Shown: in pieces, positions 1-64,000 of the stretch | Position numbering within the stretch: the stretch's first letter is position 1 | Layout of the letters: each line of letters starts with the position of its first letter | NCBI RefSeq assembly: GCF_012726195.1 | Contig: NZ_JAASAF010000002.1 | Location: 627,965 to 691,964 of the forward strand | DNA: 64,000 nucleotides | From: Rhodococcus sp. HNM0563 | GTDB lineage: Bacteria > Actinomycetota > Actinomycetes > Mycobacteriales > Mycobacteriaceae | Direction of reading: 5' to 3' | Made by a program: the position numbers and the translations under genes | Notes under the pieces: generated by a model | Databases searched by the model: none | The model's input: the letters and a program-made list of their open reading frames with translations, nothing else | What the model was told of the DNA's origin: nothing

Positions 1-30
1 CCGTTCCTGGACAGGTCCGCTCGTGACGGA

Positions 31-65
31 CCTCCTGACGTTGCCACACCGACGACATCAGGAGG
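31..65. terminator. Stem-loop after the first acyl-CoA catabolic operon
   Basis: An inverted repeat pairs 31-41 with 55-65 (11 pairs including one G-T wobble) around a 13-base loop. It lies just past the stop codon of the minus-strand operon, which fits a transcription end. No T-run follows, so an operator for a gene to the left is also possible. Confidence 0.4.
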
Positions 66-77
66 TTGTTACCTGCG

Positions 78-1106
78 TCACTCGGTGATCGCCGACCACA
101 CATCCCCGGCCGCGACAGCCGCCTCGAGAAGCTCCGCGTCCCACGACGACACAGTTCCGAACTCGCTCCGCCACGAGAGGACGCGGTTCGCGTGCCGATG
201 CAGTTCGTGTTCCATCGTGAAGCCGATCGCACCGAGGGCCTGGTGCGCATTTCGGGCGACCACGGCCGCCGCATGGCCTGTGCAGGATGCCGCGACGGCA
301 ATCGCAAATCTCGTTGCACTGCTGTCGAACCCGTTCGCGGAGGCCGCTGCGACCGCCGCGTCCGCAGCGGCGCGTGCAAGAGCCGACTCCGCGGCGATAT
401 CGGCCACGAGGGCCTGGACTGCCTGGAACTTTCCGAGCGGACGTCCGAACTGGACGCGTGCCGTGACGTGTTCGACGACGAGTTGCAGAATCCGGTCCAT
501 CGCACCCACCGAGGACAGTGTGCGCGCCAGTGCACCCCGGTACCGAAATTCCGCGGCCACCGACGCGGGCACCTCCGCACCCGAGAGCGCGGCGACATCG
601 ACATGGACGTGGTCGCGTGGCTCCGACGCGAGATTCACACCCTCGGTGAGTTCGATCCGAGCGCGGGGCACATCGGCGACCCGCCACGCATCTGCGCGGT
701 CCTGCCAGAGCACGACGATCGAGTCCACGTCGCGCGCCCACGGCACGAATCGGGCCTCACCGTCGACATCGAGCACGGCGGCGGTGCGCACACCGTCGCT
801 CGCTTCGAGTCCGGCGGTAGCGAGCAGCCACCCCGCGAGCAGGTCGTTCTCGGCGACAGGCACCGCCGCTGCCGCTGCCCCGGCCGCGGTGAGGAGCAGC
901 GCCGCCTCCGTCCAGCCTGCGCCACTGCCCCCGGCGGATTCGTCACCTGTGAGGCGGGCGAGCCCCAGCTCGCTCAACGTGTTCCACAGGGCGCGGTCGA
1001 ACTCGATGACCTCGCCGATGCGGTGGTCATCACCGGAGATGAAGACTTCGGCGAGCATTCGCTCGAAGTCACGCAATTCGGTGTTGTCCCTGGTCTCGTC
1101 GGTCAT
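78..1106 (-). CDS. Acyl-CoA dehydrogenase, short partner of a heteromeric pair
   Basis: A 342-residue FAD-dependent acyl-CoA dehydrogenase-like protein that would take part in alpha,beta-desaturation of an acyl-CoA in the cytosol. The C-terminal helical domain is recognisable (VQFGRPLGKFQAVQ near residue 215, HQALGAIGFTMEHELHRH near 285). The N-terminal and middle domains are short and divergent. It starts with a 4-base ATGA overlap on the stop of the preceding ACAD. A short (about 340 aa) and a longer (about 380 aa) ACAD encoded side by side is the arrangement of the alpha2beta2 ACADs of actinobacterial steroid catabolism (the FadE28/FadE29 type), where only one subunit carries the full catalytic set. 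The heteromer is inferred from size, divergence and coupling; the substrate is unknown. Confidence 0.82.
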   Translation of the reverse strand: MTDETRDNTELRDFERMLAEVFISGDDHRIGEVIEFDRALWNTLSELGLARLTGDESAGGSGAGWTEAALLLTAAGAAAAAVPVAENDLLAGWLLATAGLEASDGVRTAAVLDVDGEARFVPWARDVDSIVVLWQDRADAWRVADVPRARIELTEGVNLASEPRDHVHVDVAALSGAEVPASVAAEFRYRGALARTLSSVGAMDRILQLVVEHVTARVQFGRPLGKFQAVQALVADIAAESALARAAADAAVAAASANGFDSSATRFAIAVAASCTGHAAAVVARNAHQALGAIGFTMEHELHRHANRVLSWRSEFGTVSSWDAELLEAAVAAGDVWSAITE

Positions 1107-2248
1107 CTCAATCCCAATCCTCGTGCGATGACGCCGCGCAGGATCTCGCTGGTGCCCCCGCGCAATGTGAAGCCCGGACGCTGCATGACTCCCGCCCGGA
1201 TGAGTTTCGCCAGATACTCGTCGCTCGCGGTATACCCCGCGAGTTCGTCGGCGAGGTCTGCAATGTCGCCCTCGGTCTTGGTGCCGAGCACCTTCACCAC
1301 CGATGCCGCAAGTTCTGCATTCTCACCGCGTTCGAGCGATTCCGACACCGCTGTGGACATCCGGTGCAGTCCCGCGATCCGGGCGATGGCCGCGCCGAGC
1401 CCGGTGTCGGCTTCGACAGTTCCGGCTCCGACCCCGCGGACGAGGCCCTCCAGCACACCGAACGTCGACAAGAAGCGTTCGGGTCCGCTCCGCTCGAAGC
1501 CGAGCTCGCTCGTGACCTGCTCCCAGCCCGACCCGACTGCCCCCAGCACGAGGTCGTCGGGAACGAAGACGTCCTCGAGCAGCACCTCGTTGAAGTGGTG
1601 GTCGCCCGACATCGACAGGATCGGACGAATGGTCACCCCTGGCGAGTCGAGCAGCACGATGAACTGGCTCAGACCGTCATGACGGTGAGCGGGATCGAGG
1701 GGCGCGGAGCGGGCGAGTCCGAAGAACGCGTCGGCGTGATGCGCGCCCGACGTCCACAGTTTCGTGCCGGTGATCTTCCAGCCGCCGTCGACCTGCACGG
1801 CGCGGGTCTTGACGCTGGCCAGGTCCGACCCCGACTCCGGCTCCGACATCCCGATGGCCCAGCAGATTTCGCCCGCCGCGATGCCGGGAAGGAATCGCTG
1901 CTTCTGTGCCTCGGTGCCGTACTTCAGCAGCGACGGCGCGGCCTGCCGGTCGGCGACCCACTGCGCCGCCACCGGAGCACCCACAGCCAGGAGTTCCTCG
2001 GTAACCACGAACCGCTCCATGAAGGTGCGCCCGTGGCCACCGTATTCGGTGGGAATCGTCATGCCGACCCACCCCTTCGCAGCAAGTGCCCGGGTGAAAT
2101 CGACGTTCCACTGGGTCAGCCAGGTATCGATTCCCGGTGTGAACACACCGGCGTCGATCTGTTCCCTCAGGAATACCCGCACCTGCGCGCGTAGTTCGGC
2201 GAGCGCCGGGTCGGGTGCCTCCGCCTGCGGGACCAATCGTGTACTCAT
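1103..2248 (-). CDS. Acyl-CoA dehydrogenase, long partner of a heteromeric pair
   Basis: A 381-residue acyl-CoA dehydrogenase. Visible are the N-terminal helical domain, the FAD/substrate segment IGMSEPESGSDLASVKTRA near residue 135, and the C-terminal signature LRGGTSEILRGVIARGLGLR. The chosen start, MSTRLVPQ, is preceded by a GGAAGAG-type ribosome site and overlaps the stop of the upstream TetR gene by 4 bases (ATGA). A longer open frame upstream has no supporting signal. The downstream ACAD overlaps its stop, so the two are translationally coupled and probably form one heteromeric enzyme. Family assignment is firm; the substrate could be a branched or cyclic side chain and cannot be read from the sequence. 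Confidence 0.9.
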   Translation of the reverse strand: MSTRLVPQAEAPDPALAELRAQVRVFLREQIDAGVFTPGIDTWLTQWNVDFTRALAAKGWVGMTIPTEYGGHGRTFMERFVVTEELLAVGAPVAAQWVADRQAAPSLLKYGTEAQKQRFLPGIAAGEICWAIGMSEPESGSDLASVKTRAVQVDGGWKITGTKLWTSGAHHADAFFGLARSAPLDPAHRHDGLSQFIVLLDSPGVTIRPILSMSGDHHFNEVLLEDVFVPDDLVLGAVGSGWEQVTSELGFERSGPERFLSTFGVLEGLVRGVGAGTVEADTGLGAAIARIAGLHRMSTAVSESLERGENAELAASVVKVLGTKTEGDIADLADELAGYTASDEYLAKLIRAGVMQRPGFTLRGGTSEILRGVIARGLGLR

Positions 2249-2862
2249 CGTGATTCTCTTCCGTCGTGCGGGGCAATGCTCGTCCCGCTCGGGCACAACA
2301 AATCCATCGCCATGTCGGCGTACCGCTCGGCGATCGCGTCGGGACCATCAGGGCCTGCGGGGTCATACCAGTTCGCGATCGCCGACACCATCGCCAGGAT
2401 CGATCTACGGCAATCGTCGGGATACTTCGTCGTGAAGAGCCCCTGGCGGACGCCCTCGTCGATGATGCCTCGCATCCGCTTGCGACCCGCTCGACGGCGC
2501 TCGTCGTACTGCCGTGCTCCGTCGGGTTCCAGGTTGCGCACCTCGGTCGCGATCAACTGCCCCTGCAGCGGGTACTGCGTGCGGAACTTGACGTTGCCCC
2601 GGACGAATGCTCGCAACTGCGCTACGGGATCATCTCCCGCACCGGCGAGTTCGGCATCGCACACCGCGTCGTACGTGTCGACACCGTCGAGCAGGATCGC
2701 GAGCAGCAGATCCTGCTTGTTCTTGTAGTGGTAGTACAGCGCCGACAGGCTCACGCCCGCTTCCTGCGCGATGGTGCGGATCGAAGAGGCACCGTACCCG
2801 TTGCGCACGAACTCTTTGCGCCCCACATCGATGAACAGCCGCTGTTTGGGAGACGGAGTCAT
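2245..2862 (-). CDS. TetR-family transcriptional regulator inside the operon
   Basis: A 205-residue TetR repressor. The N-terminal helix-turn-helix reads ASSIRTIAQEAGVSLSALYY, followed by the usual HYKNKQDLLLAIL helix. The rest is the ligand-binding domain, with a C-terminal helix pair typical of acyl-CoA or fatty-acid-responsive members. The start MTPSPKQRLF overlaps the upstream CoA ligase stop by 4 bases; an upstream extension of the frame runs into the ligase and is rejected. It is cotranscribed with the ACADs, ligase and hydratase, so it probably autoregulates the operon through the palindrome at 6481-6490. The effector is likely a CoA thioester of the pathway (inference). Confidence 0.9.
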   Translation of the reverse strand: MTPSPKQRLFIDVGRKEFVRNGYGASSIRTIAQEAGVSLSALYYHYKNKQDLLLAILLDGVDTYDAVCDAELAGAGDDPVAQLRAFVRGNVKFRTQYPLQGQLIATEVRNLEPDGARQYDERRRAGRKRMRGIIDEGVRQGLFTTKYPDDCRRSILAMVSAIANWYDPAGPDGPDAIAERYADMAMDLLCPSGTSIAPHDGRESR

Positions 2863-4427
2863 CCCGACGTCCCCGCACCGGCAGCATCCGCAATGAGGTC
2901 TTGCAATGCACCCTTGACCATCTTTCCGGTCGACGTACGCGGCAGGGCGTCGACGAACCGAACCTTTCTCGGGCACTTGAACTTCGACAGCCGTTCGTGA
3001 CAGAAATCGATGATCTCCCGTTCGAGCTCATCGCTGGGGTCGACGCCGTCTGCCGGTCGCACGAACGCTTCGACCCGTTCACCACGGTCTGCATCCGGCA
3101 CACCCACGACCGCGACATCACCCACCACCGGGTGGAGAGCAAGAATGTTCTCGATCTCCTGCGGGTAGATATTCACGCCACCGGAGATGATCGTGAACTT
3201 GTCGCGACCGGTGAGGAACAGGTAGCCGTCCGCGTCGAGATAGCCGAGGTCGCCGTTGGTTGCCCAGTTCTTCTCGAACGGATGTCGCGCCGATTCGGTC
3301 TTGACCGGGTCCTTGTGATACTCGAGGTTCTGCACGGGTTTCTCGAAGTAGACGGTCCCCGCTCGGCCCGCAGCCAGCTCGGTTCCGTCACCGTCACAGA
3401 TGTGTGCGATTCCGCTACTTCCGGGCCCCCCTGTGCGCCCGACACTTCCGGGCTTGCGGAGCCACTCCTGCGGCGTGATCAAGGTACTGCCGATCGCCTC
3501 GGTGGCCGAGTAGTACTCGTACACGATATCGCCCCACCACTCGATGAGGCGCTGTTTGACCTCGACGGGGCACGGCGCCGCCGAGTGGACAGCGCACCGC
3601 AGCGACGACAGATCGTACTTGTTCCGCACCTCTTCAGGGAGACGAAGTAGTCGCACGAAATGTGTGGGGACCCATTGGCTGTGCGTAACGCGATAGCGTT
3701 CGATCAGTTCCAGCGCCTGTTCCGCGTCGAAACGCTCCATCAGTACGACGGTGCCGCCCAGTGCCTGAGTGAGCACACTGTAGCGCAGTGGCGCGGAGTG
3801 ATAGATGGGTGCGGGCGACAGGTAGACGGTGTCGTCACCGAATCCGAGATGCCGCATCATTCCGATGAGGGGGATACCCGGGTCCTCGTCGATCTGCACA
3901 CCGCTGAGTCGGGGCTTGATTCCCTTGGGACGCCCCGTGGTTCCTGACGAGTACAGCATGTCGCTGCCTCGCGGTTGGTCGGTGGGCGGCACAGCGGGGA
4001 GGCCGGCGACCTCGGATTCGTAGTCGAGATGACCAGGGATCGAACCGCCGAAGGCGATGCGATGCTGCACCTTCGGTGTCGAGTCGACGACCTCCGCGGC
4101 GAGCGACGCGAGAGGCGCCGATACAACGAGGATCTTCGCGTCGCAGTCGTCCACGACATACGCGGCCTCCGCAGCCGCGAGATGCGAATTGACGAATGTG
4201 ATGTAGACACCCGAACGAATTGCACCCCAATACAGTTCGTACACCGTGGCGTCATTGACCGTGATCACTGCGATGTGGTCACCGGCACCCACATCGTGCG
4301 CACGCAACCAATGCGCGAACCGGACGGAGTTATCTTCGAGTTCACGATAGGTGATCACCCGTCCGGTCGCGGCCTCGTGTACCGCGGGCCGATCCGGGTG
4401 CGTTGCTGCGTAGCGGCCCGGGTACAT
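2859..4427 (-). CDS. AMP-forming acyl-CoA synthetase (CoA ligase)
   Basis: A 522-residue ANL-superfamily enzyme that would activate a carboxylic acid to its CoA thioester with ATP. Motifs in order: YSSGTTGRPKG (ATP loop) near residue 160, YYSATEAIGS, DGYLFLTGRDKFTIISGG, and the C-terminal lysine motif RTSTGKMVKGAL. The start MYPGRYAATHPD lies two bases after the stop of the upstream ACAD and fixes a normal N-terminus; a longer frame upstream is antisense read-through. It sits between an ACAD and the TetR gene in one operon and probably supplies the acyl-CoA used by the neighbouring dehydrogenases. A medium-chain or alicyclic acid is possible but unproven. Confidence 0.9.
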   Translation of the reverse strand: MYPGRYAATHPDRPAVHEAATGRVITYRELEDNSVRFAHWLRAHDVGAGDHIAVITVNDATVYELYWGAIRSGVYITFVNSHLAAAEAAYVVDDCDAKILVVSAPLASLAAEVVDSTPKVQHRIAFGGSIPGHLDYESEVAGLPAVPPTDQPRGSDMLYSSGTTGRPKGIKPRLSGVQIDEDPGIPLIGMMRHLGFGDDTVYLSPAPIYHSAPLRYSVLTQALGGTVVLMERFDAEQALELIERYRVTHSQWVPTHFVRLLRLPEEVRNKYDLSSLRCAVHSAAPCPVEVKQRLIEWWGDIVYEYYSATEAIGSTLITPQEWLRKPGSVGRTGGPGSSGIAHICDGDGTELAAGRAGTVYFEKPVQNLEYHKDPVKTESARHPFEKNWATNGDLGYLDADGYLFLTGRDKFTIISGGVNIYPQEIENILALHPVVGDVAVVGVPDADRGERVEAFVRPADGVDPSDELEREIIDFCHERLSKFKCPRKVRFVDALPRTSTGKMVKGALQDLIADAAGAGTSG

Positions 4428-4429
4428 GA

Positions 4430-5587
4430 TTACAGCCCCAGATCCTTGGAGATGATCGTCTTCATGACTTCGCTGGTGCCACCGTAGATCCGGGTGACAC
4501 GCGTGTCGGCGTAGAGCCGCGCGATCGGGTACTCGGTGATGTAGCCGTAGCCACCGTGCAACTGCAGGCACTTGTCGATGACCCGGCCCGCAACTTCCGT
4601 GCAGAACAGTTTTGCGCGCGCGGCGTCGGCGACCGATAGTTCCTTGCGGTCGAGCAGTTCGAGGCAGTGGTCGACGTAGACGCGCGCGGCCTGAGTTTCG
4701 GCGGAGCACTCGGCGAGCACGAACTTCGAATTCTGGAACGAGGCGACGGGCTTGCCGAACACCTTGCGGTCCTGCGTGTATGCGATCGCATGCGAGATCG
4801 CGGCCTCCGCGAATCCGACCTGGTTCAGTGCGATGGCGAGGCGCTCCTGGGGAAGGTTGTGCGCGAGGTAGCCGAATCCGGCACCCTCCTCACCGAGGAG
4901 GTTCTCGACCGGAACCTTGACGTCGCTGTAGGACAGCTCGGCGGTGTCCTGCTGGTGCAGACCGATCTTGTTGAGCTTGCGGCCGACGGCGAAACCCTCG
5001 GTCGCGGTGGGGACGGCGATGATCGACAGGCCACCACGCCGGTTCTCCGGATCGAACGGCGAGGTGCGGCACACCGTGAGGATCAGATCGGCGGTGGCGC
5101 CACCGGTGATGAACGTCTTGGCGCCGTTGACGATGTAGTGCGAGCCGTCTTCCGACAGCTTCGCGGTGGTCGCGATGTTCGCGAGGTCGGAACCGGTGCC
5201 CGGCTCGGTCATCGCGATGGCGGTCATGATCGAACCGTCCGCAAAGCCGGGGAGCCAGCGCTTGCGCTGCTCCTCGGTGGCGTACTCGAGCAGGTACGGC
5301 AGGATCAGGCACGCGTGGACGGTGTAACCACCGAAGGACACGCCGGCGCGCGCGACCTCTTCGAACACGATCGTGTTGTAGATGAAGCTGGATTCTCCTC
5401 CGCCACCGAATTCTTCGGGTACCTGGATACCGAGGATGCCGAGTTCGCCGAGTCGCCGGAAGAACTCACGCGGGGGATGCCCGAGCTCGTCCCACTCCTC
5501 TCGGTGCGGGGCAACCTCGCGCTCGATGAAGTCGCGCACCATCTGGCGGAACGCGTCGTGCTCTTCTGTGAGGATCGTCCTCTTCAC
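4430..5587 (-). CDS. Acyl-CoA dehydrogenase
   Basis: A 385-residue FAD acyl-CoA dehydrogenase of normal length with all domains. Visible are the IAMTEPGTGSDLANIATTA flavin/substrate segment near residue 125, VNGAKTFITGG, the DRKVFGKPVASFQNSKF helix and QLHGGYGYITEYPI, with C-terminal RIYGGTSEVMKTIISKDLGL. It starts with GTG after a GAAGGA ribosome site and is followed within two bases by the CoA ligase start. As the second gene of the operon it would catalyse the first oxidation of the acyl-CoA, independently of the paired ACADs downstream. Resemblance is to short/branched-chain or isovaleryl-type enzymes; exact specificity is unknown. Confidence 0.92.
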   Translation of the reverse strand: MKRTILTEEHDAFRQMVRDFIEREVAPHREEWDELGHPPREFFRRLGELGILGIQVPEEFGGGGESSFIYNTIVFEEVARAGVSFGGYTVHACLILPYLLEYATEEQRKRWLPGFADGSIMTAIAMTEPGTGSDLANIATTAKLSEDGSHYIVNGAKTFITGGATADLILTVCRTSPFDPENRRGGLSIIAVPTATEGFAVGRKLNKIGLHQQDTAELSYSDVKVPVENLLGEEGAGFGYLAHNLPQERLAIALNQVGFAEAAISHAIAYTQDRKVFGKPVASFQNSKFVLAECSAETQAARVYVDHCLELLDRKELSVADAARAKLFCTEVAGRVIDKCLQLHGGYGYITEYPIARLYADTRVTRIYGGTSEVMKTIISKDLGL

Positions 5588-5611
5588 AGCTGTGTCCTTC
5601 GGTCTCGGAGT

Positions 5612-6421
5612 TCAGTTACCGGTGAAGTTGCCCGGCCGGCGTTCCATGAACGCGGCGAGAGCCTCTCGGTGGTCTTCGGTGTGGTGCGACAGCGCCTGCA
5701 GCGAGGCGGACAGTTCGAGGAGGGTGTCGAGGTCGACGCGCTGTCCTTCGCGGAGCAGCTTCTTGGTCATGCGAAGTGCGTGCGGCGGATTGACGGCGAC
5801 GCGATCGGCGAGGGCGCGGGCGGTGGCGAGCAGCTCTTCGGGTGAGGTGACCTGGGAAACCATGCCCCAGTCGAGTGCGGTGGCAGCGTCGACGCGGTCG
5901 CCGGTGAAGGCCATTTCGGCGGCGCGAGCGGCACCGATCGCGCGTGGGAGCAGCCACGCGCCGCCGTCACCTGGGATGATGCCGAGCTTGACGAAGCTCT
6001 CCGCGAAGAACGCCTTGGTCGACGCGACCCGCATGTCGCACATCATCGCGAGGTCGCAACCCGCACCCACGGCCGGCCCGTTGACAGCCGCGATGATGGG
6101 CACCTCGCAGTGGAAGATCGCTTTGGGCAGGCGCTGGATGCCGCGCCGGTAGCCGTCGCGGAGCGCATGCGGGGCACCGGCGAACATGCCGGCGCGATCG
6201 ACCATGTCCTTGACATTGCCGCCCGCGGAGAACGCCGAGCCTGCACCGGTGAGGATCACGACGCGGGTGTCGACGTCCGCGTTCGCCTCGTCGACGAGTG
6301 CGACGAGGCGTTCGACGACGTCGTCTCCCGAGATGGGGTTCCGCGCCTCGGGAAGGTTGATCGTCCACGTGACGACGTGGCCGTCCCGTTCGGCGAGTAC
6401 GACATCCTGCGAGGCGCTCAT
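5612..6421 (-). CDS. Enoyl-CoA hydratase/isomerase family protein
   Basis: A 269-residue crotonase-fold protein, first gene of the minus-strand operon. The oxyanion-hole region reads GAGSAFSAGGNVKDM and AVNGPAVGAGCDLAMMCDMR. Further on are AESFVKLGIIPGDGGAWLL and AAEMAFTGDRVDA, the latter keeping a glutamate at the second catalytic position. By eye, the first catalytic glutamate of classical crotonase is shifted or replaced, so hydration is likely but another crotonase reaction is possible. A strong GGAAGGA ribosome site precedes the ATG. Promoter and operator lie directly upstream at 6481-6519. Confidence 0.88.
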   Translation of the reverse strand: MSASQDVVLAERDGHVVTWTINLPEARNPISGDDVVERLVALVDEANADVDTRVVILTGAGSAFSAGGNVKDMVDRAGMFAGAPHALRDGYRRGIQRLPKAIFHCEVPIIAAVNGPAVGAGCDLAMMCDMRVASTKAFFAESFVKLGIIPGDGGAWLLPRAIGAARAAEMAFTGDRVDAATALDWGMVSQVTSPEELLATARALADRVAVNPPHALRMTKKLLREGQRVDLDTLLELSASLQALSHHTEDHREALAAFMERRPGNFTGN

Positions 6422-6462
6422 GGGCGTAGTCCTTCCGTAGCGATGCTGTCGACGGTTGCCGA

Positions 6463-6478
6463 ACCCAAATTCTTGGGT
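6463..6478. promoter_or_regulatory. Inverted repeat in the operon leader
   Basis: ACCCAA and TTGGGT (6463-6468, 6473-6478) flank a 4-base spacer, between the candidate operator at 6481-6490 and the start of the hydratase gene. It may be a second regulator site or an RNA hairpin in the 5' leader. Confidence 0.45.
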
Positions 6479-6480
6479 CG

Positions 6481-6490
6481 AACGATCGTT
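6481..6490. promoter_or_regulatory. Candidate TetR operator, palindrome AACGATCGTT
   Basis: A perfect 10-base palindrome immediately downstream of the predicted -10 box of the operon, where a bound repressor would block initiation. The operon's own TetR product (2245-2862) is the obvious candidate protein, by inference. Confidence 0.5.
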
Positions 6491-6519
6491 AAACTACGGT
6501 GTGCGCAACAGACTGTAAA
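6491..6519 (-). promoter_or_regulatory. Predicted sigma-70-type promoter of the 78-6421 operon
   Basis: On the minus strand TTTACA (6514-6519) and TAGTTT (6491-6496) are separated by exactly 17 bases, a good -35/-10 match for a high-GC actinomycete. The region is AT-rich compared with its surroundings and lies about 70 bases upstream of the hydratase start. Confidence 0.5.
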
Positions 6520-6538
6520 GAGTCCCCGCCGATTTCGC

Positions 6539-8092
6539 TCAGTCGGGCAGGCTTACGCCCGATTCGGCAATTCTTATGGCCACTTCCTCGGGAAAGACAT
6601 TGCGGAAGACGAACGGATCTCGGCCGAGCACCCAGCCCGGGGCAAGCGCGGTTGCATAACGCTCGAAGTAGCCGATCTGCTTACCGAACAGCACCATTTC
6701 CTCGGGACTGGTGGTGTTCCATTGTCGTCCCAGCGATACGAGCGCACCGATCAGCGCACTGAGCCGGAGCTCCGAGAGATCGCGTCCCAGTAACGGCCCG
6801 AAAGTCTCCGCCACCTGCCGTCCGACCTCCACATCGTCGACATCGAGGTTCTCCGCGACGCCAAGCTCCCGGATGCTCCTCGCAACTGAGGAGAAGTCAC
6901 CGTCGAGCAGCGCCGAGCGGAACAGCTCACGCAGCACCGTCCGCCACTGGTCGGGGAGTTCGCCGACGATCCCGAAGTCGAGTAGCGCAACGCGGCCGTC
7001 GTCGAGGTACCACAGGTTTCCGGCGTGCACATCACCGTGGAACGGGCCGTGCATCAGCACCGCCTCGATCCACACCTTCACGCCGCGCCGAACCAGCAGA
7101 GCGGTGTCGAGACCGTCGTCCTCCCGCACGACACGATCGAGGGGTGTTCCCTTCAGTCGCTCCATACAGATCACCCGCGGACCACACCACTGCCAGTACA
7201 CCTCGGGCACAGTCACGAATCGGTTGTCGCCGAACGCCCCGATATTGTTGCGGAAGCGATCCTGCCGGTCCGCTTCGACCGCGGCGTTGAGCTCGGTCAT
7301 CGTGGCGTTGTAGAGATCGCGGATGATCGCGGGAGTGTTGGCGATCCGGAAGAACTCGAAGATCCGCAGGATCTTGGCGCCGACGTACGCCGCGCGCAGG
7401 TCGACGAGCATGCGCCGCGCGATCCCGGGCCGTTGCACCTTGATCACGGCTTCGCGCCCGTCCCGGAGCACACAACCGTGGACCTGCGCCACCGAAGCCG
7501 CCGCGAGTGGCACATCGTCGAAGGACGAGAACATCTCCCCGATCGGATGCCCGAGGTCTTCCTCGATGACCGCGCGGGCCTGCTCGGACGGGAAGGTGGG
7601 CACGTCGTCGAGCATGCGCAGGCAAGCGTCGGCGAGCGGAGCGGGAAACAGCCCCGGCGACGACGCGACGAGCTGCCCGAGCTTCACGAACGTGGGTCCG
7701 AGATGTTCGAAGGCGTCGACCGTGCCGTGTGCGGCGGCGTCGACGAGGCTACGACAGTCTGCACGCCCCATCGGCCGCAGCACCGACCACCGCAGGATCG
7801 CCCACGTCACGAAGGCGACGAGGGCACAGGCGACGACGACCGCGCGTCCGAGTTCGGCGAGTCCGAACCGTTCGAGCGGCGGAGTCTCGACATGCAGCGC
7901 ATCCGGAGGCGGCCCACCCGCGAACGGACCCACCGGCCCCGCCCCGTCCGACGCACCGTTCCGTCCGGTGTTCTCGTGCAACACCCGCCCCAATCCATCC
8001 CATCGTGCCCCCCACCAGGACACGGCTTCGTGCACGCTACCCGGAGAACCGCCACAATCGAAGTGCCCGCAACCTGCTTCGTAAGACTTCAT
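6539..8092 (-). CDS. ABC1/AarF (UbiB-type) atypical protein kinase
   Basis: A 517-residue member of the ABC1/ADCK/UbiB family of atypical kinase-like ATPases linked to quinone and isoprenoid lipid metabolism. Motifs are the family-specific FVKLGQL, the alanine-rich loop AAASVAQVHG, the lysine strand AVIKVQRPG, the catalytic HGDVHAGNLW and the metal-binding LLDFGIVG. A hydrophobic segment near residues 85-105 (AVVVACALVAFVTWAIL) may be a membrane anchor. The first ~70 residues are low-complexity, so the true start may be further in. It is divergent from the ECF sigma gene. A role in menaquinone-related metabolism is only a family-level suggestion. Confidence 0.85.
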   Translation of the reverse strand: MKSYEAGCGHFDCGGSPGSVHEAVSWWGARWDGLGRVLHENTGRNGASDGAGPVGPFAGGPPPDALHVETPPLERFGLAELGRAVVVACALVAFVTWAILRWSVLRPMGRADCRSLVDAAAHGTVDAFEHLGPTFVKLGQLVASSPGLFPAPLADACLRMLDDVPTFPSEQARAVIEEDLGHPIGEMFSSFDDVPLAAASVAQVHGCVLRDGREAVIKVQRPGIARRMLVDLRAAYVGAKILRIFEFFRIANTPAIIRDLYNATMTELNAAVEADRQDRFRNNIGAFGDNRFVTVPEVYWQWCGPRVICMERLKGTPLDRVVREDDGLDTALLVRRGVKVWIEAVLMHGPFHGDVHAGNLWYLDDGRVALLDFGIVGELPDQWRTVLRELFRSALLDGDFSSVARSIRELGVAENLDVDDVEVGRQVAETFGPLLGRDLSELRLSALIGALVSLGRQWNTTSPEEMVLFGKQIGYFERYATALAPGWVLGRDPFVFRNVFPEEVAIRIAESGVSLPD

Positions 8093-8109
8093 GGTCTGTT
8101 GTGTGTCGG

Positions 8110-8131
8110 TGCCCGGTACTACGCTCGGGCA
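8110..8131. promoter_or_regulatory. Inverted repeat between ABC1 and sigma-factor genes
   Basis: TGCCCG and CGGGCA are separated by 10 bases in the 76-base divergent intergenic region. It could be a binding site for a dimeric regulator of the sigma gene. No clear -35/-10 pair was resolved. Confidence 0.3.
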
Positions 8132-8168
8132 GGTAGTTGTTCAGGAAGTCGACCGAGGGCGGGGACCC

Positions 8169-9218
8169 ATGACAGAGCAGCTCCTTGACACGACAACGAG
8201 TGGCCTCGGCGATGCCACATTCATGGATGCCGCCGAACCGTACCGGCGCGAATTGCTCGCGCACTGCTACCGCATGAGCGGTTCCCTCCACGACGCCGAA
8301 GACCTGGTACAGGAGACGTACCTGCGGGCGTGGCGCGGATACGACAACTTCGGTGGGCGCTCGTCGTTGCGCACGTGGCTGCACCGCATCGCCACGAACG
8401 TGTGCCTCACAGCGCTCGAGGGACGCAAGCGCAGACCCTTGCCCACAGGGCTGGGTGCACCGAGCTCCGATCCGACGGACGACCTCGTGCTGCGTCAGGA
8501 AGTCCCTTGGCTCGAGCCGATTCCCGGCAGCTACACCGACGACGGCCGCACCGACGACCCGAGCGATCCCGCAACGATCGCCGCGTCACGCGATTCGATC
8601 CGGCTCGCATTCGTCGCCGCGCTACAGCACCTGTCGGCGCGGCAACGCGCAGTACTCTTGCTGCGCGATGTACTGCATTGGCGTGCAAGTGAAGTCGCTG
8701 CCGCACTCGACACCACTACCGCCGCCGTCAACAGCCTGCTGCAACGCGCCCGCGCGCAACTACGCGACGCCCGGTCCGCGAACGAAGAACTCAGCGCCCC
8801 CGACAGCGCCGAGACCCGCGCGCTCGTGAAGCGGTGGGTCGAAGGATTCGAGAAGTACGACATCGATTCGCTCGTCACGATGCTCACGGAGGACGCCATC
8901 TGGGAAATGCCGCCGTTCGACGGCTGGTATCAAGGTGCCGACGCCATCGTGACTCTGATCAAGTGCAACTGCCCGGCAAACGGGCCGGGCGATCAGGTCC
9001 TGCTCCCCACGGTGGCGAACGGACAGCCGGCCCTCGGACTCTATATGCGCGGTGAAGATGGGCGGCATCGTCCGTTTCAACTCCAGGTGCTCGATATCGT
9101 CGACGGCAAGGTCGCGCACGCGACGGTCTTCTTCAGCGACGACCTTGTCGGGTTGTTCGCGCGCTTCGGGCTACCGGAGTCTCCGGTAGCCCGAAGCCGG
9201 GTGTCCGAGCAGTCCTGA
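8169..9218 (+). CDS. ECF sigma factor with C-terminal SnoaL-like domain (SigG/SigJ-like)
   Basis: A 349-residue RNA polymerase sigma factor of the long ECF type. Region 2 includes HDAEDLVQETYLRAWRGYDN near residue 40, and region 4 reads LSARQRAVLLLRDVLHWRASEV with AAVNSLLQRARAQL near residues 160-200. A C-terminal SnoaL/NTF2-like domain (about 220-340; EKYDIDSLVTMLTEDAIWEM) replaces a separate anti-sigma factor in many such proteins. The ATG at 8169 follows a GAGGGCGGGGA ribosome site; the frame extends upstream without a better start. The last 11 or so codons coincide with a large perfect palindrome (9163-9197) that probably ends transcription. A stress-response role is a family-level guess. 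Confidence 0.9.
   Translation: MTEQLLDTTTSGLGDATFMDAAEPYRRELLAHCYRMSGSLHDAEDLVQETYLRAWRGYDNFGGRSSLRTWLHRIATNVCLTALEGRKRRPLPTGLGAPSSDPTDDLVLRQEVPWLEPIPGSYTDDGRTDDPSDPATIAASRDSIRLAFVAALQHLSARQRAVLLLRDVLHWRASEVAAALDTTTAAVNSLLQRARAQLRDARSANEELSAPDSAETRALVKRWVEGFEKYDIDSLVTMLTEDAIWEMPPFDGWYQGADAIVTLIKCNCPANGPGDQVLLPTVANGQPALGLYMRGEDGRHRPFQLQVLDIVDGKVAHATVFFSDDLVGLFARFGLPESPVARSRVSEQS
9163..9197. terminator. 35-base perfect palindrome between convergent genes
   Basis: Seventeen-base arms (9163-9179 and 9181-9197) around one central base lie inside the last codons of the sigma-factor gene and 25 bases before the stop of the convergent VOC gene. The structure is symmetric and can act as a terminator for both. 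It is unusual in being part of coding sequence. Confidence 0.65.
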
Positions 9219-9221
9219 CAC

Positions 9222-9680
9222 TCAGGCCTGAGCACCCTTCTCCTCGGGCGCCCACTGCTGGGCAGCGGCCTCGACATCCATCCACATGACCTCCCAGACG
9301 TGGTTGTCGAGATCGCGGAACGCGCGGCTGTGCGAGAACTCGCCCATCTCTGTGTTCGCCTGCTGTGATCCGGCCGTGACCCACTCGCTGCCGCCCGCGG
9401 CGACCGCTCCGTCGACCAGCTGGTTCACTGCCTCACGACTGTCCGCGGACACACACATCAGCACCTCACGTGCAGTCGAGGTGTCGCAGATGTCGTCGTT
9501 GATGAAATCGCGGAATCGCGGCTTCTCGAGCAGCATCACGAACGACTGTTCGTTGATCTCCAGGCACGCCGTGTTCTCGTCGCAGAACATGTCGTTGAAG
9601 GTGAAGCCGAGTTTGTCGAAGAATGCGCGGGTCGCGGCGACATTCTCGACGGCGAGGTTGGCGAAGAGCATTCGGGACAT
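9222..9680 (-). CDS. VOC-superfamily (glyoxalase-like) protein
   Basis: A 152-residue protein with the paired beta-alpha-beta-beta-beta fold of the vicinal-oxygen-chelate superfamily. It opens with MLFANLAVENVAATRAFFDKLGFTFND and closes with SRAFRDLDNHVWEVMWMDV. It belongs to the subgroup of short glyoxalase/extradiol-like proteins often found near ECF sigma genes, where function is unknown. The start MSRMLF follows a GAGGAGA ribosome site; a nine-residue extension is unsupported. Convergent with the sigma factor gene, with 3 bases between stop codons. Confidence 0.85.
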   Translation of the reverse strand: MSRMLFANLAVENVAATRAFFDKLGFTFNDMFCDENTACLEINEQSFVMLLEKPRFRDFINDDICDTSTAREVLMCVSADSREAVNQLVDGAVAAGGSEWVTAGSQQANTEMGEFSHSRAFRDLDNHVWEVMWMDVEAAAQQWAPEEKGAQA

Positions 9681-9767
9681 CGGGGTCTCCTCGGGGTCAG
9701 TGAGCATCGTGTCGGTGAGCGTTCGAAGTAGTCAGACCCACGGCCGACGGAAATCTCATCGCGATGA

Positions 9768-10304
9768 TCAGATCTTGCTCAGCACCCATACCGGCCCGGT
9801 GATCAGCCAGATGACGGTGATGATTCCGAGCGTCGGGAACACGGCGTTGAGGGCGGCGCTCTGCGCATCGTTCGCGACTGTCGCACCGAGTCCCAGGATG
9901 GCCGCGCCGCTGATACCGGCTGCGATGAGCCAGCGCCCGAAGCTCGCGGTCTCGTGCCGGAACGCTTCTGGCCCTTCCTTCGGCGCAGGTGTGGGTTTCT
10001 CGCCGCCGGCGAACAGGTAGGCGAACCGACGATCGGCCCAGCGGACGATGCTGGGTCCGAACGCGACACTCACTCCCAGATAGATTCCGGCGATGCGGTG
10101 GATGTAGCCGACCTCGGTGCCGTTCCGTAGGTCCAGTGCAACCGCAACGAGCAGCACGACGTCGATGACGGGAATCAGCGCGAGGACCACCGCACCTGCC
10201 TTCGGCAGGCGCAGCAGATAACGGACGACGAGCCCCAGAGCGAGGACCACCCAGAACCCGACCTCGCTGGCGATGATGAATGCGGTGATATGGCTGGCGA
10301 ACAT
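9768..10304 (-). CDS. Small membrane protein, four or more helices
   Basis: A protein of about 178 residues with hydrophobic segments near the start (TAFIIASEVGFWVVLALGLVV), near residues 40-60 (AGAVVLALIPVIDVVLLVAV), a central amphipathic region, and two near the end (WLIAAGISGAAILGLGATV; FPTLGIITVIWLITGPVWVL). I recognise no named domain. The start at 10304 leaves about 115 bases of divergent promoter space to the histidine kinase gene. An upstream ATG at 10418 would give 216 residues with a basic N-terminus but would place the two starts one base apart. Its position suggests it may be a target or partner of the two-component system. Confidence 0.65.
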   Translation of the reverse strand: MFASHITAFIIASEVGFWVVLALGLVVRYLLRLPKAGAVVLALIPVIDVVLLVAVALDLRNGTEVGYIHRIAGIYLGVSVAFGPSIVRWADRRFAYLFAGGEKPTPAPKEGPEAFRHETASFGRWLIAAGISGAAILGLGATVANDAQSAALNAVFPTLGIITVIWLITGPVWVLSKI

Positions 10305-10419
10305 GATTCGAGCATGTCGTCGGGCGACTCGTCTCCGCGTCCGCCGATCGGGTCGCAGAGCGTCATCACTTCGGATGACGCCGGCCTGTTCGGGCAGGTC
10401 GTTGTGATCGAATGGCATC

Positions 10420-11673
10420 GTGATCGACCGATATGCACCGGCTCTCATCGCACTCACATATTTCGTGTGCGGCGCGGTGCTGTATCTGCTGGATCTCGGC
10501 GCCCTGGTTGCGCACGACGAAACCTCGATTCAGGTGCGACTGCTGCTTCTCGCTGCCGTGTGCGCACCGATCCTCCTGCGCCGGTCGCACCCCCTACTCG
10601 GTCTGGTGCTGGCCTCGGTGCCCATCGCCGTCGACTTCGCGCTCGATATCTCCCTACCGGTCTGGATCGCATACGGCGACCTGCTGTTCGCAGCCGCGCT
10701 GTACGGGAGTGCGCGGACGAGCGTGTTCCTGGAGCGGACACCGATCGTCTCGATCGCAGTACTCGCCGTCGGCTTCGGCATCTACACGGGCGAGCTGAGG
10801 TCTGCGGTATTCGTCGCGGCCATCGGCGTGCTCCTGATCTCACTGCCGGTGTGGTGGGCCCGATCGGTGCGAACCCACCGTGACGCCGCCGAGGCCGAGC
10901 GCACCAAATCCCAGGCATTGGCCCAGGTCGCTGAACTCGACCGAGCGGCAGCGATCGCCTCCGAACGAGCACACCTCGCACGCGATCTCCACGACATCGT
11001 TGCCGGGCACCTGTCGGCGATCGCCATCCAGAGCGAGGCCGCGTTGCGGCTGCGCGACCACGATCCGCAGAAGGCGATGTCGGTACTCGAATCGGTGCGA
11101 GCCAACAGTGTCGACGCCCTGCGGGAGATGCAATCGATGGTCACCCTGCTGCGTAGCGACGACGTCCGGGATGCGGCCGCTACCGCGGGGCGGCTTACCG
11201 ATCTGACCGCTCTGGTGGCGTCGGCCGAGGCGAGCGGCAGCATCGTTACCGTAGAGGCCCCCGACCTGACCGGACTCGATGCCGACGTGGACGTGACCGC
11301 CTACCGAATCATCCAGGAAGCCATGACGAACGCAATGAAACACGCCCCCGGACTCCCGGTCCTCCTGCAACTCGGGATGGACGATCGTGAACTCACGATC
11401 CGGGTGTCGAACCCGCTCCCCCCGGACCGGGGTCGAGCAGAGCCCGCCCGCGTGGGACACGGTGACTCGCACGGTCTGCGCAACATCGCCGAACGCGCCG
11501 CAGCCATCGGTGGCCGAGCCCGGTCGCAGATCGTCGAGGACCCAGGCGAGCGAAGCGACGGGAAGGCACCAGGCGAGCGCAGCGACGGGACGGATCCAGC
11601 CGAGCAAAGCGACGGGGGGAAGCGGTGGCGAACGGAAGTACATCTGCCGCTGCGAGACGGAGGCCCTCGATGA
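10420..11673 (+). CDS. NarL-type sensor histidine kinase
   Basis: A 417-residue membrane histidine kinase. Several transmembrane helices fill residues 5-155. A HisKA_3 dimerisation domain follows with the phospho-acceptor in ARDLHDIVAGHLSAIAIQSE near residue 190, then an HATPase_c domain (YRIIQEAMTNAMKHAP as the N box; GDSHGLRNIAERAAAIGG as the G box). Between the G box and the last strand (TEVHLPL) sit three 9-residue repeats, PGERSDG-like, encoded by 27-base DNA repeats. The GTG start is weakly supported by its ribosome site. The stop overlaps the response regulator start (ATGA), so they form one coupled pair. The signal is unknown. Confidence 0.9.
   Translation: MIDRYAPALIALTYFVCGAVLYLLDLGALVAHDETSIQVRLLLLAAVCAPILLRRSHPLLGLVLASVPIAVDFALDISLPVWIAYGDLLFAAALYGSARTSVFLERTPIVSIAVLAVGFGIYTGELRSAVFVAAIGVLLISLPVWWARSVRTHRDAAEAERTKSQALAQVAELDRAAAIASERAHLARDLHDIVAGHLSAIAIQSEAALRLRDHDPQKAMSVLESVRANSVDALREMQSMVTLLRSDDVRDAAATAGRLTDLTALVASAEASGSIVTVEAPDLTGLDADVDVTAYRIIQEAMTNAMKHAPGLPVLLQLGMDDRELTIRVSNPLPPDRGRAEPARVGHGDSHGLRNIAERAAAIGGRARSQIVEDPGERSDGKAPGERSDGTDPAEQSDGGKRWRTEVHLPLRDGGPR
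11542..11622 (+). repeat. Three tandem 27-base repeats within the kinase gene
   Basis: Copies begin at 11542, 11569 and 11596 and encode PGERSDGKA, PGERSDGTD and PAEQSDGGK. They keep the reading frame and lie in a loop of the ATPase domain. The DNA core GGCGAGCGAAGCGACGG resembles short dispersed actinobacterial repeats, so insertion of a mobile small repeat into the gene is possible. Confidence 0.8.
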
Positions 11674-12308
11674 CCATCACGGTGCTGCTGGCCGACGACC
11701 ACACCGCCATCCGCAGCGGCCTGCGCATGATTCTCGACTCCGACCCCGATATCGAGGTGGTCGGTGAAGCAGCCGATGGCTCGGTCGCCGTGTCGCAGGT
11801 GCGCGCTCTGAAACCTGACGTGGTGCTGATGGATATCAGGATGCCGGGGACCGACGGCATCGCCGCGACGCGCATCATCACCTCGGAAACCGATAGCCGG
11901 GTCCTCGTGCTCACCAGCTTCGAGATCGACGATTACGTGTTCGACAGTCTTCGGGCGGGCGCGGGCGGCTACCTCCTCAAAACTGCATCGGCCGATGCCC
12001 TCCTGCATGCGATCCGCTCGGTCCATGCGGGCGACGGGGTGCTCGCGCCTGAGGTCACCAGAACGGTGATCGACGCGTTCGCTGCCGTACGCGAGCCCAC
12101 GCCCGCGCCTTTTCCCGCTCTCGACACTCTCACCGGCCGCGAGCGCGAAGTGTTCGACCTCATCGCTGAGGGTCTGTCGAACAGGCAGATCGCCACTCGC
12201 CTCGGGGTGAGCGAAACCACCGTCAAGACGCATGTCGCGCGGGTTCTGCACAAGCTGGATCTGCAGTCGAGGATTCAGGCCGCGATCCTCGCGCACGAGT
12301 CCCGCTGA
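11670..12308 (+). CDS. LuxR/NarL-family response regulator
   Basis: A 212-residue response regulator. The receiver domain (1-120) has the acidic pair D9/D10, the phosphorylation site D55 in VLMDIRMPG and the conserved K104 in GGYLLKT. The C-terminal LuxR DNA-binding domain (about 145-205) reads LTGREREVFDLIAEGLSNRQ and VSETTVKTHVARVLHKL. The ATG overlaps the kinase stop and follows a GAGACGGAGG ribosome site; 15 extra upstream codons of open frame are rejected. It would be phosphorylated by the upstream kinase and regulate transcription, possibly including the divergent membrane-protein gene. Confidence 0.94.
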   Translation: MTITVLLADDHTAIRSGLRMILDSDPDIEVVGEAADGSVAVSQVRALKPDVVLMDIRMPGTDGIAATRIITSETDSRVLVLTSFEIDDYVFDSLRAGAGGYLLKTASADALLHAIRSVHAGDGVLAPEVTRTVIDAFAAVREPTPAPFPALDTLTGREREVFDLIAEGLSNRQIATRLGVSETTVKTHVARVLHKLDLQSRIQAAILAHESR

Positions 12309-12341
12309 GCCGCCCACCGGCCTCTGAGCGAGAATCTGGGT

Positions 12342-13277
12342 ATGACGCTCGAAATCGCCACGTTCCCGATCGACCGACCGGCCACGTACTCGGGGGTCGG
12401 AGTGAGCGTGTCACCCGACTCGGTGTCGGTGACGCAAACGGTCGGCCCCAAGTTCTTCGACCACCGCGGACAGGTCACGATCTCGGCGTTCGGCGCGTTG
12501 TCCGACATCGTCGGAGCCGCTCCCGCCGGCGTCGCCCGTCAGCACGCCACCGGTGTCGTCGCACAGGCTGTGCTCGCGCAGCTCACGGCGTCGACCGCGA
12601 ATCCGTTCCCGCACGCCGGACAGGTCTCCGGTGTCGGACGCAGCATGCATTTCGACGACACCTCCGGTCTGTCGTCCGCAGAGATCCTCGACGAGAACGG
12701 CAACCTCGTCCTGCATCTGACCGGACGAACCATCGTGGTCGGGCGCACACCCACCGACCGGGCCGGCTCGGCGGCCGACCCGTTCCCCACCGCCCCGGAC
12801 GAGTACGAACCGTGGATCGACGGACATGTCCTCGACTCGACGTCCGGCCTCGACGTCGTCAGCGGCATCGCTGCCGGCACTCTGCCGAGAGGCCCGCTCG
12901 CCGGGATGCACGACCTCCGGGTGCACACCGTCGAACGCGGTGCGGTGCGCGCCACCGTCACGCCGAGCGAATGGATGACCAACTTCATCGGCTCGATCCA
13001 GGGCGGCGTGCTTCTTTCGATCGCCGAGAGCGTCACCGGCCTCGCAGCACAGAGCCTCACCGAAGCAGGCGGCCAGTACCGGATGCTTCAGATCACCCTC
13101 GACTACCTGCGCTCGCCCGCGGTGCCGGGACCGCCCGTGCAGGTGCGGTCCGACGTGGTGCGGGCCGGACGGCGGCTCGCATCGCTGGAAACGCTGCTGA
13201 CCGGCGAGGACGGCACCGTGTACGTTCGGGCGTACGCGAGCGTGCAGTTGTTCGCTAGGTCATCCGAGCAGCGGTGA
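12342..13277 (+). CDS. Double hotdog-fold thioesterase-like protein
   Basis: A 311-residue protein with two hotdog domains in tandem. The first covers residues 15-135 (GALSDIVGAAPAGVA; NPFPHAGQVSGVGRSMHFDD), the second 165-305 (NFIGSIQGGVLLSIAESVTGLA, ending EDGTVYVRAYASVQLF), as in PaaI-like acyl-CoA thioesterases. Such proteins hydrolyse acyl-CoA or bind acyl chains in the cytosol. The ribosome site is weak. Its last 23 bases overlap the end of the convergent beta-lactamase-fold gene. The substrate is unknown. Confidence 0.82.
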   Translation: MTLEIATFPIDRPATYSGVGVSVSPDSVSVTQTVGPKFFDHRGQVTISAFGALSDIVGAAPAGVARQHATGVVAQAVLAQLTASTANPFPHAGQVSGVGRSMHFDDTSGLSSAEILDENGNLVLHLTGRTIVVGRTPTDRAGSAADPFPTAPDEYEPWIDGHVLDSTSGLDVVSGIAAGTLPRGPLAGMHDLRVHTVERGAVRATVTPSEWMTNFIGSIQGGVLLSIAESVTGLAAQSLTEAGGQYRMLQITLDYLRSPAVPGPPVQVRSDVVRAGRRLASLETLLTGEDGTVYVRAYASVQLFARSSEQR

Positions 13278-14481
13278 CCACTGCGCCCCCGAGGCGCGGG
13301 AACCGTCCGTCCGAGATCGTGGTGTACGCGTTGCCCAGCCGGTTGGTCACGAAGGCGAACGACAGTCCGGTCTCGGGATCGGCGAACGCACCGGAACCTC
13401 CGAATCCGTAATGCCCGATGGACCTGAGCGGTTGCTGTCGCACCGCGACCCAAGCGGGGTGGTAGCCGAGCCGCCAGTTGGGCCGGAAGCCGAGGACGTA
13501 GTCGCGGCGACGCGTCTGTGTTTCGAGCAATTGTTCGACGGTCTCGTCTTTCAGCAGCCGGTGGTCGCCACCGCCGAGGGCACCCCCGTTTGCGAGCGCA
13601 CCGTACATCCGGGCGAGTGAGCGTGCGGTGAATACTCCGTTCCAGCCGGGCATCACTGCGTCGTGGGCGCGGGGGCTGCGCATCACCTCGTCGAACCCCT
13701 CGGCCATTCCGGCCTCGGCGAGGCCTTTGATGCCGGGCATCCGCGACATCACAGCGCTGGCGGTCGCCCACGGCGCAGGAAGAAAGTTGACCTTGGGGAA
13801 CACTCGCGCGATGCGGTGCCGCTGCTCGGGGGGCACGCGGTACCAGTACTCCGCTGCTCCGAACTCCTCTGCACCGAGCGGCTCGGCGATCTCCTGCCCG
13901 ACGAGATCCTGGAACGGTACGCCCGAGACCCGCGCGGCGACCTCCGCAACGAGGTTTCCGTAGGTCACAGCGTGGTAGCCCGGGCCGGTGCGCCTGCGCG
14001 CGTCCGGTGACGCTGCCGCGAGTGCAGCGGCGACCTTCTCGGAGTCGAGCAGACCGTATCGTCCCGGAACGAGCCCGCGGATCTTGTGCAGACCCGCGCG
14101 ATGCGACATGAGTTCGCGGACGGTGATTGCCTCTTTTCCGGCCGCACCGAATTCGGGCCAGTACTGCGCGACCGGCGCGTCGTACGAGACCAGGCCACGT
14201 TCGGCGAGTCGATGCAGCACCGTACTGGCGACACCTTTACCTGTCGAGAACGACAGCGCGATCGTGTCGCCGGCCCAGCGCCGCTGTTTGTCGGCCCACC
14301 CCGCCCAGACATCGAGTACGGGTTCACCGTGCAGGTACGCGGCGATCGCGCCGCCACCCTGGCTGGGTTTGTCGAACATCCGGAAGAAGAGGTCTGCGAC
14401 GGGCAGGAATCGCTTGTCGACGAGCATTTCCGTGCGCACCGTCGCGTTCGACGCCGACGCCCGTTCGTCACCGCTGGCCAC
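13255..14481 (-). CDS. Beta-lactamase/EstB-type serine hydrolase
   Basis: A 408-residue serine hydrolase of the class C beta-lactamase/DD-peptidase/esterase EstB fold. The nucleophile motif SxxK is S79-T-G-K82, the YxN motif is Y174-G-N176, and the third motif is HYGFGGSG near residue 366. No convincing signal peptide is present (N-terminus MASGDERASASNATV), which argues for an intracellular esterase rather than a secreted beta-lactamase. The start is GTG with AGGAGAA upstream. Divergent from the M13 protease gene; its end overlaps the hotdog gene. Substrate unknown. Confidence 0.88.
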   Translation of the reverse strand: MASGDERASASNATVRTEMLVDKRFLPVADLFFRMFDKPSQGGGAIAAYLHGEPVLDVWAGWADKQRRWAGDTIALSFSTGKGVASTVLHRLAERGLVSYDAPVAQYWPEFGAAGKEAITVRELMSHRAGLHKIRGLVPGRYGLLDSEKVAAALAAASPDARRRTGPGYHAVTYGNLVAEVAARVSGVPFQDLVGQEIAEPLGAEEFGAAEYWYRVPPEQRHRIARVFPKVNFLPAPWATASAVMSRMPGIKGLAEAGMAEGFDEVMRSPRAHDAVMPGWNGVFTARSLARMYGALANGGALGGGDHRLLKDETVEQLLETQTRRRDYVLGFRPNWRLGYHPAWVAVRQQPLRSIGHYGFGGSGAFADPETGLSFAFVTNRLGNAYTTISDGRFPRLGGAVVTAARMT

Positions 14482-14607
14482 CGTGTTCTTCTCCTGTCCG
14501 TAGGTTCCCGACCCGATGGTAGGGATCGCCCGGACGACGTGCGCACGTTCTCCGGCGTCGGAGCGCTTACTGCGTCCGGACTGTTACGAGGTGTAAGGAT
14601 GGTTGGT

Positions 14608-16575
14608 ATGACCACTGCGCACTCGGAGACCCGATCCGGAATCGATCTCGACCACGTCGACGAGGGCACACGCGCCCAGGACGACCTGTTCGAGCACGTC
14701 AACGGCCGTTGGCTCACCGAACACGAGATCCCGGCCGACCGCGCCCTCGACGGCGCCTTCCGCACCCTCGCCGACAAGGCCGAGGTGGATGTGCGAACGA
14801 TCATCGGGGAGGCAGCCGAGTCGGACGCCGCACCTGGAACCGATGCACAGAAGATCGGCGACCTGTTCACCAGTTACATGGACACCGACACGATCGAGGC
14901 CGCCGGGCTCGGGCCGATCGCCGGCGAACTGTCGTCTGTCGCGGACGCCTCCGACCGCACCGCACTCGCGTCCGTTCTCGGACAGTTGCAGCGAGTGGGG
15001 GTGGGCGGCGCGTTCGGGCATTACGTCGATACTGATTCGAAGAACTCCCAGCGTTACCTGATGCATGTCGCACAGGGCGGCATCGGGCTGCCCGACGAGT
15101 CGTACTACCGCGAGGACCAGTACGCCGAGATCCGCGACGAGTATGTCGCGCATATCGGCAGAATGTTCGCGCTCGCACGCATCGACCACGATCCACAGCG
15201 TGTGCTCGCGCTCGAGTCGAAGTTGGCCGCGGGGCATTGGGACGTCGTCAAGCGTCGCGATGCCGACCTGACGTACAACCTCGTCACCCTCGACTCGGTG
15301 CTCGCCGACCTCCCCGATTTCGACTGGTCCGGCTGGATTGCCGCGACGGGGGCGACCGCACAGCAGTGGGCCGAGATGGTGGTGCGGCAGCCGAGCTTCC
15401 TCGAAGTGTTCGCGCAGGTGTGGTCGAGCGAGTCGCTCGAGGATTGGAAGGCGTGGGCGTCGTGGCGGATCTTGCGTGCGCGTGCCCCGTATCTGACCGA
15501 CGCGTTCGTCGACGAGAATTTCGCGTTCTACGGCCGCACTCTCACGGGCGCCGAGGAGATTCGCGAACGCTGGAAGCGCGGCGTGTCGCTCGTGCAGGAC
15601 CTTCTCGGTGAGGCCGTCGGGAAGCTCTACGTCGAACGCCATTTCCCGGCCGAGGCGAAGACCCGGATGCAGGTGCTCGTCGAGAACCTCACCGAGGCGT
15701 ACCGGCAGAGCATCACCGATCTGGAGTGGATGAGCCCGGAGACCCGTCAGGCGGCGCTCCGTAAGCTCGAGAAGTTCACCCCGAAGGTCGGCTATCCCGA
15801 CAAGTGGCGGGACTACTCGGCGGTCACGATCACCCCGAACGACCTGGTCGGCAACTACCGCAGCGGTTACTCCGCCGAGTACGACCACGAACTCGCCAAG
15901 CTCGGCGGCCCCGTCGACCGGGACGAGTGGTTCATGACTCCCCAGACTGTCAACGCCTACTACAACCCGGGCATGAACGAGATCGTCTTTCCCGCGGCGA
16001 TTCTGCAGCCACCGTTCTTCGATCTGCATGCCGACGACGCCGCGAACTACGGCGGGATCGGCGCGGTGATCGGGCACGAAATCGGTCACGGCTTCGACGA
16101 TCAGGGCGCCAAGTACGACGGCGACGGCAACCTCGAGAACTGGTGGACCGACTCGGACCGCACCGAATTCGGCAAGCGCACTGCCGCTCTCATCGCCCAG
16201 TACGACGAGTTCGAACCGAAGGCGCTTCCCGGCAAGCACGTCAACGGCAGCTTCACCATCGGTGAGAACATCGGCGATCTGGGCGGACTGTCGATTGCCT
16301 TGAAGGCCTACGAGATTGCCGTCGGGGAGAAGGAACCGCCGATCCTCGACGGACTGACCGGTCTGCAACGGGTGTTCTTCGGGTGGGCACAGGTGTGGCG
16401 CACGAAGGTGCGCGACGAGGAAGCGACGCGCCGGCTCGCTGTCGACCCGCACTCCCCGCCCGAGTTCCGGTGCAACGGTGTCGTGCGCAACATCGATGCG
16501 TTCCACTCTGCGTTCGACGTGAAGCCGGGCGACGGGCTCTACCTCGAACCCGAGGAGCGCGTGAAGATCTGGTGA
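14608..16575 (+). CDS. M13-family zinc metalloprotease (neprilysin/Zmp1-like)
   Basis: A 655-residue peptidase of the M13 (neprilysin/PepO) family with the catalytic zinc motif H490-E-I-G-H494 and third ligand E553 in ENIGDLGG. Length and the start MTTAHSETRSGIDLDHVDEG match mycobacterial Zmp1-type proteins, which lack a classical signal peptide. Two ATGs nine bases apart are possible; the second has AAGGA at good spacing. The gene ends in a strong palindromic terminator shared with the convergent M23 gene. It should cleave short peptides; in mycobacteria the homologue is exported and affects host interaction, which cannot be assumed here. Confidence 0.93.
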   Translation: MTTAHSETRSGIDLDHVDEGTRAQDDLFEHVNGRWLTEHEIPADRALDGAFRTLADKAEVDVRTIIGEAAESDAAPGTDAQKIGDLFTSYMDTDTIEAAGLGPIAGELSSVADASDRTALASVLGQLQRVGVGGAFGHYVDTDSKNSQRYLMHVAQGGIGLPDESYYREDQYAEIRDEYVAHIGRMFALARIDHDPQRVLALESKLAAGHWDVVKRRDADLTYNLVTLDSVLADLPDFDWSGWIAATGATAQQWAEMVVRQPSFLEVFAQVWSSESLEDWKAWASWRILRARAPYLTDAFVDENFAFYGRTLTGAEEIRERWKRGVSLVQDLLGEAVGKLYVERHFPAEAKTRMQVLVENLTEAYRQSITDLEWMSPETRQAALRKLEKFTPKVGYPDKWRDYSAVTITPNDLVGNYRSGYSAEYDHELAKLGGPVDRDEWFMTPQTVNAYYNPGMNEIVFPAAILQPPFFDLHADDAANYGGIGAVIGHEIGHGFDDQGAKYDGDGNLENWWTDSDRTEFGKRTAALIAQYDEFEPKALPGKHVNGSFTIGENIGDLGGLSIALKAYEIAVGEKEPPILDGLTGLQRVFFGWAQVWRTKVRDEEATRRLAVDPHSPPEFRCNGVVRNIDAFHSAFDVKPGDGLYLEPEERVKIW

Positions 16576-16586
16576 TCGAACGATCG

Positions 16587-16620
16587 CGGCCCCGCACACC
16601 CGGCCGGGTGTGCGGGGCCG
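16587..16620. terminator. 34-base perfect palindromic bidirectional terminator
   Basis: Seventeen-base GC-rich arms meet without a spacer at 16603/16604. It lies 11 bases after the M13 protease stop and 19 bases before the end of the convergent M23 gene, so it can terminate both transcripts. Confidence 0.85.
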
Positions 16621-16639
16621 TAATCGTGGAGCAGGCGCC

Positions 16640-17428
16640 TCAGGACAGATGTGCGCCGGGGATCGGGATTCCGCGGTGCATGAGCCACGGAGCGGGGTCG
16701 ATCTTGGTGCCGTCGGCGAGGTGAACCTCGTAGTGCAGGTGCGGCCCCGTGGATTGCCCGCGATTTCCCATCGTGGCGATCTGGTCGCCGGCGCTGACCG
16801 GCTGGCCGACCGAGACCAGCGACCGGTCGATGTGGCCGTAGACACCGACGGTGCCGTCGTCCTGCTGCACTCGGACCCACAGCCCGAATCCCGATGCGGG
16901 GCCGGTCTCGATCACGTGACCGTTGGTGACGGCGAGAATCGGCGTTCCGATAGGGCCTGCGATGTCGATACCGTTGTGGTTCGTGCCCCACCTGGCACCG
17001 TAGCCGGAGGTGAAGATTCCCGCGGCAGGGAACACCGATGCGGGTCGGCGCGCCGCTTCCTCGCGTGCAGCCTGCTCCGCGGCCTCACGCGCGATGCGAT
17101 CCAGTTCGGCCTGGTGTGCCGCTGCTGCCTCGGCGATGCGCTGTTGTTCCCGCTCGGTGGCCTTGCGGAGTTTCTCCGAGTAGCTCGACGTGTCGATTCC
17201 CGGAACGGAGAGCACCTGCGGCGCCGTGGACAGCGCCTCGCTGCTTCCGGTCCACGAGATCCCGGCCTGCGCGCGGGGCGTCGTGTTGTCGGCATGGGCA
17301 GCCGTCGTTCCGGCTGCCGTCACAGCCCCGGTGACGAGTACGAGCGATATCCACCTCCCCACGCGCACGGCAGCGGGGCGGCCTCGGGAGGCAACGGACG
17401 AAGCATGGTTCTGGGCAGTGAAAGACAA
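16640..17428 (-). CDS. Secreted M23-family (LytM) peptidase with coiled coil
   Basis: A 262-residue exported cell-wall peptidase. A signal peptide with hydrophobic core WISLVLVTGAVTAAG ends near AHA at residue 46. A coiled-coil stretch follows (about 80-125, rich in A/E/Q/R), then the M23 domain (about 130-255) with the zinc ligands in NHNGIDIAG and GPHLHYEVH, and VYGHID. Such enzymes cut peptidoglycan peptide cross-links; the intact HxH suggests activity. The chosen start is TTG with AGAGGAA upstream; a later GTG just before the hydrophobic core is also possible. No known riboswitch pattern was recognised in the 210-base leader. Confidence 0.88.
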   Translation of the reverse strand: MSFTAQNHASSVASRGRPAAVRVGRWISLVLVTGAVTAAGTTAAHADNTTPRAQAGISWTGSSEALSTAPQVLSVPGIDTSSYSEKLRKATEREQQRIAEAAAAHQAELDRIAREAAEQAAREEAARRPASVFPAAGIFTSGYGARWGTNHNGIDIAGPIGTPILAVTNGHVIETGPASGFGLWVRVQQDDGTVGVYGHIDRSLVSVGQPVSAGDQIATMGNRGQSTGPHLHYEVHLADGTKIDPAPWLMHRGIPIPGAHLS

Positions 17429-17638
17429 AACAGCGTTCCTCTGAGCGGCCTCTCGGTAACGAAAGGATTACAAATCCATCACAGAGTACGTGTTGCTCAA
17501 TCACCCGCGGCGTGTCGATTTGACGTCGCCCGGTTTCCGGTCAGCAAAATGTCCGAAATTTCCCCACATGAGTCACAGGAACACCACCCACCCTCATCCA
17601 TGACATCGAAAGTGTGTGCGGCCTCACGAGCCGAGCCG

Positions 17639-18355
17639 TTACTTTCCGCGGTTCATCACCTTGTCGGCGGCTTCCCAATGAGCGTCGGCGACCCACAACT
17701 CGGCGAACGCATCGATCGCCTCATCGGGTGACGCGCCGCTGATGACGCGCTTGATCGAACCGGACGACTCGTTGACGAGCGAGCGCGCCAGCGAGCGCCA
17801 ACCGTCGTCGAACGATTCGCGAGGCAGCACCTGATCGACGAGACCGACACGGCGAGCTTCCTCTGCGCCGAGGATCGTTCCCGAACCCGCGAGCATGAGC
17901 GCCCGACCACGACCCACGAGGGCGGCAAGGCGCTCGGCCCCTCCCCACGCAGGCATGATCGCGAGCGACACCTGGTTGAATCCGATCTTGATGTCGTCGG
18001 CAGCGATTCGGATGTCGGCCGCTACGGCGAACTCCGCACCGCCCCCGAGCGCATGACCGTTGAGCGCCGCGACCACGGGCCCCGGGAAGGCTGCGATCCT
18101 GTCGCAGATCGTCCGCATGCGCCTTGCCATGTCCGCAGCCTGCTCCAGGGTGCGCAGCTTGGCCAGTTCTTTGAGGTCGCCTCCGGAGACGAAGGCGCGG
18201 TCGCCCGCGCCGGTGATGACCAGGACGCGAGCATCCCCCACCTTGTCGAGCGCTTCGTCCAGCCGATCCATCGTCTCGAGCGAGATCGCGTTGCGTGCCT
18301 GCGGACGATCGATCGTGAGGACCGCCAATCCGTCGTCCAGTTCGAGCTCGACCAT
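17639..18355 (-). CDS. Crotonase-family protein lacking the usual catalytic glutamates
   Basis: A 238-residue crotonase-fold protein. Oxyanion-hole segments are present (TGAGDRAFVSGGDLKEL near residue 50; ALNGHALGGGAEFAVAADIR near 95). At the two positions normally holding catalytic glutamates I read Q (in IGFNQVSLAIMPAWGG) and A (in ALMLAGSGTILGAEEA), judged by eye. It may therefore catalyse another crotonase reaction, such as thioester hydrolysis, decarboxylation or isomerisation. The ATG follows a GGGAGA ribosome site. Divergent from the CoA ligase at 18520, with the regulon palindrome at 18396-18410 between them. Confidence 0.85.
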   Translation of the reverse strand: MVELELDDGLAVLTIDRPQARNAISLETMDRLDEALDKVGDARVLVITGAGDRAFVSGGDLKELAKLRTLEQAADMARRMRTICDRIAAFPGPVVAALNGHALGGGAEFAVAADIRIAADDIKIGFNQVSLAIMPAWGGAERLAALVGRGRALMLAGSGTILGAEEARRVGLVDQVLPRESFDDGWRSLARSLVNESSGSIKRVISGASPDEAIDAFAELWVADAHWEAADKVMNRGK

Positions 18356-18395
18356 AGGGTAATTCTCCCAGGTGATATTGGAATTCTTGCTTACG

Positions 18396-18410
18396 GAGAA
18401 TAACATGCTC
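18396..18410. promoter_or_regulatory. Regulon palindrome copy 1, GAGAAT-AAC-ATGCTC
   Basis: Eleven of 12 arm positions match GAGAAT-N3-ATTCTC. It lies in the 164-base divergent region between the crotonase and CoA ligase genes and could control both. A weaker ATTCTTG half-site sits 10 bases to its left. Confidence 0.6.
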
Positions 18411-18519
18411 GTATGCCGGTGAAGACCGGCAGGAACTCCGCCGACGCCGCGGTGTACCTCGGCGGCGGCTCCTGACCACTCCGGAGCACCACGCTCCGCA
18501 ACCACCTGGAGCACAGCAG

Positions 18520-20070
18520 ATGCGGCAGATACCACCCGAACTTGTCGAACGCTACGAAAAGGAAGGGTGGTGGACGCGCGACACACTCGGTGATCTCCTC
18601 GCTCGCGGCCTGAAATCCGCTCCTGACGCCGAGTTCCGGGTCTTCTCCGACGTACGCCCGTGGGAGGGAACGTTCGCCGACGTCGACCTCGTGGCGCGGC
18701 GCCTCGCGTCGGGACTGCACAAGCGCGGCGTCGGCCCCGGCGACACGGTCGCGTTCCAGCTTCCCAACTGGATGGAGGCCGCGGCGGTGTTCTGGGCCTC
18801 GTCGTTCCTCGGTGCCGCGGTTGTGCCGATCGTCCACTTCTACGGGCGCAAGGAGTTGTCCTACATCCTGGGCGAGGCGAAACCGAAGGCGTTCGTGAGT
18901 GCGGAGCGCTTCGGCAACATGGAGTTCCAGCCCGATCTCTGCGCCGATATCCCGATCGTCGGTGTCGTGGGCCAGGCTTCGTTCGAAGATCTGCTCGATG
19001 ACGAGCCGTTCGAGGGTGTGCTGCCCGCCGATACGGCCGGTCCTGCCCTGTTGGCGTTCACATCCGGCACCACGAGCAACCCCAAGGGCGTGATCCACAC
19101 CCACCGGACCATCGGATGCGAAACCCGGCAGCTCGCCGCGCGATACCCTGCCGACCGCGGCAAGCAGCTGACGGCCGCGCCGGTCGGCCACTTCATCGGA
19201 ATGGTCAATGCCTTCCTCATCCCGATCCTCGACGGCAGCCCGATCAATCTGCTGGACGTGTGGAACCCCCAGCGTGCTCTCGAACTCATGGAGAGCGACG
19301 CGCTCGTGGTGGGCGGCGGTGCCACGTACTTCATGACGAGCCTCGTCGACCATCCCCACTTCGCACCCGAGCGACACATTCCGTTCATGAAATATGCGGG
19401 ACTCGGCGGATCCACGGTCCCGGCTGCGGTGACGCGGCGGCTTGCCGACTACGGCATCACGGTCTTCCGCGCATACGGCAGCACCGAGCACCCGTCGATC
19501 ACGAGCTCGCTGTCGACCGATCCTGAGGACAAACGGCTCTACACCGACGGCAACCCGACGCCGGGCGTGGAGATCCGGCTGACCGACGAGGGCGAGATCC
19601 TCAGCCGCGGACCGGACCTGTGCGCCGGCTACACCGACCCGGCGCTGACCGCGAAGGCGTTCGACGACGAGGGCTGGTATCACACCGGTGATATCGGAGT
19701 GCTCGACGACGACGGCTATCTCACCATCACCGACCGCAAGGCCGACTTCATCATCCGCGGTGGCGAGAACATCAGCGCCCTCGAGGTCGAGGAGGTTCTA
19801 CTCACCCTGCCCTCGGTCGCGGAAGCCGCGGTCGTATCCGCTCCCGATGAGCGCCTCGGCGAGCACGCCGCGGCGGTCCTTCGGCTGCACTCGGGGCATG
19901 CGCTGCCCTCGCTCGACGACGTCAGAGCCCACTTCACGCAGGCAGGCATCGCGAAGCAGAAGTGGCCCGAGGAGTTGCACAAAGTAACAGACTTCCCCCG
20001 CACCGCAAGCGGCAAGATCCAGAAGTTCTTGGTTCGAAAGGATATTGCGGCACGCATCGGAAGAGAATAG
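18520..20070 (+). CDS. AMP-forming acyl-CoA synthetase (CoA ligase)
   Basis: A 516-residue ANL-superfamily ligase. Motifs in order: FTSGTTSNPKGVIHTH (ATP loop) near residue 185, RAYGSTEHPSIT, GWYHTGDIGVLDDDGYLTI with the DRKADFIIRGGENIS hinge, and C-terminal RTASGKIQKFLV containing the catalytic lysine. The serine-rich ATP loop and overall size resemble cyclohexanecarboxylate-CoA ligase-type FadD proteins. The ATG has GGAG upstream. The stop codon lies inside the palindrome at 20063-20077 that precedes the amidohydrolase gene, so the two genes may be linked or separately controlled. The substrate is unknown; an alicyclic acid fits the context. Confidence 0.9.
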   Translation: MRQIPPELVERYEKEGWWTRDTLGDLLARGLKSAPDAEFRVFSDVRPWEGTFADVDLVARRLASGLHKRGVGPGDTVAFQLPNWMEAAAVFWASSFLGAAVVPIVHFYGRKELSYILGEAKPKAFVSAERFGNMEFQPDLCADIPIVGVVGQASFEDLLDDEPFEGVLPADTAGPALLAFTSGTTSNPKGVIHTHRTIGCETRQLAARYPADRGKQLTAAPVGHFIGMVNAFLIPILDGSPINLLDVWNPQRALELMESDALVVGGGATYFMTSLVDHPHFAPERHIPFMKYAGLGGSTVPAAVTRRLADYGITVFRAYGSTEHPSITSSLSTDPEDKRLYTDGNPTPGVEIRLTDEGEILSRGPDLCAGYTDPALTAKAFDDEGWYHTGDIGVLDDDGYLTITDRKADFIIRGGENISALEVEEVLLTLPSVAEAAVVSAPDERLGEHAAAVLRLHSGHALPSLDDVRAHFTQAGIAKQKWPEELHKVTDFPRTASGKIQKFLVRKDIAARIGRE

Positions 20071-20077
20071 TATTCTC
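20063..20077. promoter_or_regulatory. Regulon palindrome copy 2, perfect GAGAATA-G-TATTCTC
   Basis: A perfect 15-base palindrome with 7-base arms, the strongest copy of the shared operator. It overlaps the end of the CoA ligase gene and lies 25 bases upstream of the amidohydrolase ATG. Confidence 0.75.
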
Positions 20078-20101
20078 ACAACGAGAGAAGGAGCATTTCT
20101 G

Positions 20102-21283
20102 ATGACAGCGAAAGACTTGCCGTACCAGCTGTTCGATGCGGACAACCACTTGTACGAGACCGAAGAGGCGCTGACGAAGTTCCTCCCGGACAAGTACAAG
20201 GGTGCGATCAAGTACGTTCAGGTCGATGGCCGCACCAAGATCGCGATCCGCAATCAGATCAGCGAGTACATCCCCAACCCCACCTTCGAGGTCGTCGCCC
20301 GACCCGGCGCCATGGAGGACTACTTCAAGAACGGCAACCCCGAAGGCAAGAGCAAGCGGGAGATCTTCGGCAAGCCGATGAAGTCGATCCCGGCCTTCCG
20401 TGAGCCTGCCGCACGTCTCGAGCTGATGGACGAGCTGCAGATCGAGCGCACCCTGATGTTCCCGACGCTCGCCAGCCTCGTCGAAGAGCGCATGCGTGAC
20501 GATCCGGACCTGATCCACGCGGTAGTCCACTCGCTCAACCAGTGGCTGTACGAGACCTGGGGATTCAACTACAAGGAACGTATCTTTACCGTTCCCGTCA
20601 TCAGCCTCCCCATCGTCGAGAAGGCGATCGAGGAGCTCGAGTGGTGTGTCGAGCGTGGCGCGAAGGCCATTCTCGTGCGTCCCGCACCGGTGCCCGGATT
20701 CAAGGGGCCGCGGTCGTTCGCCCTCCCCGAGTTCGACCCGTTCTGGAAGCGTGTCGTCGAACTCGACGTCCTGGTCACCCAGCACTCCTCCGACAGCGGT
20801 TACGCCCGCTACAACCAGGAGTGGGACGGCACGGGCGCGGAGATGCTCCCGTTCGTGACCAACGCGTTCCGCATGGTCAGCGAGTGGCGCCCGATTCAGG
20901 ACGCGGTCTGCTCCTGGGTGTGCCACGGCGCGCTCTTCCGCTTCCCCGAACTGCGGATCGCGGTCATCGAGAACGGCGCCTCCTGGCTCCCGCACGTCCT
21001 CCAGACCCTCGAAGACACCTTCAAGAAGGCGCCCGAGGGCTTCGGCATGCAGGACCCGGTCGCTGCCATCAAGAAGAGCATCCACGTCAGCCCCTTCTGG
21101 GAAGAGGACTTCAGCAAGCTGACCGCCCTTATCGGAGCGGAGCGCGTGCTGTTCGGATCCGACTACCCGCACCCCGAAGGCCTGGCCGAGCCGACCACCT
21201 ACATCAATCACATCCAGCACCTCCCCTTCGAGGATCAGAAGCTGGTCATGGGTGGCAACCTTGCGAGGCTCCTGAAGGTATGA
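20102..21283 (+). CDS. Amidohydrolase-2 family TIM-barrel metal hydrolase
   Basis: A 393-residue member of the ACMSD/amidohydrolase-2 group, which perform metal-dependent hydrolysis or decarboxylation. Visible ligand candidates are the N-terminal FDADNHLYET, TQHSSDSGYARY in the middle and the conserved C-terminal aspartate in FGSDYPHPEG. The ATG follows a GAAGGAG ribosome site directly downstream of the perfect regulon palindrome. The stop overlaps the start of the following CoA ligase (ATGA). Coupling to two CoA ligases suggests ring opening or removal of a carboxyl group in the same pathway. The reaction is not predictable further. Confidence 0.88.
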   Translation: MTAKDLPYQLFDADNHLYETEEALTKFLPDKYKGAIKYVQVDGRTKIAIRNQISEYIPNPTFEVVARPGAMEDYFKNGNPEGKSKREIFGKPMKSIPAFREPAARLELMDELQIERTLMFPTLASLVEERMRDDPDLIHAVVHSLNQWLYETWGFNYKERIFTVPVISLPIVEKAIEELEWCVERGAKAILVRPAPVPGFKGPRSFALPEFDPFWKRVVELDVLVTQHSSDSGYARYNQEWDGTGAEMLPFVTNAFRMVSEWRPIQDAVCSWVCHGALFRFPELRIAVIENGASWLPHVLQTLEDTFKKAPEGFGMQDPVAAIKKSIHVSPFWEEDFSKLTALIGAERVLFGSDYPHPEGLAEPTTYINHIQHLPFEDQKLVMGGNLARLLKV

Positions 21284-22707
21284 ACTGGCAGACCATCCCC
21301 GAGATGGTCCTGAGTTCGGGCGACCGCTTCGGCAATGCCGAAGCGGTCGTCGACGGGGACCTCCGGATCACCTTCTCCGATCTCACCGACCGGATACGTC
21401 GCGCTGCAGGCGCTTTCGCCGACATCGGCATCCGCAAAGGCGATCGAGTAGCGATCTGGGGTCCCAACTCGGCCGAATGGGCGATCGCCGCGTTCGGCCT
21501 CCTCACCGCAGGCGGGATACTCGTCCCGATCAACACCCGGTACCGGGAGGACGAGGCCGCCGACATCATCCGCCGGAGCGGGGCGAAGGCCGTACTCGTC
21601 GAGAAGGGCTTTCTCGGCCAGGACTTCACGGTCACCGAACCCGTCCCGGTGTTCGACCTGAAATCCGATTTCCTTTCCAGCGGAGAACCGTTCGAAGTAG
21701 CAGTGCGCGGCGACGACATCGCCGACATCATGTACACCTCCGGCACCACAGGACGCCCCAAGGGCGTCATGATGAACCACCAGCAGACCCTGCGGATGTT
21801 CTCGGAATGGTGCGATCTCGCCGATCTCCGCCGAGGCGACCGCTACATGATCGTCAATCCGTTCTTCCACATGTTCGGTTACAAGGCCGGACTGATCGCC
21901 TCGATGATCCGCGGCGCCACGATCCTGCCGATCCCCGTACTCGACGTCGACCGGGTGCTCGAACTCGTCGAGCGCGAGCAGGTCACGATGCTGCCCGGAC
22001 CCCCGACTCTCTACCAATCGCTGCTGAACTCCCCTACCTCACATGATCTCTCGTCTCTGCGCGCTGCCGTCACCGGCTCTGCCGACATTCCCGTCGAGCT
22101 CATCCGGCGCATCAGCAACGAATTGCCCTTCGAGACGATCATGACCGGCTACGGATTGAGTGAAGGCGGGACGGCAACCGCGTCGCGGCGCGGCGACACA
22201 TTCGAACAGATCGCCACCACCGTCGGAAAACCTTGCGACGGAATCGAAGTCCGCATCGCCGACGACAGTGAAGTGCTCATCCGCGGCTACAACGTCATGC
22301 AGGGCTACCTCGACGATCCGCAGGGCACCGCCGAGGCGATCGACGACGACGGGTGGCTGCACACCGGCGACCTCGGCACACTCGACGACGAAGGCAGGCT
22401 CCGCATCGTCGGCCGCAAGAAGGATATGTTCATCGTCGGGGGGTTCAACGCCTACCCCGCCGAAATCGAAGGATTCCTGCTCGAACATCCCGCGGTCGAC
22501 CAGGTCGCCGTCATCGGTGTGCCCGACGACCGGCTCGGTCAGGTCGGCAAAGCATTCATCGTCTCGAGCGATCCGGTCCCTGCCGACGACCTGATCGCAT
22601 GGAGTCGCGATCGCATGGCGGGATTCAAGGCACCCCGTTACGTCGAGTACCTCGATGCACTGCCACTGGGCGCCACCGGCAAAGTCATGAAAGATCAACT
22701 GCGGTAG
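21280..22707 (+). CDS. FadD3-like AMP-forming CoA ligase
   Basis: A 475-residue ANL ligase whose spacing and phrases resemble FadD3, the mycobacterial ligase for the steroid C/D-ring intermediate HIP: MYTSGTTGRPKGVMMNH, VNPFFHMFGYKAGLIASMIRG, TMLPGPPTLYQSLL, ITGYGLSEGG-type loop, GWLHTGDLGTLD, GRKKDMFIVGGFNAYPAEIE and C-terminal GATGKVMKDQLR. The ATG overlaps the amidohydrolase stop by 4 bases; a much longer upstream open frame is the shadow of the amidohydrolase. Similarity suggests a bulky alicyclic acid substrate, but the surrounding genes do not match the known HIP cluster, so I do not call it fadD3. Confidence 0.9.
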   Translation: MNWQTIPEMVLSSGDRFGNAEAVVDGDLRITFSDLTDRIRRAAGAFADIGIRKGDRVAIWGPNSAEWAIAAFGLLTAGGILVPINTRYREDEAADIIRRSGAKAVLVEKGFLGQDFTVTEPVPVFDLKSDFLSSGEPFEVAVRGDDIADIMYTSGTTGRPKGVMMNHQQTLRMFSEWCDLADLRRGDRYMIVNPFFHMFGYKAGLIASMIRGATILPIPVLDVDRVLELVEREQVTMLPGPPTLYQSLLNSPTSHDLSSLRAAVTGSADIPVELIRRISNELPFETIMTGYGLSEGGTATASRRGDTFEQIATTVGKPCDGIEVRIADDSEVLIRGYNVMQGYLDDPQGTAEAIDDDGWLHTGDLGTLDDEGRLRIVGRKKDMFIVGGFNAYPAEIEGFLLEHPAVDQVAVIGVPDDRLGQVGKAFIVSSDPVPADDLIAWSRDRMAGFKAPRYVEYLDALPLGATGKVMKDQLR

Positions 22708-22741
22708 GTCGAATCACCACCGCACGACAGGAGGAGGCACG

Positions 22742-23032
22742 ATGAGGGACGAAGCTGCAATGCTGGCCTTCGCCTTGAAGTGGAGGCACTGGAACGGCGG
22801 TCCCGACGAAGACATCTTCGTCGAATTCGGCATCACCCCGACGGAATTCTTCCACCGGTTACGCGTGCTTCTGACACGGGACCGGTGGAATCGGCTCGAC
22901 CCGGAGATCCTCGACCAACTCGTCAAGGTCTGCGACGAGCGGATCGGTGCTATCGACATCCGGTCGGTCGCCGACCGCGACCGGGCGAAGTTCGTCTCGC
23001 CCCAGCACCCACTCAGCAAGCTCTCGGCCTGA
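22742..23032 (+). CDS. DUF3263 small protein
   Basis: A 96-residue protein resembling the actinobacterial DUF3263 family (AMLAFALKWRHWNGGPDEDIFVEFGITPTEFFHRL), which reads like a helix-turn-helix core with the conserved FGxxPTEFFxRL segment. A strong AGGAGGAGG ribosome site precedes the ATG. It follows the FadD3-like ligase by 34 bases and is probably cotranscribed. A DNA-binding role is suggested by the fold only; whether it regulates the neighbouring pathway is unknown. Confidence 0.8.
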   Translation: MRDEAAMLAFALKWRHWNGGPDEDIFVEFGITPTEFFHRLRVLLTRDRWNRLDPEILDQLVKVCDERIGAIDIRSVADRDRAKFVSPQHPLSKLSA

Positions 23033-23033
23033 C

Positions 23034-23106
23034 GCGTTGCTCCGGTACGGTCCGTACGACACCGCAGTCTCGCCTCCGGTAGCGCACCGCCACGCCGGAG
23101 CAACGC
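23034..23106. terminator. Branched stem structure between convergent genes
   Basis: Twelve-base arms (23034-23045 and 23095-23106, GCGTTGCTCCGG and its complement) enclose 49 bases that include a smaller hairpin, TACGG-T-CCGTA. Placed between the DUF3263 gene and the convergent PPOX gene, it probably ends both transcripts. Confidence 0.6.
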
Positions 23107-23116
23107 TCACCCGGCC

Positions 23117-23578
23117 TTACTTGCGCATCTTGCCGAAATCCCAACTCACGAGCTTCGTCGGCACGAGCTTCAGCCACGCATGCCGCCCGTCGTAGGAGAA
23201 ACCTCGCCCGCCGGCATACTTGTCCGCGAAAAGCCTTTCGGGTTCGGCAAGTTCGTCGACATCATTTCCGCGACGCGGCACTTCACCGACCATCACTGCG
23301 CGTCCGCGTAGTTCGACACCTCGAAGGCTCATGAAGTCGGAGCCCCCGTCATCGACGATCACGGCAAGCCGTGCATCGCGATCGATGTCGGTCCAGCGTT
23401 GGCTACGGACCAGGGAGTTGAGCCACAACGCCTTTCCGTCCCAGACGTACCAGAGTGCGCTCAGGTGTGGTCCACCCGAGCCGAGGGTCGCAACCCGGCA
23501 CACCGGCTGATTCTGCAGGAACTCGTCGCGTTCGTCGTCGGACATCGCGATTGCGGTACCTCGTCGTTGGCTGGTCAT
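23117..23578 (-). CDS. Pyridoxamine 5'-phosphate oxidase-family flavin/F420-binding protein
   Basis: A 153-residue split-barrel protein of the PPOX family. Typical segments are FLQNQPVCRVATLGSGGPHLSALWYVWDGKALWL and the later RDARLAVIVDDG with VELRGRAVMVGE. Members bind FMN, F420 or haem and include F420-dependent reductases in actinomycetes. The ATG at 23578 has GAGG upstream; a TTG one codon earlier is possible. It starts 16 bases after the MFS gene stop and is probably the last gene of the transporter operon. Exact cofactor and substrate are unknown. Confidence 0.82.
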   Translation of the reverse strand: MTSQRRGTAIAMSDDERDEFLQNQPVCRVATLGSGGPHLSALWYVWDGKALWLNSLVRSQRWTDIDRDARLAVIVDDGGSDFMSLRGVELRGRAVMVGEVPRRGNDVDELAEPERLFADKYAGGRGFSYDGRHAWLKLVPTKLVSWDFGKMRK

Positions 23579-23594
23579 CAATCCTCGTTCCTCA

Positions 23595-25016
23595 TCATCG
23601 AGCCGTACTCATTACGTCATCCGGGTTCGTGTCGTCCGAATATCGGACGCGGATAGCGAGGGTCACTGCCGCCGCGACCAGCGCGGTGACGGCACCGATC
23701 ATCAGCCCGGTCAAGAATCCCTGTTCGCTGGGGATGATCTTCCCCGCGAACGCGACGCTCATCTGGGCCACCACCACACCGGCGACAGCAGCGGACGCGG
23801 TACCACCCACAGAACGCAGCAGTGTGTTGACGCTGTTCGCCGACGATATTTCGGACTGAGGCACCGCGCCCATGATCAGTGTCGGTATTGCACCGTAGGC
23901 GAACCCGATTCCCGCGGCAACGCCGCAGGTGATCAGTAACAGCCCCCAGGTGTTGCTCATCGCGAATACCGAACAGCCATAGGCAACCGCCATCATGAGA
24001 CATCCTGCTAGCAACGTACTCCGGGGTCCACGCGCCGTCGTCAGGCGGGCCCCGAGCGGTGCAACGGCCATCATCACCAGGCCTGCGGGGGCACTCCACA
24101 GTCCCATCACGATCATCGACTGTCCCAGTCCGTATCCGGTGGTTTCGGGAAGCTGCCGCATCTGCGGAACGAGCAGCGCTTGGAAATACATGGAGAAGCC
24201 GATCAGGATCGTGACCGCGTTGGTCACCAGGACAGGTCGCCCCACCGATATTCGCAGATTGATCAGGGGATGCCGGGTTCGCAACTCCCACCATCCCCAT
24301 ACGACGAACATGACGACCGCCGACGCGAACAATCCGATGGTGATCGGGCTCGCCCACCCCCAGTCACCACCCTTGGATACCGGCAGCAGAAGGCACACCA
24401 ACGCCATGGAAACGCCCACGGCCCCGAACACGTCGAAATGGCCGCGAGCCCCGTAGACCGGAGTGGCCGGGACTATCCACACGATGAGAACTGCAACCAG
24501 GATGCTCAGAATTCCCACTCCCCAGAACATCATTCGCCAGCTCATGGTCTGAATGATGATCCCGGCGAGAGGCAGTCCCAGGGCACCACCGACCCCGAGT
24601 GATGCGCTCATCATGGCGATCGACGAACCGAGGCGTTCCGGTGGGACCGCAGCGCGTAGCGCGCTGATTCCCAACGGGACCACTCCGAAACCGGCGCCCT
24701 GCAGCGCGCGGCCCACGAGCATCGGGCCGAGGGTGGACGACATCGCACACACGAACGACCCGATAATCAGAGGAATTGTGCACAGCAGGAGTATCCGGCG
24801 CGACCCGTACATATCGCCGAGTCGGCCGGTCACCGGAGTCGCGATCGCGCCGGACAGCAATGTCACCGTCACGACCCAGGACGCATTGGACGGACCGGTC
24901 CCGAGAATCGTCGGCAGTTCGCCCAGAAGGGGCACCACCAGCGTCGACATGAGGGTCGTGACCGTGCCGGCGAAGACCAGCACCCAGATGGTCGGACCGG
25001 CTCCACCGTCCGACAC
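23595..25016 (-). CDS. MFS transporter, 14-helix drug:H+ antiporter type (DHA2)
   Basis: A membrane protein of about 473 residues with roughly 14 hydrophobic helices. It has the loop 2-3 motif GRLGDMYGSRRILL, the helix 5 antiporter motif region GVGGALGLPLAGIII, and a final helix TGLMIGAVTALVAAAVTLAIRV. This matches EmrB/QacA-like exporters. GTG at 25016 with GAAGG upstream is preferred; GTG at 25052, six bases from the ATPase stop, is the alternative. It follows the peptide-type ABC genes closely, which pairs an importer with an exporter in one operon, perhaps to expel a toxic intermediate. Confidence 0.87.
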   Translation of the reverse strand: MSDGGAGPTIWVLVFAGTVTTLMSTLVVPLLGELPTILGTGPSNASWVVTVTLLSGAIATPVTGRLGDMYGSRRILLLCTIPLIIGSFVCAMSSTLGPMLVGRALQGAGFGVVPLGISALRAAVPPERLGSSIAMMSASLGVGGALGLPLAGIIIQTMSWRMMFWGVGILSILVAVLIVWIVPATPVYGARGHFDVFGAVGVSMALVCLLLPVSKGGDWGWASPITIGLFASAVVMFVVWGWWELRTRHPLINLRISVGRPVLVTNAVTILIGFSMYFQALLVPQMRQLPETTGYGLGQSMIVMGLWSAPAGLVMMAVAPLGARLTTARGPRSTLLAGCLMMAVAYGCSVFAMSNTWGLLLITCGVAAGIGFAYGAIPTLIMGAVPQSEISSANSVNTLLRSVGGTASAAVAGVVVAQMSVAFAGKIIPSEQGFLTGLMIGAVTALVAAAVTLAIRVRYSDDTNPDDVMSTAR

Positions 25017-25057
25017 TGCACCACCCTTCGATGCAGTGCTCTCCACCGGCACGCCGC

Positions 25058-26104
25058 CTACGACGCCTCGGCTTCCTCGAGGTCGATCGTCTCGATCTCG
25101 AACAGGTTCTTGCGTCCCACGACGGAGGGCAGCGGGAAATGGCACGCAGCGTACTGTCCCGGACGCACTTCCCGCATTTCCGGTTCTTCCTTCTCGCATC
25201 GGTCCTGTGCGTGCGGGCACCGTGTCCGGAAGCGGCACCCCGTCGGCGGGGACAGCGGCGAGGGCACATCACCGGCCAGCGCCGGCCCCGCGAAAGCCTT
25301 GTCGGGATCGGTCAATGGAACCGAGTCCAGCAGTGCGCGAGTGTAGGGATGCGCGGGATCGTCGTAGAGCTCGATGGAGTCACCGAACTCGCAGACCTTG
25401 CCCAAATACATCACCATCACGTTGTCGCTGACAGTGCGAACCACACCGAGATCGTGGGCAATGAACACTACCGTCAGGTCGAACTCCGCCTTGAGTTCTT
25501 CGATGAGGTTGAGGATCTGTGCCTGGACCGATACGTCCAGCGCCGAGACCGGCTCGTCGCAGATCAGGAGGCGCGGCCCGAGCGCGAGAGCACGTGCGAT
25601 CGCGACGCGCTGCGCCTGGCCACCTGACAGCTGCCGGGGAAGGATCTCAGCAAACCGGTCGCCCGGAAGTCCCACCTGCTCGAGCATCGACGCAGACTTC
25701 TTCCCGCGCTCCTCGGCATCCGCGCCGGCAACCGTCAGGCCTTCGACGACTATGTCCTTGACCGCGCGACGCGGATTGAGGGACGACACCGGGTCCTGGA
25801 AGATCATCTGCATGTCGCGCCGCAGCGAGCGCATGTGCTTCTCGCTCACGTCCTCGATCCACTCCTCACCGAACCGGATCCGGCCTGCCGTCACCCGGTC
25901 GAGGCGGAGAACCGCACGGCCGGTGGTCGACTTACCGCACCCGGATTCGCCGACGATTCCCAGCGTTTCGCCGGGAAGCAGATCAAAGCTGATCTTCGAC
26001 ACCGCCTGCACCGTGCCGGCCTTCGACGGGTACTCGACGACGAGGTCCTGCACCGAAAGCAAAGCTTCATCTCCGCGCAGATGCGCGGTACCACTACCTG
26101 CCAT
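25058..26104 (-). CDS. Dpp/Opp-type ABC transporter ATPase (DppF-like)
   Basis: A 348-residue ATP-binding subunit. Walker A GESGCGKSTTGRA near residue 50, Q-loop FQDPVSSLNPRR, signature LSGGQAQRVAIARAL, Walker B LLICDEPVSALD and switch H in FIAHDLGVV are all present. The C-terminal oligopeptide-transporter extension contains the cysteine cluster CRFRTRCPHAQDRC. The ATG at 26104 has GGAGG at ideal spacing and overlaps the upstream ATPase gene by 11 bases. It pairs with the DppD-like subunit. An Opp/Dpp assignment is firm at family level; substrates of this family include peptides, metals and small organic compounds. Confidence 0.94.
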   Translation of the reverse strand: MAGSGTAHLRGDEALLSVQDLVVEYPSKAGTVQAVSKISFDLLPGETLGIVGESGCGKSTTGRAVLRLDRVTAGRIRFGEEWIEDVSEKHMRSLRRDMQMIFQDPVSSLNPRRAVKDIVVEGLTVAGADAEERGKKSASMLEQVGLPGDRFAEILPRQLSGGQAQRVAIARALALGPRLLICDEPVSALDVSVQAQILNLIEELKAEFDLTVVFIAHDLGVVRTVSDNVMVMYLGKVCEFGDSIELYDDPAHPYTRALLDSVPLTDPDKAFAGPALAGDVPSPLSPPTGCRFRTRCPHAQDRCEKEEPEMREVRPGQYAACHFPLPSVVGRKNLFEIETIDLEEAEAS

Positions 26105-27107
26105 GTGATTCACCTCCGGTTACAGACCCCACCGGAACCTTGACGGGGTTCGTGCACGCGACGTCGTGATCGACGCCGAATGATTCGAGCTCGATCGGCG
26201 CAGCCGAGCATGCGTCCTCCGCGTGCGAGCAGCGAGGGGCGAACCTGCACCCCTCAGGGGGCGAGATCGGGTCGGGAAGCGACCCTTCGATCAGGCGCAG
26301 AGGAGAATGCCGCTCGTGATCGATCGAGGGTGTCGCGCCCAGGAGCGCATGGGTGTAGCGATGCATCGGCGCGTCGAACACTTCTCGGGTGGACCCGATC
26401 TCAGCGAGCCGGCCCGAGTACATGACAGCCACCCGGTCGGTGCGACCGGCGACGACGGCGAGGTCGTGGCTGATGAGCATCATCGCCATGTTCCTATCGC
26501 GTTGCACGCGCCGGAGCAGGTCGAGGATCTGACGCTGCACCGTCACGTCCAGAGCTGTGGTCGGCTCGTCCGCGATCAGAAGGTCCGGCTCACATGCCAG
26601 GGCGATCGCGAGCATCACACGCTGGCGCATGCCACCGGACATCTCGTGCGGATAGTTGCGCAGTCTCCGCTCCGGATCGGGTACACCGACTTCGTCCAGG
26701 AGTTTCAGCGCGCGGTCGTGGGCTTCGGACTTGCTCACTCCGAGGTGCCGTAGCATGCCTTCGGTGAGCTGACGTTCTACCCGCACAACTGGATTGAGCG
26801 AACGACCGGGGTCCTGGAAGACCATGGCGATCTGCTTTCCCCAGACCTCCAGGTTCTCCTTCTTGCTCAAGGAGAGCAGATCGCGTCCCTGGAAGGTGAC
26901 CTCCCCTGAGCGACCCGACCGTGGCGGCATCAGACCCATGATGGCGCGGGCCATGACCGACTTGCCGGAGCCGGACTCACCGACGATACCCAGCGCCTGT
27001 CCGGAGTCCAGGGTCAGCGATACATCGTCCACAGCGCGGACGGTGCCTCGCGGCGTGCCGATGTAGGCACGTAGATTTCTCACTTCGAGAAGCGGCTGAG
27101 CATTCAC
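26094..27107 (-). CDS. Dpp/Opp-type ABC transporter ATPase (DppD-like)
   Basis: A 337-residue ATP-binding subunit. Motifs are Walker [14 protein letters not shown] near residue 45, Q-loop [10 protein letters not shown], signature [15 protein letters not shown], Walker [13 protein letters not shown] and switch histidine in LISHDLAVV. The C-terminal cysteine motif [15 protein letters not shown] is the usual Dpp/Opp feature that may bind an iron-sulfur cluster or metal. The start is GTG. It is followed by the overlapping DppF-like gene, and preceded by the substrate-binding protein gene. Confidence 0.94.
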
Positions 27108-27135
27108 GGTGAGCCGGCCCTTTCAGTCGTGTCGG

Positions 27136-28725
27136 CTAGTTACTACTGATCCAGAGCTCTTCGGGCAGTGCGGCCCCGAGGCTGAAAAGCTGCACTCCGT
27201 GCGTCTCCTCGCTGAACGTCACCGACGGCAGCGCTCTGGTGTACCAAAGACCCACAGCGGTGTCGGCGAGGATCTGCTGCACCTCGTCGTATGCAGCCTT
27301 ACGCTCCTCCTGGGTTGCGCCGAACCTGCCGCGCTCCAGCGCTGCATCCAGTTCAGGATTGTTGACGCCCATGAAGTTTCCTGTGGAGTCCGACGTGAAC
27401 GCCATCGACAAGGCGTAGTCGGGATCCTGGGTGACGGCCGACGAGATGAGCATGTCGAAGTCGCGCGCACCCGCTCGCGCTGTCACAGCTGCGAAGTCGG
27501 TGACCTCGACATTCATCTCCACATTCTCGAAGGCACTGAGCTGTGCCTGGACCGCTTCTCCGAGGACACGACTCTCAGTTGTCGGGTACGACAAGAAGGT
27601 GAACTTGACCGGCTTCCCTTCCGCAGCGAGCTCGTCGAACAGGCGCTGTGCCTCTTCGGTGTTGGTCTCGCCGAGCGGGATGTCCGCGTAGTACGGCGAA
27701 TCCTCCGGGAAGAAGGTGGTGGGCACATCGCCCTCACCGTTGTATACGACGGTGTTGACAGCTTCGAGGTCCACAGCGAGGGATACCGCACGCCGCGCGC
27801 GTTCGTCGTCGAACGGCGCACGACGTTGGTTCATGCCCGCGAATTGGCCGCCACCGGTGGAGGTCACGACGTACTGGAGGCCCGCAGCTTCGGCTTTGTT
27901 GACGTTGGTCCAGCTCGTCTCCGCGGTCAGGTCGGCGCCACCGGTTGTCATCGTGTTGGACCGCTGGCTGGCATCGGCCACCGTTCGTACTTCGAGCCTG
28001 TCCAGGTAGGGCTTGGGCGCATCCCAGTACTCAGGATTCTTCTCGAGCTCCACCACATCCTGGCGAGCCCAATTGACCAGGGTGAACGGGCCGGCACCGA
28101 TCGGGTTCTGGTCGAATGCTTCACGTCCCTGCTCGAGCGCAGCCGGGGCGGCGACCCAGTTGAGGGCACCGGCAACGATGGCCTGCCCGAACTGCGGGTT
28201 CGGCTCGACCATTGTCACGCGCAGCGTCACCGGATCGACCACCTCGGTGGACTCCACTTCCACCGCCTGGCGAATGGTCGTGGATCCCAGCGCCGGATCC
28301 TTGAGCCGGTCCCAGTTGTATTTCACTGCGGCGGCATCGAGTGGAGTGCCGTCGCTGAAGACCAGGTCGGGCTGCAGAGTGAGAGTGAATGTCTTGCCAC
28401 CGTCTTCACTCGAGAAATCGGTGGCCATCTTGTATTCGAGTTCGAACGTGTCGTTGTTCGTGACCATCAACGTGCCGTAGAGCGCGTTGCCGAGAAGCGG
28501 CTGGTGTGCCCACGTGTTGGATAGCTGCGCGGGGTCGAGCGACCGCGGTTCACCCATCTGCAGGATGCGTGCAGTGCCACCCGCGACGGGATCGCCGGCC
28601 TCCACTGTGGCCGCAGTCGAATTGCTGGCAGACCCGGAATCTCCTCCGGAGCCGCATGCACCCAGAACCAGTGCCGCGGAGCAGGCGGCTGCGAACGCAA
28701 CCACCATACGTCTGTGTCGGATCAT
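27136..28725 (-). CDS. Solute-binding lipoprotein of the peptide/nickel (family 5) class
   Basis: A 529-residue extracytoplasmic binding protein (SBP_bac_5). The signal peptide ends in the lipobox LVLGAC, with the lipidated cysteine at residue 24, followed by a Gly/Ser linker. The family-5 motif is visible as AVKYNWDRLKDPALGSTTIR. The chosen ATG has GAGG upstream; another ATG four codons earlier lacks one. The gene lies downstream of both permease genes, whereas Dpp operons usually start with it. It determines what the transporter takes up, but the ligand cannot be read from sequence. Confidence 0.92.
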   Translation of the reverse strand: MIRHRRMVVAFAAACSAALVLGACGSGGDSGSASNSTAATVEAGDPVAGGTARILQMGEPRSLDPAQLSNTWAHQPLLGNALYGTLMVTNNDTFELEYKMATDFSSEDGGKTFTLTLQPDLVFSDGTPLDAAAVKYNWDRLKDPALGSTTIRQAVEVESTEVVDPVTLRVTMVEPNPQFGQAIVAGALNWVAAPAALEQGREAFDQNPIGAGPFTLVNWARQDVVELEKNPEYWDAPKPYLDRLEVRTVADASQRSNTMTTGGADLTAETSWTNVNKAEAAGLQYVVTSTGGGQFAGMNQRRAPFDDERARRAVSLAVDLEAVNTVVYNGEGDVPTTFFPEDSPYYADIPLGETNTEEAQRLFDELAAEGKPVKFTFLSYPTTESRVLGEAVQAQLSAFENVEMNVEVTDFAAVTARAGARDFDMLISSAVTQDPDYALSMAFTSDSTGNFMGVNNPELDAALERGRFGATQEERKAAYDEVQQILADTAVGLWYTRALPSVTFSEETHGVQLFSLGAALPEELWISSN

Positions 28726-28782
28726 TCTCGACCTCATACTTTCATGTGCTTCAGGACTACGACCGGTGCGCGCTGAACGTGT

Positions 28783-29685
28783 TCAGTCGTGCAGCGTGCG
28801 GTCGTACTTCGTGCGGAGGTGATCGCCTACCTGGTTGAGGCCGAACACCGTGAGGAAAATGACGAGTGAGGGGACCATCACCAGGTGCGGGGAGGTGGAC
28901 AGCGCGTCCTTGCCGTCGTTGATCATCCCGCCCCAGCTGGGCTGCGGCGGCGGAATACCGAGACCGAGGAAGCTCAGGGAGCCCTCGGCGACGATGAGTG
29001 CCGCCATCACGATGGGTAGGTAGGAGGCCAGGGGCGCAATCACGTTGGGCATGATCTCCCGGAACAGTATGCGGCCGTTCCCGGCTCCCATGTTCTTGGC
29101 GGCCCTTACGAATTCGCGCGAGGACCATGCGAGCGTGTTTGCGCGGGACAACCTGATGAACGATGGAACAGCCATCAATCCCAGGCCGAGCAACATGGTC
29201 GGCACGCTCGGGGTCAGGATCGAAGCAAGCGCGAGGAGCAGGATCAGCGGGGGGAACGCAAGCATGGCATCGGTGATCAGGGTGATCACGGAGTCGAGCT
29301 TCTTACCGAAGTAGCCCGAGATCAGGCCGAAGAAGGAGCCGATCACGAAGCCGGTCAATCCGGCGACGGCACCGATGACCAGCGAGACCTGCGCGCCGTA
29401 GATGATGCGCGAGAGCATCGATCGTCCGAGCGTGTCGGTTCCCATAAGCATGTCGAGGGATTCGAACGACGGTGGCTGGCGGGGCGATCCGATCGGGACA
29501 TCGTACGGCGCGATGGGAAGCACGCCCGCGAGGATCGCCGCGCCGATGATGACCACCAGCCAGACGATGGACAGGTAGACCAGGATCGAACGCTGCTTCT
29601 TGACGGCCGGGACGTCGGGTAACGTCGCGGCGCTCTTTCCTGCGGAGACATCGTCCCCGCGCTTCTCGAGCGCGACCTGCGTCAT
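28783..29685 (-). CDS. ABC transporter permease (DppC-like)
   Basis: A 300-residue inner-membrane subunit with an N-terminal cytoplasmic tail, a first helix ILVYLSIVWLVVIIGAAILAG, and five further helices. The ATPase-contact EAA loop is visible as ENM-type EFVRAAKNMGAGNGRILFREIMPN. The motif MGTDTLGRSMLSRIIYGAQ near residue 80 is characteristic of DppC/OppC. Its start overlaps the DppB-like stop by four bases, showing translational coupling. Confidence 0.94.
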   Translation of the reverse strand: MTQVALEKRGDDVSAGKSAATLPDVPAVKKQRSILVYLSIVWLVVIIGAAILAGVLPIAPYDVPIGSPRQPPSFESLDMLMGTDTLGRSMLSRIIYGAQVSLVIGAVAGLTGFVIGSFFGLISGYFGKKLDSVITLITDAMLAFPPLILLLALASILTPSVPTMLLGLGLMAVPSFIRLSRANTLAWSSREFVRAAKNMGAGNGRILFREIMPNVIAPLASYLPIVMAALIVAEGSLSFLGLGIPPPQPSWGGMINDGKDALSTSPHLVMVPSLVIFLTVFGLNQVGDHLRTKYDRTLHD

Positions 29686-30635
29686 GCTCCGACCACCTTC
29701 CTGACCCGCGGGTCGATGACTTGGTAGCTGAGGTCGACGAGGGTGTTGATACCGACGTACACGACCGCGATGAAGACGACGATCCCCTGAACCATGATTA
29801 CGTCACGTGACGTGATCGACGAGGCAACCAGCTGGCCCAGCCCCGGTAGACCGAAGAGTGTTTCGACGATTACGGTGCCACCGATCAGGCGACCGAGGTT
29901 GATGCCTGCGACCGTGATGAGTGAGAACGACGAGGGTCGCAGCGCGTGCCGCATCATCACGTACCAGGACGGCATCCCCTTGGCTCTCGCCGAGGCCACG
30001 AAGTCTTCGCGAAGGGTGCCGATGAGGTCGGTTCGCAACAGCCGATGGAATGCGGCGATCTCCGTGAGCGCAATCGCGATCGCGGGGAGAATTGCACCGC
30101 GCAGGTTGTCGCCGAGACCTTCGCTGATTCGCGACCAGCCCATCACCGGGAAGATCTGCAGCTGGATAGCGAAGTAGTAGATCAGCACCGGGCCGGCGAT
30201 GAAGGCAGGCACCGAGAGGAAGACGGCAGACAGGGCGTTGATACCGCGGTCGACCTTGCTACCCGGGCGCGATGCCGAGACGATACCCATCACGAGGGAC
30301 ACGAGCAGCGCGATGATCAGGCCCATGGCCGCGAGCTGCAGCGTGACGGGGAGGCGCTCGACGATTGCCTCGCTCACTGATTGGCCGGTGAGCGGAGAGG
30401 TTCCGAGATCGCCGCGGACGGCGTTGCCGAGCCAGTCGATGTACCGCACCCAGAAGGGTTCGTCCAGGCCGAGTTCGGAATTCATCTTCGCGACCGCTTC
30501 GGGGGTCGCGTTCTCGCCCAGGATGACCTGGGCAACCGATCCCGGTGCGAAACTGAGCAGGGCAACGACCGCAATCGTCACCAGCAGGACAACCAGGAGA
30601 CTGCGCCCCACTCGTTTGGAAACCGTGGAAATCAT
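29682..30635 (-). CDS. ABC transporter permease (DppB-like)
   Basis: A 317-residue permease with about six helices. The N-terminal DppB signature is VGRSLLVVLLVTIAVVALLSFAPGS, and the EAA loop reads DFVASARAKGMPSWYVMMRHALRP. It is the first gene of a minus-strand run DppB-DppC-binding protein-DppD-DppF-MFS-PPOX with only short gaps. The upstream 270 bases separate it from the thiolase operon end; no convincing promoter or regulon palindrome was found there. Confidence 0.94.
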   Translation of the reverse strand: MISTVSKRVGRSLLVVLLVTIAVVALLSFAPGSVAQVILGENATPEAVAKMNSELGLDEPFWVRYIDWLGNAVRGDLGTSPLTGQSVSEAIVERLPVTLQLAAMGLIIALLVSLVMGIVSASRPGSKVDRGINALSAVFLSVPAFIAGPVLIYYFAIQLQIFPVMGWSRISEGLGDNLRGAILPAIAIALTEIAAFHRLLRTDLIGTLREDFVASARAKGMPSWYVMMRHALRPSSFSLITVAGINLGRLIGGTVIVETLFGLPGLGQLVASSITSRDVIMVQGIVVFIAVVYVGINTLVDLSYQVIDPRVRKVVGA

Positions 30636-30905
30636 CCGAACTCAACTTTCATCGCGATACAGGAATCGTGCCGCCCAGAACAAGAGACGAAGTACTTGTG
30701 ACGGCTCCCACAGTAGGACCTTCTCGCGTCAACGGCAATATCAGTTCACATAAAAAAGAACCAATGTATTCAAATTACAGAACGGCAATCTTGCACCCCG
30801 GCAACAATTCATCGATCCGGGCAGATCGGGTATGACGAAAGGGCCCACAGTGCGACGAAAACCCGCGTCACACAATGCGTGTGCGCAGGTTTCCGTTGCA
30901 GGCCA
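30636..30905. other. Intergenic region ahead of the ABC transporter operon
   Basis: A 270-base non-coding stretch between the end of the thiolase operon and the start of the transporter operon, both on the minus strand. It is AT-rich around 30745-30785 and should carry the transporter promoter. An imperfect repeat ACAAG-N10-CTTGT (about 30681-30700) is present. I could not identify a reliable promoter, terminator or copy of the GAGAAT-N3-ATTCTC motif. Confidence 0.4.
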
Positions 30906-32063
30906 TCAGCCTCTTGCTGCCTCCAGAATCGTCACGGCCGCAACAGCCGTGGGACCCCCGACATTGTGTGCCAGCCCGATCCGAGCTCCGTCGACCTGGT
31001 TGGCTGCATCGCCACGCAGTTGCTCGAACAGCTCTACGCACTGGGCCACTCCGGTGGCGCCGGGCGGGTGCCCCTTGGTGTTGAGCCCCCCGCTTGGATT
31101 CACCGGCAGGGTTCCTCCGACACCCGCGCCGCCGGACTCGATGAGCTTGAACGCCTCGAACTTCTCGACGAAGCCGAGATCCTCGTAACTGATCAGCTCG
31201 ATGCCCGTGAAGTAATCATGTACCTCCGCCACGTCGATGTCGGATGGAGTCATCCCGGCCATCGCAAACGCCTGCTTCGCCGCGCGCACTGTCGCAGGGA
31301 AAGAGGTCATGTCTCGCTTGTGCTGATGCATAACGGAATCGAGTCCGACGCCACTTCCACGTATCCAGACCGGACGATCGGTGAACCTGTCAACCACGTC
31401 CTCGGCGACAAGGACCACCGCGGCAGCACCATCACTCTGCGGTGCGCAGTCGTAGACCCCGAAGGGCGTGACGACGGTGTCCGCTGCGAGCGCCTCTTCG
31501 ACCGTGAGCTCGAATCGTCGGCACGCCTTGGGATTGCTCATCGCATTGTGATGGTTCTTGACGGCCACCATCGCCATGTGTTCACGGGTCGTCGGCGATT
31601 CGTGCAGGTATCTGCGCACGTGCAACGCAAATCCCGCCTGTGCGAGCCCGAGTGGGTAGTCCCACGCCATGTCCCGGGACATGGCCTCCCACTCCCACAG
31701 CATCCCCTTCGACGCCGTTTCTCGGAGCTTGTCGGCTCCCACCACGAGAGCAACGTCGTAGGCTCCGGATGCGATGCCGAACATGGCATTTCGAATCGCG
31801 TCGTGCCCCGTGGCACACGAGTTCTCGACTCGGGTCACGGGGATGTCGCGTAGGCCCAGAGTGTCGGCGAGGATCCCCGATGGGAAGCCGTCGGTGGTAC
31901 CCATCGAGCCGAACCAGGCGGCTTGCAGGTCCGAGAGATCGAGTCCTTTGTCGATGCTCGCCGCACACTCGGAGAACGCCATCGGCAGAAGGTCTCTGAT
32001 GCCCAATGCGAAATGCTCCGCGAACGGCGTCATTCCCGCACCGACAATCGCTACGTTCCTCAT
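30906..32063 (-). CDS. SCP2/Ltp-type thiolase
   Basis: A 385-residue thiolase of the lipid-transfer-protein branch. The nucleophile is C83 in RVENSCATGHDAI, with VAEVHDYFTGIE and the histidine segment NPSGGLNTKGHPPGATG. The C-terminal region reads GLAHNVGGPTAVA, where many thiolases carry a second cysteine that I do not see here. It may thus act as a thiolase with altered mechanism or as a condensing or aldolase-type enzyme. It is last in the operon after the thiolase-like/DUF35 protein, whose stop overlaps its start (ATGA). Thiolase plus DUF35 pairs are known in actinobacterial steroid side-chain degradation. Confidence 0.88.
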   Translation of the reverse strand: MRNVAIVGAGMTPFAEHFALGIRDLLPMAFSECAASIDKGLDLSDLQAAWFGSMGTTDGFPSGILADTLGLRDIPVTRVENSCATGHDAIRNAMFGIASGAYDVALVVGADKLRETASKGMLWEWEAMSRDMAWDYPLGLAQAGFALHVRRYLHESPTTREHMAMVAVKNHHNAMSNPKACRRFELTVEEALAADTVVTPFGVYDCAPQSDGAAAVVLVAEDVVDRFTDRPVWIRGSGVGLDSVMHQHKRDMTSFPATVRAAKQAFAMAGMTPSDIDVAEVHDYFTGIELISYEDLGFVEKFEAFKLIESGGAGVGGTLPVNPSGGLNTKGHPPGATGVAQCVELFEQLRGDAANQVDGARIGLAHNVGGPTAVAAVTILEAARG

Positions 32064-33259
32064 GCCGCATCCTCCGTTCCTGTACCGACCGCACCCGCGG
32101 TGTCGGGCTCGAATGCATAGCCGTAGTCGGGCACACCCGAGCGGACGGCCACGCGCCTGAGCACCAGTCGGCCTCGGTCACCGATATCGACGGTGCCTGC
32201 CTCGACACCGGTGACCCGCACCAGCGCCCGCACACCCACGTCATCGAGTTCGACGATCACGAGTGTGTACGGCGTCTTCAGCCCGGGCACCGGGGCGTGC
32301 ACGGTCACTTCGGTGTACACGGTGCCGGTGCGAGGAAGTTCGACGAAGGTGTAGTCCGTCTTCAATGTTCCATCGCCGTCCACCCGGTATCGGGGAGGGA
32401 AATCCAGTTCGTCGCTGTCGGAGAACTTCCCTGCCTCCCAGCGCACCTTCGCTTCGAAGGCCCGCTCGTAGGCGGCAAGGGAGATGGGGATGTCGCCGGT
32501 TGCGAGGTGGCCGGATTCAGGCAATGGCTGCGCGGTCGGCTCGCGGCGAAGGACCGAAGCCGAACCGTCCGCGACCGTGATCCCGGACAGACTCGCCTGC
32601 TCGATCCCTACCAGTGGGCCGACCGTCCCTGCTTCGGCCATGGCCGCCAACGCGAACAGACTGGCACTCGCGCCGGTCGTGGGAAGCTTCACCGGATCAC
32701 CGGCGAGCAGTTCTGCGTCCTTGCGACCCACACCTGCCACGACCACGGGCGTGTCCACCCACGCCGTCGCGAGAGACGCGAGATAGCCGCGCTTCTTGAG
32801 CAGTCGCGGATCACCGTAGTCGTGTACGTCTCCAGAGCTGTTCCGTGTCCGAACCGGCAGGCTCCGCGAGACCCGCGCGGCGGTACGCACCTGCAATCCA
32901 CGTTCTGCAGTGAGCGCAGCCGCCGCGCCGGCAGCGTCGATGTCGACCCCGATCACAAGCGTTCTGGGTCTCGCCGAACCGAGTGCGTCGAGAGTCGCGG
33001 GAGCCCCACCCAATCGCTCGATGACTTCGAGCTCCGGATCGAGCCCGAGCCCGGCGAGGAGCACCGCGGCATTGCTGCTCTCCGTGAGCGGCAGATCGCG
33101 GCTCACGAGCACGACGTACTCGACCGATCCTCCGGATTCGAGTGCGGCGCGACCTGCTTCGACAGCAAGCGTGATCGCGTCCTCGTCATCTCCCGGTACC
33201 CGAGAGTCGGAAGTACCCCAGCATGGCAGGTACGTACCGATCGAAGCGATGTATGGCAT
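32060..33259 (-). CDS. HMG-CoA synthase/thiolase-like domain fused to DUF35 OB-fold
   Basis: A 399-residue protein. The N-terminal two thirds resemble thiolase-fold proteins of the HMG-CoA-synthase/3-oxoacyl-ACP-synthase-III type (MPYIASIGTYLPCWGTSDSR; EDAITLAVEAGRAALES). The last third resembles a DUF35 OB-fold (GTVYTEVTVHAPVPGLKTPY; RGRLVLRRV). The four-cysteine zinc ribbon usual in DUF35 is missing; ELDFPPRYRVDG stands in its place. The ATG follows a GGGAG ribosome site. It is coupled to the thiolase gene downstream and probably forms a complex with it. Domain boundaries are approximate. Confidence 0.78.
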   Translation of the reverse strand: MPYIASIGTYLPCWGTSDSRVPGDDEDAITLAVEAGRAALESGGSVEYVVLVSRDLPLTESSNAAVLLAGLGLDPELEVIERLGGAPATLDALGSARPRTLVIGVDIDAAGAAAALTAERGLQVRTAARVSRSLPVRTRNSSGDVHDYGDPRLLKKRGYLASLATAWVDTPVVVAGVGRKDAELLAGDPVKLPTTGASASLFALAAMAEAGTVGPLVGIEQASLSGITVADGSASVLRREPTAQPLPESGHLATGDIPISLAAYERAFEAKVRWEAGKFSDSDELDFPPRYRVDGDGTLKTDYTFVELPRTGTVYTEVTVHAPVPGLKTPYTLVIVELDDVGVRALVRVTGVEAGTVDIGDRGRLVLRRVAVRSGVPDYGYAFEPDTAGAVGTGTEDAA

Positions 33260-33275
33260 GGGGACTCCCGGTAGA

Positions 33276-34481
33276 TCAGGTGACTGCGCCCGCTGTCTTG
33301 AGGGCGATGATCCGCTCCCAGTCGAGTCCGAGCTCGAGCAGGACTTCCTCTGTCTGAGCGGCGAATTCAGGTGCCGCTGCGGTGGTGGGTGCGGAGACGT
33401 CGAACTGGACGGGATTGCTGACCAGCTCGAGTTCACCCGCCTTCACGATGTACTCGTTCGCCCGGACCTGCGGGTCGCTCGCGACCTGCAGAGAGTCCTG
33501 CACGGGCGCCCACGGGCCGGAAAGACTTCCGAAACGCTCGGTCCACTCGGGGAGCGTGCGGGTGCGGATGGCCTCACGAAGGAGTTCGACGGCTTCGGCC
33601 GTGTGGGCGGCAATCTGTTCCGAATCGGCGAATCGGGGATCGTCGATCAACTCGGGACGCTCGATGAGGGTGCACACCTCGGCCCAGTACTTCATCGGCT
33701 GCAGCATCACGAACGACAGGAAGCGTCCGTCCGCAGTCTCGTACAACCCGGACAGAGGGTTGGTGACCGCGCCGTGTCCGCCGGGCACCGGAGCCACCAT
33801 GTGATCGTTCATGTGCACCGACAACGCGATCCCATGCCCCATCGCCCACACGCCACTGCTGAGCAGCGACACGTCGACGATGGACGGCTCACCGGTACGT
33901 TCGCGCTTGAACAATGCCGCAGCAATTCCGCCCGCGAGGTTGGTACCGGAGATGGTGTCGCCGAAGGCAGGCCCCGGCGGAGTGATCATGCCTTCGGTCC
34001 CGGGCGGGGTGAGCGTCGCAGCGATTCCGCCTCGCGCCCAGAAGGCGGTCATGTCGTAGCCGCCCTTGTCGGACTCTTCGCCACGAGGACCGAGCGCGCT
34101 CCCGCGGGCGTAGATCACCTTCGGGTTCACGGCTCGAATATCGTCGACGTCGATACCGAACTTCGTCCGGGCCTGTGGGAGGAAACTCGTCAGGAACACG
34201 TCGCAGTTGCGCGCGAGGTCGTGGAGGAGTTCCTTGCCCTCGGGCGTACTCATATCCACGCCGATGCTGCGCTTTCCCCGATTCGCATGTTCGACATTCG
34301 GATTCGGATCGCCCTCGACGCGCATGTGGCCGATCTGGCGAAGGCCACGCTGCGGATCGCCGGTGACCGCGTGTTCGACTTTGATGACGTCGGCGCCCCA
34401 CTCGGCGAGCACTGCACCCGCCGAGGGAACGAACCCGTACATCGCGACCTCGAGGATGCGGACCCCGTCCAGGGGCTTCAT
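33276..34481 (-). CDS. CaiB/BaiF-family (type III) CoA-transferase
   Basis: A 401-residue family III CoA-transferase or acyl-CoA racemase. It begins MKPLDGVRILEVAMYGFVPSAGAVLAEWGADVIKVEH, then NRGKRSIGVDMSTPEGKELLHDL and later FGDTISGTNLAGGIAAALF. These enzymes move CoA between carboxylic acids without ATP, or racemise 2-methylacyl-CoA. The ATG overlaps the aldehyde dehydrogenase stop by four bases. Following aldehyde oxidation, transfer of CoA to the product acid is a sensible next step (inference). Confidence 0.92.
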   Translation of the reverse strand: MKPLDGVRILEVAMYGFVPSAGAVLAEWGADVIKVEHAVTGDPQRGLRQIGHMRVEGDPNPNVEHANRGKRSIGVDMSTPEGKELLHDLARNCDVFLTSFLPQARTKFGIDVDDIRAVNPKVIYARGSALGPRGEESDKGGYDMTAFWARGGIAATLTPPGTEGMITPPGPAFGDTISGTNLAGGIAAALFKRERTGEPSIVDVSLLSSGVWAMGHGIALSVHMNDHMVAPVPGGHGAVTNPLSGLYETADGRFLSFVMLQPMKYWAEVCTLIERPELIDDPRFADSEQIAAHTAEAVELLREAIRTRTLPEWTERFGSLSGPWAPVQDSLQVASDPQVRANEYIVKAGELELVSNPVQFDVSAPTTAAAPEFAAQTEEVLLELGLDWERIIALKTAGAVT

Positions 34482-35977
34482 GCCTTCACCACGGCTGCGT
34501 AGGCCTTGGTCTCGAGGAACTCCTCCAAACCGTGCGCACTCATCTCGCGACCGATACCCGACTGCTTGTATCCGCCGAAGGGCATGTCGGGGGTGAAGTA
34601 GTTGCCGCCGTTGATGCTGAAGGTACCGGTGCGGATGCGACGTCCGATCGCGATGCCGCGCTCGTCGTCGGCGGTGAGCACACCGCCGGACAGTCCGTAC
34701 TTCGAATCGTTGGCGATCCGGACGGCATCGTCGTCGCCATCGTGCGGAATCACCGCGAGAACAGGGCCGAACGCCTCTTCCTGGGCGATCTCGCTCGACG
34801 GGTCGACGTTGGCGAGAAGCGTCGGCTCGTAGAAGTAGCCGGGCTCGACGGCCTTGCCGCCGGTTGCCAGTGTGGCGCCGGCCTCGATCGCGCGCTGCAC
34901 GAGTCCGTCGACCTTGTCGCGTTGCTTCGCGCTGATGAGCGGCCCCATGTACATCTTGGGGTTCGTCGGATCGCCGAACGGCACGTTGGCCATGAACCCC
35001 GCGACGCGCGCCACGATCTCGTCGTGCTTCTCGCGCGGCACGACAAGTCGGGTGGTCAACGCGCAACCCTGGCCGGCATGGGAGCAGATGCTGAAGGCGG
35101 CGAACTGCGCGACCATGTCGAGATCTGCGTCGTCGAGCACGATCAGAGCGGACTTGCCGCCGAGCTCGGTGAAGACCTTCTTCATCGTGGCCGCGGCAGC
35201 CGCCATGATCTGCGCACCGACCGGGGTGGAGCCGGTGAACGTGACGACGTCCACCTCCGGATGCGTGGTCATGACCTCGCCGACGGGGATACCCGACGAC
35301 GACAGGACGTTGACCACGCCCGCTGGGATATCGGTGTGTTCCTTGATGATCTCGCCGAGGGCATTGGTGACGAGCGGGGTGTCGGGTGCGCCCTTGAGGA
35401 CGACCGTGCAACCTGCGGCGAGTGCGGGTGCCAGCTTGGCCATCGCGAGCTGGACGGGGTAGTTGTACGCGGTGATCGCGGCAACGACACCGGCCGCTTC
35501 CTTGTCGATCCACCGGCGGTGCTGCTGTCCGCGGATCTCGATCTCACCGAGCGTCTCGGTCAACGGGTAGGTCCGCAGCAGGTCGGCGTAGTACTTGACG
35601 ATCTCGATCGGCGCTTCGAGCTGATTGCCGTGAGTGAGCACGCGGGTGGCACCGACTTCGCCCATCAGCAGCTCGCGCAGCTCTTCCTTGTTGTCCTGCA
35701 GCGCCTGGTACAGCTGGTCCAGACAGTTGGCACGGAACTCGGCGTCGGTTGCCCAGGTGGTGGTATCGAATGCGCGGCGAGCAGCGGCGACCGCAGCTTC
35801 TGCTTCGTCCACTCCGGCGTCCGGAGCGTGACCGAACAGCTCACCGGTCGCAGGATTGTAGGACGGGAAGGTCTTGTCGAGCATGACCAGTTCGCCGTCG
35901 ATGAGCAGGGGTTTCGTCACGCCCGTCGATGTAGCGCCGTCGACTACTGCAGTCGACCCGTTGTCCTGCGGTGACAT
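34478..35977 (-). CDS. NAD(P)-dependent aldehyde dehydrogenase
   Basis: A 499-residue aldehyde dehydrogenase. Cofactor-binding FTGSTPVGAQIM, the catalytic glutamate in FTELGGKS and the catalytic cysteine in HAGQGCALTTR are intact, with the C-terminal MPFGGYKQSGIGREMSAHGLEEFLE. It is the first gene of a four-gene minus-strand operon with the CoA-transferase, thiolase-like/DUF35 protein and thiolase. Two versions of an ATTCTC inverted repeat lie 20-46 bases upstream (35997-36023). It probably oxidises a pathway aldehyde to the acid. Confidence 0.94.
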   Translation of the reverse strand: MSPQDNGSTAVVDGATSTGVTKPLLIDGELVMLDKTFPSYNPATGELFGHAPDAGVDEAEAAVAAARRAFDTTTWATDAEFRANCLDQLYQALQDNKEELRELLMGEVGATRVLTHGNQLEAPIEIVKYYADLLRTYPLTETLGEIEIRGQQHRRWIDKEAAGVVAAITAYNYPVQLAMAKLAPALAAGCTVVLKGAPDTPLVTNALGEIIKEHTDIPAGVVNVLSSSGIPVGEVMTTHPEVDVVTFTGSTPVGAQIMAAAAATMKKVFTELGGKSALIVLDDADLDMVAQFAAFSICSHAGQGCALTTRLVVPREKHDEIVARVAGFMANVPFGDPTNPKMYMGPLISAKQRDKVDGLVQRAIEAGATLATGGKAVEPGYFYEPTLLANVDPSSEIAQEEAFGPVLAVIPHDGDDDAVRIANDSKYGLSGGVLTADDERGIAIGRRIRTGTFSINGGNYFTPDMPFGGYKQSGIGREMSAHGLEEFLETKAYAAVVKA

Positions 35978-35996
35978 TCCGTCTCCTCACACTGGT

Positions 35997-36023
35997 GGAA
36001 ATATTATTCTCGCATCTGAGAAT
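35997..36023. promoter_or_regulatory. Regulon palindrome copy 3, GGAAAT-ATT-ATTCTC with extra arm
   Basis: The right half-site ATTCTC (36006-36011) is perfect and the left (35997-36002) matches 4 of 6. The same half-site also pairs with GAGAAT at 36018-36023 across six bases. It stands directly upstream of the aldehyde dehydrogenase operon. Confidence 0.5.
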
Positions 36024-36116
36024 CAGAGATCTGTTGGACGCGACTGTACCAAGTCAACCGGCTCACGCCTACCCCAGAACGTGATTCACGCCACGGAAAT
36101 GAACTAGGGTGCCGCC

Positions 36117-36145
36117 TGCAAGACCCGGACAAATCCGGTCTTGCA
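36117..36145 (+). promoter_or_regulatory. Stem-loop in the divergent region upstream of the dioxygenase
   Basis: Arms 36117-36129 and 36134-36145 form a 12-pair stem with one bulged C and loop CAAA. No T-run follows. It may be a leader hairpin, a terminator of upstream transcription, or a protein-binding site. Confidence 0.45.
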
Positions 36146-36159
36146 ACCCTGAATCGAAC

Positions 36160-36174
36160 GAGAGTATGGTTCTC
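36160..36174. promoter_or_regulatory. Regulon palindrome copy 4, GAGAGT-ATG-GTTCTC
   Basis: Ten of 12 arm positions match GAGAAT-N3-ATTCTC. It is 22 bases upstream of the GTG start of the dioxygenase gene. Confidence 0.5.
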
Positions 36175-36195
36175 GCATCCGGAAGGGAGATTCTT

Positions 36196-37011
36196 GTGAT
36201 TGAGACAACAGCACTCAGTCCGTCGCTCGGTGTGGAAGTCACGGGCCTCGACAGCAGCAACATCAACGACGACACGGTCGCGGCCCAACTTCTCGAGGCA
36301 CTCAAATGGCGGGGGGTGCTGCTCATCCGCGGCCTGAACCTCGACGACGAAGCACAGTTGGCCTTCAGTCGTCGGCTCGGGGAGGTCGTACAGCCTGCCC
36401 CGGGCCAGGAGATCTTCACCGTCTCACTGGATCCCGCGAAGACGCCGTCCGCTGACTATCTCAGGGGAACGTTCTGCTGGCACATCGACGACACCACCAA
36501 CGACGTACCGGCGAAGGCCACGACACTCACGGCACGCCACGTGGCGATGGTCGGCGGCGGAACCGAATTCGCCAGCACCTACGCCGCATACGAGAATCTG
36601 CCCGACCACGAGAAGAAGCGTTACGAGGGCCTTCGGGTCGTCCATAGCTTCGAGGCCGCGCAACGCCTGGTGAATCCGGACCCGACAGACGAACAGATTG
36701 CGGGATGGCGCCGGCTGCCCGAACACGAGACCTCACTCGTATGGGACCGCCGCGACGGCCGGCGATCACTCGCGATCGGCGCAACGGCCGACCGCATCGT
36801 CGGCATGAGTCCAGAGGAGAGCCGCGAGCTCCTCGACGAGCTCCTCACGTGGACCACACAGGAACGCTTCACTTATTCGCACGAATGGGCCGTCGGCGAC
36901 CTCGTCGTGTGGGAGAACACCGGCATGCTCCACCGTGCACTCCCGTACGACCCGTCCTCCGAGCGCCTCATGCGCCGCACCACGATCGTGGGAGATGAAC
37001 CGTGGGCGTGA
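36196..37011 (+). CDS. TauD/TfdA-family Fe(II)/2-oxoglutarate dioxygenase
   Basis: A 271-residue non-haem iron dioxygenase. The facial triad reads as H and D in FCWHIDDTTND and a later H in GMLHRALPYDP, followed by the 2-oxoglutarate-binding arginine region SSERLMRRTT. The GTG start is chosen for its GGAAGGGAGA ribosome site; an upstream in-frame ATG at 36109 lies within the regulatory stem-loop region. Known relatives hydroxylate sulfonates, phenoxyacids, carnitine precursors or isoprenoid acids. Its stop overlaps the next SDR by 10 bases, so hydroxylation followed by alcohol oxidation is the likely logic. Confidence 0.88.
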   Translation: MIETTALSPSLGVEVTGLDSSNINDDTVAAQLLEALKWRGVLLIRGLNLDDEAQLAFSRRLGEVVQPAPGQEIFTVSLDPAKTPSADYLRGTFCWHIDDTTNDVPAKATTLTARHVAMVGGGTEFASTYAAYENLPDHEKKRYEGLRVVHSFEAAQRLVNPDPTDEQIAGWRRLPEHETSLVWDRRDGRRSLAIGATADRIVGMSPEESRELLDELLTWTTQERFTYSHEWAVGDLVVWENTGMLHRALPYDPSSERLMRRTTIVGDEPWA

Positions 37012-37712
37012 AAACAGCCGTCGTGACCGGCGGAAGCTCAGGAATCGGCAAGGCCATCGCAGAACGACTGCGCAAAGACGGCCATCAGGTCGCAGTCTTC
37101 GATCTCAACCCATCGGGTGGAGAGCTCGAGTACCAGGTCGACGTCTCCGATCCGGAGCAGGTCGCAGCAGCGTTCGCGCAGGTCCGCGAGGAGCTCGGTC
37201 CCGTGACGATTCTCGTCAACGGTGCCGGCCTCGAGCTGTACAAGCGATTCAAGAACATCGACTACGCCACCTGGCAGAAGGTCGTCGATGTCAATCTCGG
37301 CGGCGTGTTCCACTGCGTACAGGCCGCGCTCCCCGACATGATCGAAGCCGGCTGGGGACGCATCGTGAACATATCTTCCTCGAGCGCCCAGTCGGGCCAG
37401 CAGTTCATGTCCGCGTACGTGTCGGCCAAGGCCGCCGTCAACGGGCTCACGAAGTCGCTCGCACTCGAATACGGGCCCGAGGGAATCACCGTCAACGCGG
37501 TGCCGCCCGGATTCGTCGACACCCCGATGCTCCGGCGCTCCGAGAGCAAAGGTCTCCTCGGCGGCACCATCGAAGACCACATACAGCGCACACCGGTCCG
37601 TCGGGCCGGCCGGCCGGAGGACATCGCTGCAGCGTGTGCGTTCCTGATCTCGGAAGAAGCCGGTTACATCACCGGCCAGATCCTCGGCGTCAACGGCGGA
37701 CGAAACACGTAA
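37002..37712 (+). CDS. Short-chain dehydrogenase/reductase (classical SDR)
   Basis: A 236-residue NAD(P)-dependent oxidoreductase. The nucleotide motif is TGGSSGIGKAI near residue 9, the NAG-type motif is VNGAGLEL, the catalytic serine lies in VNISSSSAQ and the pair Y-x-x-x-K in SAYVSAKAAVNG. GTG at 37002 has GGGAGA seven bases upstream; GTG at 37008 is the alternative. It overlaps the dioxygenase gene and probably oxidises the hydroxyl group that enzyme makes. Confidence 0.9.
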   Translation: MGVKTAVVTGGSSGIGKAIAERLRKDGHQVAVFDLNPSGGELEYQVDVSDPEQVAAAFAQVREELGPVTILVNGAGLELYKRFKNIDYATWQKVVDVNLGGVFHCVQAALPDMIEAGWGRIVNISSSSAQSGQQFMSAYVSAKAAVNGLTKSLALEYGPEGITVNAVPPGFVDTPMLRRSESKGLLGGTIEDHIQRTPVRRAGRPEDIAAACAFLISEEAGYITGQILGVNGGRNT

Positions 37713-37728
37713 ACCTCAGTACTTAAAC

Positions 37729-37764
37729 GCAATACGTGGACACTGCGCAATACGTAGACACTGC
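37729..37764 (+). repeat. Two adjacent 18-base direct repeats upstream of the SDR-P450 operon
   Basis: Copies at 37729-37746 and 37747-37764 read GCAATACGTGGACACTGC and the same with one change (G to A). They lie 54 bases upstream of the mycofactocin-type SDR start, a suitable place for cooperative activator or repressor binding. An imperfect third copy may begin at 37721. Confidence 0.65.
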
Positions 37765-37817
37765 CGGCCCACCACCGGGCCTATGAACACCACGAACTCG
37801 ATCGAAAGGGACGAACA

Positions 37818-38678
37818 GTGGGGCGCGTACAAGGCAAGGTTGCATTCATCACCGGCGCGGCGCGGGGCCAGGGCCGCAGCCACGCAGTCAAGCTCGCATC
37901 CGAAGGCGCGGACATCATCGCCGTCGATCGGTGCGAGGACTTCTCGACCATCGGATACCCGATGGCGTCGCAGGAGGATCTCGACGAGACCGCTCGGCTC
38001 GTCGAGAAGGAAGGCCGTCGCATCGTGACGGTCAAGGCCGACGTCCGCGACGCCGCGCAGATGCGCGCAGCGGTCCAGCAGGGCATCGATGAGCTGGGCA
38101 AGATCGACATCGTCGTCGCACAGGCCGGTGTCGCAGGCATGAAGGGCGAGCCTCAGCGACAGGCGTGGGCCGACGTGGTCGATACCAACCTGGTCGGCAC
38201 CATCAACGCCGTGCAGGCCGCGCTGCCGCACCTCGGTGACGGCGCATCGATCATCGCAACCGGTTCGACCGCCGCGCTCATGGATGTGTCGAAGGTCGAC
38301 CAGCCGGGCAAGGACCTCGGCGGTGCCGCCTACGTGTTCTCGAAGCGCGCCCTGTCGCAGTACATCCACGACTTGGCCACCCATCTCGCACCTGCCGGTG
38401 TCCGTGCAAACGTGCTGCACCCCACCAACTGCAACACCGACATGCTGCAGAGTGAGCCGATGTATCGGTCGTTCCGTCCGGATCTCGAGCACCCGACCCG
38501 CGCGGATGCCGAGCCCGCTTTCGGCGTACAGCAGGCCATGCGCATTCCGTTCATCGAACCCGAAGACAGCAGCAACATGGTGCTCTTCCTCGCCTCCGAC
38601 GAGTCCCGGTACGTCACCGGCATGCAGATGCGTGTGGACGGCGGCGGCTATCTCAAGTGGTACGACTACCACATCTGA
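37818..38678 (+). CDS. Mycofactocin-type SDR oxidoreductase (carveol dehydrogenase-like)
   Basis: A 286-residue SDR with nucleotide motif TGAARGQGRSHAVKLA, the insertion typical of the mycofactocin-coupled group (DRCEDFSTIGYPMASQEDLDET), the active-site segment AYVFSKRALSQYI and the late loop HPTNCNTDMLQSEPMYRSFRPD. Relatives such as Rhodococcus carveol dehydrogenase hold NAD tightly and pass electrons to mycofactocin. GTG start with AAAGGGA upstream. It heads the SDR-ferredoxin-P450 group, suggesting oxidation of a secondary alcohol made by the P450. Confidence 0.92.
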   Translation: MGRVQGKVAFITGAARGQGRSHAVKLASEGADIIAVDRCEDFSTIGYPMASQEDLDETARLVEKEGRRIVTVKADVRDAAQMRAAVQQGIDELGKIDIVVAQAGVAGMKGEPQRQAWADVVDTNLVGTINAVQAALPHLGDGASIIATGSTAALMDVSKVDQPGKDLGGAAYVFSKRALSQYIHDLATHLAPAGVRANVLHPTNCNTDMLQSEPMYRSFRPDLEHPTRADAEPAFGVQQAMRIPFIEPEDSSNMVLFLASDESRYVTGMQMRVDGGGYLKWYDYHI

Positions 38679-38763
38679 TGACGGGACCCCGCCCTCGGGC
38701 CGGGACCGACTCCCCGAAATGTACAGCCCATCAACAAATCCCCATTCGAACGGGAGGAACATC

Positions 38764-38955
38764 ATGAAGGTGCGAGTCGACCCCGATCGCTGCCAGGGCC
38801 ATACGCTGTGCGCAATGGCAGCACCGGATGTCTTCGAGCTGAGCGATATCGACGGCCACGCCACGGCCATCGACTCCGAAATCCCTGCAGATCTCGAGGA
38901 GAACGTGCGCGAGGCCGTGCGCTCGTGTCCTGAGCAAGCGATCACCATTCTCTGA
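38764..38955 (+). CDS. 3Fe-4S-type ferredoxin for the P450
   Basis: A 63-residue ferredoxin, MKVRVDPDRCQGHTLCAMAA at the start and SCPEQAITIL at the end. Cysteines 10, 16 and 54 and replacement of the fourth ligand position (QGH) mark the 3Fe-4S type that accompanies actinobacterial P450s. An AACGGGAGG ribosome site precedes the ATG. It lies 19 bases ahead of the P450 gene and would deliver electrons to it; no ferredoxin reductase gene is present in the window. Confidence 0.95.
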   Translation: MKVRVDPDRCQGHTLCAMAAPDVFELSDIDGHATAIDSEIPADLEENVREAVRSCPEQAITIL

Positions 38956-38974
38956 ATTTGCCGAGAGGACAGTC

Positions 38975-40339
38975 ATGAGTGTCGACCCAGTTGCCGACGC
39001 AACCCACAGGTCCCCCAAATACGATTTCGATCGGCACGCCCCGGACTACCGGGATCGCTTCCTCGACGTCACCGAGGAAATGCAGTCGAAGTGCCCGATG
39101 GCGTGGTCCGACACCCACGGTGGCCATTGGGTCGCCGCGGGTAGCCGACAGGTCTTCGACCTCGCGCGGTCGGCCGACGTATCCAACGACCACGACCTCC
39201 ACAACGAGCGCAAGGGTTACAAGGGCATCGCGATTCCGACCATGGAGCGCGCGTCCGGTGTGCGAGGCGGAATCCTGGAGATGGACGACCCTGAACACCA
39301 CGAGTTCCGGGCCCTTCTCAACCCTTATCTCTCCCCCGCCGCTGTCGAGCGGTGGATCCCTTTCGTCGACGAGGTCGTTCGGGCAGCGATCGACGAGAAG
39401 ATCGAGAGCGGGAAGATCGATTTCGTCGACGATCTCGCCAACGTCGTGCCTGCCGTCCTGACCCTGGCCATGATGGGCATTCCCATCGAGAAGTGGGTGA
39501 TCTACAACGAGCCGGTGCACGCAGCCGTCTACACCCCGCCGGACTCCCCGGACATCCCGCGCATCGGTGAGATGCACCGCGCGATGGGCCTCGACCTGCT
39601 CATGAACCTCCTCGAGATCCGGGAGAATCCTCGCCCGGGCCTGATCAATGCGATTGCAGACGTCGAGGTTCTCGGCGAGAAGCCCAGCGACATGGAACTT
39701 CTGGGTATCCTCAGTCTCCTGATCGGCGGTGGATTCGACACGACCACCGCACTCACCGCTCATTCCCTCGAATGGCTGGGCCTCAACCCGGATGAGCGGA
39801 CTCGCCTGAGTGAGGAGCGCGACACGCTCCTCAACCCCGCTACCGAGGAGTTCCTGCGCTACTTCACCCCGGCGCCGGGCGACGGGCGCACTTTCTCGGC
39901 CGACTACGAGCTCGACGGTGTCGAGTTCAAGGAAGGCGAACGACTGTGGCTGTCCTGGGCGATGGCCAACCGCGACCCTGAACTGTTCGACGACCCGAAC
40001 AACATCGATCTCGAACGAAGGGGCAACCGCCACTTCAGCTTCGGACTCGGAATCCATCGGTGCGTCGGGTCGAACATGGCGCGTATGGTGTTCAAGAGGA
40101 TGCTGCTCGCGGTTCTCGATCGTATGCCTGACTACAAGGTCGACGTCGAGAACACGGTGCACTACGACACCATCGGTGTGATCCAGGGTATGCGGCACCT
40201 GCCTGCAACGTTCACCCCCGGACCGCGTCTCGGCGACAACCTCGACGACACGCTGAAGAAGCTGCAGACGATCTGCGACGACCAGCGGCTCGCAGATCCG
40301 ATCACGCGGAAGAAGGATTCGGCGAACATCGGTAATTGA
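38975..40339 (+). CDS. Cytochrome P450 monooxygenase
   Basis: A 454-residue soluble bacterial P450. The haem-binding segment is FSFGLGIHRCVGSN with C363, the ExxR pair is E292-R295, and the I-helix reads GGGFDTTTALT near residue 251. The C-terminus is about 40 residues longer than most bacterial P450s (GDNLDDTLKKLQTICDDQRL). It forms an operon with the ferredoxin and the mycofactocin-type SDR and ends at a strong hairpin. Hydroxylation of an alicyclic or terpenoid-like substrate is the most natural guess; the CYP family could not be assigned by eye. Confidence 0.95.
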   Translation: MSVDPVADATHRSPKYDFDRHAPDYRDRFLDVTEEMQSKCPMAWSDTHGGHWVAAGSRQVFDLARSADVSNDHDLHNERKGYKGIAIPTMERASGVRGGILEMDDPEHHEFRALLNPYLSPAAVERWIPFVDEVVRAAIDEKIESGKIDFVDDLANVVPAVLTLAMMGIPIEKWVIYNEPVHAAVYTPPDSPDIPRIGEMHRAMGLDLLMNLLEIRENPRPGLINAIADVEVLGEKPSDMELLGILSLLIGGGFDTTTALTAHSLEWLGLNPDERTRLSEERDTLLNPATEEFLRYFTPAPGDGRTFSADYELDGVEFKEGERLWLSWAMANRDPELFDDPNNIDLERRGNRHFSFGLGIHRCVGSNMARMVFKRMLLAVLDRMPDYKVDVENTVHYDTIGVIQGMRHLPATFTPGPRLGDNLDDTLKKLQTICDDQRLADPITRKKDSANIGN

Positions 40340-40361
40340 TCCGACAGCAACCGTTTTCGCC

Positions 40362-40400
40362 CCGGGGACGCCGCAGCTCGATGTGCAGCGGCGTCCCCGG
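40362..40400 (+). terminator. Hairpin terminator after the P450 gene
   Basis: Perfect 13-base GC-rich arms (40362-40374, 40388-40400) surround a 13-base loop, 23 bases after the P450 stop and 27 bases before the next GTG. It may only partly stop transcription, since the following genes run the same way without an obvious new promoter. Confidence 0.7.
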
Positions 40401-40426
40401 CTCAGACAGTAAGGAACTCGACGCAC

Positions 40427-42130
40427 GTGGCCGAGACAGCGGTGGTCGATCAGACCGGAGGCACACCCGTGGCGAAAGCCTCGGGACGTCCTCTCCCCCA
40501 ACTCACCTCTTCGAACCGATTCTTCTGGACGGCAGGCACTGACGGTGTGCTGCGGATACAGGAATGTGAGTCGTGCTCGGCTCTCATCCATCCGCCACAG
40601 CCGGTCTGCCGGTACTGCAGGGAGCACCGGATGGGGGTTCGTGAGGTGTCGGGCTTCGCGACCCTCGCGGGGTTCACGGTCAATCATCGCTTCGCCGCTC
40701 CTGGCATGCCCGCACCGTATGTCGTCGCGCAGGTTGCGATCGAGGAAGATCCGCGGGTGCGGCTGACGACCAACATCGTCGAGTGCGATCCCGAAACTCT
40801 CGAACTCGGTATGCGCATGGAGGTCGTGTTCCAGCAGGACGCGGATGTGTGGCTTCCGCTCTTCCGACCTGCACAAGAGCAGGGGGAGCTTTCGCCGCTC
40901 CCGCAGGAGGAGATCGAGCCGGACCAGTTCCGGTTCCACGTCCGCCCTCCGGCCACACAGGACAAGTACGAGGACAAGGTCGCGCTCACCGGTATCGGCA
41001 TGTCCGATATCGGTCGGCGGCTGATGCGGTCGCCCATCGATCTGACCATCGAGGCGTGTGAACGAGCGGTCGCCGATGCCGGTCTGACCATGGATGACAT
41101 CGACGGCATCGCCAGCTACCCCGGTGGAGGAAACGTCGGGGGCTTCGGCGAAGGCGGCATCACGCAGGTCGAAGCGGCGCTCGGCTTGCGCCCTACCTGG
41201 CACAACGGCGGTATCGAGACATTCGGCCCCGGCGGATCGGTGATCGCCGCGATGATCGCGGTCGCCAGTGGAGCCGCACGGCATGTGCTGTGTTACCGCA
41301 CGCTGTGGGAGGCGACGTACGCCGAACTGATGAAGCGCGGGGAGATCGCACCCCCGTCCGGTGGGCGCACCCCGAACTGGTTCATGCCGTTCGGTGCCAC
41401 ATCTGCTGCCCATACCCTCGCGCAGAACGCGCAGCGGCATTTCCATCGCTACGGAACCGACCGCGAAACACTCGGGTGGATCGCGCTCAACCAACGCGCC
41501 AACGCCGCGCTGAACCCCACCGCGATCTACCGCGACCCGATGACGATGGACGACTACATGTCGGCCCGTCCGATCACCACGCCGTTCGGCCTTTACGACT
41601 GCGACGTCCCGTGCGATGGTTCGATCGCGGTCATCGTCTCGGCCATCGACGCCGCGCATGATCTCCCGAAGACTCCGGTACTCGTCGAGGCCGTCGGCAC
41701 CCAGATCATCGAACGAATGGACTGGGATCAGAGCACGCTGACCCACGAGCCTCATTCGCTCGGGCCGTCTGCCCACATGTGGTCGCGCACCTCGATGAAG
41801 CCCGAGGATGTCGACGTGGCCGAGCTCTACGACGGCTTCAGCTTCAACTGCCTGTCGTGGCTCGAAGGGCTCGGATTCTGCGGTATCGGCGAAGCCAAGG
41901 ACTTCCTCGCAGGCGGTAAGAACATCGCCCGCGACGGAATCCTCCCTCTCAACACGCACGGTGGCCAGCTGTCACACGGCCGCACACACGGCATGGGACT
42001 GATTCACGAGGCCGTGACCCAACTACGTGGCGAAGCCGGTGCGCGGCAGGTTGCCGGTGCGCGCGTCGCTGTAGCCGCGACCGGCGGACTCTCCCCCGGC
42101 GGCGCGATGCTTCTGCGGACCGACTCATGA
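40427..42130 (+). CDS. DUF35-thiolase fusion, possible aldolase-type enzyme
   Basis: A 567-residue fusion. The N-terminal DUF35 part has a zinc ribbon (C47, C50, C61, C64) and OB-fold (GFATLAGFTVNHRFAAPGMPAPYVVAQV). Residues from about 180 are a thiolase-fold domain (VALTGIGMSDIGRRLMRSPIDLTIEA). At the usual nucleophile position I read FGPGGSVIAAM, so the active-site cysteine seems absent, while AELYDGFSFNCLSWLEGL is kept. Separate DUF35 and Ltp2-type thiolase chains form a steroid side-chain aldolase in actinomycetes; this natural fusion may be of that kind. GTG start with AAGGA upstream. Coupled to the following hydrolase. Confidence 0.85.
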   Translation: MAETAVVDQTGGTPVAKASGRPLPQLTSSNRFFWTAGTDGVLRIQECESCSALIHPPQPVCRYCREHRMGVREVSGFATLAGFTVNHRFAAPGMPAPYVVAQVAIEEDPRVRLTTNIVECDPETLELGMRMEVVFQQDADVWLPLFRPAQEQGELSPLPQEEIEPDQFRFHVRPPATQDKYEDKVALTGIGMSDIGRRLMRSPIDLTIEACERAVADAGLTMDDIDGIASYPGGGNVGGFGEGGITQVEAALGLRPTWHNGGIETFGPGGSVIAAMIAVASGAARHVLCYRTLWEATYAELMKRGEIAPPSGGRTPNWFMPFGATSAAHTLAQNAQRHFHRYGTDRETLGWIALNQRANAALNPTAIYRDPMTMDDYMSARPITTPFGLYDCDVPCDGSIAVIVSAIDAAHDLPKTPVLVEAVGTQIIERMDWDQSTLTHEPHSLGPSAHMWSRTSMKPEDVDVAELYDGFSFNCLSWLEGLGFCGIGEAKDFLAGGKNIARDGILPLNTHGGQLSHGRTHGMGLIHEAVTQLRGEAGARQVAGARVAVAATGGLSPGGAMLLRTDS

Positions 42131-43065
42131 CTTTCGCATCCCCACAGTCCTCACCGATCGAGGAGGCCGGTGTCGGCGGCGCGTGGAGTTCCTCACCCGT
42201 CTCCCGCGTCGTCGATATCGAGGGCATTCCGATCTCCGGACTGCTCCTCGAGGCCCCCGAACCGCGGGCGGTGATCGTTGCCCTTCACGGAGGTGCCTCA
42301 TTTTCCGCCTACTGGGATTGCCCCGGTCACCCCGAACTGTCGATGATGCGCTCCGCCGCGCTGCACGGATACACGGTGCTCGCGCTCGACCGTCCGGGCT
42401 ACGGCACGTCCAGACCGTTCGCCGATGAACTGCGCGACTCGCAGCGCCGGGCCGACCTCGCCTACGCCGCGGTGGACGCCGTTCTCGGCTCGGGTGCCTG
42501 TCAGAGCGGACTGTTCCTGTGGGGCCACTCGGTCGGTAGCGAACTGGCGGTTCGGATGGCTACAGACGACCACGGCCACGTCCTTCTCGGCCTCGCAATT
42601 TCCGGCACCGGCCGCGAGCACCACGCACTGGCGGCCGGGATCCTCGGCACGCGCGAGCGCTACGCTCAGGCAAAAGGTGTGGGCGAACTGATCTGGACTC
42701 CGGCCGAAGGCCTCTATCCACCCGACGTAATGGGCGGATCGGCAATCTCTTCTCGCACACCGGATTACGAGGCCGATGTCACCGCGATCTGGCCCACGGA
42801 AACTTTTCCTTCGCTGGCAGCGCGAGTGCGTGTCCCCGTCCACTACACCGCGGCCGAGCACGAGCGTGTGTGGCGCAGCGACCCGGAAGCCATCGACGAC
42901 GTCGCCTCGATGTTCACCGCATCCCCCCGGGTCGTCACCGCCCGGATTGCCAGGGGCGGACACAACCTCAGCATCTGCAATGCCGCACCGGAATACCACC
43001 GGACGGTCATGAACTTCATCGATGACTGCCTCGCTCAGCGGGGCCACCAGGGTAAGGACACATGA
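42127..43065 (+). CDS. Alpha/beta-hydrolase
   Basis: A 312-residue alpha/beta-hydrolase. The oxyanion segment is VIVALHGGASFSAYWD, the nucleophile elbow is GHSVGSE, and the likely catalytic histidine is in ARGGHNLS near residue 277, with the acid around residue 250. The start overlaps the preceding fusion gene by four bases and its end overlaps the next gene likewise. It could hydrolyse an ester, lactone or thioester in the pathway. Confidence 0.87.
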   Translation: MTFASPQSSPIEEAGVGGAWSSSPVSRVVDIEGIPISGLLLEAPEPRAVIVALHGGASFSAYWDCPGHPELSMMRSAALHGYTVLALDRPGYGTSRPFADELRDSQRRADLAYAAVDAVLGSGACQSGLFLWGHSVGSELAVRMATDDHGHVLLGLAISGTGREHHALAAGILGTRERYAQAKGVGELIWTPAEGLYPPDVMGGSAISSRTPDYEADVTAIWPTETFPSLAARVRVPVHYTAAEHERVWRSDPEAIDDVASMFTASPRVVTARIARGGHNLSICNAAPEYHRTVMNFIDDCLAQRGHQGKDT

Positions 43066-43880
43066 TGCGCGTCGGATTCATCGGACTCGGTAGTCAGGGC
43101 GGCCCCATGGCGCGCCGCATCGTCGAAGCCGGCTACGAAGTGACATTGTGGGCCCGCAGGAAAGAGTCGCTGGAGCCCTACGCCGATACAGCTGCAAGAT
43201 ACGCCGACACTCCGGCGCAACTCGCTCGGGCCAGCGACCTCGTGTGCCTGTGTGTGGTGAGCGACGACGACGTCCGCGCCGTGATCACCGGTGAGAACGG
43301 GATCCTCGAAGGGCTCCGCGAAGGCGGGATCATCGCGATCCACAGCACCATCCATCCCGATACCTGCAAAGAACTCGCCGAGGTTGCCCGCGCGCAGGGT
43401 GTGTCGATCATCGACGCCCCGGTCAGCGGCGGCGGCATGGGCGCGGCCGCAGGCACGCTTCTCGTCATGCTCGGTGGCGACGAGAAGACCGTCGAGTCGG
43501 CACGGCCGGTGTTCGAGACGTACGGCAACCCCGTCGTCCATCTCGGCGACCTGGGTGCCGGGCAGGTCGCGAAGCTCCTCAACAACCTGCTTTTCACCGC
43601 AAATCTGTCGACTGCCGCAAGCACGCTCGACCTCGGCAAAGCGCTCGGCGTCGACCCGGCCAAGCTCGGTGAGGTCGTCTCACACGGCACAGCGAACAGT
43701 TTCGCCCTCGGCCGTGTCGTCTCCGCCGGCGGCCTCGAACGGATCGCAGGTCATGCCGGCGAGCTCCTGCGCAAGGACGTCACCCTCGTTGCAAGTCTCG
43801 CCGACAATGCCGGAGCGTCCGCGGGAGTGTCCCTGAGCACTGCCGACGCCACGCTCGACATGATGGGGTACCGACGATGA
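43062..43880 (+). CDS. 3-hydroxyisobutyrate dehydrogenase-like beta-hydroxyacid dehydrogenase (copy 1)
   Basis: A 272-residue NAD(P)-dependent beta-hydroxyacid dehydrogenase. The Rossmann motif is GFIGLGSQGGPMARRI, the substrate-binding segment is DAPVSGGGMGAAAGTL, and the catalytic lysine is in GAGQVAKLLNNLLF. Two ATGs in a row at the start make a one-codon uncertainty. It is coupled on both sides by ATGA overlaps. It would interconvert a 3-hydroxy acid and its semialdehyde. Confidence 0.9.
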   Translation: MMRVGFIGLGSQGGPMARRIVEAGYEVTLWARRKESLEPYADTAARYADTPAQLARASDLVCLCVVSDDDVRAVITGENGILEGLREGGIIAIHSTIHPDTCKELAEVARAQGVSIIDAPVSGGGMGAAAGTLLVMLGGDEKTVESARPVFETYGNPVVHLGDLGAGQVAKLLNNLLFTANLSTAASTLDLGKALGVDPAKLGEVVSHGTANSFALGRVVSAGGLERIAGHAGELLRKDVTLVASLADNAGASAGVSLSTADATLDMMGYRR

Positions 43881-44671
43881 GCCGGGTCGGGTTCGTCGGC
43901 GCGGGCCGCATGGGCATGCCCATGGTCGAGCGTCTTCTCGGTGCAGGACACGATGTTCGGGTGCTCGGTCGGTCTGTCGAGTCGCGCGCCGCGATCGAAG
44001 CTGCCGGGGCGAAGGCGGTAGCCGACGTCTCCGAGGTCGGCATCGACGTCGATCTCGTGACGGTGTGTGTCTTCACGGACGCGCAAGTCCGTGAGGTCTG
44101 CTTCGAACGCGGCCTCCTGAAGGCGATGCCGCGGGGATCAGCCCTCGTGGTTCACACCACCATCAGCCCGAAGACGATCGAAGATCTTGTCTCGGTGGCC
44201 GAACCGCTGGGAATCGATGTCGTCGATGCGGCGGTGAGCGGAGGGCCGCACAATATCGCGGCGGGAAACCTCGCGCTCTTCGTCGGCGGCACCGAGGAAG
44301 CTGTCGGACGCATCGAACCCGCGCTGAAGAGCTACGGAACTCCGCTCCTCCATGTCGGCGGGAGCGGAAGCGGCCTTCGTGTCAAGCTCGTGAACAACGC
44401 GCTGTTCGCCGCGCAGATCGGGCTTCTGGCAGAGGCCGAAGCGCTCGGACGGCAACTCGGTGTCGCGCCGGAGACGTTGTTCGAGGCTCTTCCACACGGC
44501 AGTTCGGCGTGCAAGATCATGGGCAACGTCGCGATGCGGGGCTCAGTCGAAGCGTTCCGCAGCTCGGTCGGTGAATTCATTTCGAAGGATGTATCGGTGG
44601 TGCGCAACACTGTCGCCGAACTCGGCGCCGACCTCGGTGTGTTGGACACCGCGATCGACGCGCGAGCTTGA
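43877..44671 (+). CDS. 3-hydroxyisobutyrate dehydrogenase-like protein (copy 2)
   Basis: A 264-residue paralogue of the preceding gene, probably from an old duplication. It has GFVGAGRMGMPMVERL at the Rossmann start, DAAVSGGPHNIAAGNLALF as substrate motif and the catalytic lysine in SGLRVKLVNNALF. The two proteins differ widely, so a heteromer or two distinct substrates are both possible. It is last in the run that starts at 40427. Confidence 0.9.
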   Translation: MSRVGFVGAGRMGMPMVERLLGAGHDVRVLGRSVESRAAIEAAGAKAVADVSEVGIDVDLVTVCVFTDAQVREVCFERGLLKAMPRGSALVVHTTISPKTIEDLVSVAEPLGIDVVDAAVSGGPHNIAAGNLALFVGGTEEAVGRIEPALKSYGTPLLHVGGSGSGLRVKLVNNALFAAQIGLLAEAEALGRQLGVAPETLFEALPHGSSACKIMGNVAMRGSVEAFRSSVGEFISKDVSVVRNTVAELGADLGVLDTAIDARA

Positions 44672-44762
44672 CCGGCCGGTCTCGCGAATATCGCTTCCCA
44701 TCACAATGTCTCGACATCATGTCGGTCTCGACGGCGTCGCCGAGGTCGGATAACCTGGATTT

Positions 44763-44798
44763 CAGAATGTCATTCCTGGTTCCAGAATCGTGATTCTT
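44763..44798. promoter_or_regulatory. Regulon palindrome copy 5, tandem pair
   Basis: Site one is CAGAAT-GTC-ATTCCT (44763-44777). Site two is CAGAAT-CGTG-ATTCTT (44783-44798), with perfect arms AGAATC/GATTCT. Their centres are about 20 bases apart, two helical turns, just upstream of the SDR start. Confidence 0.55.
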
Positions 44799-44809
44799 GA
44801 GAGGTGCTT

Positions 44810-45571
44810 GTGGAAGGTCTGAAGAACAAATCCATCCTGATCGCCGGGGCAGCAACCGGTCTCGGCGCCGATTCGGCAACGCGCCTGGCCCGCGAAGGAG
44901 CGCGGGTCGTCGTCGGCGACATCAACCTGCAAGGGGCACAGCGCACTGCTGAGGCGATCACCGCAAGCGGTGGCACCGCGATCGCCGTGCACGTGGACAT
45001 CTCCGACGACACATCCGTGCAGGCTCTCGTCGCAGCGACCGTCGACGCATACGGCGGACTCGACGCGGTTCATATCAACGCGGGCGATATGGGGTCGGTC
45101 AGCAAGGACAGCGACGTCGTCGACATCGACCTCGAGGTCTGGGACCGCACCGTGGCCGTGAATCTGCGCGGCCATATGCTCGTCACTCGCCACAGCGTCC
45201 CGAAACTGCTCGACAGTGGCGGTGGAGCGATCGTCTACACGTCGTCGATCGCCTCGTTCACCGGAGAAGCGCACCGTCCTGCATATTCGGCCACCAAGGC
45301 AGGCATCAATGCCCTCGCTCGGCACGTGGCCTCACGATGGGGAAAAGAAGGTATCCGGGCCAACGCGATCACACCCGGGCTGATCGTGACACCCGAGATC
45401 CGCGAGGGCGCACCCGCCGAGATCCTCGAATCGGGAATGGCCCGCAACCGCACTACGCGCCACGGCGAGCCTCGGGACGTCTCGAGCATGGTGGCCTACC
45501 TGATGTCCGACGAAGGTTCGTGGATCACCGGACAGGTGGTCAATGTCGACGGTGGAACCGTGCTGCGCTGA
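44810..45571 (+). CDS. Short-chain dehydrogenase/reductase
   Basis: A 253-residue SDR. The cofactor motif is AGAATGLGADSATRLA, the NAG-equivalent is HINAGDMGS, the serine is in VYTSSIAS and the catalytic pair is in PAYSATKAGINAL. C-terminal residues ITGQVVNVDGGTVLR are typical of the family. GTG at 44810 is chosen because AGAGG lies five bases upstream; another GTG at 44804 overlaps that ribosome site. It has its own tandem operator sites and ends at a shared terminator. Confidence 0.92.
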   Translation: MEGLKNKSILIAGAATGLGADSATRLAREGARVVVGDINLQGAQRTAEAITASGGTAIAVHVDISDDTSVQALVAATVDAYGGLDAVHINAGDMGSVSKDSDVVDIDLEVWDRTVAVNLRGHMLVTRHSVPKLLDSGGGAIVYTSSIASFTGEAHRPAYSATKAGINALARHVASRWGKEGIRANAITPGLIVTPEIREGAPAEILESGMARNRTTRHGEPRDVSSMVAYLMSDEGSWITGQVVNVDGGTVLR

Positions 45572-45596
45572 CACAGTCGCGCATGCTCGACCGGAA

Positions 45597-45624
45597 AAGC
45601 CTCGCTCCGTGGGGAGCGAGGCTT
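45597..45624. terminator. Bidirectional terminator hairpin
   Basis: Perfect 12-base arms (45597-45608, 45613-45624) with loop GTGG separate the convergent SDR and HIBADH-like genes. The minus-strand version is followed by TTTT. Confidence 0.85.
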
Positions 45625-45652
45625 CTTCGATCAGCGGTCGTTCAGTGTTCGT

Positions 45653-46606
45653 TCACCGGCCGGCCGGGTCCGCCAGCGACACCCGGTGGTATTCCTCCAG
45701 ATACCGCACCACATCCGTTTGGTCTGCGGCCGGGTCGAGTCCGTCGACCGCCGCGTTCCACAACCGGCCCACCGCCTCCCCGAGGAGTGGTGAGATCTCC
45801 TGATCGTGCGCGAGATCGAGGGCGATCCCGATGTCTTTGCGCATCAGACGCGCAGCGAAACCGGAGTCGAAGGTCCGCGACAACACGAACTTCTCGTACT
45901 TCGCTTCGGTTGCCTGATTGCGCCCGCTGCTCGCGTTGATCACGCCCAGCAGCGTGGCGGGCTCGATACCGAACTTGCGTCCGACGAGCAGAGCCTCGGC
46001 GGCGATGAGCATGTTGTTGGCGGCCATCAGGTTGTTGAGAGCCTTTGCTGCATGGCCGGATCCGACGGGGCCGACATGGATGATGTCGCTGCCCGTTGCC
46101 TTCAGCAGCGGAATCACCGCTTCGACCGCCGCGACATCGCCGCCGACCATCACGGCGAGCGCGGCCTGCTCGGCACGCGCAACCCCACCGCTGACCGGCG
46201 CATCGACAACCGAAATGCCCTTTACTGCGGCGGCTTCGGCAAGTGCCTGCGTGCGGGTGGGGATGCTCGATCCCATATCGACGATCGTGCTTCCCGGCCG
46301 CAGATGCGCCAGCAATCCGTCCTCCGAGAGCACGACGCTGTCGACGATGTCGCTGGTCGGGAGCACCAGAACCACGACATCGCAGGCTGCGAAATCCGCG
46401 AAGCCCGCGGCACCGCCGACACCGGCGTGGTCGTCGAGGAATCGGCCCTGGGACGCCGAATCGGCGTCGAACACCACCGTGGCCTGTCCGCTGGCAACGA
46501 AATTCTGTGCGATGGGCCGCCCCATCGCACCGAGCCCGATGTGGCCGACCACCTTGCCGGGCAGCGGCACCACCGAAGTCGATGTGGTCTGCGCGCCGGC
46601 GGTCAT
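45653..46606 (-). CDS. 3-hydroxyisobutyrate dehydrogenase-like protein (copy 3)
   Basis: A 317-residue beta-hydroxyacid dehydrogenase. The Rossmann motif is GHIGLGAMGRPIAQNF, the substrate motif is DAPVSGGVARAEQAALAVM and the catalytic lysine is in GSGHAAKALNNLMAAN. It is longer than the two plus-strand copies because of a C-terminal extension. The start MTAGAQTT overlaps the preceding gene by four bases. It is the last gene of the LuxE-LuxC operon and probably oxidises or reduces a hydroxy acid made there. Confidence 0.9.
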   Translation of the reverse strand: MTAGAQTTSTSVVPLPGKVVGHIGLGAMGRPIAQNFVASGQATVVFDADSASQGRFLDDHAGVGGAAGFADFAACDVVVLVLPTSDIVDSVVLSEDGLLAHLRPGSTIVDMGSSIPTRTQALAEAAAVKGISVVDAPVSGGVARAEQAALAVMVGGDVAAVEAVIPLLKATGSDIIHVGPVGSGHAAKALNNLMAANNMLIAAEALLVGRKFGIEPATLLGVINASSGRNQATEAKYEKFVLSRTFDSGFAARLMRKDIGIALDLAHDQEISPLLGEAVGRLWNAAVDGLDPAADQTDVVRYLEEYHRVSLADPAGR

Positions 46607-47049
46607 GCGTTGTCTCCGGCAGCGCGCGGGCCGAGCTCGGCGACCAGCACGTCCTGCACTACCCGCATCGCCGAAATACCGGCGGGGCAACCCACATACG
46701 CGGTCGCGTGGACAACGGTCTCGGTGATCTCCTCGCGGGTCAGGCCGTTGCCGAGCCCGGCGCGCACATGCGTCGCGAGTTCCTGGAGGTGGCCGAGCGC
46801 GATGAGAATGCTGATCGTCGAAAGAGATCGGTCGCGGCGTTCGAGCCCCTCACGCGTCCACACACCGCCCCAGACGAATTCGCTGACATACTCCTGTAGC
46901 GACTCCCCGTCGGAACCCGCGTTGCGTTCGAGGGCTGCATCGACATAAGAGTCGCCGAGCACTTCCCTGCGAACCGCGAGTCCGGCATCGAAGAGGGCGC
47001 GGTGCGCGTCGTCGACGGACGCTCCGCTCACCGCTGAGTCCTGGGTCAT
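46603..47049 (-). CDS. Carboxymuconolactone decarboxylase-family protein
   Basis: A 148-residue all-helical CMD/AhpD-like protein with the conserved helix RDRSLSTISILIALGHLQEL and the segment GLTREEITETVVHATAYVGCPAG. It has a single cysteine (GCPAG), so it is not an AhpD-type CxxC disulfide reductase; decarboxylase or lactonase-like roles fit better. The ATG at 47049 has AAGGAA upstream. Between ALDH and HIBADH-like genes in the same operon. Confidence 0.9.
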   Translation of the reverse strand: MTQDSAVSGASVDDAHRALFDAGLAVRREVLGDSYVDAALERNAGSDGESLQEYVSEFVWGGVWTREGLERRDRSLSTISILIALGHLQELATHVRAGLGNGLTREEITETVVHATAYVGCPAGISAMRVVQDVLVAELGPRAAGDNA

Positions 47050-47092
47050 CAAAAGTTCCTTCCGAAAATGGCCGGCAGCATCGAGTGCGTGT

Positions 47093-48511
47093 TCAGAGCT
47101 TGACGGTCACGCATTTGACCTGTCCGTAGTGGTGCAGCGCTTCGACGCCCTTCTCGCGCCCGTAGCCGCTGTTCTTCCACCCACCGAACGGGGTCTGCAC
47201 CGATGCCGTCGACCAGGTGTTGACGAAAACCTGGCCGGTGCGCAATCGGTCGCTGACCGCGAGCGCCCTGGATACGGTTCTTGTCCACACACCGGCGATC
47301 AAACCGTACTCCGAGTCGTCCGCGATCGCGACTGCATCATCGTCGGTGTCGAACGGGATCACCACGACGACGGGACCGAAGATCTCTTCCCGCGCAATGC
47401 GCATCGTGTTGTCCACCCCGGTGTACACGGTGGGATCGACGTAGAAGCCGCCGGTCTTCTCGGAGAGCGCCGAGATGGTACCGCCCGTCTCCGCCCGTAC
47501 GCCCTCCGATTCGGCGACCTTGAAGTAGTCCTGGACGCGTCCGAACTGCTCGCGGGTGATGATGGGCCCCATATCGCGTCCCACCTGGATCGCAGAGACG
47601 GCCTCGACCAGTCGACGCACCACCTCGTCGTGCACGTCGCGCTGCACGAGCAATCGGGTGCCCGCAGAACATACCTGCCCGGCATTCCCGGTGAACGCCG
47701 CCAGCGCTCCGGCAACGGCGGCATCGAGATCGGCGTCGGCGAAGATGATGTTCGCCGATTTGCCGCCCAGCTCGAGAGTGACCGGAACGATCCGTTCCGC
47801 TGCGATCCCCGCAACTGCCCGCCCGGTGGGCACCGAGCCGGTGAATGCAACCTTCGCGACCATCGGGTGCTGTGCCAGCGCGGCCCCCGCATCGCGCCCG
47901 TTTCCCAGCACGATGTTGATCACTCCATCGGGCAGCCCGACTTCCGTGGCGAGTTGCGCAAGCCGCACGCTGGTTGCCGACGTGTTCTCGGACGGCTTGA
48001 GCACCACCGTGTTACCCGCAGCGAGCGCGGGCGCACACGCTCGCGACGCCTGGTTGAGCGGCACATTCCACGGCGTGATTACGCCGATGACGCCGTACGG
48101 CTCACGTTTGGTGAACACGTGCTGATCCGGTGCCACGTCGATGGTTTCGCCGACAGGAATCCCGACCAATCCACCGTAGAACTCGAAATACACGGCGGAG
48201 TTCTCGATCTCGCCGAGCGCAACGGCGACCGGTTTGCCGGTCTCGCTGACCTCGAGCTCTGCGAGTTCCGACTTGTTCGCCCGGATCGCCCGACCGAGAT
48301 CGGTGATCAGGCGACCACGTGCCAGTGCCGGGATGCTCAGCCATTCCGATGTCGCCCTCGACGCAGCGCGCACTGCTGCATCGATGTCGTCGCTGTCGCC
48401 GTCCGCGATCTGTCGCACTGTGCGACCGGTCGCGGGATCGGTCACCGGCAAGTATCCACCGCCGTGTGGTGCGGCGGCAGATCCGTCGATCCAGTGTTCG
48501 AGGGTCTCCAT
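47093..48511 (-). CDS. Aldehyde dehydrogenase
   Basis: A 472-residue NAD(P)-dependent aldehyde dehydrogenase. Cofactor site FTGSVPTGRAVAG, catalytic glutamate in VTLELGGKSANI, catalytic cysteine in GNAGQVCSAGTRLL and TPFGGWKNSGYGREKGVEAL at the C-terminus are intact. The start METLEHWIDG has GAGGAAGG upstream; open frame beyond it is antisense to nothing known and is rejected. Together with LuxC-like acyl reductase it could form a cycle between acyl-CoA, aldehyde and acid, or act on a different aldehyde. Confidence 0.93.
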   Translation of the reverse strand: METLEHWIDGSAAAPHGGGYLPVTDPATGRTVRQIADGDSDDIDAAVRAASRATSEWLSIPALARGRLITDLGRAIRANKSELAELEVSETGKPVAVALGEIENSAVYFEFYGGLVGIPVGETIDVAPDQHVFTKREPYGVIGVITPWNVPLNQASRACAPALAAGNTVVLKPSENTSATSVRLAQLATEVGLPDGVINIVLGNGRDAGAALAQHPMVAKVAFTGSVPTGRAVAGIAAERIVPVTLELGGKSANIIFADADLDAAVAGALAAFTGNAGQVCSAGTRLLVQRDVHDEVVRRLVEAVSAIQVGRDMGPIITREQFGRVQDYFKVAESEGVRAETGGTISALSEKTGGFYVDPTVYTGVDNTMRIAREEIFGPVVVVIPFDTDDDAVAIADDSEYGLIAGVWTRTVSRALAVSDRLRTGQVFVNTWSTASVQTPFGGWKNSGYGREKGVEALHHYGQVKCVTVKL

Positions 48512-48536
48512 CGTGTTTGCCTTCCTCGGTCGCGGG

Positions 48537-49550
48537 CTACCCGTGGGCCGGAGCCCGAAGAGCATCCGGTGTGAACATCGCCCGGCGCTCGTGCAGGAAC
48601 TCGTGCGGATAGCCGAGGCGAATCTTCGATGCCTCGTCGAGTCGCGCCAAGTGAGAGTCATCGAGTTCGACGTCCGATGCCGCCAAATTGTCGTTGATCT
48701 GGTCGACGGTACGTGCACCGATCGACAGCATAAGCCCTTGGCTGCGAACCCATGCGAGCGCGACCCGCGCGGGTGAGACACCGAGTTCGCCGGCGACCTC
48801 CCGCGTGACGGTGAGGATGCGCTGCACGGGCGCGGGCAACTTCGCGAAGGCCTCCTCCGACATGGGTCGAGCGAGGGTTCCGCGGCCGAGTGGACTCCAT
48901 GCAGAGACCTCGATCCCCAGTGCCCGCGCCATCGGAAGGAGTTCGCGCTCAGCAGTGCGCGCAGTGAGCGCGTACTCGACCTGCATCGTGCAGAAGGAGT
49001 TCCATCCACGTAGTTCGGCGATGGCAACGGACTGCGACACCACCCAGGCCGGCGTGTTCGACACCCCGATCGCGAGCACCTTTCCCGACCGCACCAGGTC
49101 ATCGAGAGCTCGCAGGGTCTCGTCCACGGGGGTGCACTGATCCCACGCATGGACCCACAGCAGATCGATGTAATCGGTGCCCAGTCGCCGAAGGCTCGTC
49201 TCGACGCTGCGGCGCAGGCTCTTCCGGTGGTTTCCGCCGGTATTGGGATCCGCGGAGTCGGTGGGGAAGGAGTACTTGGTGCTCACGACGATCGAGTCGC
49301 GTTCCGGTGCCACGAGCCGCCCGAGGATCTCCTCGCTCGACCCGTTCGTGTAGTTGTTCGCGGTGTCGACGAAGTTGCCGCCCGCTTCCCGGTAGGTCTC
49401 GTAGATCTTCCGGCTGGTCGATTCGTCGGTACCGAATCCCCATTCCGTACCGAACGTCATGGTGCCGAGACACAGGTCGCTCACTCGGATACCGGACCGC
49501 CCGAGAACACGCATGGGTATTCCGCTTCGATTCTGCTCAGGCATCGTCAT
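48537..49550 (-). CDS. Aldo/keto reductase
   Basis: A 337-residue AKR with a TIM-barrel pattern. The catalytic tetrad appears as D in FVDTANNY, Y in the same segment (NNYTNG), K in VVSTKYSF and H in LLWVHAWD. The C-terminal cofactor segment is LMLSIGARTVDQINDNLAA. It overlaps the end of the LuxC-like gene by 14 bases. It may reduce the aldehyde released by that enzyme to an alcohol using NADPH. Confidence 0.92.
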   Translation of the reverse strand: MTMPEQNRSGIPMRVLGRSGIRVSDLCLGTMTFGTEWGFGTDESTSRKIYETYREAGGNFVDTANNYTNGSSEEILGRLVAPERDSIVVSTKYSFPTDSADPNTGGNHRKSLRRSVETSLRRLGTDYIDLLWVHAWDQCTPVDETLRALDDLVRSGKVLAIGVSNTPAWVVSQSVAIAELRGWNSFCTMQVEYALTARTAERELLPMARALGIEVSAWSPLGRGTLARPMSEEAFAKLPAPVQRILTVTREVAGELGVSPARVALAWVRSQGLMLSIGARTVDQINDNLAASDVELDDSHLARLDEASKIRLGYPHEFLHERRAMFTPDALRAPAHG

Positions 49551-50946
49551 CAGCCACCCAGTTCACCATGCGGTGCAGCGGGTACATGCCGTCGTGGGGG
49601 TTGCCCATCGTGCCGCGCAATGCACCGCCGAGCTTGACGAGGCGCTGTACGCCGGCGGTGGCGAGATGATCGCGGATCTCGGCCTTGCGGTGAGGTGGGT
49701 ACACACCGACCGTCTGCGTCGCGACGGTCGCGTACGACGCAGCATCGCGGAGCTGCGCGATCGGAATGACATTGACTGTCTTGAAATTGGGATGGAAGTC
49801 GACCATCTCGGGAGAGCGGACGACGAGCCCGGTTCCGTCGAACTTGCCCCACACCCGGTAGTCGGGTTCGAGGTAGCGCATTCCTTCCACTGCTTCGCGG
49901 ATGTCTGCATCCGGCTTCGGGCCCACTGCGGAGGCGAAATCCCGGTCGACGCCGAGACGCTCGTGCAGCAGTGCGCAGAATCGGTCGACCTGGTCGACAT
50001 CGCCTTCCACACAGATGTGACGCGCTGCGAGGCATGCGTCCTGGTTGAAGATCGTGGCGTCGGCCGCCGCGAGTTCGGCGACCTCCCGCAGCGTCTCCTC
50101 CGACTCGAATGCTTCTCTGCCGATGACTGCCATCGAGACCTTGGGGTCGAACGAGATCAGGCTGAAGCCCGGCCCCGCATACTTCGCGGCGTTCTCGATC
50201 GCGGCGCCGCCGCCCCACGCAACGAGCTTGTCGAAGTACTGCGAGCGATACAGCACACCTTCGACCGATTCGTCGCCGCCGCGCCAGTAGACTGCGGAGA
50301 TCGATTTCAGCACCGGATGATCGGGCGCGATGTCCGACATCGTCCGCAGTACCGCGACCGTGGTGAACGGATCGGCCGACGGCATCTTGAACACGTTGAC
50401 GGCCTTGAGGAGTGCAGCATCAGCGATCGACGTCATGGCAGCGCTCGGTGAGTTGCCCGCGAGCATGTGGACCAATCGCGGCGGGAACGCGCGGATCTTG
50501 CTGACGTTGCCGTTGGGGTCGGTGTTCTCGACCCAGCCGTCGAGTACATCGAGACTTCCGAAGGTGCGCTCGAGGCGGAACTCGAGAGCCTCCTTCGTCA
50601 GGAACTGTCCCGGTCGACGGAACGTGTTCTCGATGATCCGGCGAGGCAACGCGCTGACCTGCAGCGTCATCTCGAGAGATTCCTGAAGATAGGGGTTCTT
50701 CTCCAGGGACAGCTGCCCGGCGGTCTCGACGAGGAAGTCGATGATCTCCGAGACCGGGACGTCGAAGGCGGGTCCCGGCTCGGTGCGCGGGACGAACAGC
50801 TCGTTGTACTCGATCTTGGGAGTCACGAAGGGGACTCCGAAATCGCGCGAGAGATACTCGTTGTCCTCGCCCCAGATCAACTTCCCGCGGACGAAATGCG
50901 GTACCTGGATCTTGGTGCGGGTGGGGGCAGGCGCAGTCGTGGTCAT
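49537..50946 (-). CDS. LuxC-like acyl-CoA/acyl-protein reductase
   Basis: A 469-residue member of the LuxC acyl reductase family, a branch of the aldehyde-dehydrogenase fold that reduces an enzyme-bound acyl group to aldehyde with NADPH. The likely nucleophile is C305 in IFNQDACLAARHI. Other family-like segments are PPRLVHMLAGNSPSAAM and WGGGAAIENAAKYAGPG. The ATG follows a GGGGAGTG ribosome site. It is five bases downstream of the LuxE-like gene. No luxA/luxB luciferase pair is present, so the role is metabolic, not light emission. Confidence 0.88.
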   Translation of the reverse strand: MTTTAPAPTRTKIQVPHFVRGKLIWGEDNEYLSRDFGVPFVTPKIEYNELFVPRTEPGPAFDVPVSEIIDFLVETAGQLSLEKNPYLQESLEMTLQVSALPRRIIENTFRRPGQFLTKEALEFRLERTFGSLDVLDGWVENTDPNGNVSKIRAFPPRLVHMLAGNSPSAAMTSIADAALLKAVNVFKMPSADPFTTVAVLRTMSDIAPDHPVLKSISAVYWRGGDESVEGVLYRSQYFDKLVAWGGGAAIENAAKYAGPGFSLISFDPKVSMAVIGREAFESEETLREVAELAAADATIFNQDACLAARHICVEGDVDQVDRFCALLHERLGVDRDFASAVGPKPDADIREAVEGMRYLEPDYRVWGKFDGTGLVVRSPEMVDFHPNFKTVNVIPIAQLRDAASYATVATQTVGVYPPHRKAEIRDHLATAGVQRLVKLGGALRGTMGNPHDGMYPLHRMVNWVADDDA

Positions 50947-50951
50947 GATGT

Positions 50952-52250
50952 TCACTCCCCGACGATTCCGCGGACGTATGCGTCCATCGTTCCGGCACAG
51001 GTGATCTTGTCGTCGTCTCCGAGGTCGGAGTAGCGCACGATGTTCGGCAGAACGGTCTCGCCGTCGCGCCCGCACGGGCAGCGCCCCTGATCCACGGTGA
51101 TCTTGTCACCCGAGATCGTGCCGCCCCAACGCCCGTCGACGGTGGTGTCGACGAATGCGGCCCGCCCTTCGACCAGGTTGCCCGATGCTTCGGCGAGTGC
51201 GTCGCCGTCCTTGTTCAGGACAAGGAGAACGATCTCCTCCGGCACGTGGTAGCGCCCCTCTTCCGGGCACTTGAACATGCGATTGTTGAGTTCCTGCATG
51301 GAGTAGTAGTGCAGGAAGCGTTCCGGAGCGATATTGAGCATCCGGTAGATCTGGTCCTGGTAGTCGTCGGGCAGGTTCGTGCCCTTGAGGCCACCGCCGC
51401 TGGTGAGACCGTTGATTCCGGTGATGTCGCCGTCCTTGACACCCCGTTCGCGGAGCACCTCGACGAGTCGGTACAGCTGCGGGAACTGCGAACTGAACAG
51501 GATGTTCTCGTTGCGTCGGGCCATGATCTGGTCGGCGTAGTGGTTCAGCTTCTGCTCCTGGAGCGCCGCACGCTCGGCTGCCTCTGCCTCGAACGACGCG
51601 ATGTCGTCGGGGGCGGCAGTGCCGTCGGCCATCGCGCGACGCATCGCCGACAACCGGGACAGGTAGCGATGGAACCCTTCGGGTGCGGGCCCGTCGAACA
51701 GGGGAAGCGCGTCGGGCCGGGAGAATGAATCGATGATCAGGTCGCGCACAGCGGCATGCTGGGTCTGCCCGGTGTCGGGCCCGACCGGGATGACGTGCCA
51801 TACCTTTTCGGGCGGCATTCCCAGCGATACGAAGCAATCGAGCAGGTTCTGCTTGTTGACGTCGAAGTCGCGGTAGGACTTGTTGAGGAACGAACCCTTT
51901 CCACTGGTTCCGCTCGAACTCGACACCATGTGGCCGGCCTTCTCCAGCGCACCGATCCAGCCGTCGACGTCGGTGACTTCGGAGACGTCGACGTCGTCGA
52001 GTCGGCGGGTGGACAGGGATCCCAGCCACCGATTCATCTGTTCCCACTTACCCTTGGCAATAAGTGTTTCCGGGTAGCTCTTGTAGGTGGTGTGGGGAAA
52101 GAGGAGCGGAACGATGTCCTCGCGGGAACGGATCTCGGTGATCCCCTGATCGTTCGCGCGCTGGGTCAGGACGGGAACTTGGTCCCGCCGTTCCTGGAAG
52201 TACGCGTTCAGCGTCCCGATGACGTCCTTCTGCATCGTCGCTTCTGTCAC
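50952..52250 (-). CDS. LuxE/PaaK-like acyl-activating protein
   Basis: A 432-residue protein related to acyl-protein synthetase LuxE and phenylacetate-CoA ligase-type enzymes. The nucleotide-binding loop is SSSSGTSGKGSFLNKS near residue 112, with TSGGGLKGTNLP and HYYSMQELNNRMFKCP further on, and a C-terminal GRCPCGRDGETVLP segment. It should activate an acid as acyl-adenylate and hand the acyl group to the LuxC-like partner. GTG start with GGAGG upstream. First gene of a six-gene operon and divergent from a TetR gene. Confidence 0.87.
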   Translation of the reverse strand: MTEATMQKDVIGTLNAYFQERRDQVPVLTQRANDQGITEIRSREDIVPLLFPHTTYKSYPETLIAKGKWEQMNRWLGSLSTRRLDDVDVSEVTDVDGWIGALEKAGHMVSSSSGTSGKGSFLNKSYRDFDVNKQNLLDCFVSLGMPPEKVWHVIPVGPDTGQTQHAAVRDLIIDSFSRPDALPLFDGPAPEGFHRYLSRLSAMRRAMADGTAAPDDIASFEAEAAERAALQEQKLNHYADQIMARRNENILFSSQFPQLYRLVEVLRERGVKDGDITGINGLTSGGGLKGTNLPDDYQDQIYRMLNIAPERFLHYYSMQELNNRMFKCPEEGRYHVPEEIVLLVLNKDGDALAEASGNLVEGRAAFVDTTVDGRWGGTISGDKITVDQGRCPCGRDGETVLPNIVRYSDLGDDDKITCAGTMDAYVRGIVGE

Positions 52251-52301
52251 TGTGCCCTCCGGCCGTTGAGTTTCGGGAAGTCCGAGATAACTAGACTTGC
52301 G

Positions 52302-52320
52302 GGTATAGTTCGCGAATACC
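52302..52320. promoter_or_regulatory. Inverted repeat in the LuxE-TetR divergent region
   Basis: GGTAT and ATACC are separated by nine bases that include TTCGCGAA. It lies in the 135-base region between the LuxE-like and TetR genes, a likely operator for the TetR protein at 52386. Confidence 0.5.
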
Positions 52321-52385
52321 GATAACCATACTCACCGGAAAAGTTTTATGTCCATAGGCAATTTTGTTTGGCACACTCTTCAGCT

Positions 52386-53069
52386 ATGACATCGGTGAAC
52401 GAGCCGCCGCGGGCCGTGGGCGCGGGCCGGCGGCGGGGTGGCCGACCGACCAAAGAGGAAGCGGGCCGACTCGACGAAGCCGTCCGCGAGTCTGCCCTCC
52501 GGTTGTTCCTCGAAAACGGTTACGAAGGCACGACGATGAATGCCATCGCCTCCGCCGCGGGAACGACGAAACCGTCTCTGTACGCACGCTTCCCCACCAA
52601 GGAAGACGTATTCCGGTCGGTACTCGGGTGGGCGATGTCGCGCAGCGACTGGCCCTGGCCCGAGCCCGAGCTCCCAGATTTCGACGACCTGGAGAAGGCG
52701 CTGACCGCGATCGCCGAGACCGCGGTGCGGCGCGCCCTCGATCCGTCGATGATCAAGCTCCAACAGGTAGCGGTCGCCTATGCATCCCGCTACCCCGATA
52801 TCGCCCGCAAGGCACTCGGTTCCGGGTACTGGCCGCGCACGAAACAGGTCGCCGAACTCCTCCGCCGGCACGCAGCCACCGGCGCCATCGTCGCCGAAGA
52901 CCCGGACACCCTCGCCGAACTGTTTCTCGGCATGGCGGCCGGCGCACCGGCGCGCCTCGCATCGTTCGGGATCATCCGCGACAATCTCGACGAGCACATC
53001 CGTGCCGCAGTCGCCTTGTTCCTGCGCAGCGTGCGACCGGAGACGGACAGTCCGGCGCCCTACAAGTAG
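52386..53069 (+). CDS. TetR-family transcriptional regulator
   Basis: A 227-residue TetR regulator with a basic N-terminal tail (GAGRRRGGRPTKEEAG) and the helix-turn-helix TTMNAIASAAGTTKPSLYAR. The C-terminal domain resembles TetR_C-type regions found in AcrR-like proteins. No ribosome site precedes the ATG, so the message may be leaderless. It is divergent from the LuxE-LuxC operon and is the best local candidate for controlling it. Its last 10 bases overlap the end of the convergent luciferase-family gene. Confidence 0.9.
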   Translation: MTSVNEPPRAVGAGRRRGGRPTKEEAGRLDEAVRESALRLFLENGYEGTTMNAIASAAGTTKPSLYARFPTKEDVFRSVLGWAMSRSDWPWPEPELPDFDDLEKALTAIAETAVRRALDPSMIKLQQVAVAYASRYPDIARKALGSGYWPRTKQVAELLRRHAATGAIVAEDPDTLAELFLGMAAGAPARLASFGIIRDNLDEHIRAAVALFLRSVRPETDSPAPYK

Positions 53070-53914
53070 GCCGCGATCTCGTCCAAGATCGGTAACACAA
53101 CATCGTCGTCCGCAGTCGGGACGTCGACGATCACCCGCTCGACAGGCATCTGCCGAAACCTGTCCAGCACATCGGCGAGGTCGGGGCGAAGCCCCTGCAG
53201 GACCGTCACCCGGATACTGTCCGGATCGCGGTCCACCCGCTCGAATTCGACAGCGAGTTGCAACAGATCTGCCTCGAGCGTGTCGACGGGATGATGCCCC
53301 ATGGGAATCCACCCATCCGCCCACTTCGCGATTCTGCGGAATCCGATCGGACCGGACCGCACTCCCAGCAGGAGCGGAGGGTGCGGGCGTTGCAGAGGTT
53401 TCGGCCACACCCTACTGGGCGACAACCGCACGTGCTTGCCGTCGTACGACGCTTCTTCCTCGGTCCAGAGGTTTTTCATCAGCGCGATCTTTTCTTCGAC
53501 CACCGCATACTTGTCGCGAGCGTCGAACCCATGATCTTCGAACTCGTCGTTGTTCCAGCCGAAACCGACGCCCAGCACGAGGCGACCACCCGACATGACA
53601 TCGAGCGTGGCCACAGCCTTTGCGTAGGAAATCGGGTCGTGCCCACCGGGAAGCGCCGTGCAGGTTCCAACGGTCAGGCCCGTCGCCGCAGAGACGAACG
53701 ACAAGCTCACGAGCGGGTCCCACAGGCGGAAATAACGGTCGGGTAGAACTCCGCCGCCGGGGAAGGGTGTTTCGCGGGCACTCGGAATATGTGAATGCTC
53801 CGGCACGAACAGTGATTCGAACCCACGTTCCTCCGCGGCACGCGCGAGGTCGACCAAGGGCATAGACGTATCGGTTCCGCCGTAGTGCAGCCCGACTCCC
53901 ATGGAGTCGGTCAT
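53060..53914 (-). CDS. Luciferase-like (LLM) F420/FMN-dependent oxidoreductase
   Basis: A 284-residue TIM-barrel protein of the bacterial-luciferase superfamily, probably the F420-dependent class common in actinomycetes. Segments are ARAAEERGFESLFVPEH, LSFVSAATGLTVGTCTALPGG, VATLDVMSGGRLVLGVGFGW and WADGWIPMG. The ATG overlaps the preceding SDR stop by four bases. It forms an operon VOC-SDR-LLM. It would oxidise or reduce a pathway intermediate using a deazaflavin or flavin cofactor. Confidence 0.92.
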   Translation of the reverse strand: MTDSMGVGLHYGGTDTSMPLVDLARAAEERGFESLFVPEHSHIPSARETPFPGGGVLPDRYFRLWDPLVSLSFVSAATGLTVGTCTALPGGHDPISYAKAVATLDVMSGGRLVLGVGFGWNNDEFEDHGFDARDKYAVVEEKIALMKNLWTEEEASYDGKHVRLSPSRVWPKPLQRPHPPLLLGVRSGPIGFRRIAKWADGWIPMGHHPVDTLEADLLQLAVEFERVDRDPDSIRVTVLQGLRPDLADVLDRFRQMPVERVIVDVPTADDDVVLPILDEIAAYL

Positions 53915-54747
53915 GTCGCGGACTCTTCGCGTCGGGCAGCAATTGCTGCCATGACACCACCGTCGACCAGGATGTCGATGCCGTTGACGAAGCTCGCGCC
54001 GTCCGACAGCAGGAACGCCACGACCGTCGCGAGTTCGTCGGCCTGGCCGAGTCGGCCGAGCGGCGTCGCGCGTTGCATGTCGGCGATGCGCGGATTGCTC
54101 GCCGCTTCCTGGCGTCCCTGCGGAGTGTCGATCAGCCCCGGTGACACGGAGTTCGCCCGCGCCCCCACCCGCCCGAGGCGGATGGCCTCGGCACGCGCGA
54201 ATCGCTGTACCCCATGCTTTGCCCACGAGTAGGCGATCCCGGGTTGCTCGATCGATTCGCCGACGGTCTCCCGGAGTTTGTCCAGGAACTCCCCGTCGAG
54301 CGGATCGTCCAGGACCGCACCCAGCTCCGACCCCGGATCCATCCGGCCGACCAACGGTGCCATCGACGCGAAATAGACCATGGCGGTACCGGCTGTCGCC
54401 AGCGGACGGAGCGCCTCCGCCAGCAACGCCGTACCGACGAGATCGACCGACACGATCTTCCGCCAGTCGGCCATGGTCGGCGAGATCCCCGCCGCGTGAG
54501 CGACCGAGCGGAGCGTTCCGAGTTCGTCCGCGCGGTCGGCGAGCCTGCCCAGCGCATCGGCGTCACCGACATCGGCGGCGAACGGTTCGACCACCGTCGA
54601 GTCCGACGACAGCTGCGCTGCCGCCTCCTTCGCGGAGGTTTCGTCGATGTCGACGAGCAGCATTGTGTCGACGGTGCCGACCATCCGCTGCGCGCATGTG
54701 AACCCCATACCCCGGCCACCACCGGTCACGATTCCTACGTTGCCCAT
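53911..54747 (-). CDS. Short-chain dehydrogenase/reductase
   Basis: A 278-residue SDR. Cofactor motif TGGGRGMGFTCAQRMV, NAG-equivalent HAAGISP, catalytic serine region YFASMAPLVG and pair in AYSWAKHGVQRF. A long insert between the serine and tyrosine regions (DPGSELGAVLDDPLDGEFLD) is unlike most classical SDRs. The ATG has a GAGAGGGA ribosome site. Located between the VOC and luciferase-family genes. Confidence 0.91.
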   Translation of the reverse strand: MGNVGIVTGGGRGMGFTCAQRMVGTVDTMLLVDIDETSAKEAAAQLSSDSTVVEPFAADVGDADALGRLADRADELGTLRSVAHAAGISPTMADWRKIVSVDLVGTALLAEALRPLATAGTAMVYFASMAPLVGRMDPGSELGAVLDDPLDGEFLDKLRETVGESIEQPGIAYSWAKHGVQRFARAEAIRLGRVGARANSVSPGLIDTPQGRQEAASNPRIADMQRATPLGRLGQADELATVVAFLLSDGASFVNGIDILVDGGVMAAIAARREESAT

Positions 54748-54790
54748 TACTTCCCTCTCTCCGTCCTCGTCGGCGTGTCGACCTGCGGGG

Positions 54791-55234
54791 TCACTGCGGC
54801 GCCATCCAGCACTGCGACATCCCCGGTTCCGCTGCGCGGGTCACGAATTCGAGGAGGAGTCCGGATGGGCTTCGCATGAAAGCGAAGAAGAGGCTGCCGT
54901 CGGCCGCTCGTCGGGTTGCTTCCGTGCTGTAGCCCTGGGCGGCGAACTCGTCGCGATCGGCATCGACGTCGTCGGACCAGTAGCCGAGGTGGTGGATACC
55001 CGGGACCGCCTCCCACAGGGGTGCCGACACACTCCGGACGAGTTCGATGCGCGGTTCTGTGATCGAGAACGCGCATCTCAGGTCGACCACATGATCGCCG
55101 GTGGGCAGCGTCACCGCCACTTCCCCACCGACCTCGGGGCCCCATTCGTAACCGAAGAGCTGGGAGAACTCTGCCTTGGCCGCGACCGGATCATCGGTCA
55201 CGACACCCATGTGGAATAGGTCTTGGGCTTTCAA
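54791..55234 (-). CDS. VOC-superfamily protein
   Basis: A protein of about 147 residues with glyoxalase/dioxygenase-fold halves: DLFHMGVVTDDPVAAKAEFSQLFG at the start and GIHHLGYWSDDVDADRDEFAA in the second half, ending SPSGLLLEFVTR. The likely metal ligands are H in FHMGVV, H in IHHLGY and E in LLEFV. The TTG start is preferred since AAAGG lies eight bases upstream; a TTG ten codons earlier lacks one. Divergent from the ACAD gene, sharing the regulon palindrome region. It resembles epimerase/lyase-type VOC proteins, as in methylmalonyl-CoA epimerase, though no function is proven. Confidence 0.85.
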   Translation of the reverse strand: MKAQDLFHMGVVTDDPVAAKAEFSQLFGYEWGPEVGGEVAVTLPTGDHVVDLRCAFSITEPRIELVRSVSAPLWEAVPGIHHLGYWSDDVDADRDEFAAQGYSTEATRRAADGSLFFAFMRSPSGLLLEFVTRAAEPGMSQCWMAPQ

Positions 55235-55281
55235 TTCGGCGCCTTTCGTCGCGGGCTGTTCCAAACCGACTTCAGTCGTGT

Positions 55282-55324
55282 AAGAATAGCATTCTGAAAA
55301 CTACGAATTAAGATTCTTGGAATC
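55282..55324. promoter_or_regulatory. Regulon palindrome copy 6, tandem pair
   Basis: Site one is AAGAAT-AGC-ATTCTG (55282-55296) with perfect AGAAT/ATTCT arms. Site two, CGAAT-TAAG-ATTCT (55304-55317), repeats the geometry of the second site at 44783. GATTC-TTG-GAATC (55312-55324) overlaps it. The region lies between the divergent VOC and ACAD genes. Confidence 0.6.
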
Positions 55325-55340
55325 AGAGAGGAGCCGGGCA

Positions 55341-56642
55341 ATGGCGTGGGACTTCGAAACCGACCCCGAATACCAGGAAAAACTGGACTGGGCCGACGCC
55401 TTCGTGCGCGACGAGGTCGAGCCGCTGGACCTGGTGTGGGAACACGAGCAGTTCGTACCCCTCGACGGCCTGCGACGCAAGGCCATCGATCCGCTCAAGC
55501 AACGGGTTCGCAAACAGGGCCTGTGGGCCACACACCTCGGCCCCGAGCTCGGCGGGCAGGGCTACGGACAGCTCAAACTCGCACTGCTCAACGAGATCCT
55601 CGGACGCTCGTCGTGGGCACCGATCGTCTTCGGATGCCAGGCACCCGACACCGGCAACGCCGAGATCATCGCGCACTACGGCACACCCGAGCAGAAGAGG
55701 AAGTACCTGCAGCCACTGCTCGACGGCGAACTCTTCTCCACCTACTCGATGACCGAGCCGCAAGGCGGCGCCGACGTCGCGCAGTTCCGCACGCGAGCGG
55801 TCAAGGACGGCACCGACTGGGTCATCAACGGCTGGAAGTACTTCTCCTCCAACGCCAAGACAGCCTCGTTCCTGATCGTGATGGCCGTGACCGACACCGA
55901 GGTACCGGTGCACAAGGGCATGTCGATGTTCCTCGTGCCGGCCGACACCCCGGGCATCGAGATCGTGCGTAACGTCGGCCTGTACGGCGAACCGATGAAT
56001 GGTGGCAGCCACGCGCTCATCCACTACCAGGACGTGCGGGTACCCGCCGACGCCCTTCTCGGCGGCGAAGGTCAGGCGTTCGCCGTCGCCCAGACCCGTC
56101 TCGGTGGCGGCCGCATCCACCACGCGATGCGGACGATCGGACTCGCCCAGAAGGCCCTCGACATGATGTGCGAGCGGGCGCTGAGTCGCGAGACCGCAGG
56201 CAGCCGACTCGCCGACAAACAGACGATCCAGGGTTACATCGCCGACTCCTACGCGCAGCTGACGCAGTTCCGCCTATTCGTGCTCCATACCGCGTGGAAG
56301 ATCGACAAGTACAACGACTACAAGAAGCTCCGCAAGGACATCGCTACGGCAAAGATCGTGATGCCGACCGTGTTGCACGACATCGCCTGGCGCGCAATGC
56401 AGGTCCATGGAGCACTCGGTGTCACCAACGAGATGCCGTTCTTCAAGATGATCCACGGCGCGGCCGTGATGGGTCTGGCCGACGGCCCGACCGAGGTCCA
56501 CAAGACGACCGTCGCAAAACAGGTCCTGCGCGACTACAGCGCAACCGACGACCTGTGGCCCACGCAGTGGCTTCCGCGCAAGCAGGACGAAGCCCGCGCC
56601 AAATACGCCGAATACCTCGAACTGGAAGTGGGGAACCTGTGA
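55341..56642 (+). CDS. Acyl-CoA dehydrogenase of the ACAD10/11-LvaC type
   Basis: A 433-residue acyl-CoA dehydrogenase, longer than usual. Visible are YSMTEPQGGADVAQFRTRA near residue 135, INGWKYFSSNAKTA, and a C-terminal signature GLADGPTEVHKTTVAKQVL around D381. That signature resembles ACAD10/ACAD11 and related bacterial enzymes rather than the IYGGTSE type. The next gene, a phosphotransferase-fold kinase, overlaps its stop (GTGA). In ACAD11 and in Pseudomonas LvaC, this ACAD acts on a 4-phosphoacyl-CoA to remove phosphate. AGAGGAG ribosome site; regulon palindromes upstream. Confidence 0.92.
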   Translation: MAWDFETDPEYQEKLDWADAFVRDEVEPLDLVWEHEQFVPLDGLRRKAIDPLKQRVRKQGLWATHLGPELGGQGYGQLKLALLNEILGRSSWAPIVFGCQAPDTGNAEIIAHYGTPEQKRKYLQPLLDGELFSTYSMTEPQGGADVAQFRTRAVKDGTDWVINGWKYFSSNAKTASFLIVMAVTDTEVPVHKGMSMFLVPADTPGIEIVRNVGLYGEPMNGGSHALIHYQDVRVPADALLGGEGQAFAVAQTRLGGGRIHHAMRTIGLAQKALDMMCERALSRETAGSRLADKQTIQGYIADSYAQLTQFRLFVLHTAWKIDKYNDYKKLRKDIATAKIVMPTVLHDIAWRAMQVHGALGVTNEMPFFKMIHGAAVMGLADGPTEVHKTTVAKQVLRDYSATDDLWPTQWLPRKQDEARAKYAEYLELEVGNL

Positions 56643-57661
56643 TCGACACCGATCGACTCGCCGCATGGATGGACGATCAGGGCCTGCCCGGCAAGGGGGC
56701 ACCGCTCGAAGCCAAGTACCTTTCCGGCGGCACCCAGAACGAGATCTACAAACTCGACCGCGACGGCTTCACCTGCGTCATCCGGATCCCGCCCACCGGT
56801 GCGCCCGCCGACCGCGACAGCGGAATCATTCGTGAATGGCGGATCATCCAGGCACTCGACGGCACAGACGTCCCCCATACCGCTGCGGTCGCAGCCTGTG
56901 AGGACACTTCGGTTCTGGGCCGTTCGTTCTACCTCATGGGATACGTCGACGGCTGGTCGCCGATGGATCAACACGGCGTGTGGCCCGAGCCGTACAACAG
57001 CGATCTGTCCACACGTCCGGGTCTCGCGTACCAGCTCGCCGAGGGCATCGCGCTGCTGTCCAAGGTCGACTGGAAGGCGCAGGGCCTGCATGACCTCGGG
57101 CGTCCCGACGGATTCCACGACCGTCAGGTCGACCGCTGGACCCGCTTCTTCGACCGCATCAAAGCCCGCGAGCTCGACGGAATCGATGTCGCCACCAAGT
57201 GGCTGCAGGCGCATCGCCCACTCGACTACGTCCCGGGTCTGATGCACGGCGACTACCAATTCGCGAACGTGATGTTCGAGCACGGCGCACCCGCGAAGCT
57301 CGCTGCCCTCGTCGACTGGGAGATGGGCACCGTCGGCGATCCGAAGCTCGACCTCGGCTGGATGCTGATGAACTGGCCCGAGGACATGACCGTCGAAGGC
57401 GCAGGCCAGGGCGGCTACGCCGATCTTCGAGGAATGCCCGACCGCGCAAAGATGGTCCAGCACTACTCGGAGGTTTCCGGCCGTCAGGTCGACGACCTCG
57501 ATTACTACCTGATCCTCGCCAAGTGGAAGCTCGCCATCATTCTCGAGCAGGGCTACCAGCGCGCCGGTGACGATCCCAAGCTGCAGTCATTCGGTCCGGT
57601 GGTCCTCAGCGCGATGCGTGAGGCCGCCGAGCTCGCCGAGTCGACCGACTACAAGGGGTGA
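56639..57661 (+). CDS. APH-fold kinase, partner of the ACAD (LvaA-like)
   Basis: A 340-residue protein kinase-like phosphotransferase. The N-lobe contains YLSGGTQNEIYKL, the catalytic loop is H203-G-D205-YQFAN210 and the metal-binding segment is D226-W-E228-MGTVGDPKLDLGW. Such APH-family domains are fused to ACAD in human ACAD10/11 and separate in LvaA, where they phosphorylate the 4-hydroxyl group of an acyl-CoA. GTG start overlaps the ACAD stop, suggesting a fixed 1:1 partnership. The assignment to 4-hydroxyacyl-CoA is an inference from pairing and motif, not shown. Confidence 0.9.
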   Translation: MIDTDRLAAWMDDQGLPGKGAPLEAKYLSGGTQNEIYKLDRDGFTCVIRIPPTGAPADRDSGIIREWRIIQALDGTDVPHTAAVAACEDTSVLGRSFYLMGYVDGWSPMDQHGVWPEPYNSDLSTRPGLAYQLAEGIALLSKVDWKAQGLHDLGRPDGFHDRQVDRWTRFFDRIKARELDGIDVATKWLQAHRPLDYVPGLMHGDYQFANVMFEHGAPAKLAALVDWEMGTVGDPKLDLGWMLMNWPEDMTVEGAGQGGYADLRGMPDRAKMVQHYSEVSGRQVDDLDYYLILAKWKLAIILEQGYQRAGDDPKLQSFGPVVLSAMREAAELAESTDYKG

Positions 57662-57668
57662 CAGCGAG

Positions 57669-58436
57669 ATGAACGAACTCGTACAAGAGCAGCACGGTGC
57701 AGTTCTCCTCCTGAGGCTGAACCGCCCCGAGGCACGTAATGCGCTTACCAGCGCGCTGATCAACGGGATCGGCGCGGCGGTCGAAGAAGCCGAGTCCGAC
57801 CCAGAGATCCGCGCGATCGTCCTCACCGGCACCGGTGACCGGGCGTTCTGCTCCGGCATGGACCTGAGGGCGTTCGCCAACGGCGACAAGATCGGATTGG
57901 ACTCCGGCCCCGGCGCCTCCTACGCACGGTTCGCCAGGGGCGAGACCGACATCCCCGTGATCGGTGCCGCCAACGGCACCGCGATCGGCGGCGGGCTCGA
58001 ACTCCTTCTCGGAAGTGATCTCATCGTCGCCTCGTCGGCCGCGAAATTCGGTCTTCCCGAGGTGAAGCGGGGTCTGTTCCCGGCCGGCGGCGGGACGAAT
58101 CTCGGGACGAGGATCCCGCGGGCAGCCGCCATGGAACTGACGCTCACCGGCGATCTGATCACCGCGCAGCGAGGCTACGAACTGGGCCTGATCAACGAGG
58201 TCGTCGAACCGGAGGCAGTGCAGTCGGCTGCGCTCGCGCTCGCCGAACGCATTGCGGCGAACGCCCCACTGGGCCTTGCCGCGGTCAAGGAACTCGTCCG
58301 GCTCGCACAATCCGATCCGGCTCGGGCAGACGAGAGGCTGGGACACTGGCAGAGTGTCGTCTTCTCCAGCGACGACGCCAAGGAAGGCGCATCCGCGTTC
58401 GTCGAGAAGCGCGCACCGGTCTGGCGGGGGCGGTAA
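57669..58436 (+). CDS. Enoyl-CoA hydratase
   Basis: A 255-residue crotonase with a full catalytic set: oxyanion segments GTGDRAFCSGMDLRAF and AANGTAIGGGLELLLGSDL, first glutamate in FGLPEVKRGLFPAGGG and second in AAMELTLTGDLITA. It follows the kinase by seven bases. It would hydrate the enoyl-CoA formed after phosphate elimination, returning it to normal beta-oxidation. Confidence 0.94.
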   Translation: MNELVQEQHGAVLLLRLNRPEARNALTSALINGIGAAVEEAESDPEIRAIVLTGTGDRAFCSGMDLRAFANGDKIGLDSGPGASYARFARGETDIPVIGAANGTAIGGGLELLLGSDLIVASSAAKFGLPEVKRGLFPAGGGTNLGTRIPRAAAMELTLTGDLITAQRGYELGLINEVVEPEAVQSAALALAERIAANAPLGLAAVKELVRLAQSDPARADERLGHWQSVVFSSDDAKEGASAFVEKRAPVWRGR

Positions 58437-58441
58437 CGGGT

Positions 58442-59413
58442 ATGCGCGCTGCGATCTGCTCGGAATACGGGGAGCCCGAGGTGGTCCGGATCGACGAGAT
58501 CGCCTCGCCCTCCCTCGAACCGGGTCATGTGCGGGTCCGGGTCGGCGCTGCCGCGGTCAACTTTCCCGATGTGCTGGTGGTCGCCGACAAATACCAGATC
58601 AGCGTGCCCACTCCGTTCGTCCCCGGTAGCGAGTTCGCAGGGCTCGTGGAGGAGGTCGCCGACGACGTCGGCGACCTCGCGGTCGGCGATCGGGTGAGCG
58701 GCACCGGCATCGTCGGCGCCTTCGCGGAGGAGATCGCAGCAAAGGCCGTGTCGCTGAGACGGATACCCGACGGCGTCGACGACCACACCGCAGCAGCGTT
58801 CGGCGTCGCACATCGCACTGCGTATCACACGCTTCGATCGGTGGCCCGGATCCGGCCCGGCGAAACACTCGTCGTGCTGGGGGCCGGCGGCGGCGTCGGA
58901 CTGGCCGCGGTCCAGCTAGGAGCGGTTCTGGGAGCGACCGTTGTCGCTGTGGCCTCGTCGGCCGACAAGCTCGAGGTCGCAGCGTCCTACGGTGCGAAGC
59001 AGCTCGTCGATCATCGCGCGGGTGAACTTCGCGCACTGCTGAAGGACGTCGCTCGCGAGGGGGCCGACGTCGTCGTCGATCCGGTGGGCGGCGACCTGTC
59101 CGAACCGGCTCTCCGGAGTCTGCGAAGAGGCGGACGTTTCATCACCGTCGGATACGCCTCGGGAACCATCCCTCGAATACCGCTCAATCTCGTTCTGGTG
59201 AAGGGTATTCGGATCCAGGGCTTCCAGTTCCAGGACCTGGACCCGGACGAGTTCCGCCGCAACGAGAACGAACTGGTCGATCTTCTCGTCTCAGGGCGAG
59301 CCGTGCCGCACATCGGTGCGATCTATTCGCTCGACGACGCCGTCGGTGCCCTTCGTCTGGTAGGTGACGGGCAGGCCATCGGCAAGGTGGTCATCGACCT
59401 TCAGCAGGCCTGA
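58442..59413 (+). CDS. Zinc-free medium-chain reductase (quinone oxidoreductase-like)
   Basis: A 323-residue NADPH:quinone-oxidoreductase/enoyl reductase-like MDR protein. Segments are VRVGAAAVNFPDVLVVADKYQ, PFVPGSEFAGLVEEV, the nucleotide motif VLGAGGGVGLAAVQLGAVLG and IRIQGFQFQDLDPDEFRRN. No structural zinc cysteines are present. It closes the ACAD-kinase-hydratase operon and may reduce a double bond in an acyl-CoA or a side product. Confidence 0.92.
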   Translation: MRAAICSEYGEPEVVRIDEIASPSLEPGHVRVRVGAAAVNFPDVLVVADKYQISVPTPFVPGSEFAGLVEEVADDVGDLAVGDRVSGTGIVGAFAEEIAAKAVSLRRIPDGVDDHTAAAFGVAHRTAYHTLRSVARIRPGETLVVLGAGGGVGLAAVQLGAVLGATVVAVASSADKLEVAASYGAKQLVDHRAGELRALLKDVAREGADVVVDPVGGDLSEPALRSLRRGGRFITVGYASGTIPRIPLNLVLVKGIRIQGFQFQDLDPDEFRRNENELVDLLVSGRAVPHIGAIYSLDDAVGALRLVGDGQAIGKVVIDLQQA

Positions 59414-59428
59414 CCGACTGCATACGAC

Positions 59429-59457
59429 GTCCCGGCGCTCATCGAGTGCCGGGACGC
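59429..59457 (+). terminator. Hairpin terminator after the ACAD-kinase operon
   Basis: A 12-pair stem with one G-T wobble (59429-59440, 59446-59457) and loop CATCG follows the last gene by 15 bases. The sequence then reads CTTGTCATTTC, a weak T-rich tail. Confidence 0.7.
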
Positions 59458-59505
59458 TTGTCATTTCGGGGCTGTGAGCCGTCGAGGCTTCGTCACGCGG
59501 GTCGG

Positions 59506-60093
59506 TCAGACCGACGTGAGGTGACCCGACTTGGATGAGGTGAAACCGGAGGTCCGGAAGGACTCGATGGGTGCGATCACAGGTTCGCGGACCGCCGCTG
59601 CGACGAGTGCATGCCGCTTGAATACCTGTGCAGCCCTGCTCATACAGTATTCCGACGCCGAGAACCTGGCATCGATCTCTGCCGGGAGCTCATCGCCCCA
59701 CATGCTGAACTTCGTCGATCCGCGATCGAGAAGCCGGTCCAGACCTGCACGGATGCGCTCGTCGGACGAGTAGAGTTCGGCCGATGCCACCAGCGCTTCA
59801 GGAACCATGCCGTGCTCGGTCCCCAATACCGAGTCGAGATCGATGACTCGGGCCCCGAGGATCTCGAGCGGGCGGATGTCTTGATGCTCCCGGGCCAGGA
59901 CCGTGACTTCCCATCCCGCGAGAACCTGGTCGTAGAGCCACCCTCCGACGTTGCGCACGGTATCGACCACACGTGGCGCGACGATGACGATGCGGTGTCT
60001 CAGACTGTGCTGCTGGGCATGAGCTGTTGCTCGAGCGACTGTGTGAAGTCCTCGAAGATCTCGGCTATCGGGAGCGAACGATCGAGCAGCCAT
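59506..60093 (-). CDS. Unknown small protein with Rossmann-like N-terminus
   Basis: A protein of up to 195 residues with no domain I recognise. A hydrophobic strand and helix (RIVIVAPRVVDTVRNVGGWLYDQVLAGWEVTVL) followed by EILGARVIDLDSVL suggests an alpha/beta fold; ELYSSDERIRAGLDRLLDRG is likely helical. The start is unclear. ATG at 60093 gives a 94-base out-of-frame overlap with the TetR gene, while an unconventional CTG at the TetR stop (CTGA) would start directly at the conserved part, and a later GTG would cut the first strand. It appears to form a pair with the TetR gene. Confidence 0.6.
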   Translation of the reverse strand: MAARSFAPDSRDLRGLHTVARATAHAQQHSLRHRIVIVAPRVVDTVRNVGGWLYDQVLAGWEVTVLAREHQDIRPLEILGARVIDLDSVLGTEHGMVPEALVASAELYSSDERIRAGLDRLLDRGSTKFSMWGDELPAEIDARFSASEYCMSRAAQVFKRHALVAAAVREPVIAPIESFRTSGFTSSKSGHLTSV

Positions 60094-60599
60094 GAGGTTT
60101 CCATTCCGTTGAGGAAAGCGACGATTTCCACCGCTTTGACGGCTGGGTTCACATCCATCCGATACCGCCCGGCGTGTTGACCACGTCGGATACCCGCCTC
60201 GATTGTGTCGATCGCGGCGCGGTGTCGAACGAGTAGGCGATCGTGCAGTGGAGCATCCGGCTCCAGGTTCTCGATCAGGAGTACAGCAAACATCCCGACC
60301 AGTTCAGGGGACTTCTCGAAACGCAAGTACAGTCTCCTGATCTGCTCGAGTGGATCTCCCGAACGATCAGCACGTGCATCATCGTCTGCATCCCGTGCGT
60401 CGAGCACGGCATGCAGCAACTGGTCCTTGGACTGGAAGTGATGCAGCAGACCCGCGGGCGTGATGCCCACGGCCCGTGCGATCTGAGCGAGGCTCGTGCT
60501 GCGCCACCCGTTCCTCGCCAACAACCGCTGAGCTGCACTGAGTATCAGCTCTCTGCGGTCCTCACCCTTGGCGAGAAGCGTGTCGTACGCCCTTTGCAC
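60000..60599 (-). CDS. TetR-family transcriptional regulator
   Basis: A 199-residue TetR regulator with helix-turn-helix RSTSLAQIARAVGITPAGLLHHF and a C-terminal domain of normal length. GTG at 60599 with GGAGAGAGG upstream is preferred; GTG at 60617 is possible. A 22-base palindrome lies 25 bases upstream, a strong sign of autoregulation. Neighbouring minus-strand genes are a thiolase, CoA-transferase and ACAD, which it may control together with itself. Confidence 0.91.
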   Translation of the reverse strand: MQRAYDTLLAKGEDRRELILSAAQRLLARNGWRSTSLAQIARAVGITPAGLLHHFQSKDQLLHAVLDARDADDDARADRSGDPLEQIRRLYLRFEKSPELVGMFAVLLIENLEPDAPLHDRLLVRHRAAIDTIEAGIRRGQHAGRYRMDVNPAVKAVEIVAFLNGMETSWLLDRSLPIAEIFEDFTQSLEQQLMPSSTV

Positions 60600-60623
60600 G
60601 GTGCCTCTCTCCTTCACGTCCCA

Positions 60624-60645
60624 ACCTACTGAACACACAGTAGGT
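60624..60645. promoter_or_regulatory. Operator palindrome ACCTACTG-N6-CAGTAGGT
   Basis: Perfect 8-base arms around AACACA, just upstream of the TetR start at 60599. Length and symmetry are typical for TetR dimers, so autorepression by the adjacent TetR is likely. Confidence 0.75.
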
Positions 60646-60712
60646 CGGTTTGCCGGATGTGACAAGGGTCTCAAGCCGAGAATTTTGCCGGCCGGATCAC
60701 AGATGTGACGTC

Positions 60713-61861
60713 CTATGTGCCGAGGAGTTCGACAACAGTGGCATTCGCCGTGCCGCCGCCTTCGCACATGGTCTGGAGACCGTATCGAATTCCGTTGTCG
60801 CGCATGTGATGAATCATCCGAGTCATCAACACGGCACCCGAACCTCCGAGCGGATGCCCGAGGGAGATCGCCCCTCCGAGCGGGTTGAGCAGCTCCGGAT
60901 CGGCGCCGGTCTCGGCCAGCCACGCCAATGGAACCGACGCGAACGCCTCATTGACTTCGAACACTCCGACATCCTTCAGGCCGATCCCCGCCTTCACGAG
61001 AGCCTTCTCGGTAGCCGGGATCGGACCGGTGAGCATGAGCACCGGATCGGCGCCCGCCACCGCGCCCGCCCGATATCGGACGAGCGGGGTCAAGCCCAAC
61101 TCACGAGCCTTCTCCGGTGTGGTCACGAGCAGTGCCGCAGCACCGTCGGAGATCTGCGACGAGTTTCCGGCGTGGATCACACCGTCGTCGGCGAAAGCGG
61201 GCTTCAGACCGGCGAGTTTCTCGACCGTGGTACCGCGACGAATCCCTTCGTCGACACTGACCGTGCCCTCGTCGGTGACCACCGGCACGATCTGCGCCTC
61301 GAATGCCCCGCGGTCCTGCGCTGCCGCGGCACGCTCGTGCGAGATCGCCGAGTACTCGTCGAGCCGAGTGCGCGACAATCCCCATTTCTGGGCGATCTTC
61401 TCCGCGGAAATTCCCTGGTTGAATGCGAATCCGTCGTAGCGCGCCAGCGCACGAGGCCCGTACGGTTGCCCGGAGGCACGCGCCGAGCCGAGCGGGACAC
61501 GGCTCATGACCTCGACGCCGCCGGCGACAACAACGTCCTGCTGACCCGACATCACGGCCTGGGCTGCGAAATCGATCGACTGCTGGCTCGACCCGCACGC
61601 CCGGTTGATGGTGGTACCCGGGATGGACTCCGGCCATCCGGCAGCGAGTACCGAATAGCGGCCGATATTGCTCGACTGGTCGCCCACCTGCGATACGCAA
61701 CCCCAGATGACGTCGTCGACGACCCCGGGATCGATGCCGGTGCGCTCGACCAGCGCCTCGAGTACGAGCGCCGACAGGTCTGCAGGGTGCACACCGGCCA
61801 GCCCACCGTTGCGCTTGCCTACCGGGGTGCGGACAGCCGCAGCGACGACCACTTCACGCAT
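60713..61861 (-). CDS. Thiolase (acetyl-CoA acyltransferase)
   Basis: A 382-residue thiolase with all three catalytic elements: nucleophile C89 in NRACGSSQQSID, histidine in GGAISLGHPLGGSGA and second cysteine in MCEGGGTANATV. It starts RSS AGGAGAA then ATG, MREVVVAAAVRTPVGK. It fits the final thiolytic step of beta-oxidation for the products of the ACAD and CoA-transferase upstream in the same run. Confidence 0.95.
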   Translation of the reverse strand: MREVVVAAAVRTPVGKRNGGLAGVHPADLSALVLEALVERTGIDPGVVDDVIWGCVSQVGDQSSNIGRYSVLAAGWPESIPGTTINRACGSSQQSIDFAAQAVMSGQQDVVVAGGVEVMSRVPLGSARASGQPYGPRALARYDGFAFNQGISAEKIAQKWGLSRTRLDEYSAISHERAAAAQDRGAFEAQIVPVVTDEGTVSVDEGIRRGTTVEKLAGLKPAFADDGVIHAGNSSQISDGAAALLVTTPEKARELGLTPLVRYRAGAVAGADPVLMLTGPIPATEKALVKAGIGLKDVGVFEVNEAFASVPLAWLAETGADPELLNPLGGAISLGHPLGGSGAVLMTRMIHHMRDNGIRYGLQTMCEGGGTANATVVELLGT

Positions 61862-61915
61862 TCGAATTCTCCTGATTCCAAGTGTGTTTGCCGGCCATCC
61901 GCCGAGCATCGATCA

Positions 61916-63121
61916 TCACGGCACCGATCCGATCGCGCCCTGCTCGCGAAGGCGATCGATCTCGTCGGGGCGGAAACCGAAGTCCGCGAGGATCAAGTCG
62001 GTGTGTTCGCCCAAGCCGGGTACGGGTGCCATCGGCGGCTCGTAGCCTTCGATCACCGGTGGCGGAAGAATTGCCTCGACGGGTCCGTTCGGGCTTGCAA
62101 CCGACCGCCAACGATTGCGGGCGGCCAGTTGCGGATGATCGATGACGTCACGCGGCGTGTTGTAACGCGAGTTGCCGATACCCGCCTCGTCGGCGATCTT
62201 CTGTACATGGTCGAGCGGGTGCTGTGCGCACCACGCCGAGATGGCCTCGTCGAGTTCGGCGCGGTGCTCGCACCGTCCCGTGTTGGTCGAGAACCGCTGG
62301 TCGTCGGCGAGATCGTCGCGCCCGATGATCTCGCGCGCCAGACGCTGCCACTCACGATCATTGGTCGTACCGAGCACCACGATCCGGTCGTCCGCGGTGC
62401 GATACGACCCGTACGGCGCGACGGCAGGCGAGCTCATCCCCAGTGGTTGCTGTTCGACACCGGAGTAGCGGGTGTACGTCAACGGGTAGCCCATGATGTC
62501 CGCCATCGTGTCGAACAGGCTCACCGACACCTTCGACAGGCCGCCGCCGCGGCCCCGGTTTCGTTCCCGGCCGCACAGCAACGCGAGAATCGACAATGCC
62601 GAATACAGCCCGGTGCTGATATCCGCGACCGGCGGCCCCGGCTTCGCGGGCTGCCCAGGGAAGCCGGTGACGGAGCACGCCCCCGATTCGGCCTGAATGA
62701 GCAGGTCGTACGCGCGCTTGTGCGACAGTGGACCGTCGGGACCGTATCCGTCGATCTCGACCGCGATCAGGTCGGGATACCGCCCGGCCAGATCCTCCGG
62801 TGAGAGCCCGAGCCGCGTCATGGCGCCCGGTGCGAGGTTCGACACGAGGGCGTCCGCGCGCGCCAGCAGAGCGTGGAGCGCCCCGAGTCCGCCCTCGGTC
62901 TTCAGGTCGAGGGTGATCGATTCCTTGCCGCGGTTGGCCCAGACGAAGTGCGCCGCCATTCCGTTGACGACATCGTCGTAGTCGCGCGCGAAATCGCCGC
63001 CCTTGGGATTCTCGACCTTGATCACACGCGCACCGAAGTCGGCCAGGACGCGGGTGCACATGGGCGCGGAGACCGCCTGTTCGAGGGTCACCACGGTGAC
63101 CCCGGCGAGCGGGGCCTCCAT
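61916..63121 (-). CDS. CaiB/BaiF-family CoA-transferase
   Basis: A 401-residue family III CoA-transferase. N-terminal VTLEQAVSAPMCTRVLADFG and ARVIKVENPKGGDFARDYD, with NRGKESITLDLKTEGG and PPVADISTGLYSALSILALL further on, match the family. Start and the preceding ACAD stop share one base (TGATG). It would transfer CoA onto a substrate acid or act as an acyl-CoA racemase, supplying substrate for the neighbouring ACAD and thiolase. Confidence 0.93.
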   Translation of the reverse strand: MEAPLAGVTVVTLEQAVSAPMCTRVLADFGARVIKVENPKGGDFARDYDDVVNGMAAHFVWANRGKESITLDLKTEGGLGALHALLARADALVSNLAPGAMTRLGLSPEDLAGRYPDLIAVEIDGYGPDGPLSHKRAYDLLIQAESGACSVTGFPGQPAKPGPPVADISTGLYSALSILALLCGRERNRGRGGGLSKVSVSLFDTMADIMGYPLTYTRYSGVEQQPLGMSSPAVAPYGSYRTADDRIVVLGTTNDREWQRLAREIIGRDDLADDQRFSTNTGRCEHRAELDEAISAWCAQHPLDHVQKIADEAGIGNSRYNTPRDVIDHPQLAARNRWRSVASPNGPVEAILPPPVIEGYEPPMAPVPGLGEHTDLILADFGFRPDEIDRLREQGAIGSVP

Positions 63122-64000
63122 CAGTAACTCCTCGGCAGTCCGAGGGTGTGGGACCCGAGGTAGTTCAGGATCATCTCCTGGCTGACCGGGGCTATCCGCA
63201 TCACGCGTGCCTCACGGAAGTACCGCGACACGTTGTACTCCTCGGAGTAGCCCATTCCGCCGTGGGTCTGGAGCGCTCGATCGGCCGCAGCGAAACCGGC
63301 TTCCGCACAGAGATATTTGGCGGTGTTGGCCTCACGACCGCACGGCTTGCCGTTGTCGTAGAGCCAGGTGGCCTTACGCAGGACGAGTTCGGCCGCGTCG
63401 AGGTGCGCAAGCGCATCGGCAAGAGGGAACTGGATGCCCTGGTTCATTCCGATGGGACGTCCGAACACTTCACGCTCGTTGCCGTACTGCACGGCTTTCT
63501 CCAGCGCGACACGACCGATGCCGAGGGCTTCGGACGCAATCAGCATCCGCTCGGGGTTGAGGCCGTCGAGCAGGTACTTGAACCCTTGTCCCTCTTCACC
63601 GACGCGGTCCTCGACGGGGACCACGAGGTTGTCGATGAACAGTTCGTTGGAGGTGACCGCATTGCGTCCCATTTTCTTGATGGGCCGGATGTCGATCTTG
63701 CTGCGGTCGAGGTCGGTGAGAAAGAGCGTCATTCCGTCGGTCTTCTTCTCGACCTCGTCGTAGCGCTGGGTGCGGGTCAGGAGGAGAATCTTCTCCGATT
63801 CGACAGCCTTGGAAATCCACACCTTGCGGCCGTTGACGATGTACTTGTCGCCGTCGCGCTTCGCGAACGTGGTGATGCGCGAGGTGTCGAGGCCGGCACC
63901 CGGCTCGGTCACGCCGAAGCAGACGTGCAGGTCACCGTTGACGATGCGGGGCAGTGTGCGCGCCTTCATCTCGTCCGTACCGTGCTTGACGACGGGCTGC
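63121..64000 (-). CDS. Acyl-CoA dehydrogenase, N-terminus beyond the window
   Basis: The C-terminal 292 residues of an acyl-CoA dehydrogenase; the frame stays open to the window edge. Visible are FGVTEPGAGLDTSRITTFA, VNGRKVWISKAVESEKILL, YGNEREVFGRPIGMNQGIQF, LQTHGGMGYSEEYNVSRYFREARV and the end QEMILNYLGSHTLGLPRSY. It is coupled to the CoA-transferase downstream. An ATG at 63969 is internal, not the start, since the frame continues upstream with coherent sequence. Confidence 0.9.
   Translation of the reverse strand, partial: QPVVKHGTDEMKARTLPRIVNGDLHVCFGVTEPGAGLDTSRITTFAKRDGDKYIVNGRKVWISKAVESEKILLLTRTQRYDEVEKKTDGMTLFLTDLDRSKIDIRPIKKMGRNAVTSNELFIDNLVVPVEDRVGEEGQGFKYLLDGLNPERMLIASEALGIGRVALEKAVQYGNEREVFGRPIGMNQGIQFPLADALAHLDAAELVLRKATWLYDNGKPCGREANTAKYLCAEAGFAAADRALQTHGGMGYSEEYNVSRYFREARVMRIAPVSQEMILNYLGSHTLGLPRSY

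Follow-up and report, generated by a model that had tools for sequence, protein, structure and literature searches.

The window analysed here is a 64,000-nucleotide stretch of the genome of Rhodococcus sp. HNM0563, in which genes for an acyl-CoA dehydrogenase (ACAD), an APH-fold kinase, a crotonase-type enoyl-CoA hydratase (ECH) and an MDR-type reductase were arranged in tandem in that order (Table 1). The start of the kinase gene and the stop of the ACAD gene had GTGA in common (-4 overlap), and the MDR gene started 5 bp past the hydratase end. Pfam matches above the cut-offs were obtained for the ACAD (acyl-CoA dehydrogenase), the kinase (APH, 101 bits) and the crotonase (ECH_1). The ACAD had no NCBIfam match at cut-off, and NCBIfam gave a single match for the kinase, to capreomycin phosphotransferase, which at 31 of 390 bits lay far below the cut-off. 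GGGLE and LPEVKRG of the hydratase aligned with GGTE and LPEVKRG of 3r9t, and the MDR protein matched 4eye, 1yb5, 1wly and 1zsy in the PDB. An earlier note on this DNA had described the ACAD, kinase and hydratase genes with their overlap, an ADGPTEVH-type signature in the ACAD and an adjoining VOC gene, and coordinates, domains, signature (LADGPTEVH) and neighbour all proved correct. The MDR reductase gene was absent from that note and belongs to the unit.

Table 1. Features of the ACAD-kinase locus, in window positions
Feature	Position	Strand	Remarks
SDR	53911..54747	-	Divergent neighbour
VOC protein (Glyoxalase_4)	54791..55264	-	Divergent from ACAD; outside core
Operator-like palindrome AGAATAGCATTCT	55283..55295		Upstream of ACAD, within the promoter region between the divergent ACAD and VOC genes
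ACAD10/11-type acyl-CoA dehydrogenase	55341..56642	+	ATG 55341, stop 56642; predicted 4-phosphoacyl-CoA phosphate-eliminating enzyme
APH-fold kinase	56639..57661	+	GTG start; predicted 4-hydroxyacyl-CoA kinase
Crotonase-type enoyl-CoA hydratase	57669..58436	+	ECH_1, 185 bits; optional downstream member
MDR-type quinone oxidoreductase / enoyl reductase-like protein	58442..59413	+	Final gene of the unit
TetR regulator	60000..60557	-	TetR_N; linked neighbour
Thiolase	60713..61861	-	Linked neighbour
Class III CoA-transferase	61916..63121	-	Linked neighbour
Second acyl-CoA dehydrogenase, ordinary type	63121..63999	-	Linked neighbour; cut at window edge

Residues R253, R258, H261, R264 and D381 of the ACAD correspond to R626, R631, H634, R637 and D753 of mouse ACAD11. 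The window ACAD and 12 orthologues had all five, and a 22-row alignment showed no variation at any of them. The catalytic Asp D381 sits in LADGPTEVH in place of the usual Glu, while R253, H261 and R264 make up the phosphate cluster; the HCMR motif reads HAMR here, as in 4hr3. Six ordinary ACADs with a sound reading, namely 5ol2 chain C, the protein at window 4430-5587, L049, L017, L018 and L024, all lacked the full set; L015, L016 and L021, minus-strand matches that gave senseless protein sequence, were left out of this count and of the ACAD tree. The L146 and L149 ACADs were also without the ACAD11 residues; row L049_classic shows the same lack for the second acyl-CoA dehydrogenase of the window. 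A pocket-widening role is ascribed to P463 of human ACAD11, and the equivalent proline was kept in the window ACAD and the 12 orthologues (13/13); the position was S, Q or A in some ACAD11-like rows (L040, L041, L043, L044 and L047). In the tree the ACAD was split from the ordinary ACADs with support of 99/99 and joined to the ACAD11 clade with 95/92. Its best PDB sequence matches were ACAD11 (8v3u/8v3v), 4hr3 and 2wbi, with a modest 40% identity to the ACAD part of mouse ACAD11, and the best fold matches of its structure model were 4hr3, 2wbi and 8v3u. The ACAD10/11-type assignment of the earlier note held in every active-site comparison with ACAD11, and the comparison by structure prediction that it had proposed led to 4hr3 and ACAD11 (2wbi and 8v3u), both structure models, of ACAD and kinase, being of middling confidence (pLDDT 73 and 72, in either order).

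For the kinase, D205, N210 and R162 correspond to the catalytic Asp and Asn (D220 and N225) and a CoA-binding Arg (R176) of ACAD11; these were kept in the window kinase and 12 orthologues and were invariant in 22 rows. The Arg before the alpha-C Glu was also kept (R65) and falls at 84 by our own numbering, against the published CoA-binding R86. The kinase thus agreed with ACAD11 at each active-site position compared except R86, unmatched by number. The best PDB sequence matches were 3dxp, 9o56 and ACAD11 (a modest 27% identity to the kinase part of the mouse protein), and the nearest structure to the kinase model was 3dxp, followed by the 25-hydroxy steroid kinase 9fsg. The kinase tree placed the window kinase with ACAD11 and other kinases, with support of 100/100 against the DUF6285-linked kinases, and paired 3dxp with the ACAD11 kinase. 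A grouping with unrelated aminoglycoside or choline kinases, which the earlier note had named as the contrary case, was not seen in these trees, built without a choline kinase; with two further APH proteins from this genome as outgroup (rows L053, L062, L065 and L038 omitted), the outgroup branches were very long and the deep forks collapsed. On plasmid pJE1 (L041) the kinase was placed beside the L042 kinase and the ACAD within the ACAD11 clade, so that the pairing is not strict.

The locus was surveyed in 80 related loci, the best 80 of 513, to which all counts out of 80 refer. The ACAD gene lay immediately 5' of the kinase gene in 71/80; of the remaining nine, four were truncated close to a contig end, and the other five were real exceptions, in genomes with a related ACAD elsewhere (best matches 65-79% identical). 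The translational overlap was found again in 51 of 72 ACAD-kinase pairs, window included, which together with the 71/80 adjacency argues that the two genes are not neighbours by chance. The MDR gene was present in 72/80 loci, on the same strand in 72/72, and the hydratase gene in 30/80 and in none of the 39 loci carrying the TetR family F09. The three-gene module proposed earlier therefore stood for the ACAD-kinase pair and not for the hydratase as a fixed part: the hydratase is an optional member and the MDR the more constant member of the unit. The other linked genes encoded the TetR regulator (56/80), the thiolase (47/80), the class III CoA-transferase (46/80), the second, ordinary-type acyl-CoA dehydrogenase (38/80), a P450 (29/80), an amidohydrolase (22/80), the VOC protein (15/80) and the SDR (14/80). 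In a wider sample of 296 Actinomycetota genomes, a same-strand kinase within 0.9 kb was found at 9 of 21 loci of the ACAD subfamily outside the window's own genome, and one of these nine kinases was only 27% identical; this result counts against the reading as a pair.

A conserved palindrome, AGAATnnnATTCT, lies 5' of the operon. Of the 32 loci without TetR F09, window included, 31 had a site with at most one mismatch no more than 120 bp from the start of the ACAD gene, compared with a mean of 0.155 in shuffles, and the window held four such sites against 0.29 expected. In the 39 loci with an upstream TetR F09, the palindrome was absent before the ACAD and was found within 300 bp before F09 in six. 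The reversed-pattern control was unfair, because the reversed pattern contains triplets resembling stop codons, which seldom occur in genes. Of the 47 sites, 21 fell inside called genes, so that a fair share of those with one mismatch probably arose by chance. Four TetR families without close mutual relationship flanked the loci, and the TetR of the L050 divergent operon had its best relative in the window's genome at 36%. The literature searched gave nothing fitting the motif.

The earlier note had reported no LvaB-like protein. LvaB is presumably a DUF6285 protein, and a search for a DUF6285 profile match across the genome gave none, in agreement with that observation. DUF6285 was found in 20 of 246 Actinomycetota genomes. 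Among the matches listed, an APH kinase lay within about 1.5 kb in 12/12 DUF6285 loci, and the kinases of these 12 loci were 22-36% identical to the window kinase over the matched part; eight placed in the tree formed a clade apart from it. The VOC gene was ruled out as a stand-in for LvaB, given its glyoxalase family and its presence in 15/80 loci. The P. citronellolis cluster is likewise reported to contain no homologue of lvaB.

Papers of 2024 and 2025 tied ACAD10 and ACAD11 to 4-hydroxy acid catabolism. The best reading of the window genes is a predicted 4-hydroxyacyl-CoA phosphorylation-elimination pair, and we consider it quite likely that they are a split bacterial form of ACAD10/11 chemistry, with a predicted 4-hydroxyacyl-CoA kinase and a predicted phosphate-eliminating ACAD. 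The pair would probably remove the carbon-4 hydroxyl from an acid at the expense of ATP and open the acid to ordinary fat breakdown. The kinase would transfer the gamma-phosphate of ATP to the 4-hydroxyl of a 4-hydroxyacyl-CoA, which might stem from a gamma-hydroxylated chain or a lactone, as suggested in the earlier note; in the ACAD-fold partner, the aspartate would take the C2 proton while FAD borrowed the C3 hydride, phosphate would leave C4 and the hydride would return, so that a 2-enoyl-CoA results with no net oxidation. In loci that have it, the crotonase would hydrate this product, and the neighbouring dehydrogenases and thiolase would complete the cycle. The chemistry is known from published work on relatives (PMC12440821 and PMC11342911). 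Observed here were the make-up of the genes, their residues and clades, their co-occurrence, the conserved overlap and the operator; that these proteins carry out this chemistry too, and on which acid, is inferred. The class III CoA-transferase is a possible activating step and the SDR could make the 4-hydroxyl out of a 4-oxo group. The MDR reductase probably acts upstream of the kinase step, for example on an enone, and would then make the 4-hydroxyl together with an SDR, this whole step being a guess.

A different position of the hydroxyl is unlikely. By analogy with 25-hydroxy steroid kinase, the kinase would then act on a hydroxyl elsewhere than at C4 of a chain acyl-CoA, for example on a tertiary or ring alcohol in a steroid or terpenoid acid, with the ACAD eliminating the phosphate. 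Consistent with this are the 25-hydroxy steroid kinase structure 9fsg, ranked second among the structures closest to the kinase model, the shared ATP-dependent dehydration logic described in PMC8449060, and the P450 and amidohydrolase genes in 29/80 and 22/80 loci. However, 3dxp, the partner of the ACAD11 kinase in the tree, matched more closely than 25-hydroxy steroid kinase (162 against 37.7 bits), and PMC8449060 names no candidate lyase gene close to that kinase, whereas an ACAD11-type partner was present in 71/80 loci. An lva-type operon, serving a short 4-oxo acid as in levulinate breakdown, would account for the kinase, the ACAD and the neighbouring SDR and CoA-transferase genes, but it is improbable, as DUF6285 was not found in the genome, the unit holds neither acyl-CoA ligase nor SDR, the gene order differs and the DUF6285-adjacent kinases form a separate clade. 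It is very improbable that an ordinary beta-oxidation ACAD stands by chance beside an unrelated APH-fold kinase: the domains are those of ordinary ACADs, such neighbours are possible because the genome holds 65 ACAD-like matches, and 12 of 21 sampled relatives were without a same-strand kinase within 0.9 kb, but the Asp in place of Glu with the R/H/R phosphate cluster, absent from the six ordinary ACADs, and the conserved adjacency (71/80) and overlap (51/72) argue against it.

Within the predicted phosphorylation-elimination reading, a more specific form is put forward tentatively and remains doubtful: a self-contained gamma-deoxygenation cassette of Actinomycetota without LvaB and with a near-fixed MDR ene-reductase, in which a single unit would reduce, phosphorylate and dephosphorylate an enone acid (e.g. 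4-oxo-2-enoyl), the substrates would be branched, cyclic or terpenoid acids rather than linear 4-hydroxy fatty acids, and the operator would also stand before operons for a ligase and an ACAD at other places in the genome.

The window pair represents a subfamily within a known kind of system, and the papers searchable describe no actinobacterial ACAD10/11-type pair. This actinobacterial subfamily (80 loci, the best 80 of 513) places two predicted activities on separate, coupled proteins without LvaB, a simple system for studying the handover of a phosphorylated intermediate from a kinase to an eliminating ACAD and the role of the MDR partner. If the reading is true, mycobacteria, nocardiae and rhodococci carry one catabolic step in genes that annotation would label just 'phosphotransferase' and 'acyl-CoA dehydrogenase'.

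Among known systems, 25-hydroxy steroid kinase (9fsg) shares the APH-like fold and, according to PMC8449060, ATP-dependent dehydration through a phosphoester; its own substrate there is a free steroid alcohol and its lyase is unidentified, and by score the window kinase lies outside its sequence group. The nearest solved single-domain relatives are the kinases 3dxp (Ralstonia eutropha JMP134; 34% identity) and 9o56 (31%) and the ACAD 4hr3 (Mycobacterium abscessus; 39%). In the levulinate system LvaA, LvaB and LvaC of Pseudomonas putida, kinase and ACAD are likewise on separate genes, but by gene names the kinase comes first (kinase-LvaB-ACAD) with an SDR and a ligase in one operon, whereas in the window the ACAD comes first, the unit has no ligase or SDR and the genome no DUF6285; the likeness to LvaA/LvaC drawn in the earlier note, compared here by description, thus holds for the predicted chemistry and not for gene order or LvaB. 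Mammalian ACAD11 and ACAD10 (ACAD11 PDB 8v3u, 8v3v and 2wbi) likewise combine kinase and ACAD, a comparison resting on the ACAD11 sequence and, for ACAD10, on description. ACAD11 shares the five ACAD active-site residues, the kinase Asp and Asn, one CoA-binding Arg and a neighbouring ACAD clade, while the window pair differs in being two genes with the ACAD first, in forming a separate subfamily and in having an MDR and often an ECH gene in the unit.

Gene calls on contig C12 of the 5.54 Mb actinobacterial genome of strain HNM0563 placed four genes head to tail, encoding an acyl-CoA dehydrogenase (ACAD), an APH-fold kinase, a crotonase (enoyl-CoA hydratase, ECH) and an MDR reductase. The positions and description given for the first three in an earlier note were confirmed by gene calls and Pfam. 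Neither the kinase nor the ACAD matched any NCBIfam family above the cut-off.

Coordinates of the operon, its candidate operator and related features (window positions unless a contig is named)
Feature	Position	Strand	Remarks
ACAD	55341-56642	+	Pfam-supported
Kinase	56639-57661	+	GTG start inside ACAD stop (GTGA); Pfam-supported
Crotonase	57669-58436	+	Pfam-supported
MDR reductase	58442-59413	+	Pfam-supported
Conserved protein	59506-59970	-	No Pfam/NCBIfam match; adjoins TetR, convergent with MDR; family in 59/80 loci
Palindrome AGAATnnnATTCT	55283-55295		Ends 45 bp upstream of ACAD start
Other AGAATnnnATTCT sites	20064-20076, 18397-18409, 44764-44776; C4:5622, C4:117825, C8:50944, C12:692937
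LuxC-type block	49537-52235	-	Kept in 9/80 loci
Paralogue L042	C12:592460-598350		ACAD and kinase on opposite strands
Paralogue L043	C33:265324-268215
Paralogue L044	C50:92812-94848
Paralogue L045	C7:37170-39247

Kinase relatives were collected by a pattern scan of a collection with one genome per species, and the best 80 of 513 (71-83% identical) were compared, their neighbouring genes being called by a custom script. The closest named relatives in the scan were from Rhodococcus zopfii, R. phenolicus and Rhodococcus sp. CH91 (83%), and the kinase was present at E ≤ 1e-100 in 11 of 18 genomes of the genus, own genome included. Hosts of 79 of the 80 best loci were Rhodococcus, Mycobacterium/Mycolicibacterium, Nocardia, Gordonia, Williamsia, Aldersonia, the Frankia group, Actinomadura, Actinophytocola and mycobacterial bins, while the remaining one was an Acidimicrobiia bin. 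Among these best 80 of 513, a same-strand ACAD lay directly upstream of the kinase in 71, MDR was present in 72 and ACAD plus MDR in 66; the ACAD/kinase stop-start overlap was -4 in 51 of 72 pairs, window included. The three-gene module proposed earlier stood as a tandem of ACAD, kinase and hydratase but not in its membership, as MDR was omitted and the crotonase occurs in just 30/80 loci, so the module should rather be drawn as ACAD-kinase-(ECH)-MDR. This downstream crotonase was found in none of the 39 loci having the upstream TetR family F09.

Nine loci lacked the ACAD: in four (L069, L083, L099 and L105) the available sequence stops at the kinase or close to it, and five (L066, L075, L106, L108 and L122) were real exceptions. 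A related ACAD was present elsewhere in all five exception genomes, with best matches of 79, 79, 79, 67 and 65% identity, the latter two (Actinomadura) being no closer than additional copies in those genomes. In the Mycolicibacterium loci L066, L075 and L106, genes of families F31 and F27 precede the kinase where the ACAD is missing, and each genome has its 79% ACAD elsewhere.

In a wider sample of 296 Actinomycetota genomes, with up to five candidates scored per genome, the ACAD was found at E ≤ 1e-140 in 15 genomes including the window's own. Examination of all 21 listed loci outside that genome, about 5 kb each side where the contig permitted, showed a same-strand kinase within 0.9 kb of the ACAD in nine (one kinase only 27% identical) and MDR in four of those nine. 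Both loci with an ACAD at least 80% identical had kinase and MDR. The subfamily overall is therefore not always kinase-adjacent, and the tight operon is a trait of the window's own clade.

In mouse ACAD11, D753 is described as the base, R631 positions the substrate, R626, H634 and R637 bind phosphate, the kinase uses D220 and N225, and R86 and R176 are close to CoA (PMC12440821; PDB chain numbering is the paper's minus one). The five dehydrogenase residues correspond to R253, R258, H261, R264 and D381 of the window ACAD, which were kept in 12 orthologues and invariant across 22 alignment rows; the full set was absent from the six ordinary ACADs checked, five of them from the own genome. Kinase D205, N210 and R162 correspond to D220, N225 and R176, and the Arg preceding the alpha-C Glu is kept, though not matched by number to R86. 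The R176-equivalent Arg was absent in all eight compared kinases linked to DUF6285, presumably the LvaB family.

The ACAD tree separated the window ACAD from ordinary ACADs (support 99/99) and joined it (95/92) to a clade comprising ACAD11, 4hr3 and a further three ACADs. The subfamily to which it belongs, including the plasmid relatives L036-L039 and paralogue L042, had support of 100/100. The kinase grouped with ACAD11, 3dxp and others against the eight DUF6285-linked kinases (100/100); branching inside this group was poorly resolved, and deep forks collapsed once two distant APH proteins joined the tree. The window and L036-L039 clustered in both trees with L042 nearby, but plasmid locus L041 was discordant, its kinase branching next to that of L042 and its ACAD lying inside the ACAD11 clade, which indicates at least one exchange of partners within the wider family.

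AlphaFold models had pLDDT values of 72.9 and 71.9. In the comparison by structure prediction proposed in the earlier note, the ACAD model matched 4hr3, 2wbi and 8v3u, the last two being structures of ACAD11. For the kinase model, 3dxp was the top fold match and 25-hydroxy steroid kinase, described in PMC8449060 as a phosphorylation-elimination enzyme of sterol breakdown, the second, although its sequence match was far weaker (37.7 bits vs 162 for 3dxp).

The paralogous loci L042-L045 each combine an ACAD11-like ACAD with a kinase from the group of the window kinase; the L042 genes are 3.7 kb apart and 90 kb from the window pair, and MDR genes adjoin the L042 and L043 pairs. Large plasmids of Streptomyces, Rhodococcus and Sphingomonas (L036-L039, L041) carry a related kinase and ACAD with SDR genes nearby in each, and on those from Rhodococcus and Sphingomonas a quinone-oxidoreductase-type gene sits next to the kinase and ACAD genes.

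A phosphorylation-elimination mechanism is likely for the ACAD/kinase pair. The kinase would convert 4-hydroxyacyl-CoA and ATP to 4-phosphoacyl-CoA. In the ACAD, D381 would deprotonate C2, the C3 hydride would pass to FAD, the C4 phosphate would be lost and the hydride returned to give 2-enoyl-CoA, following the ACAD10 proposal as outlined in PMC11342911. Both steps are proposed with fair confidence. Crotonase and linked enzymes would complete breakdown. The MDR protein resembles quinone oxidoreductases, 2-haloacrylate reductase and mitochondrial 2-enoyl thioester reductase, and may act upstream by reducing an enone.

Opposite-strand neighbours across the 80 loci were TetR (56), the Pfam-less protein (59), thiolase (47), class III CoA-transferase (46), two ordinary ACADs (46 and 38), crotonase (36) and SDR (31), by predicted family most of a beta-oxidation set; the window has the first four and one of the two ordinary ACADs. 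In the block at 49537-52235, a LuxC-type acyl-CoA reductase lies next to a putative LuxE-like protein (by eye; no Pfam match over cut-off), together with aldo-keto-reductase-like and aldehyde-dehydrogenase-like genes, also by eye.

In 31 of the 32 loci without F09, window included, a copy of AGAATnnnATTCT with at most one mismatch lay no more than 120 bp from the ACAD (mean of 0.155 in 200 shuffles); no such copy was near the ACAD in any of the 39 loci with F09. The genome has six exact sites, all intergenic by gene calls and several ahead of acyl-CoA catabolic genes; allowing one mismatch gave 47 (26 intergenic, 21 inside called genes), and the reversed pattern, an unfair control in coding DNA, gave 0 and 1. 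Pfam on 19 of the 33 genes adjoining intergenic sites showed five AMP-binding ligases, two each of ACADs, SDRs and luciferase-like oxidoreductases, and one each of amidohydrolase, TauD protein, cyclase, CMD protein, SnoaL-like protein, ferredoxin-type reductase, TetR and solute-binding protein. From these gene types the operon seems to be part of a CoA-catabolic regulon with AGAATnnnATTCT as candidate operator.

DUF6285 had zero matches in the own genome. According to PMC12440821, PMC11342911 and PMC6692424, P. putida LvaA, LvaB and LvaC convert 4-hydroxyvaleryl-CoA via 4-phosphovaleryl-CoA; LvaB (12 kDa) binds LvaA, and lvaABCD homologues are present in Alpha-, Beta- and Gammaproteobacteria (PMC6692424, on the homologues citing Rand et al.). 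The lack of LvaB here is no obstacle, because no lvaB homologue was found in the P. citronellolis cluster either (PMC6692424). No description of the actinobacterial subfamily was found in the literature searched. Compared with lva, the window unit is built differently, with ACAD first and MDR last, and it probably adds a subfamily to the already known ACAD10/11-type chemistry.
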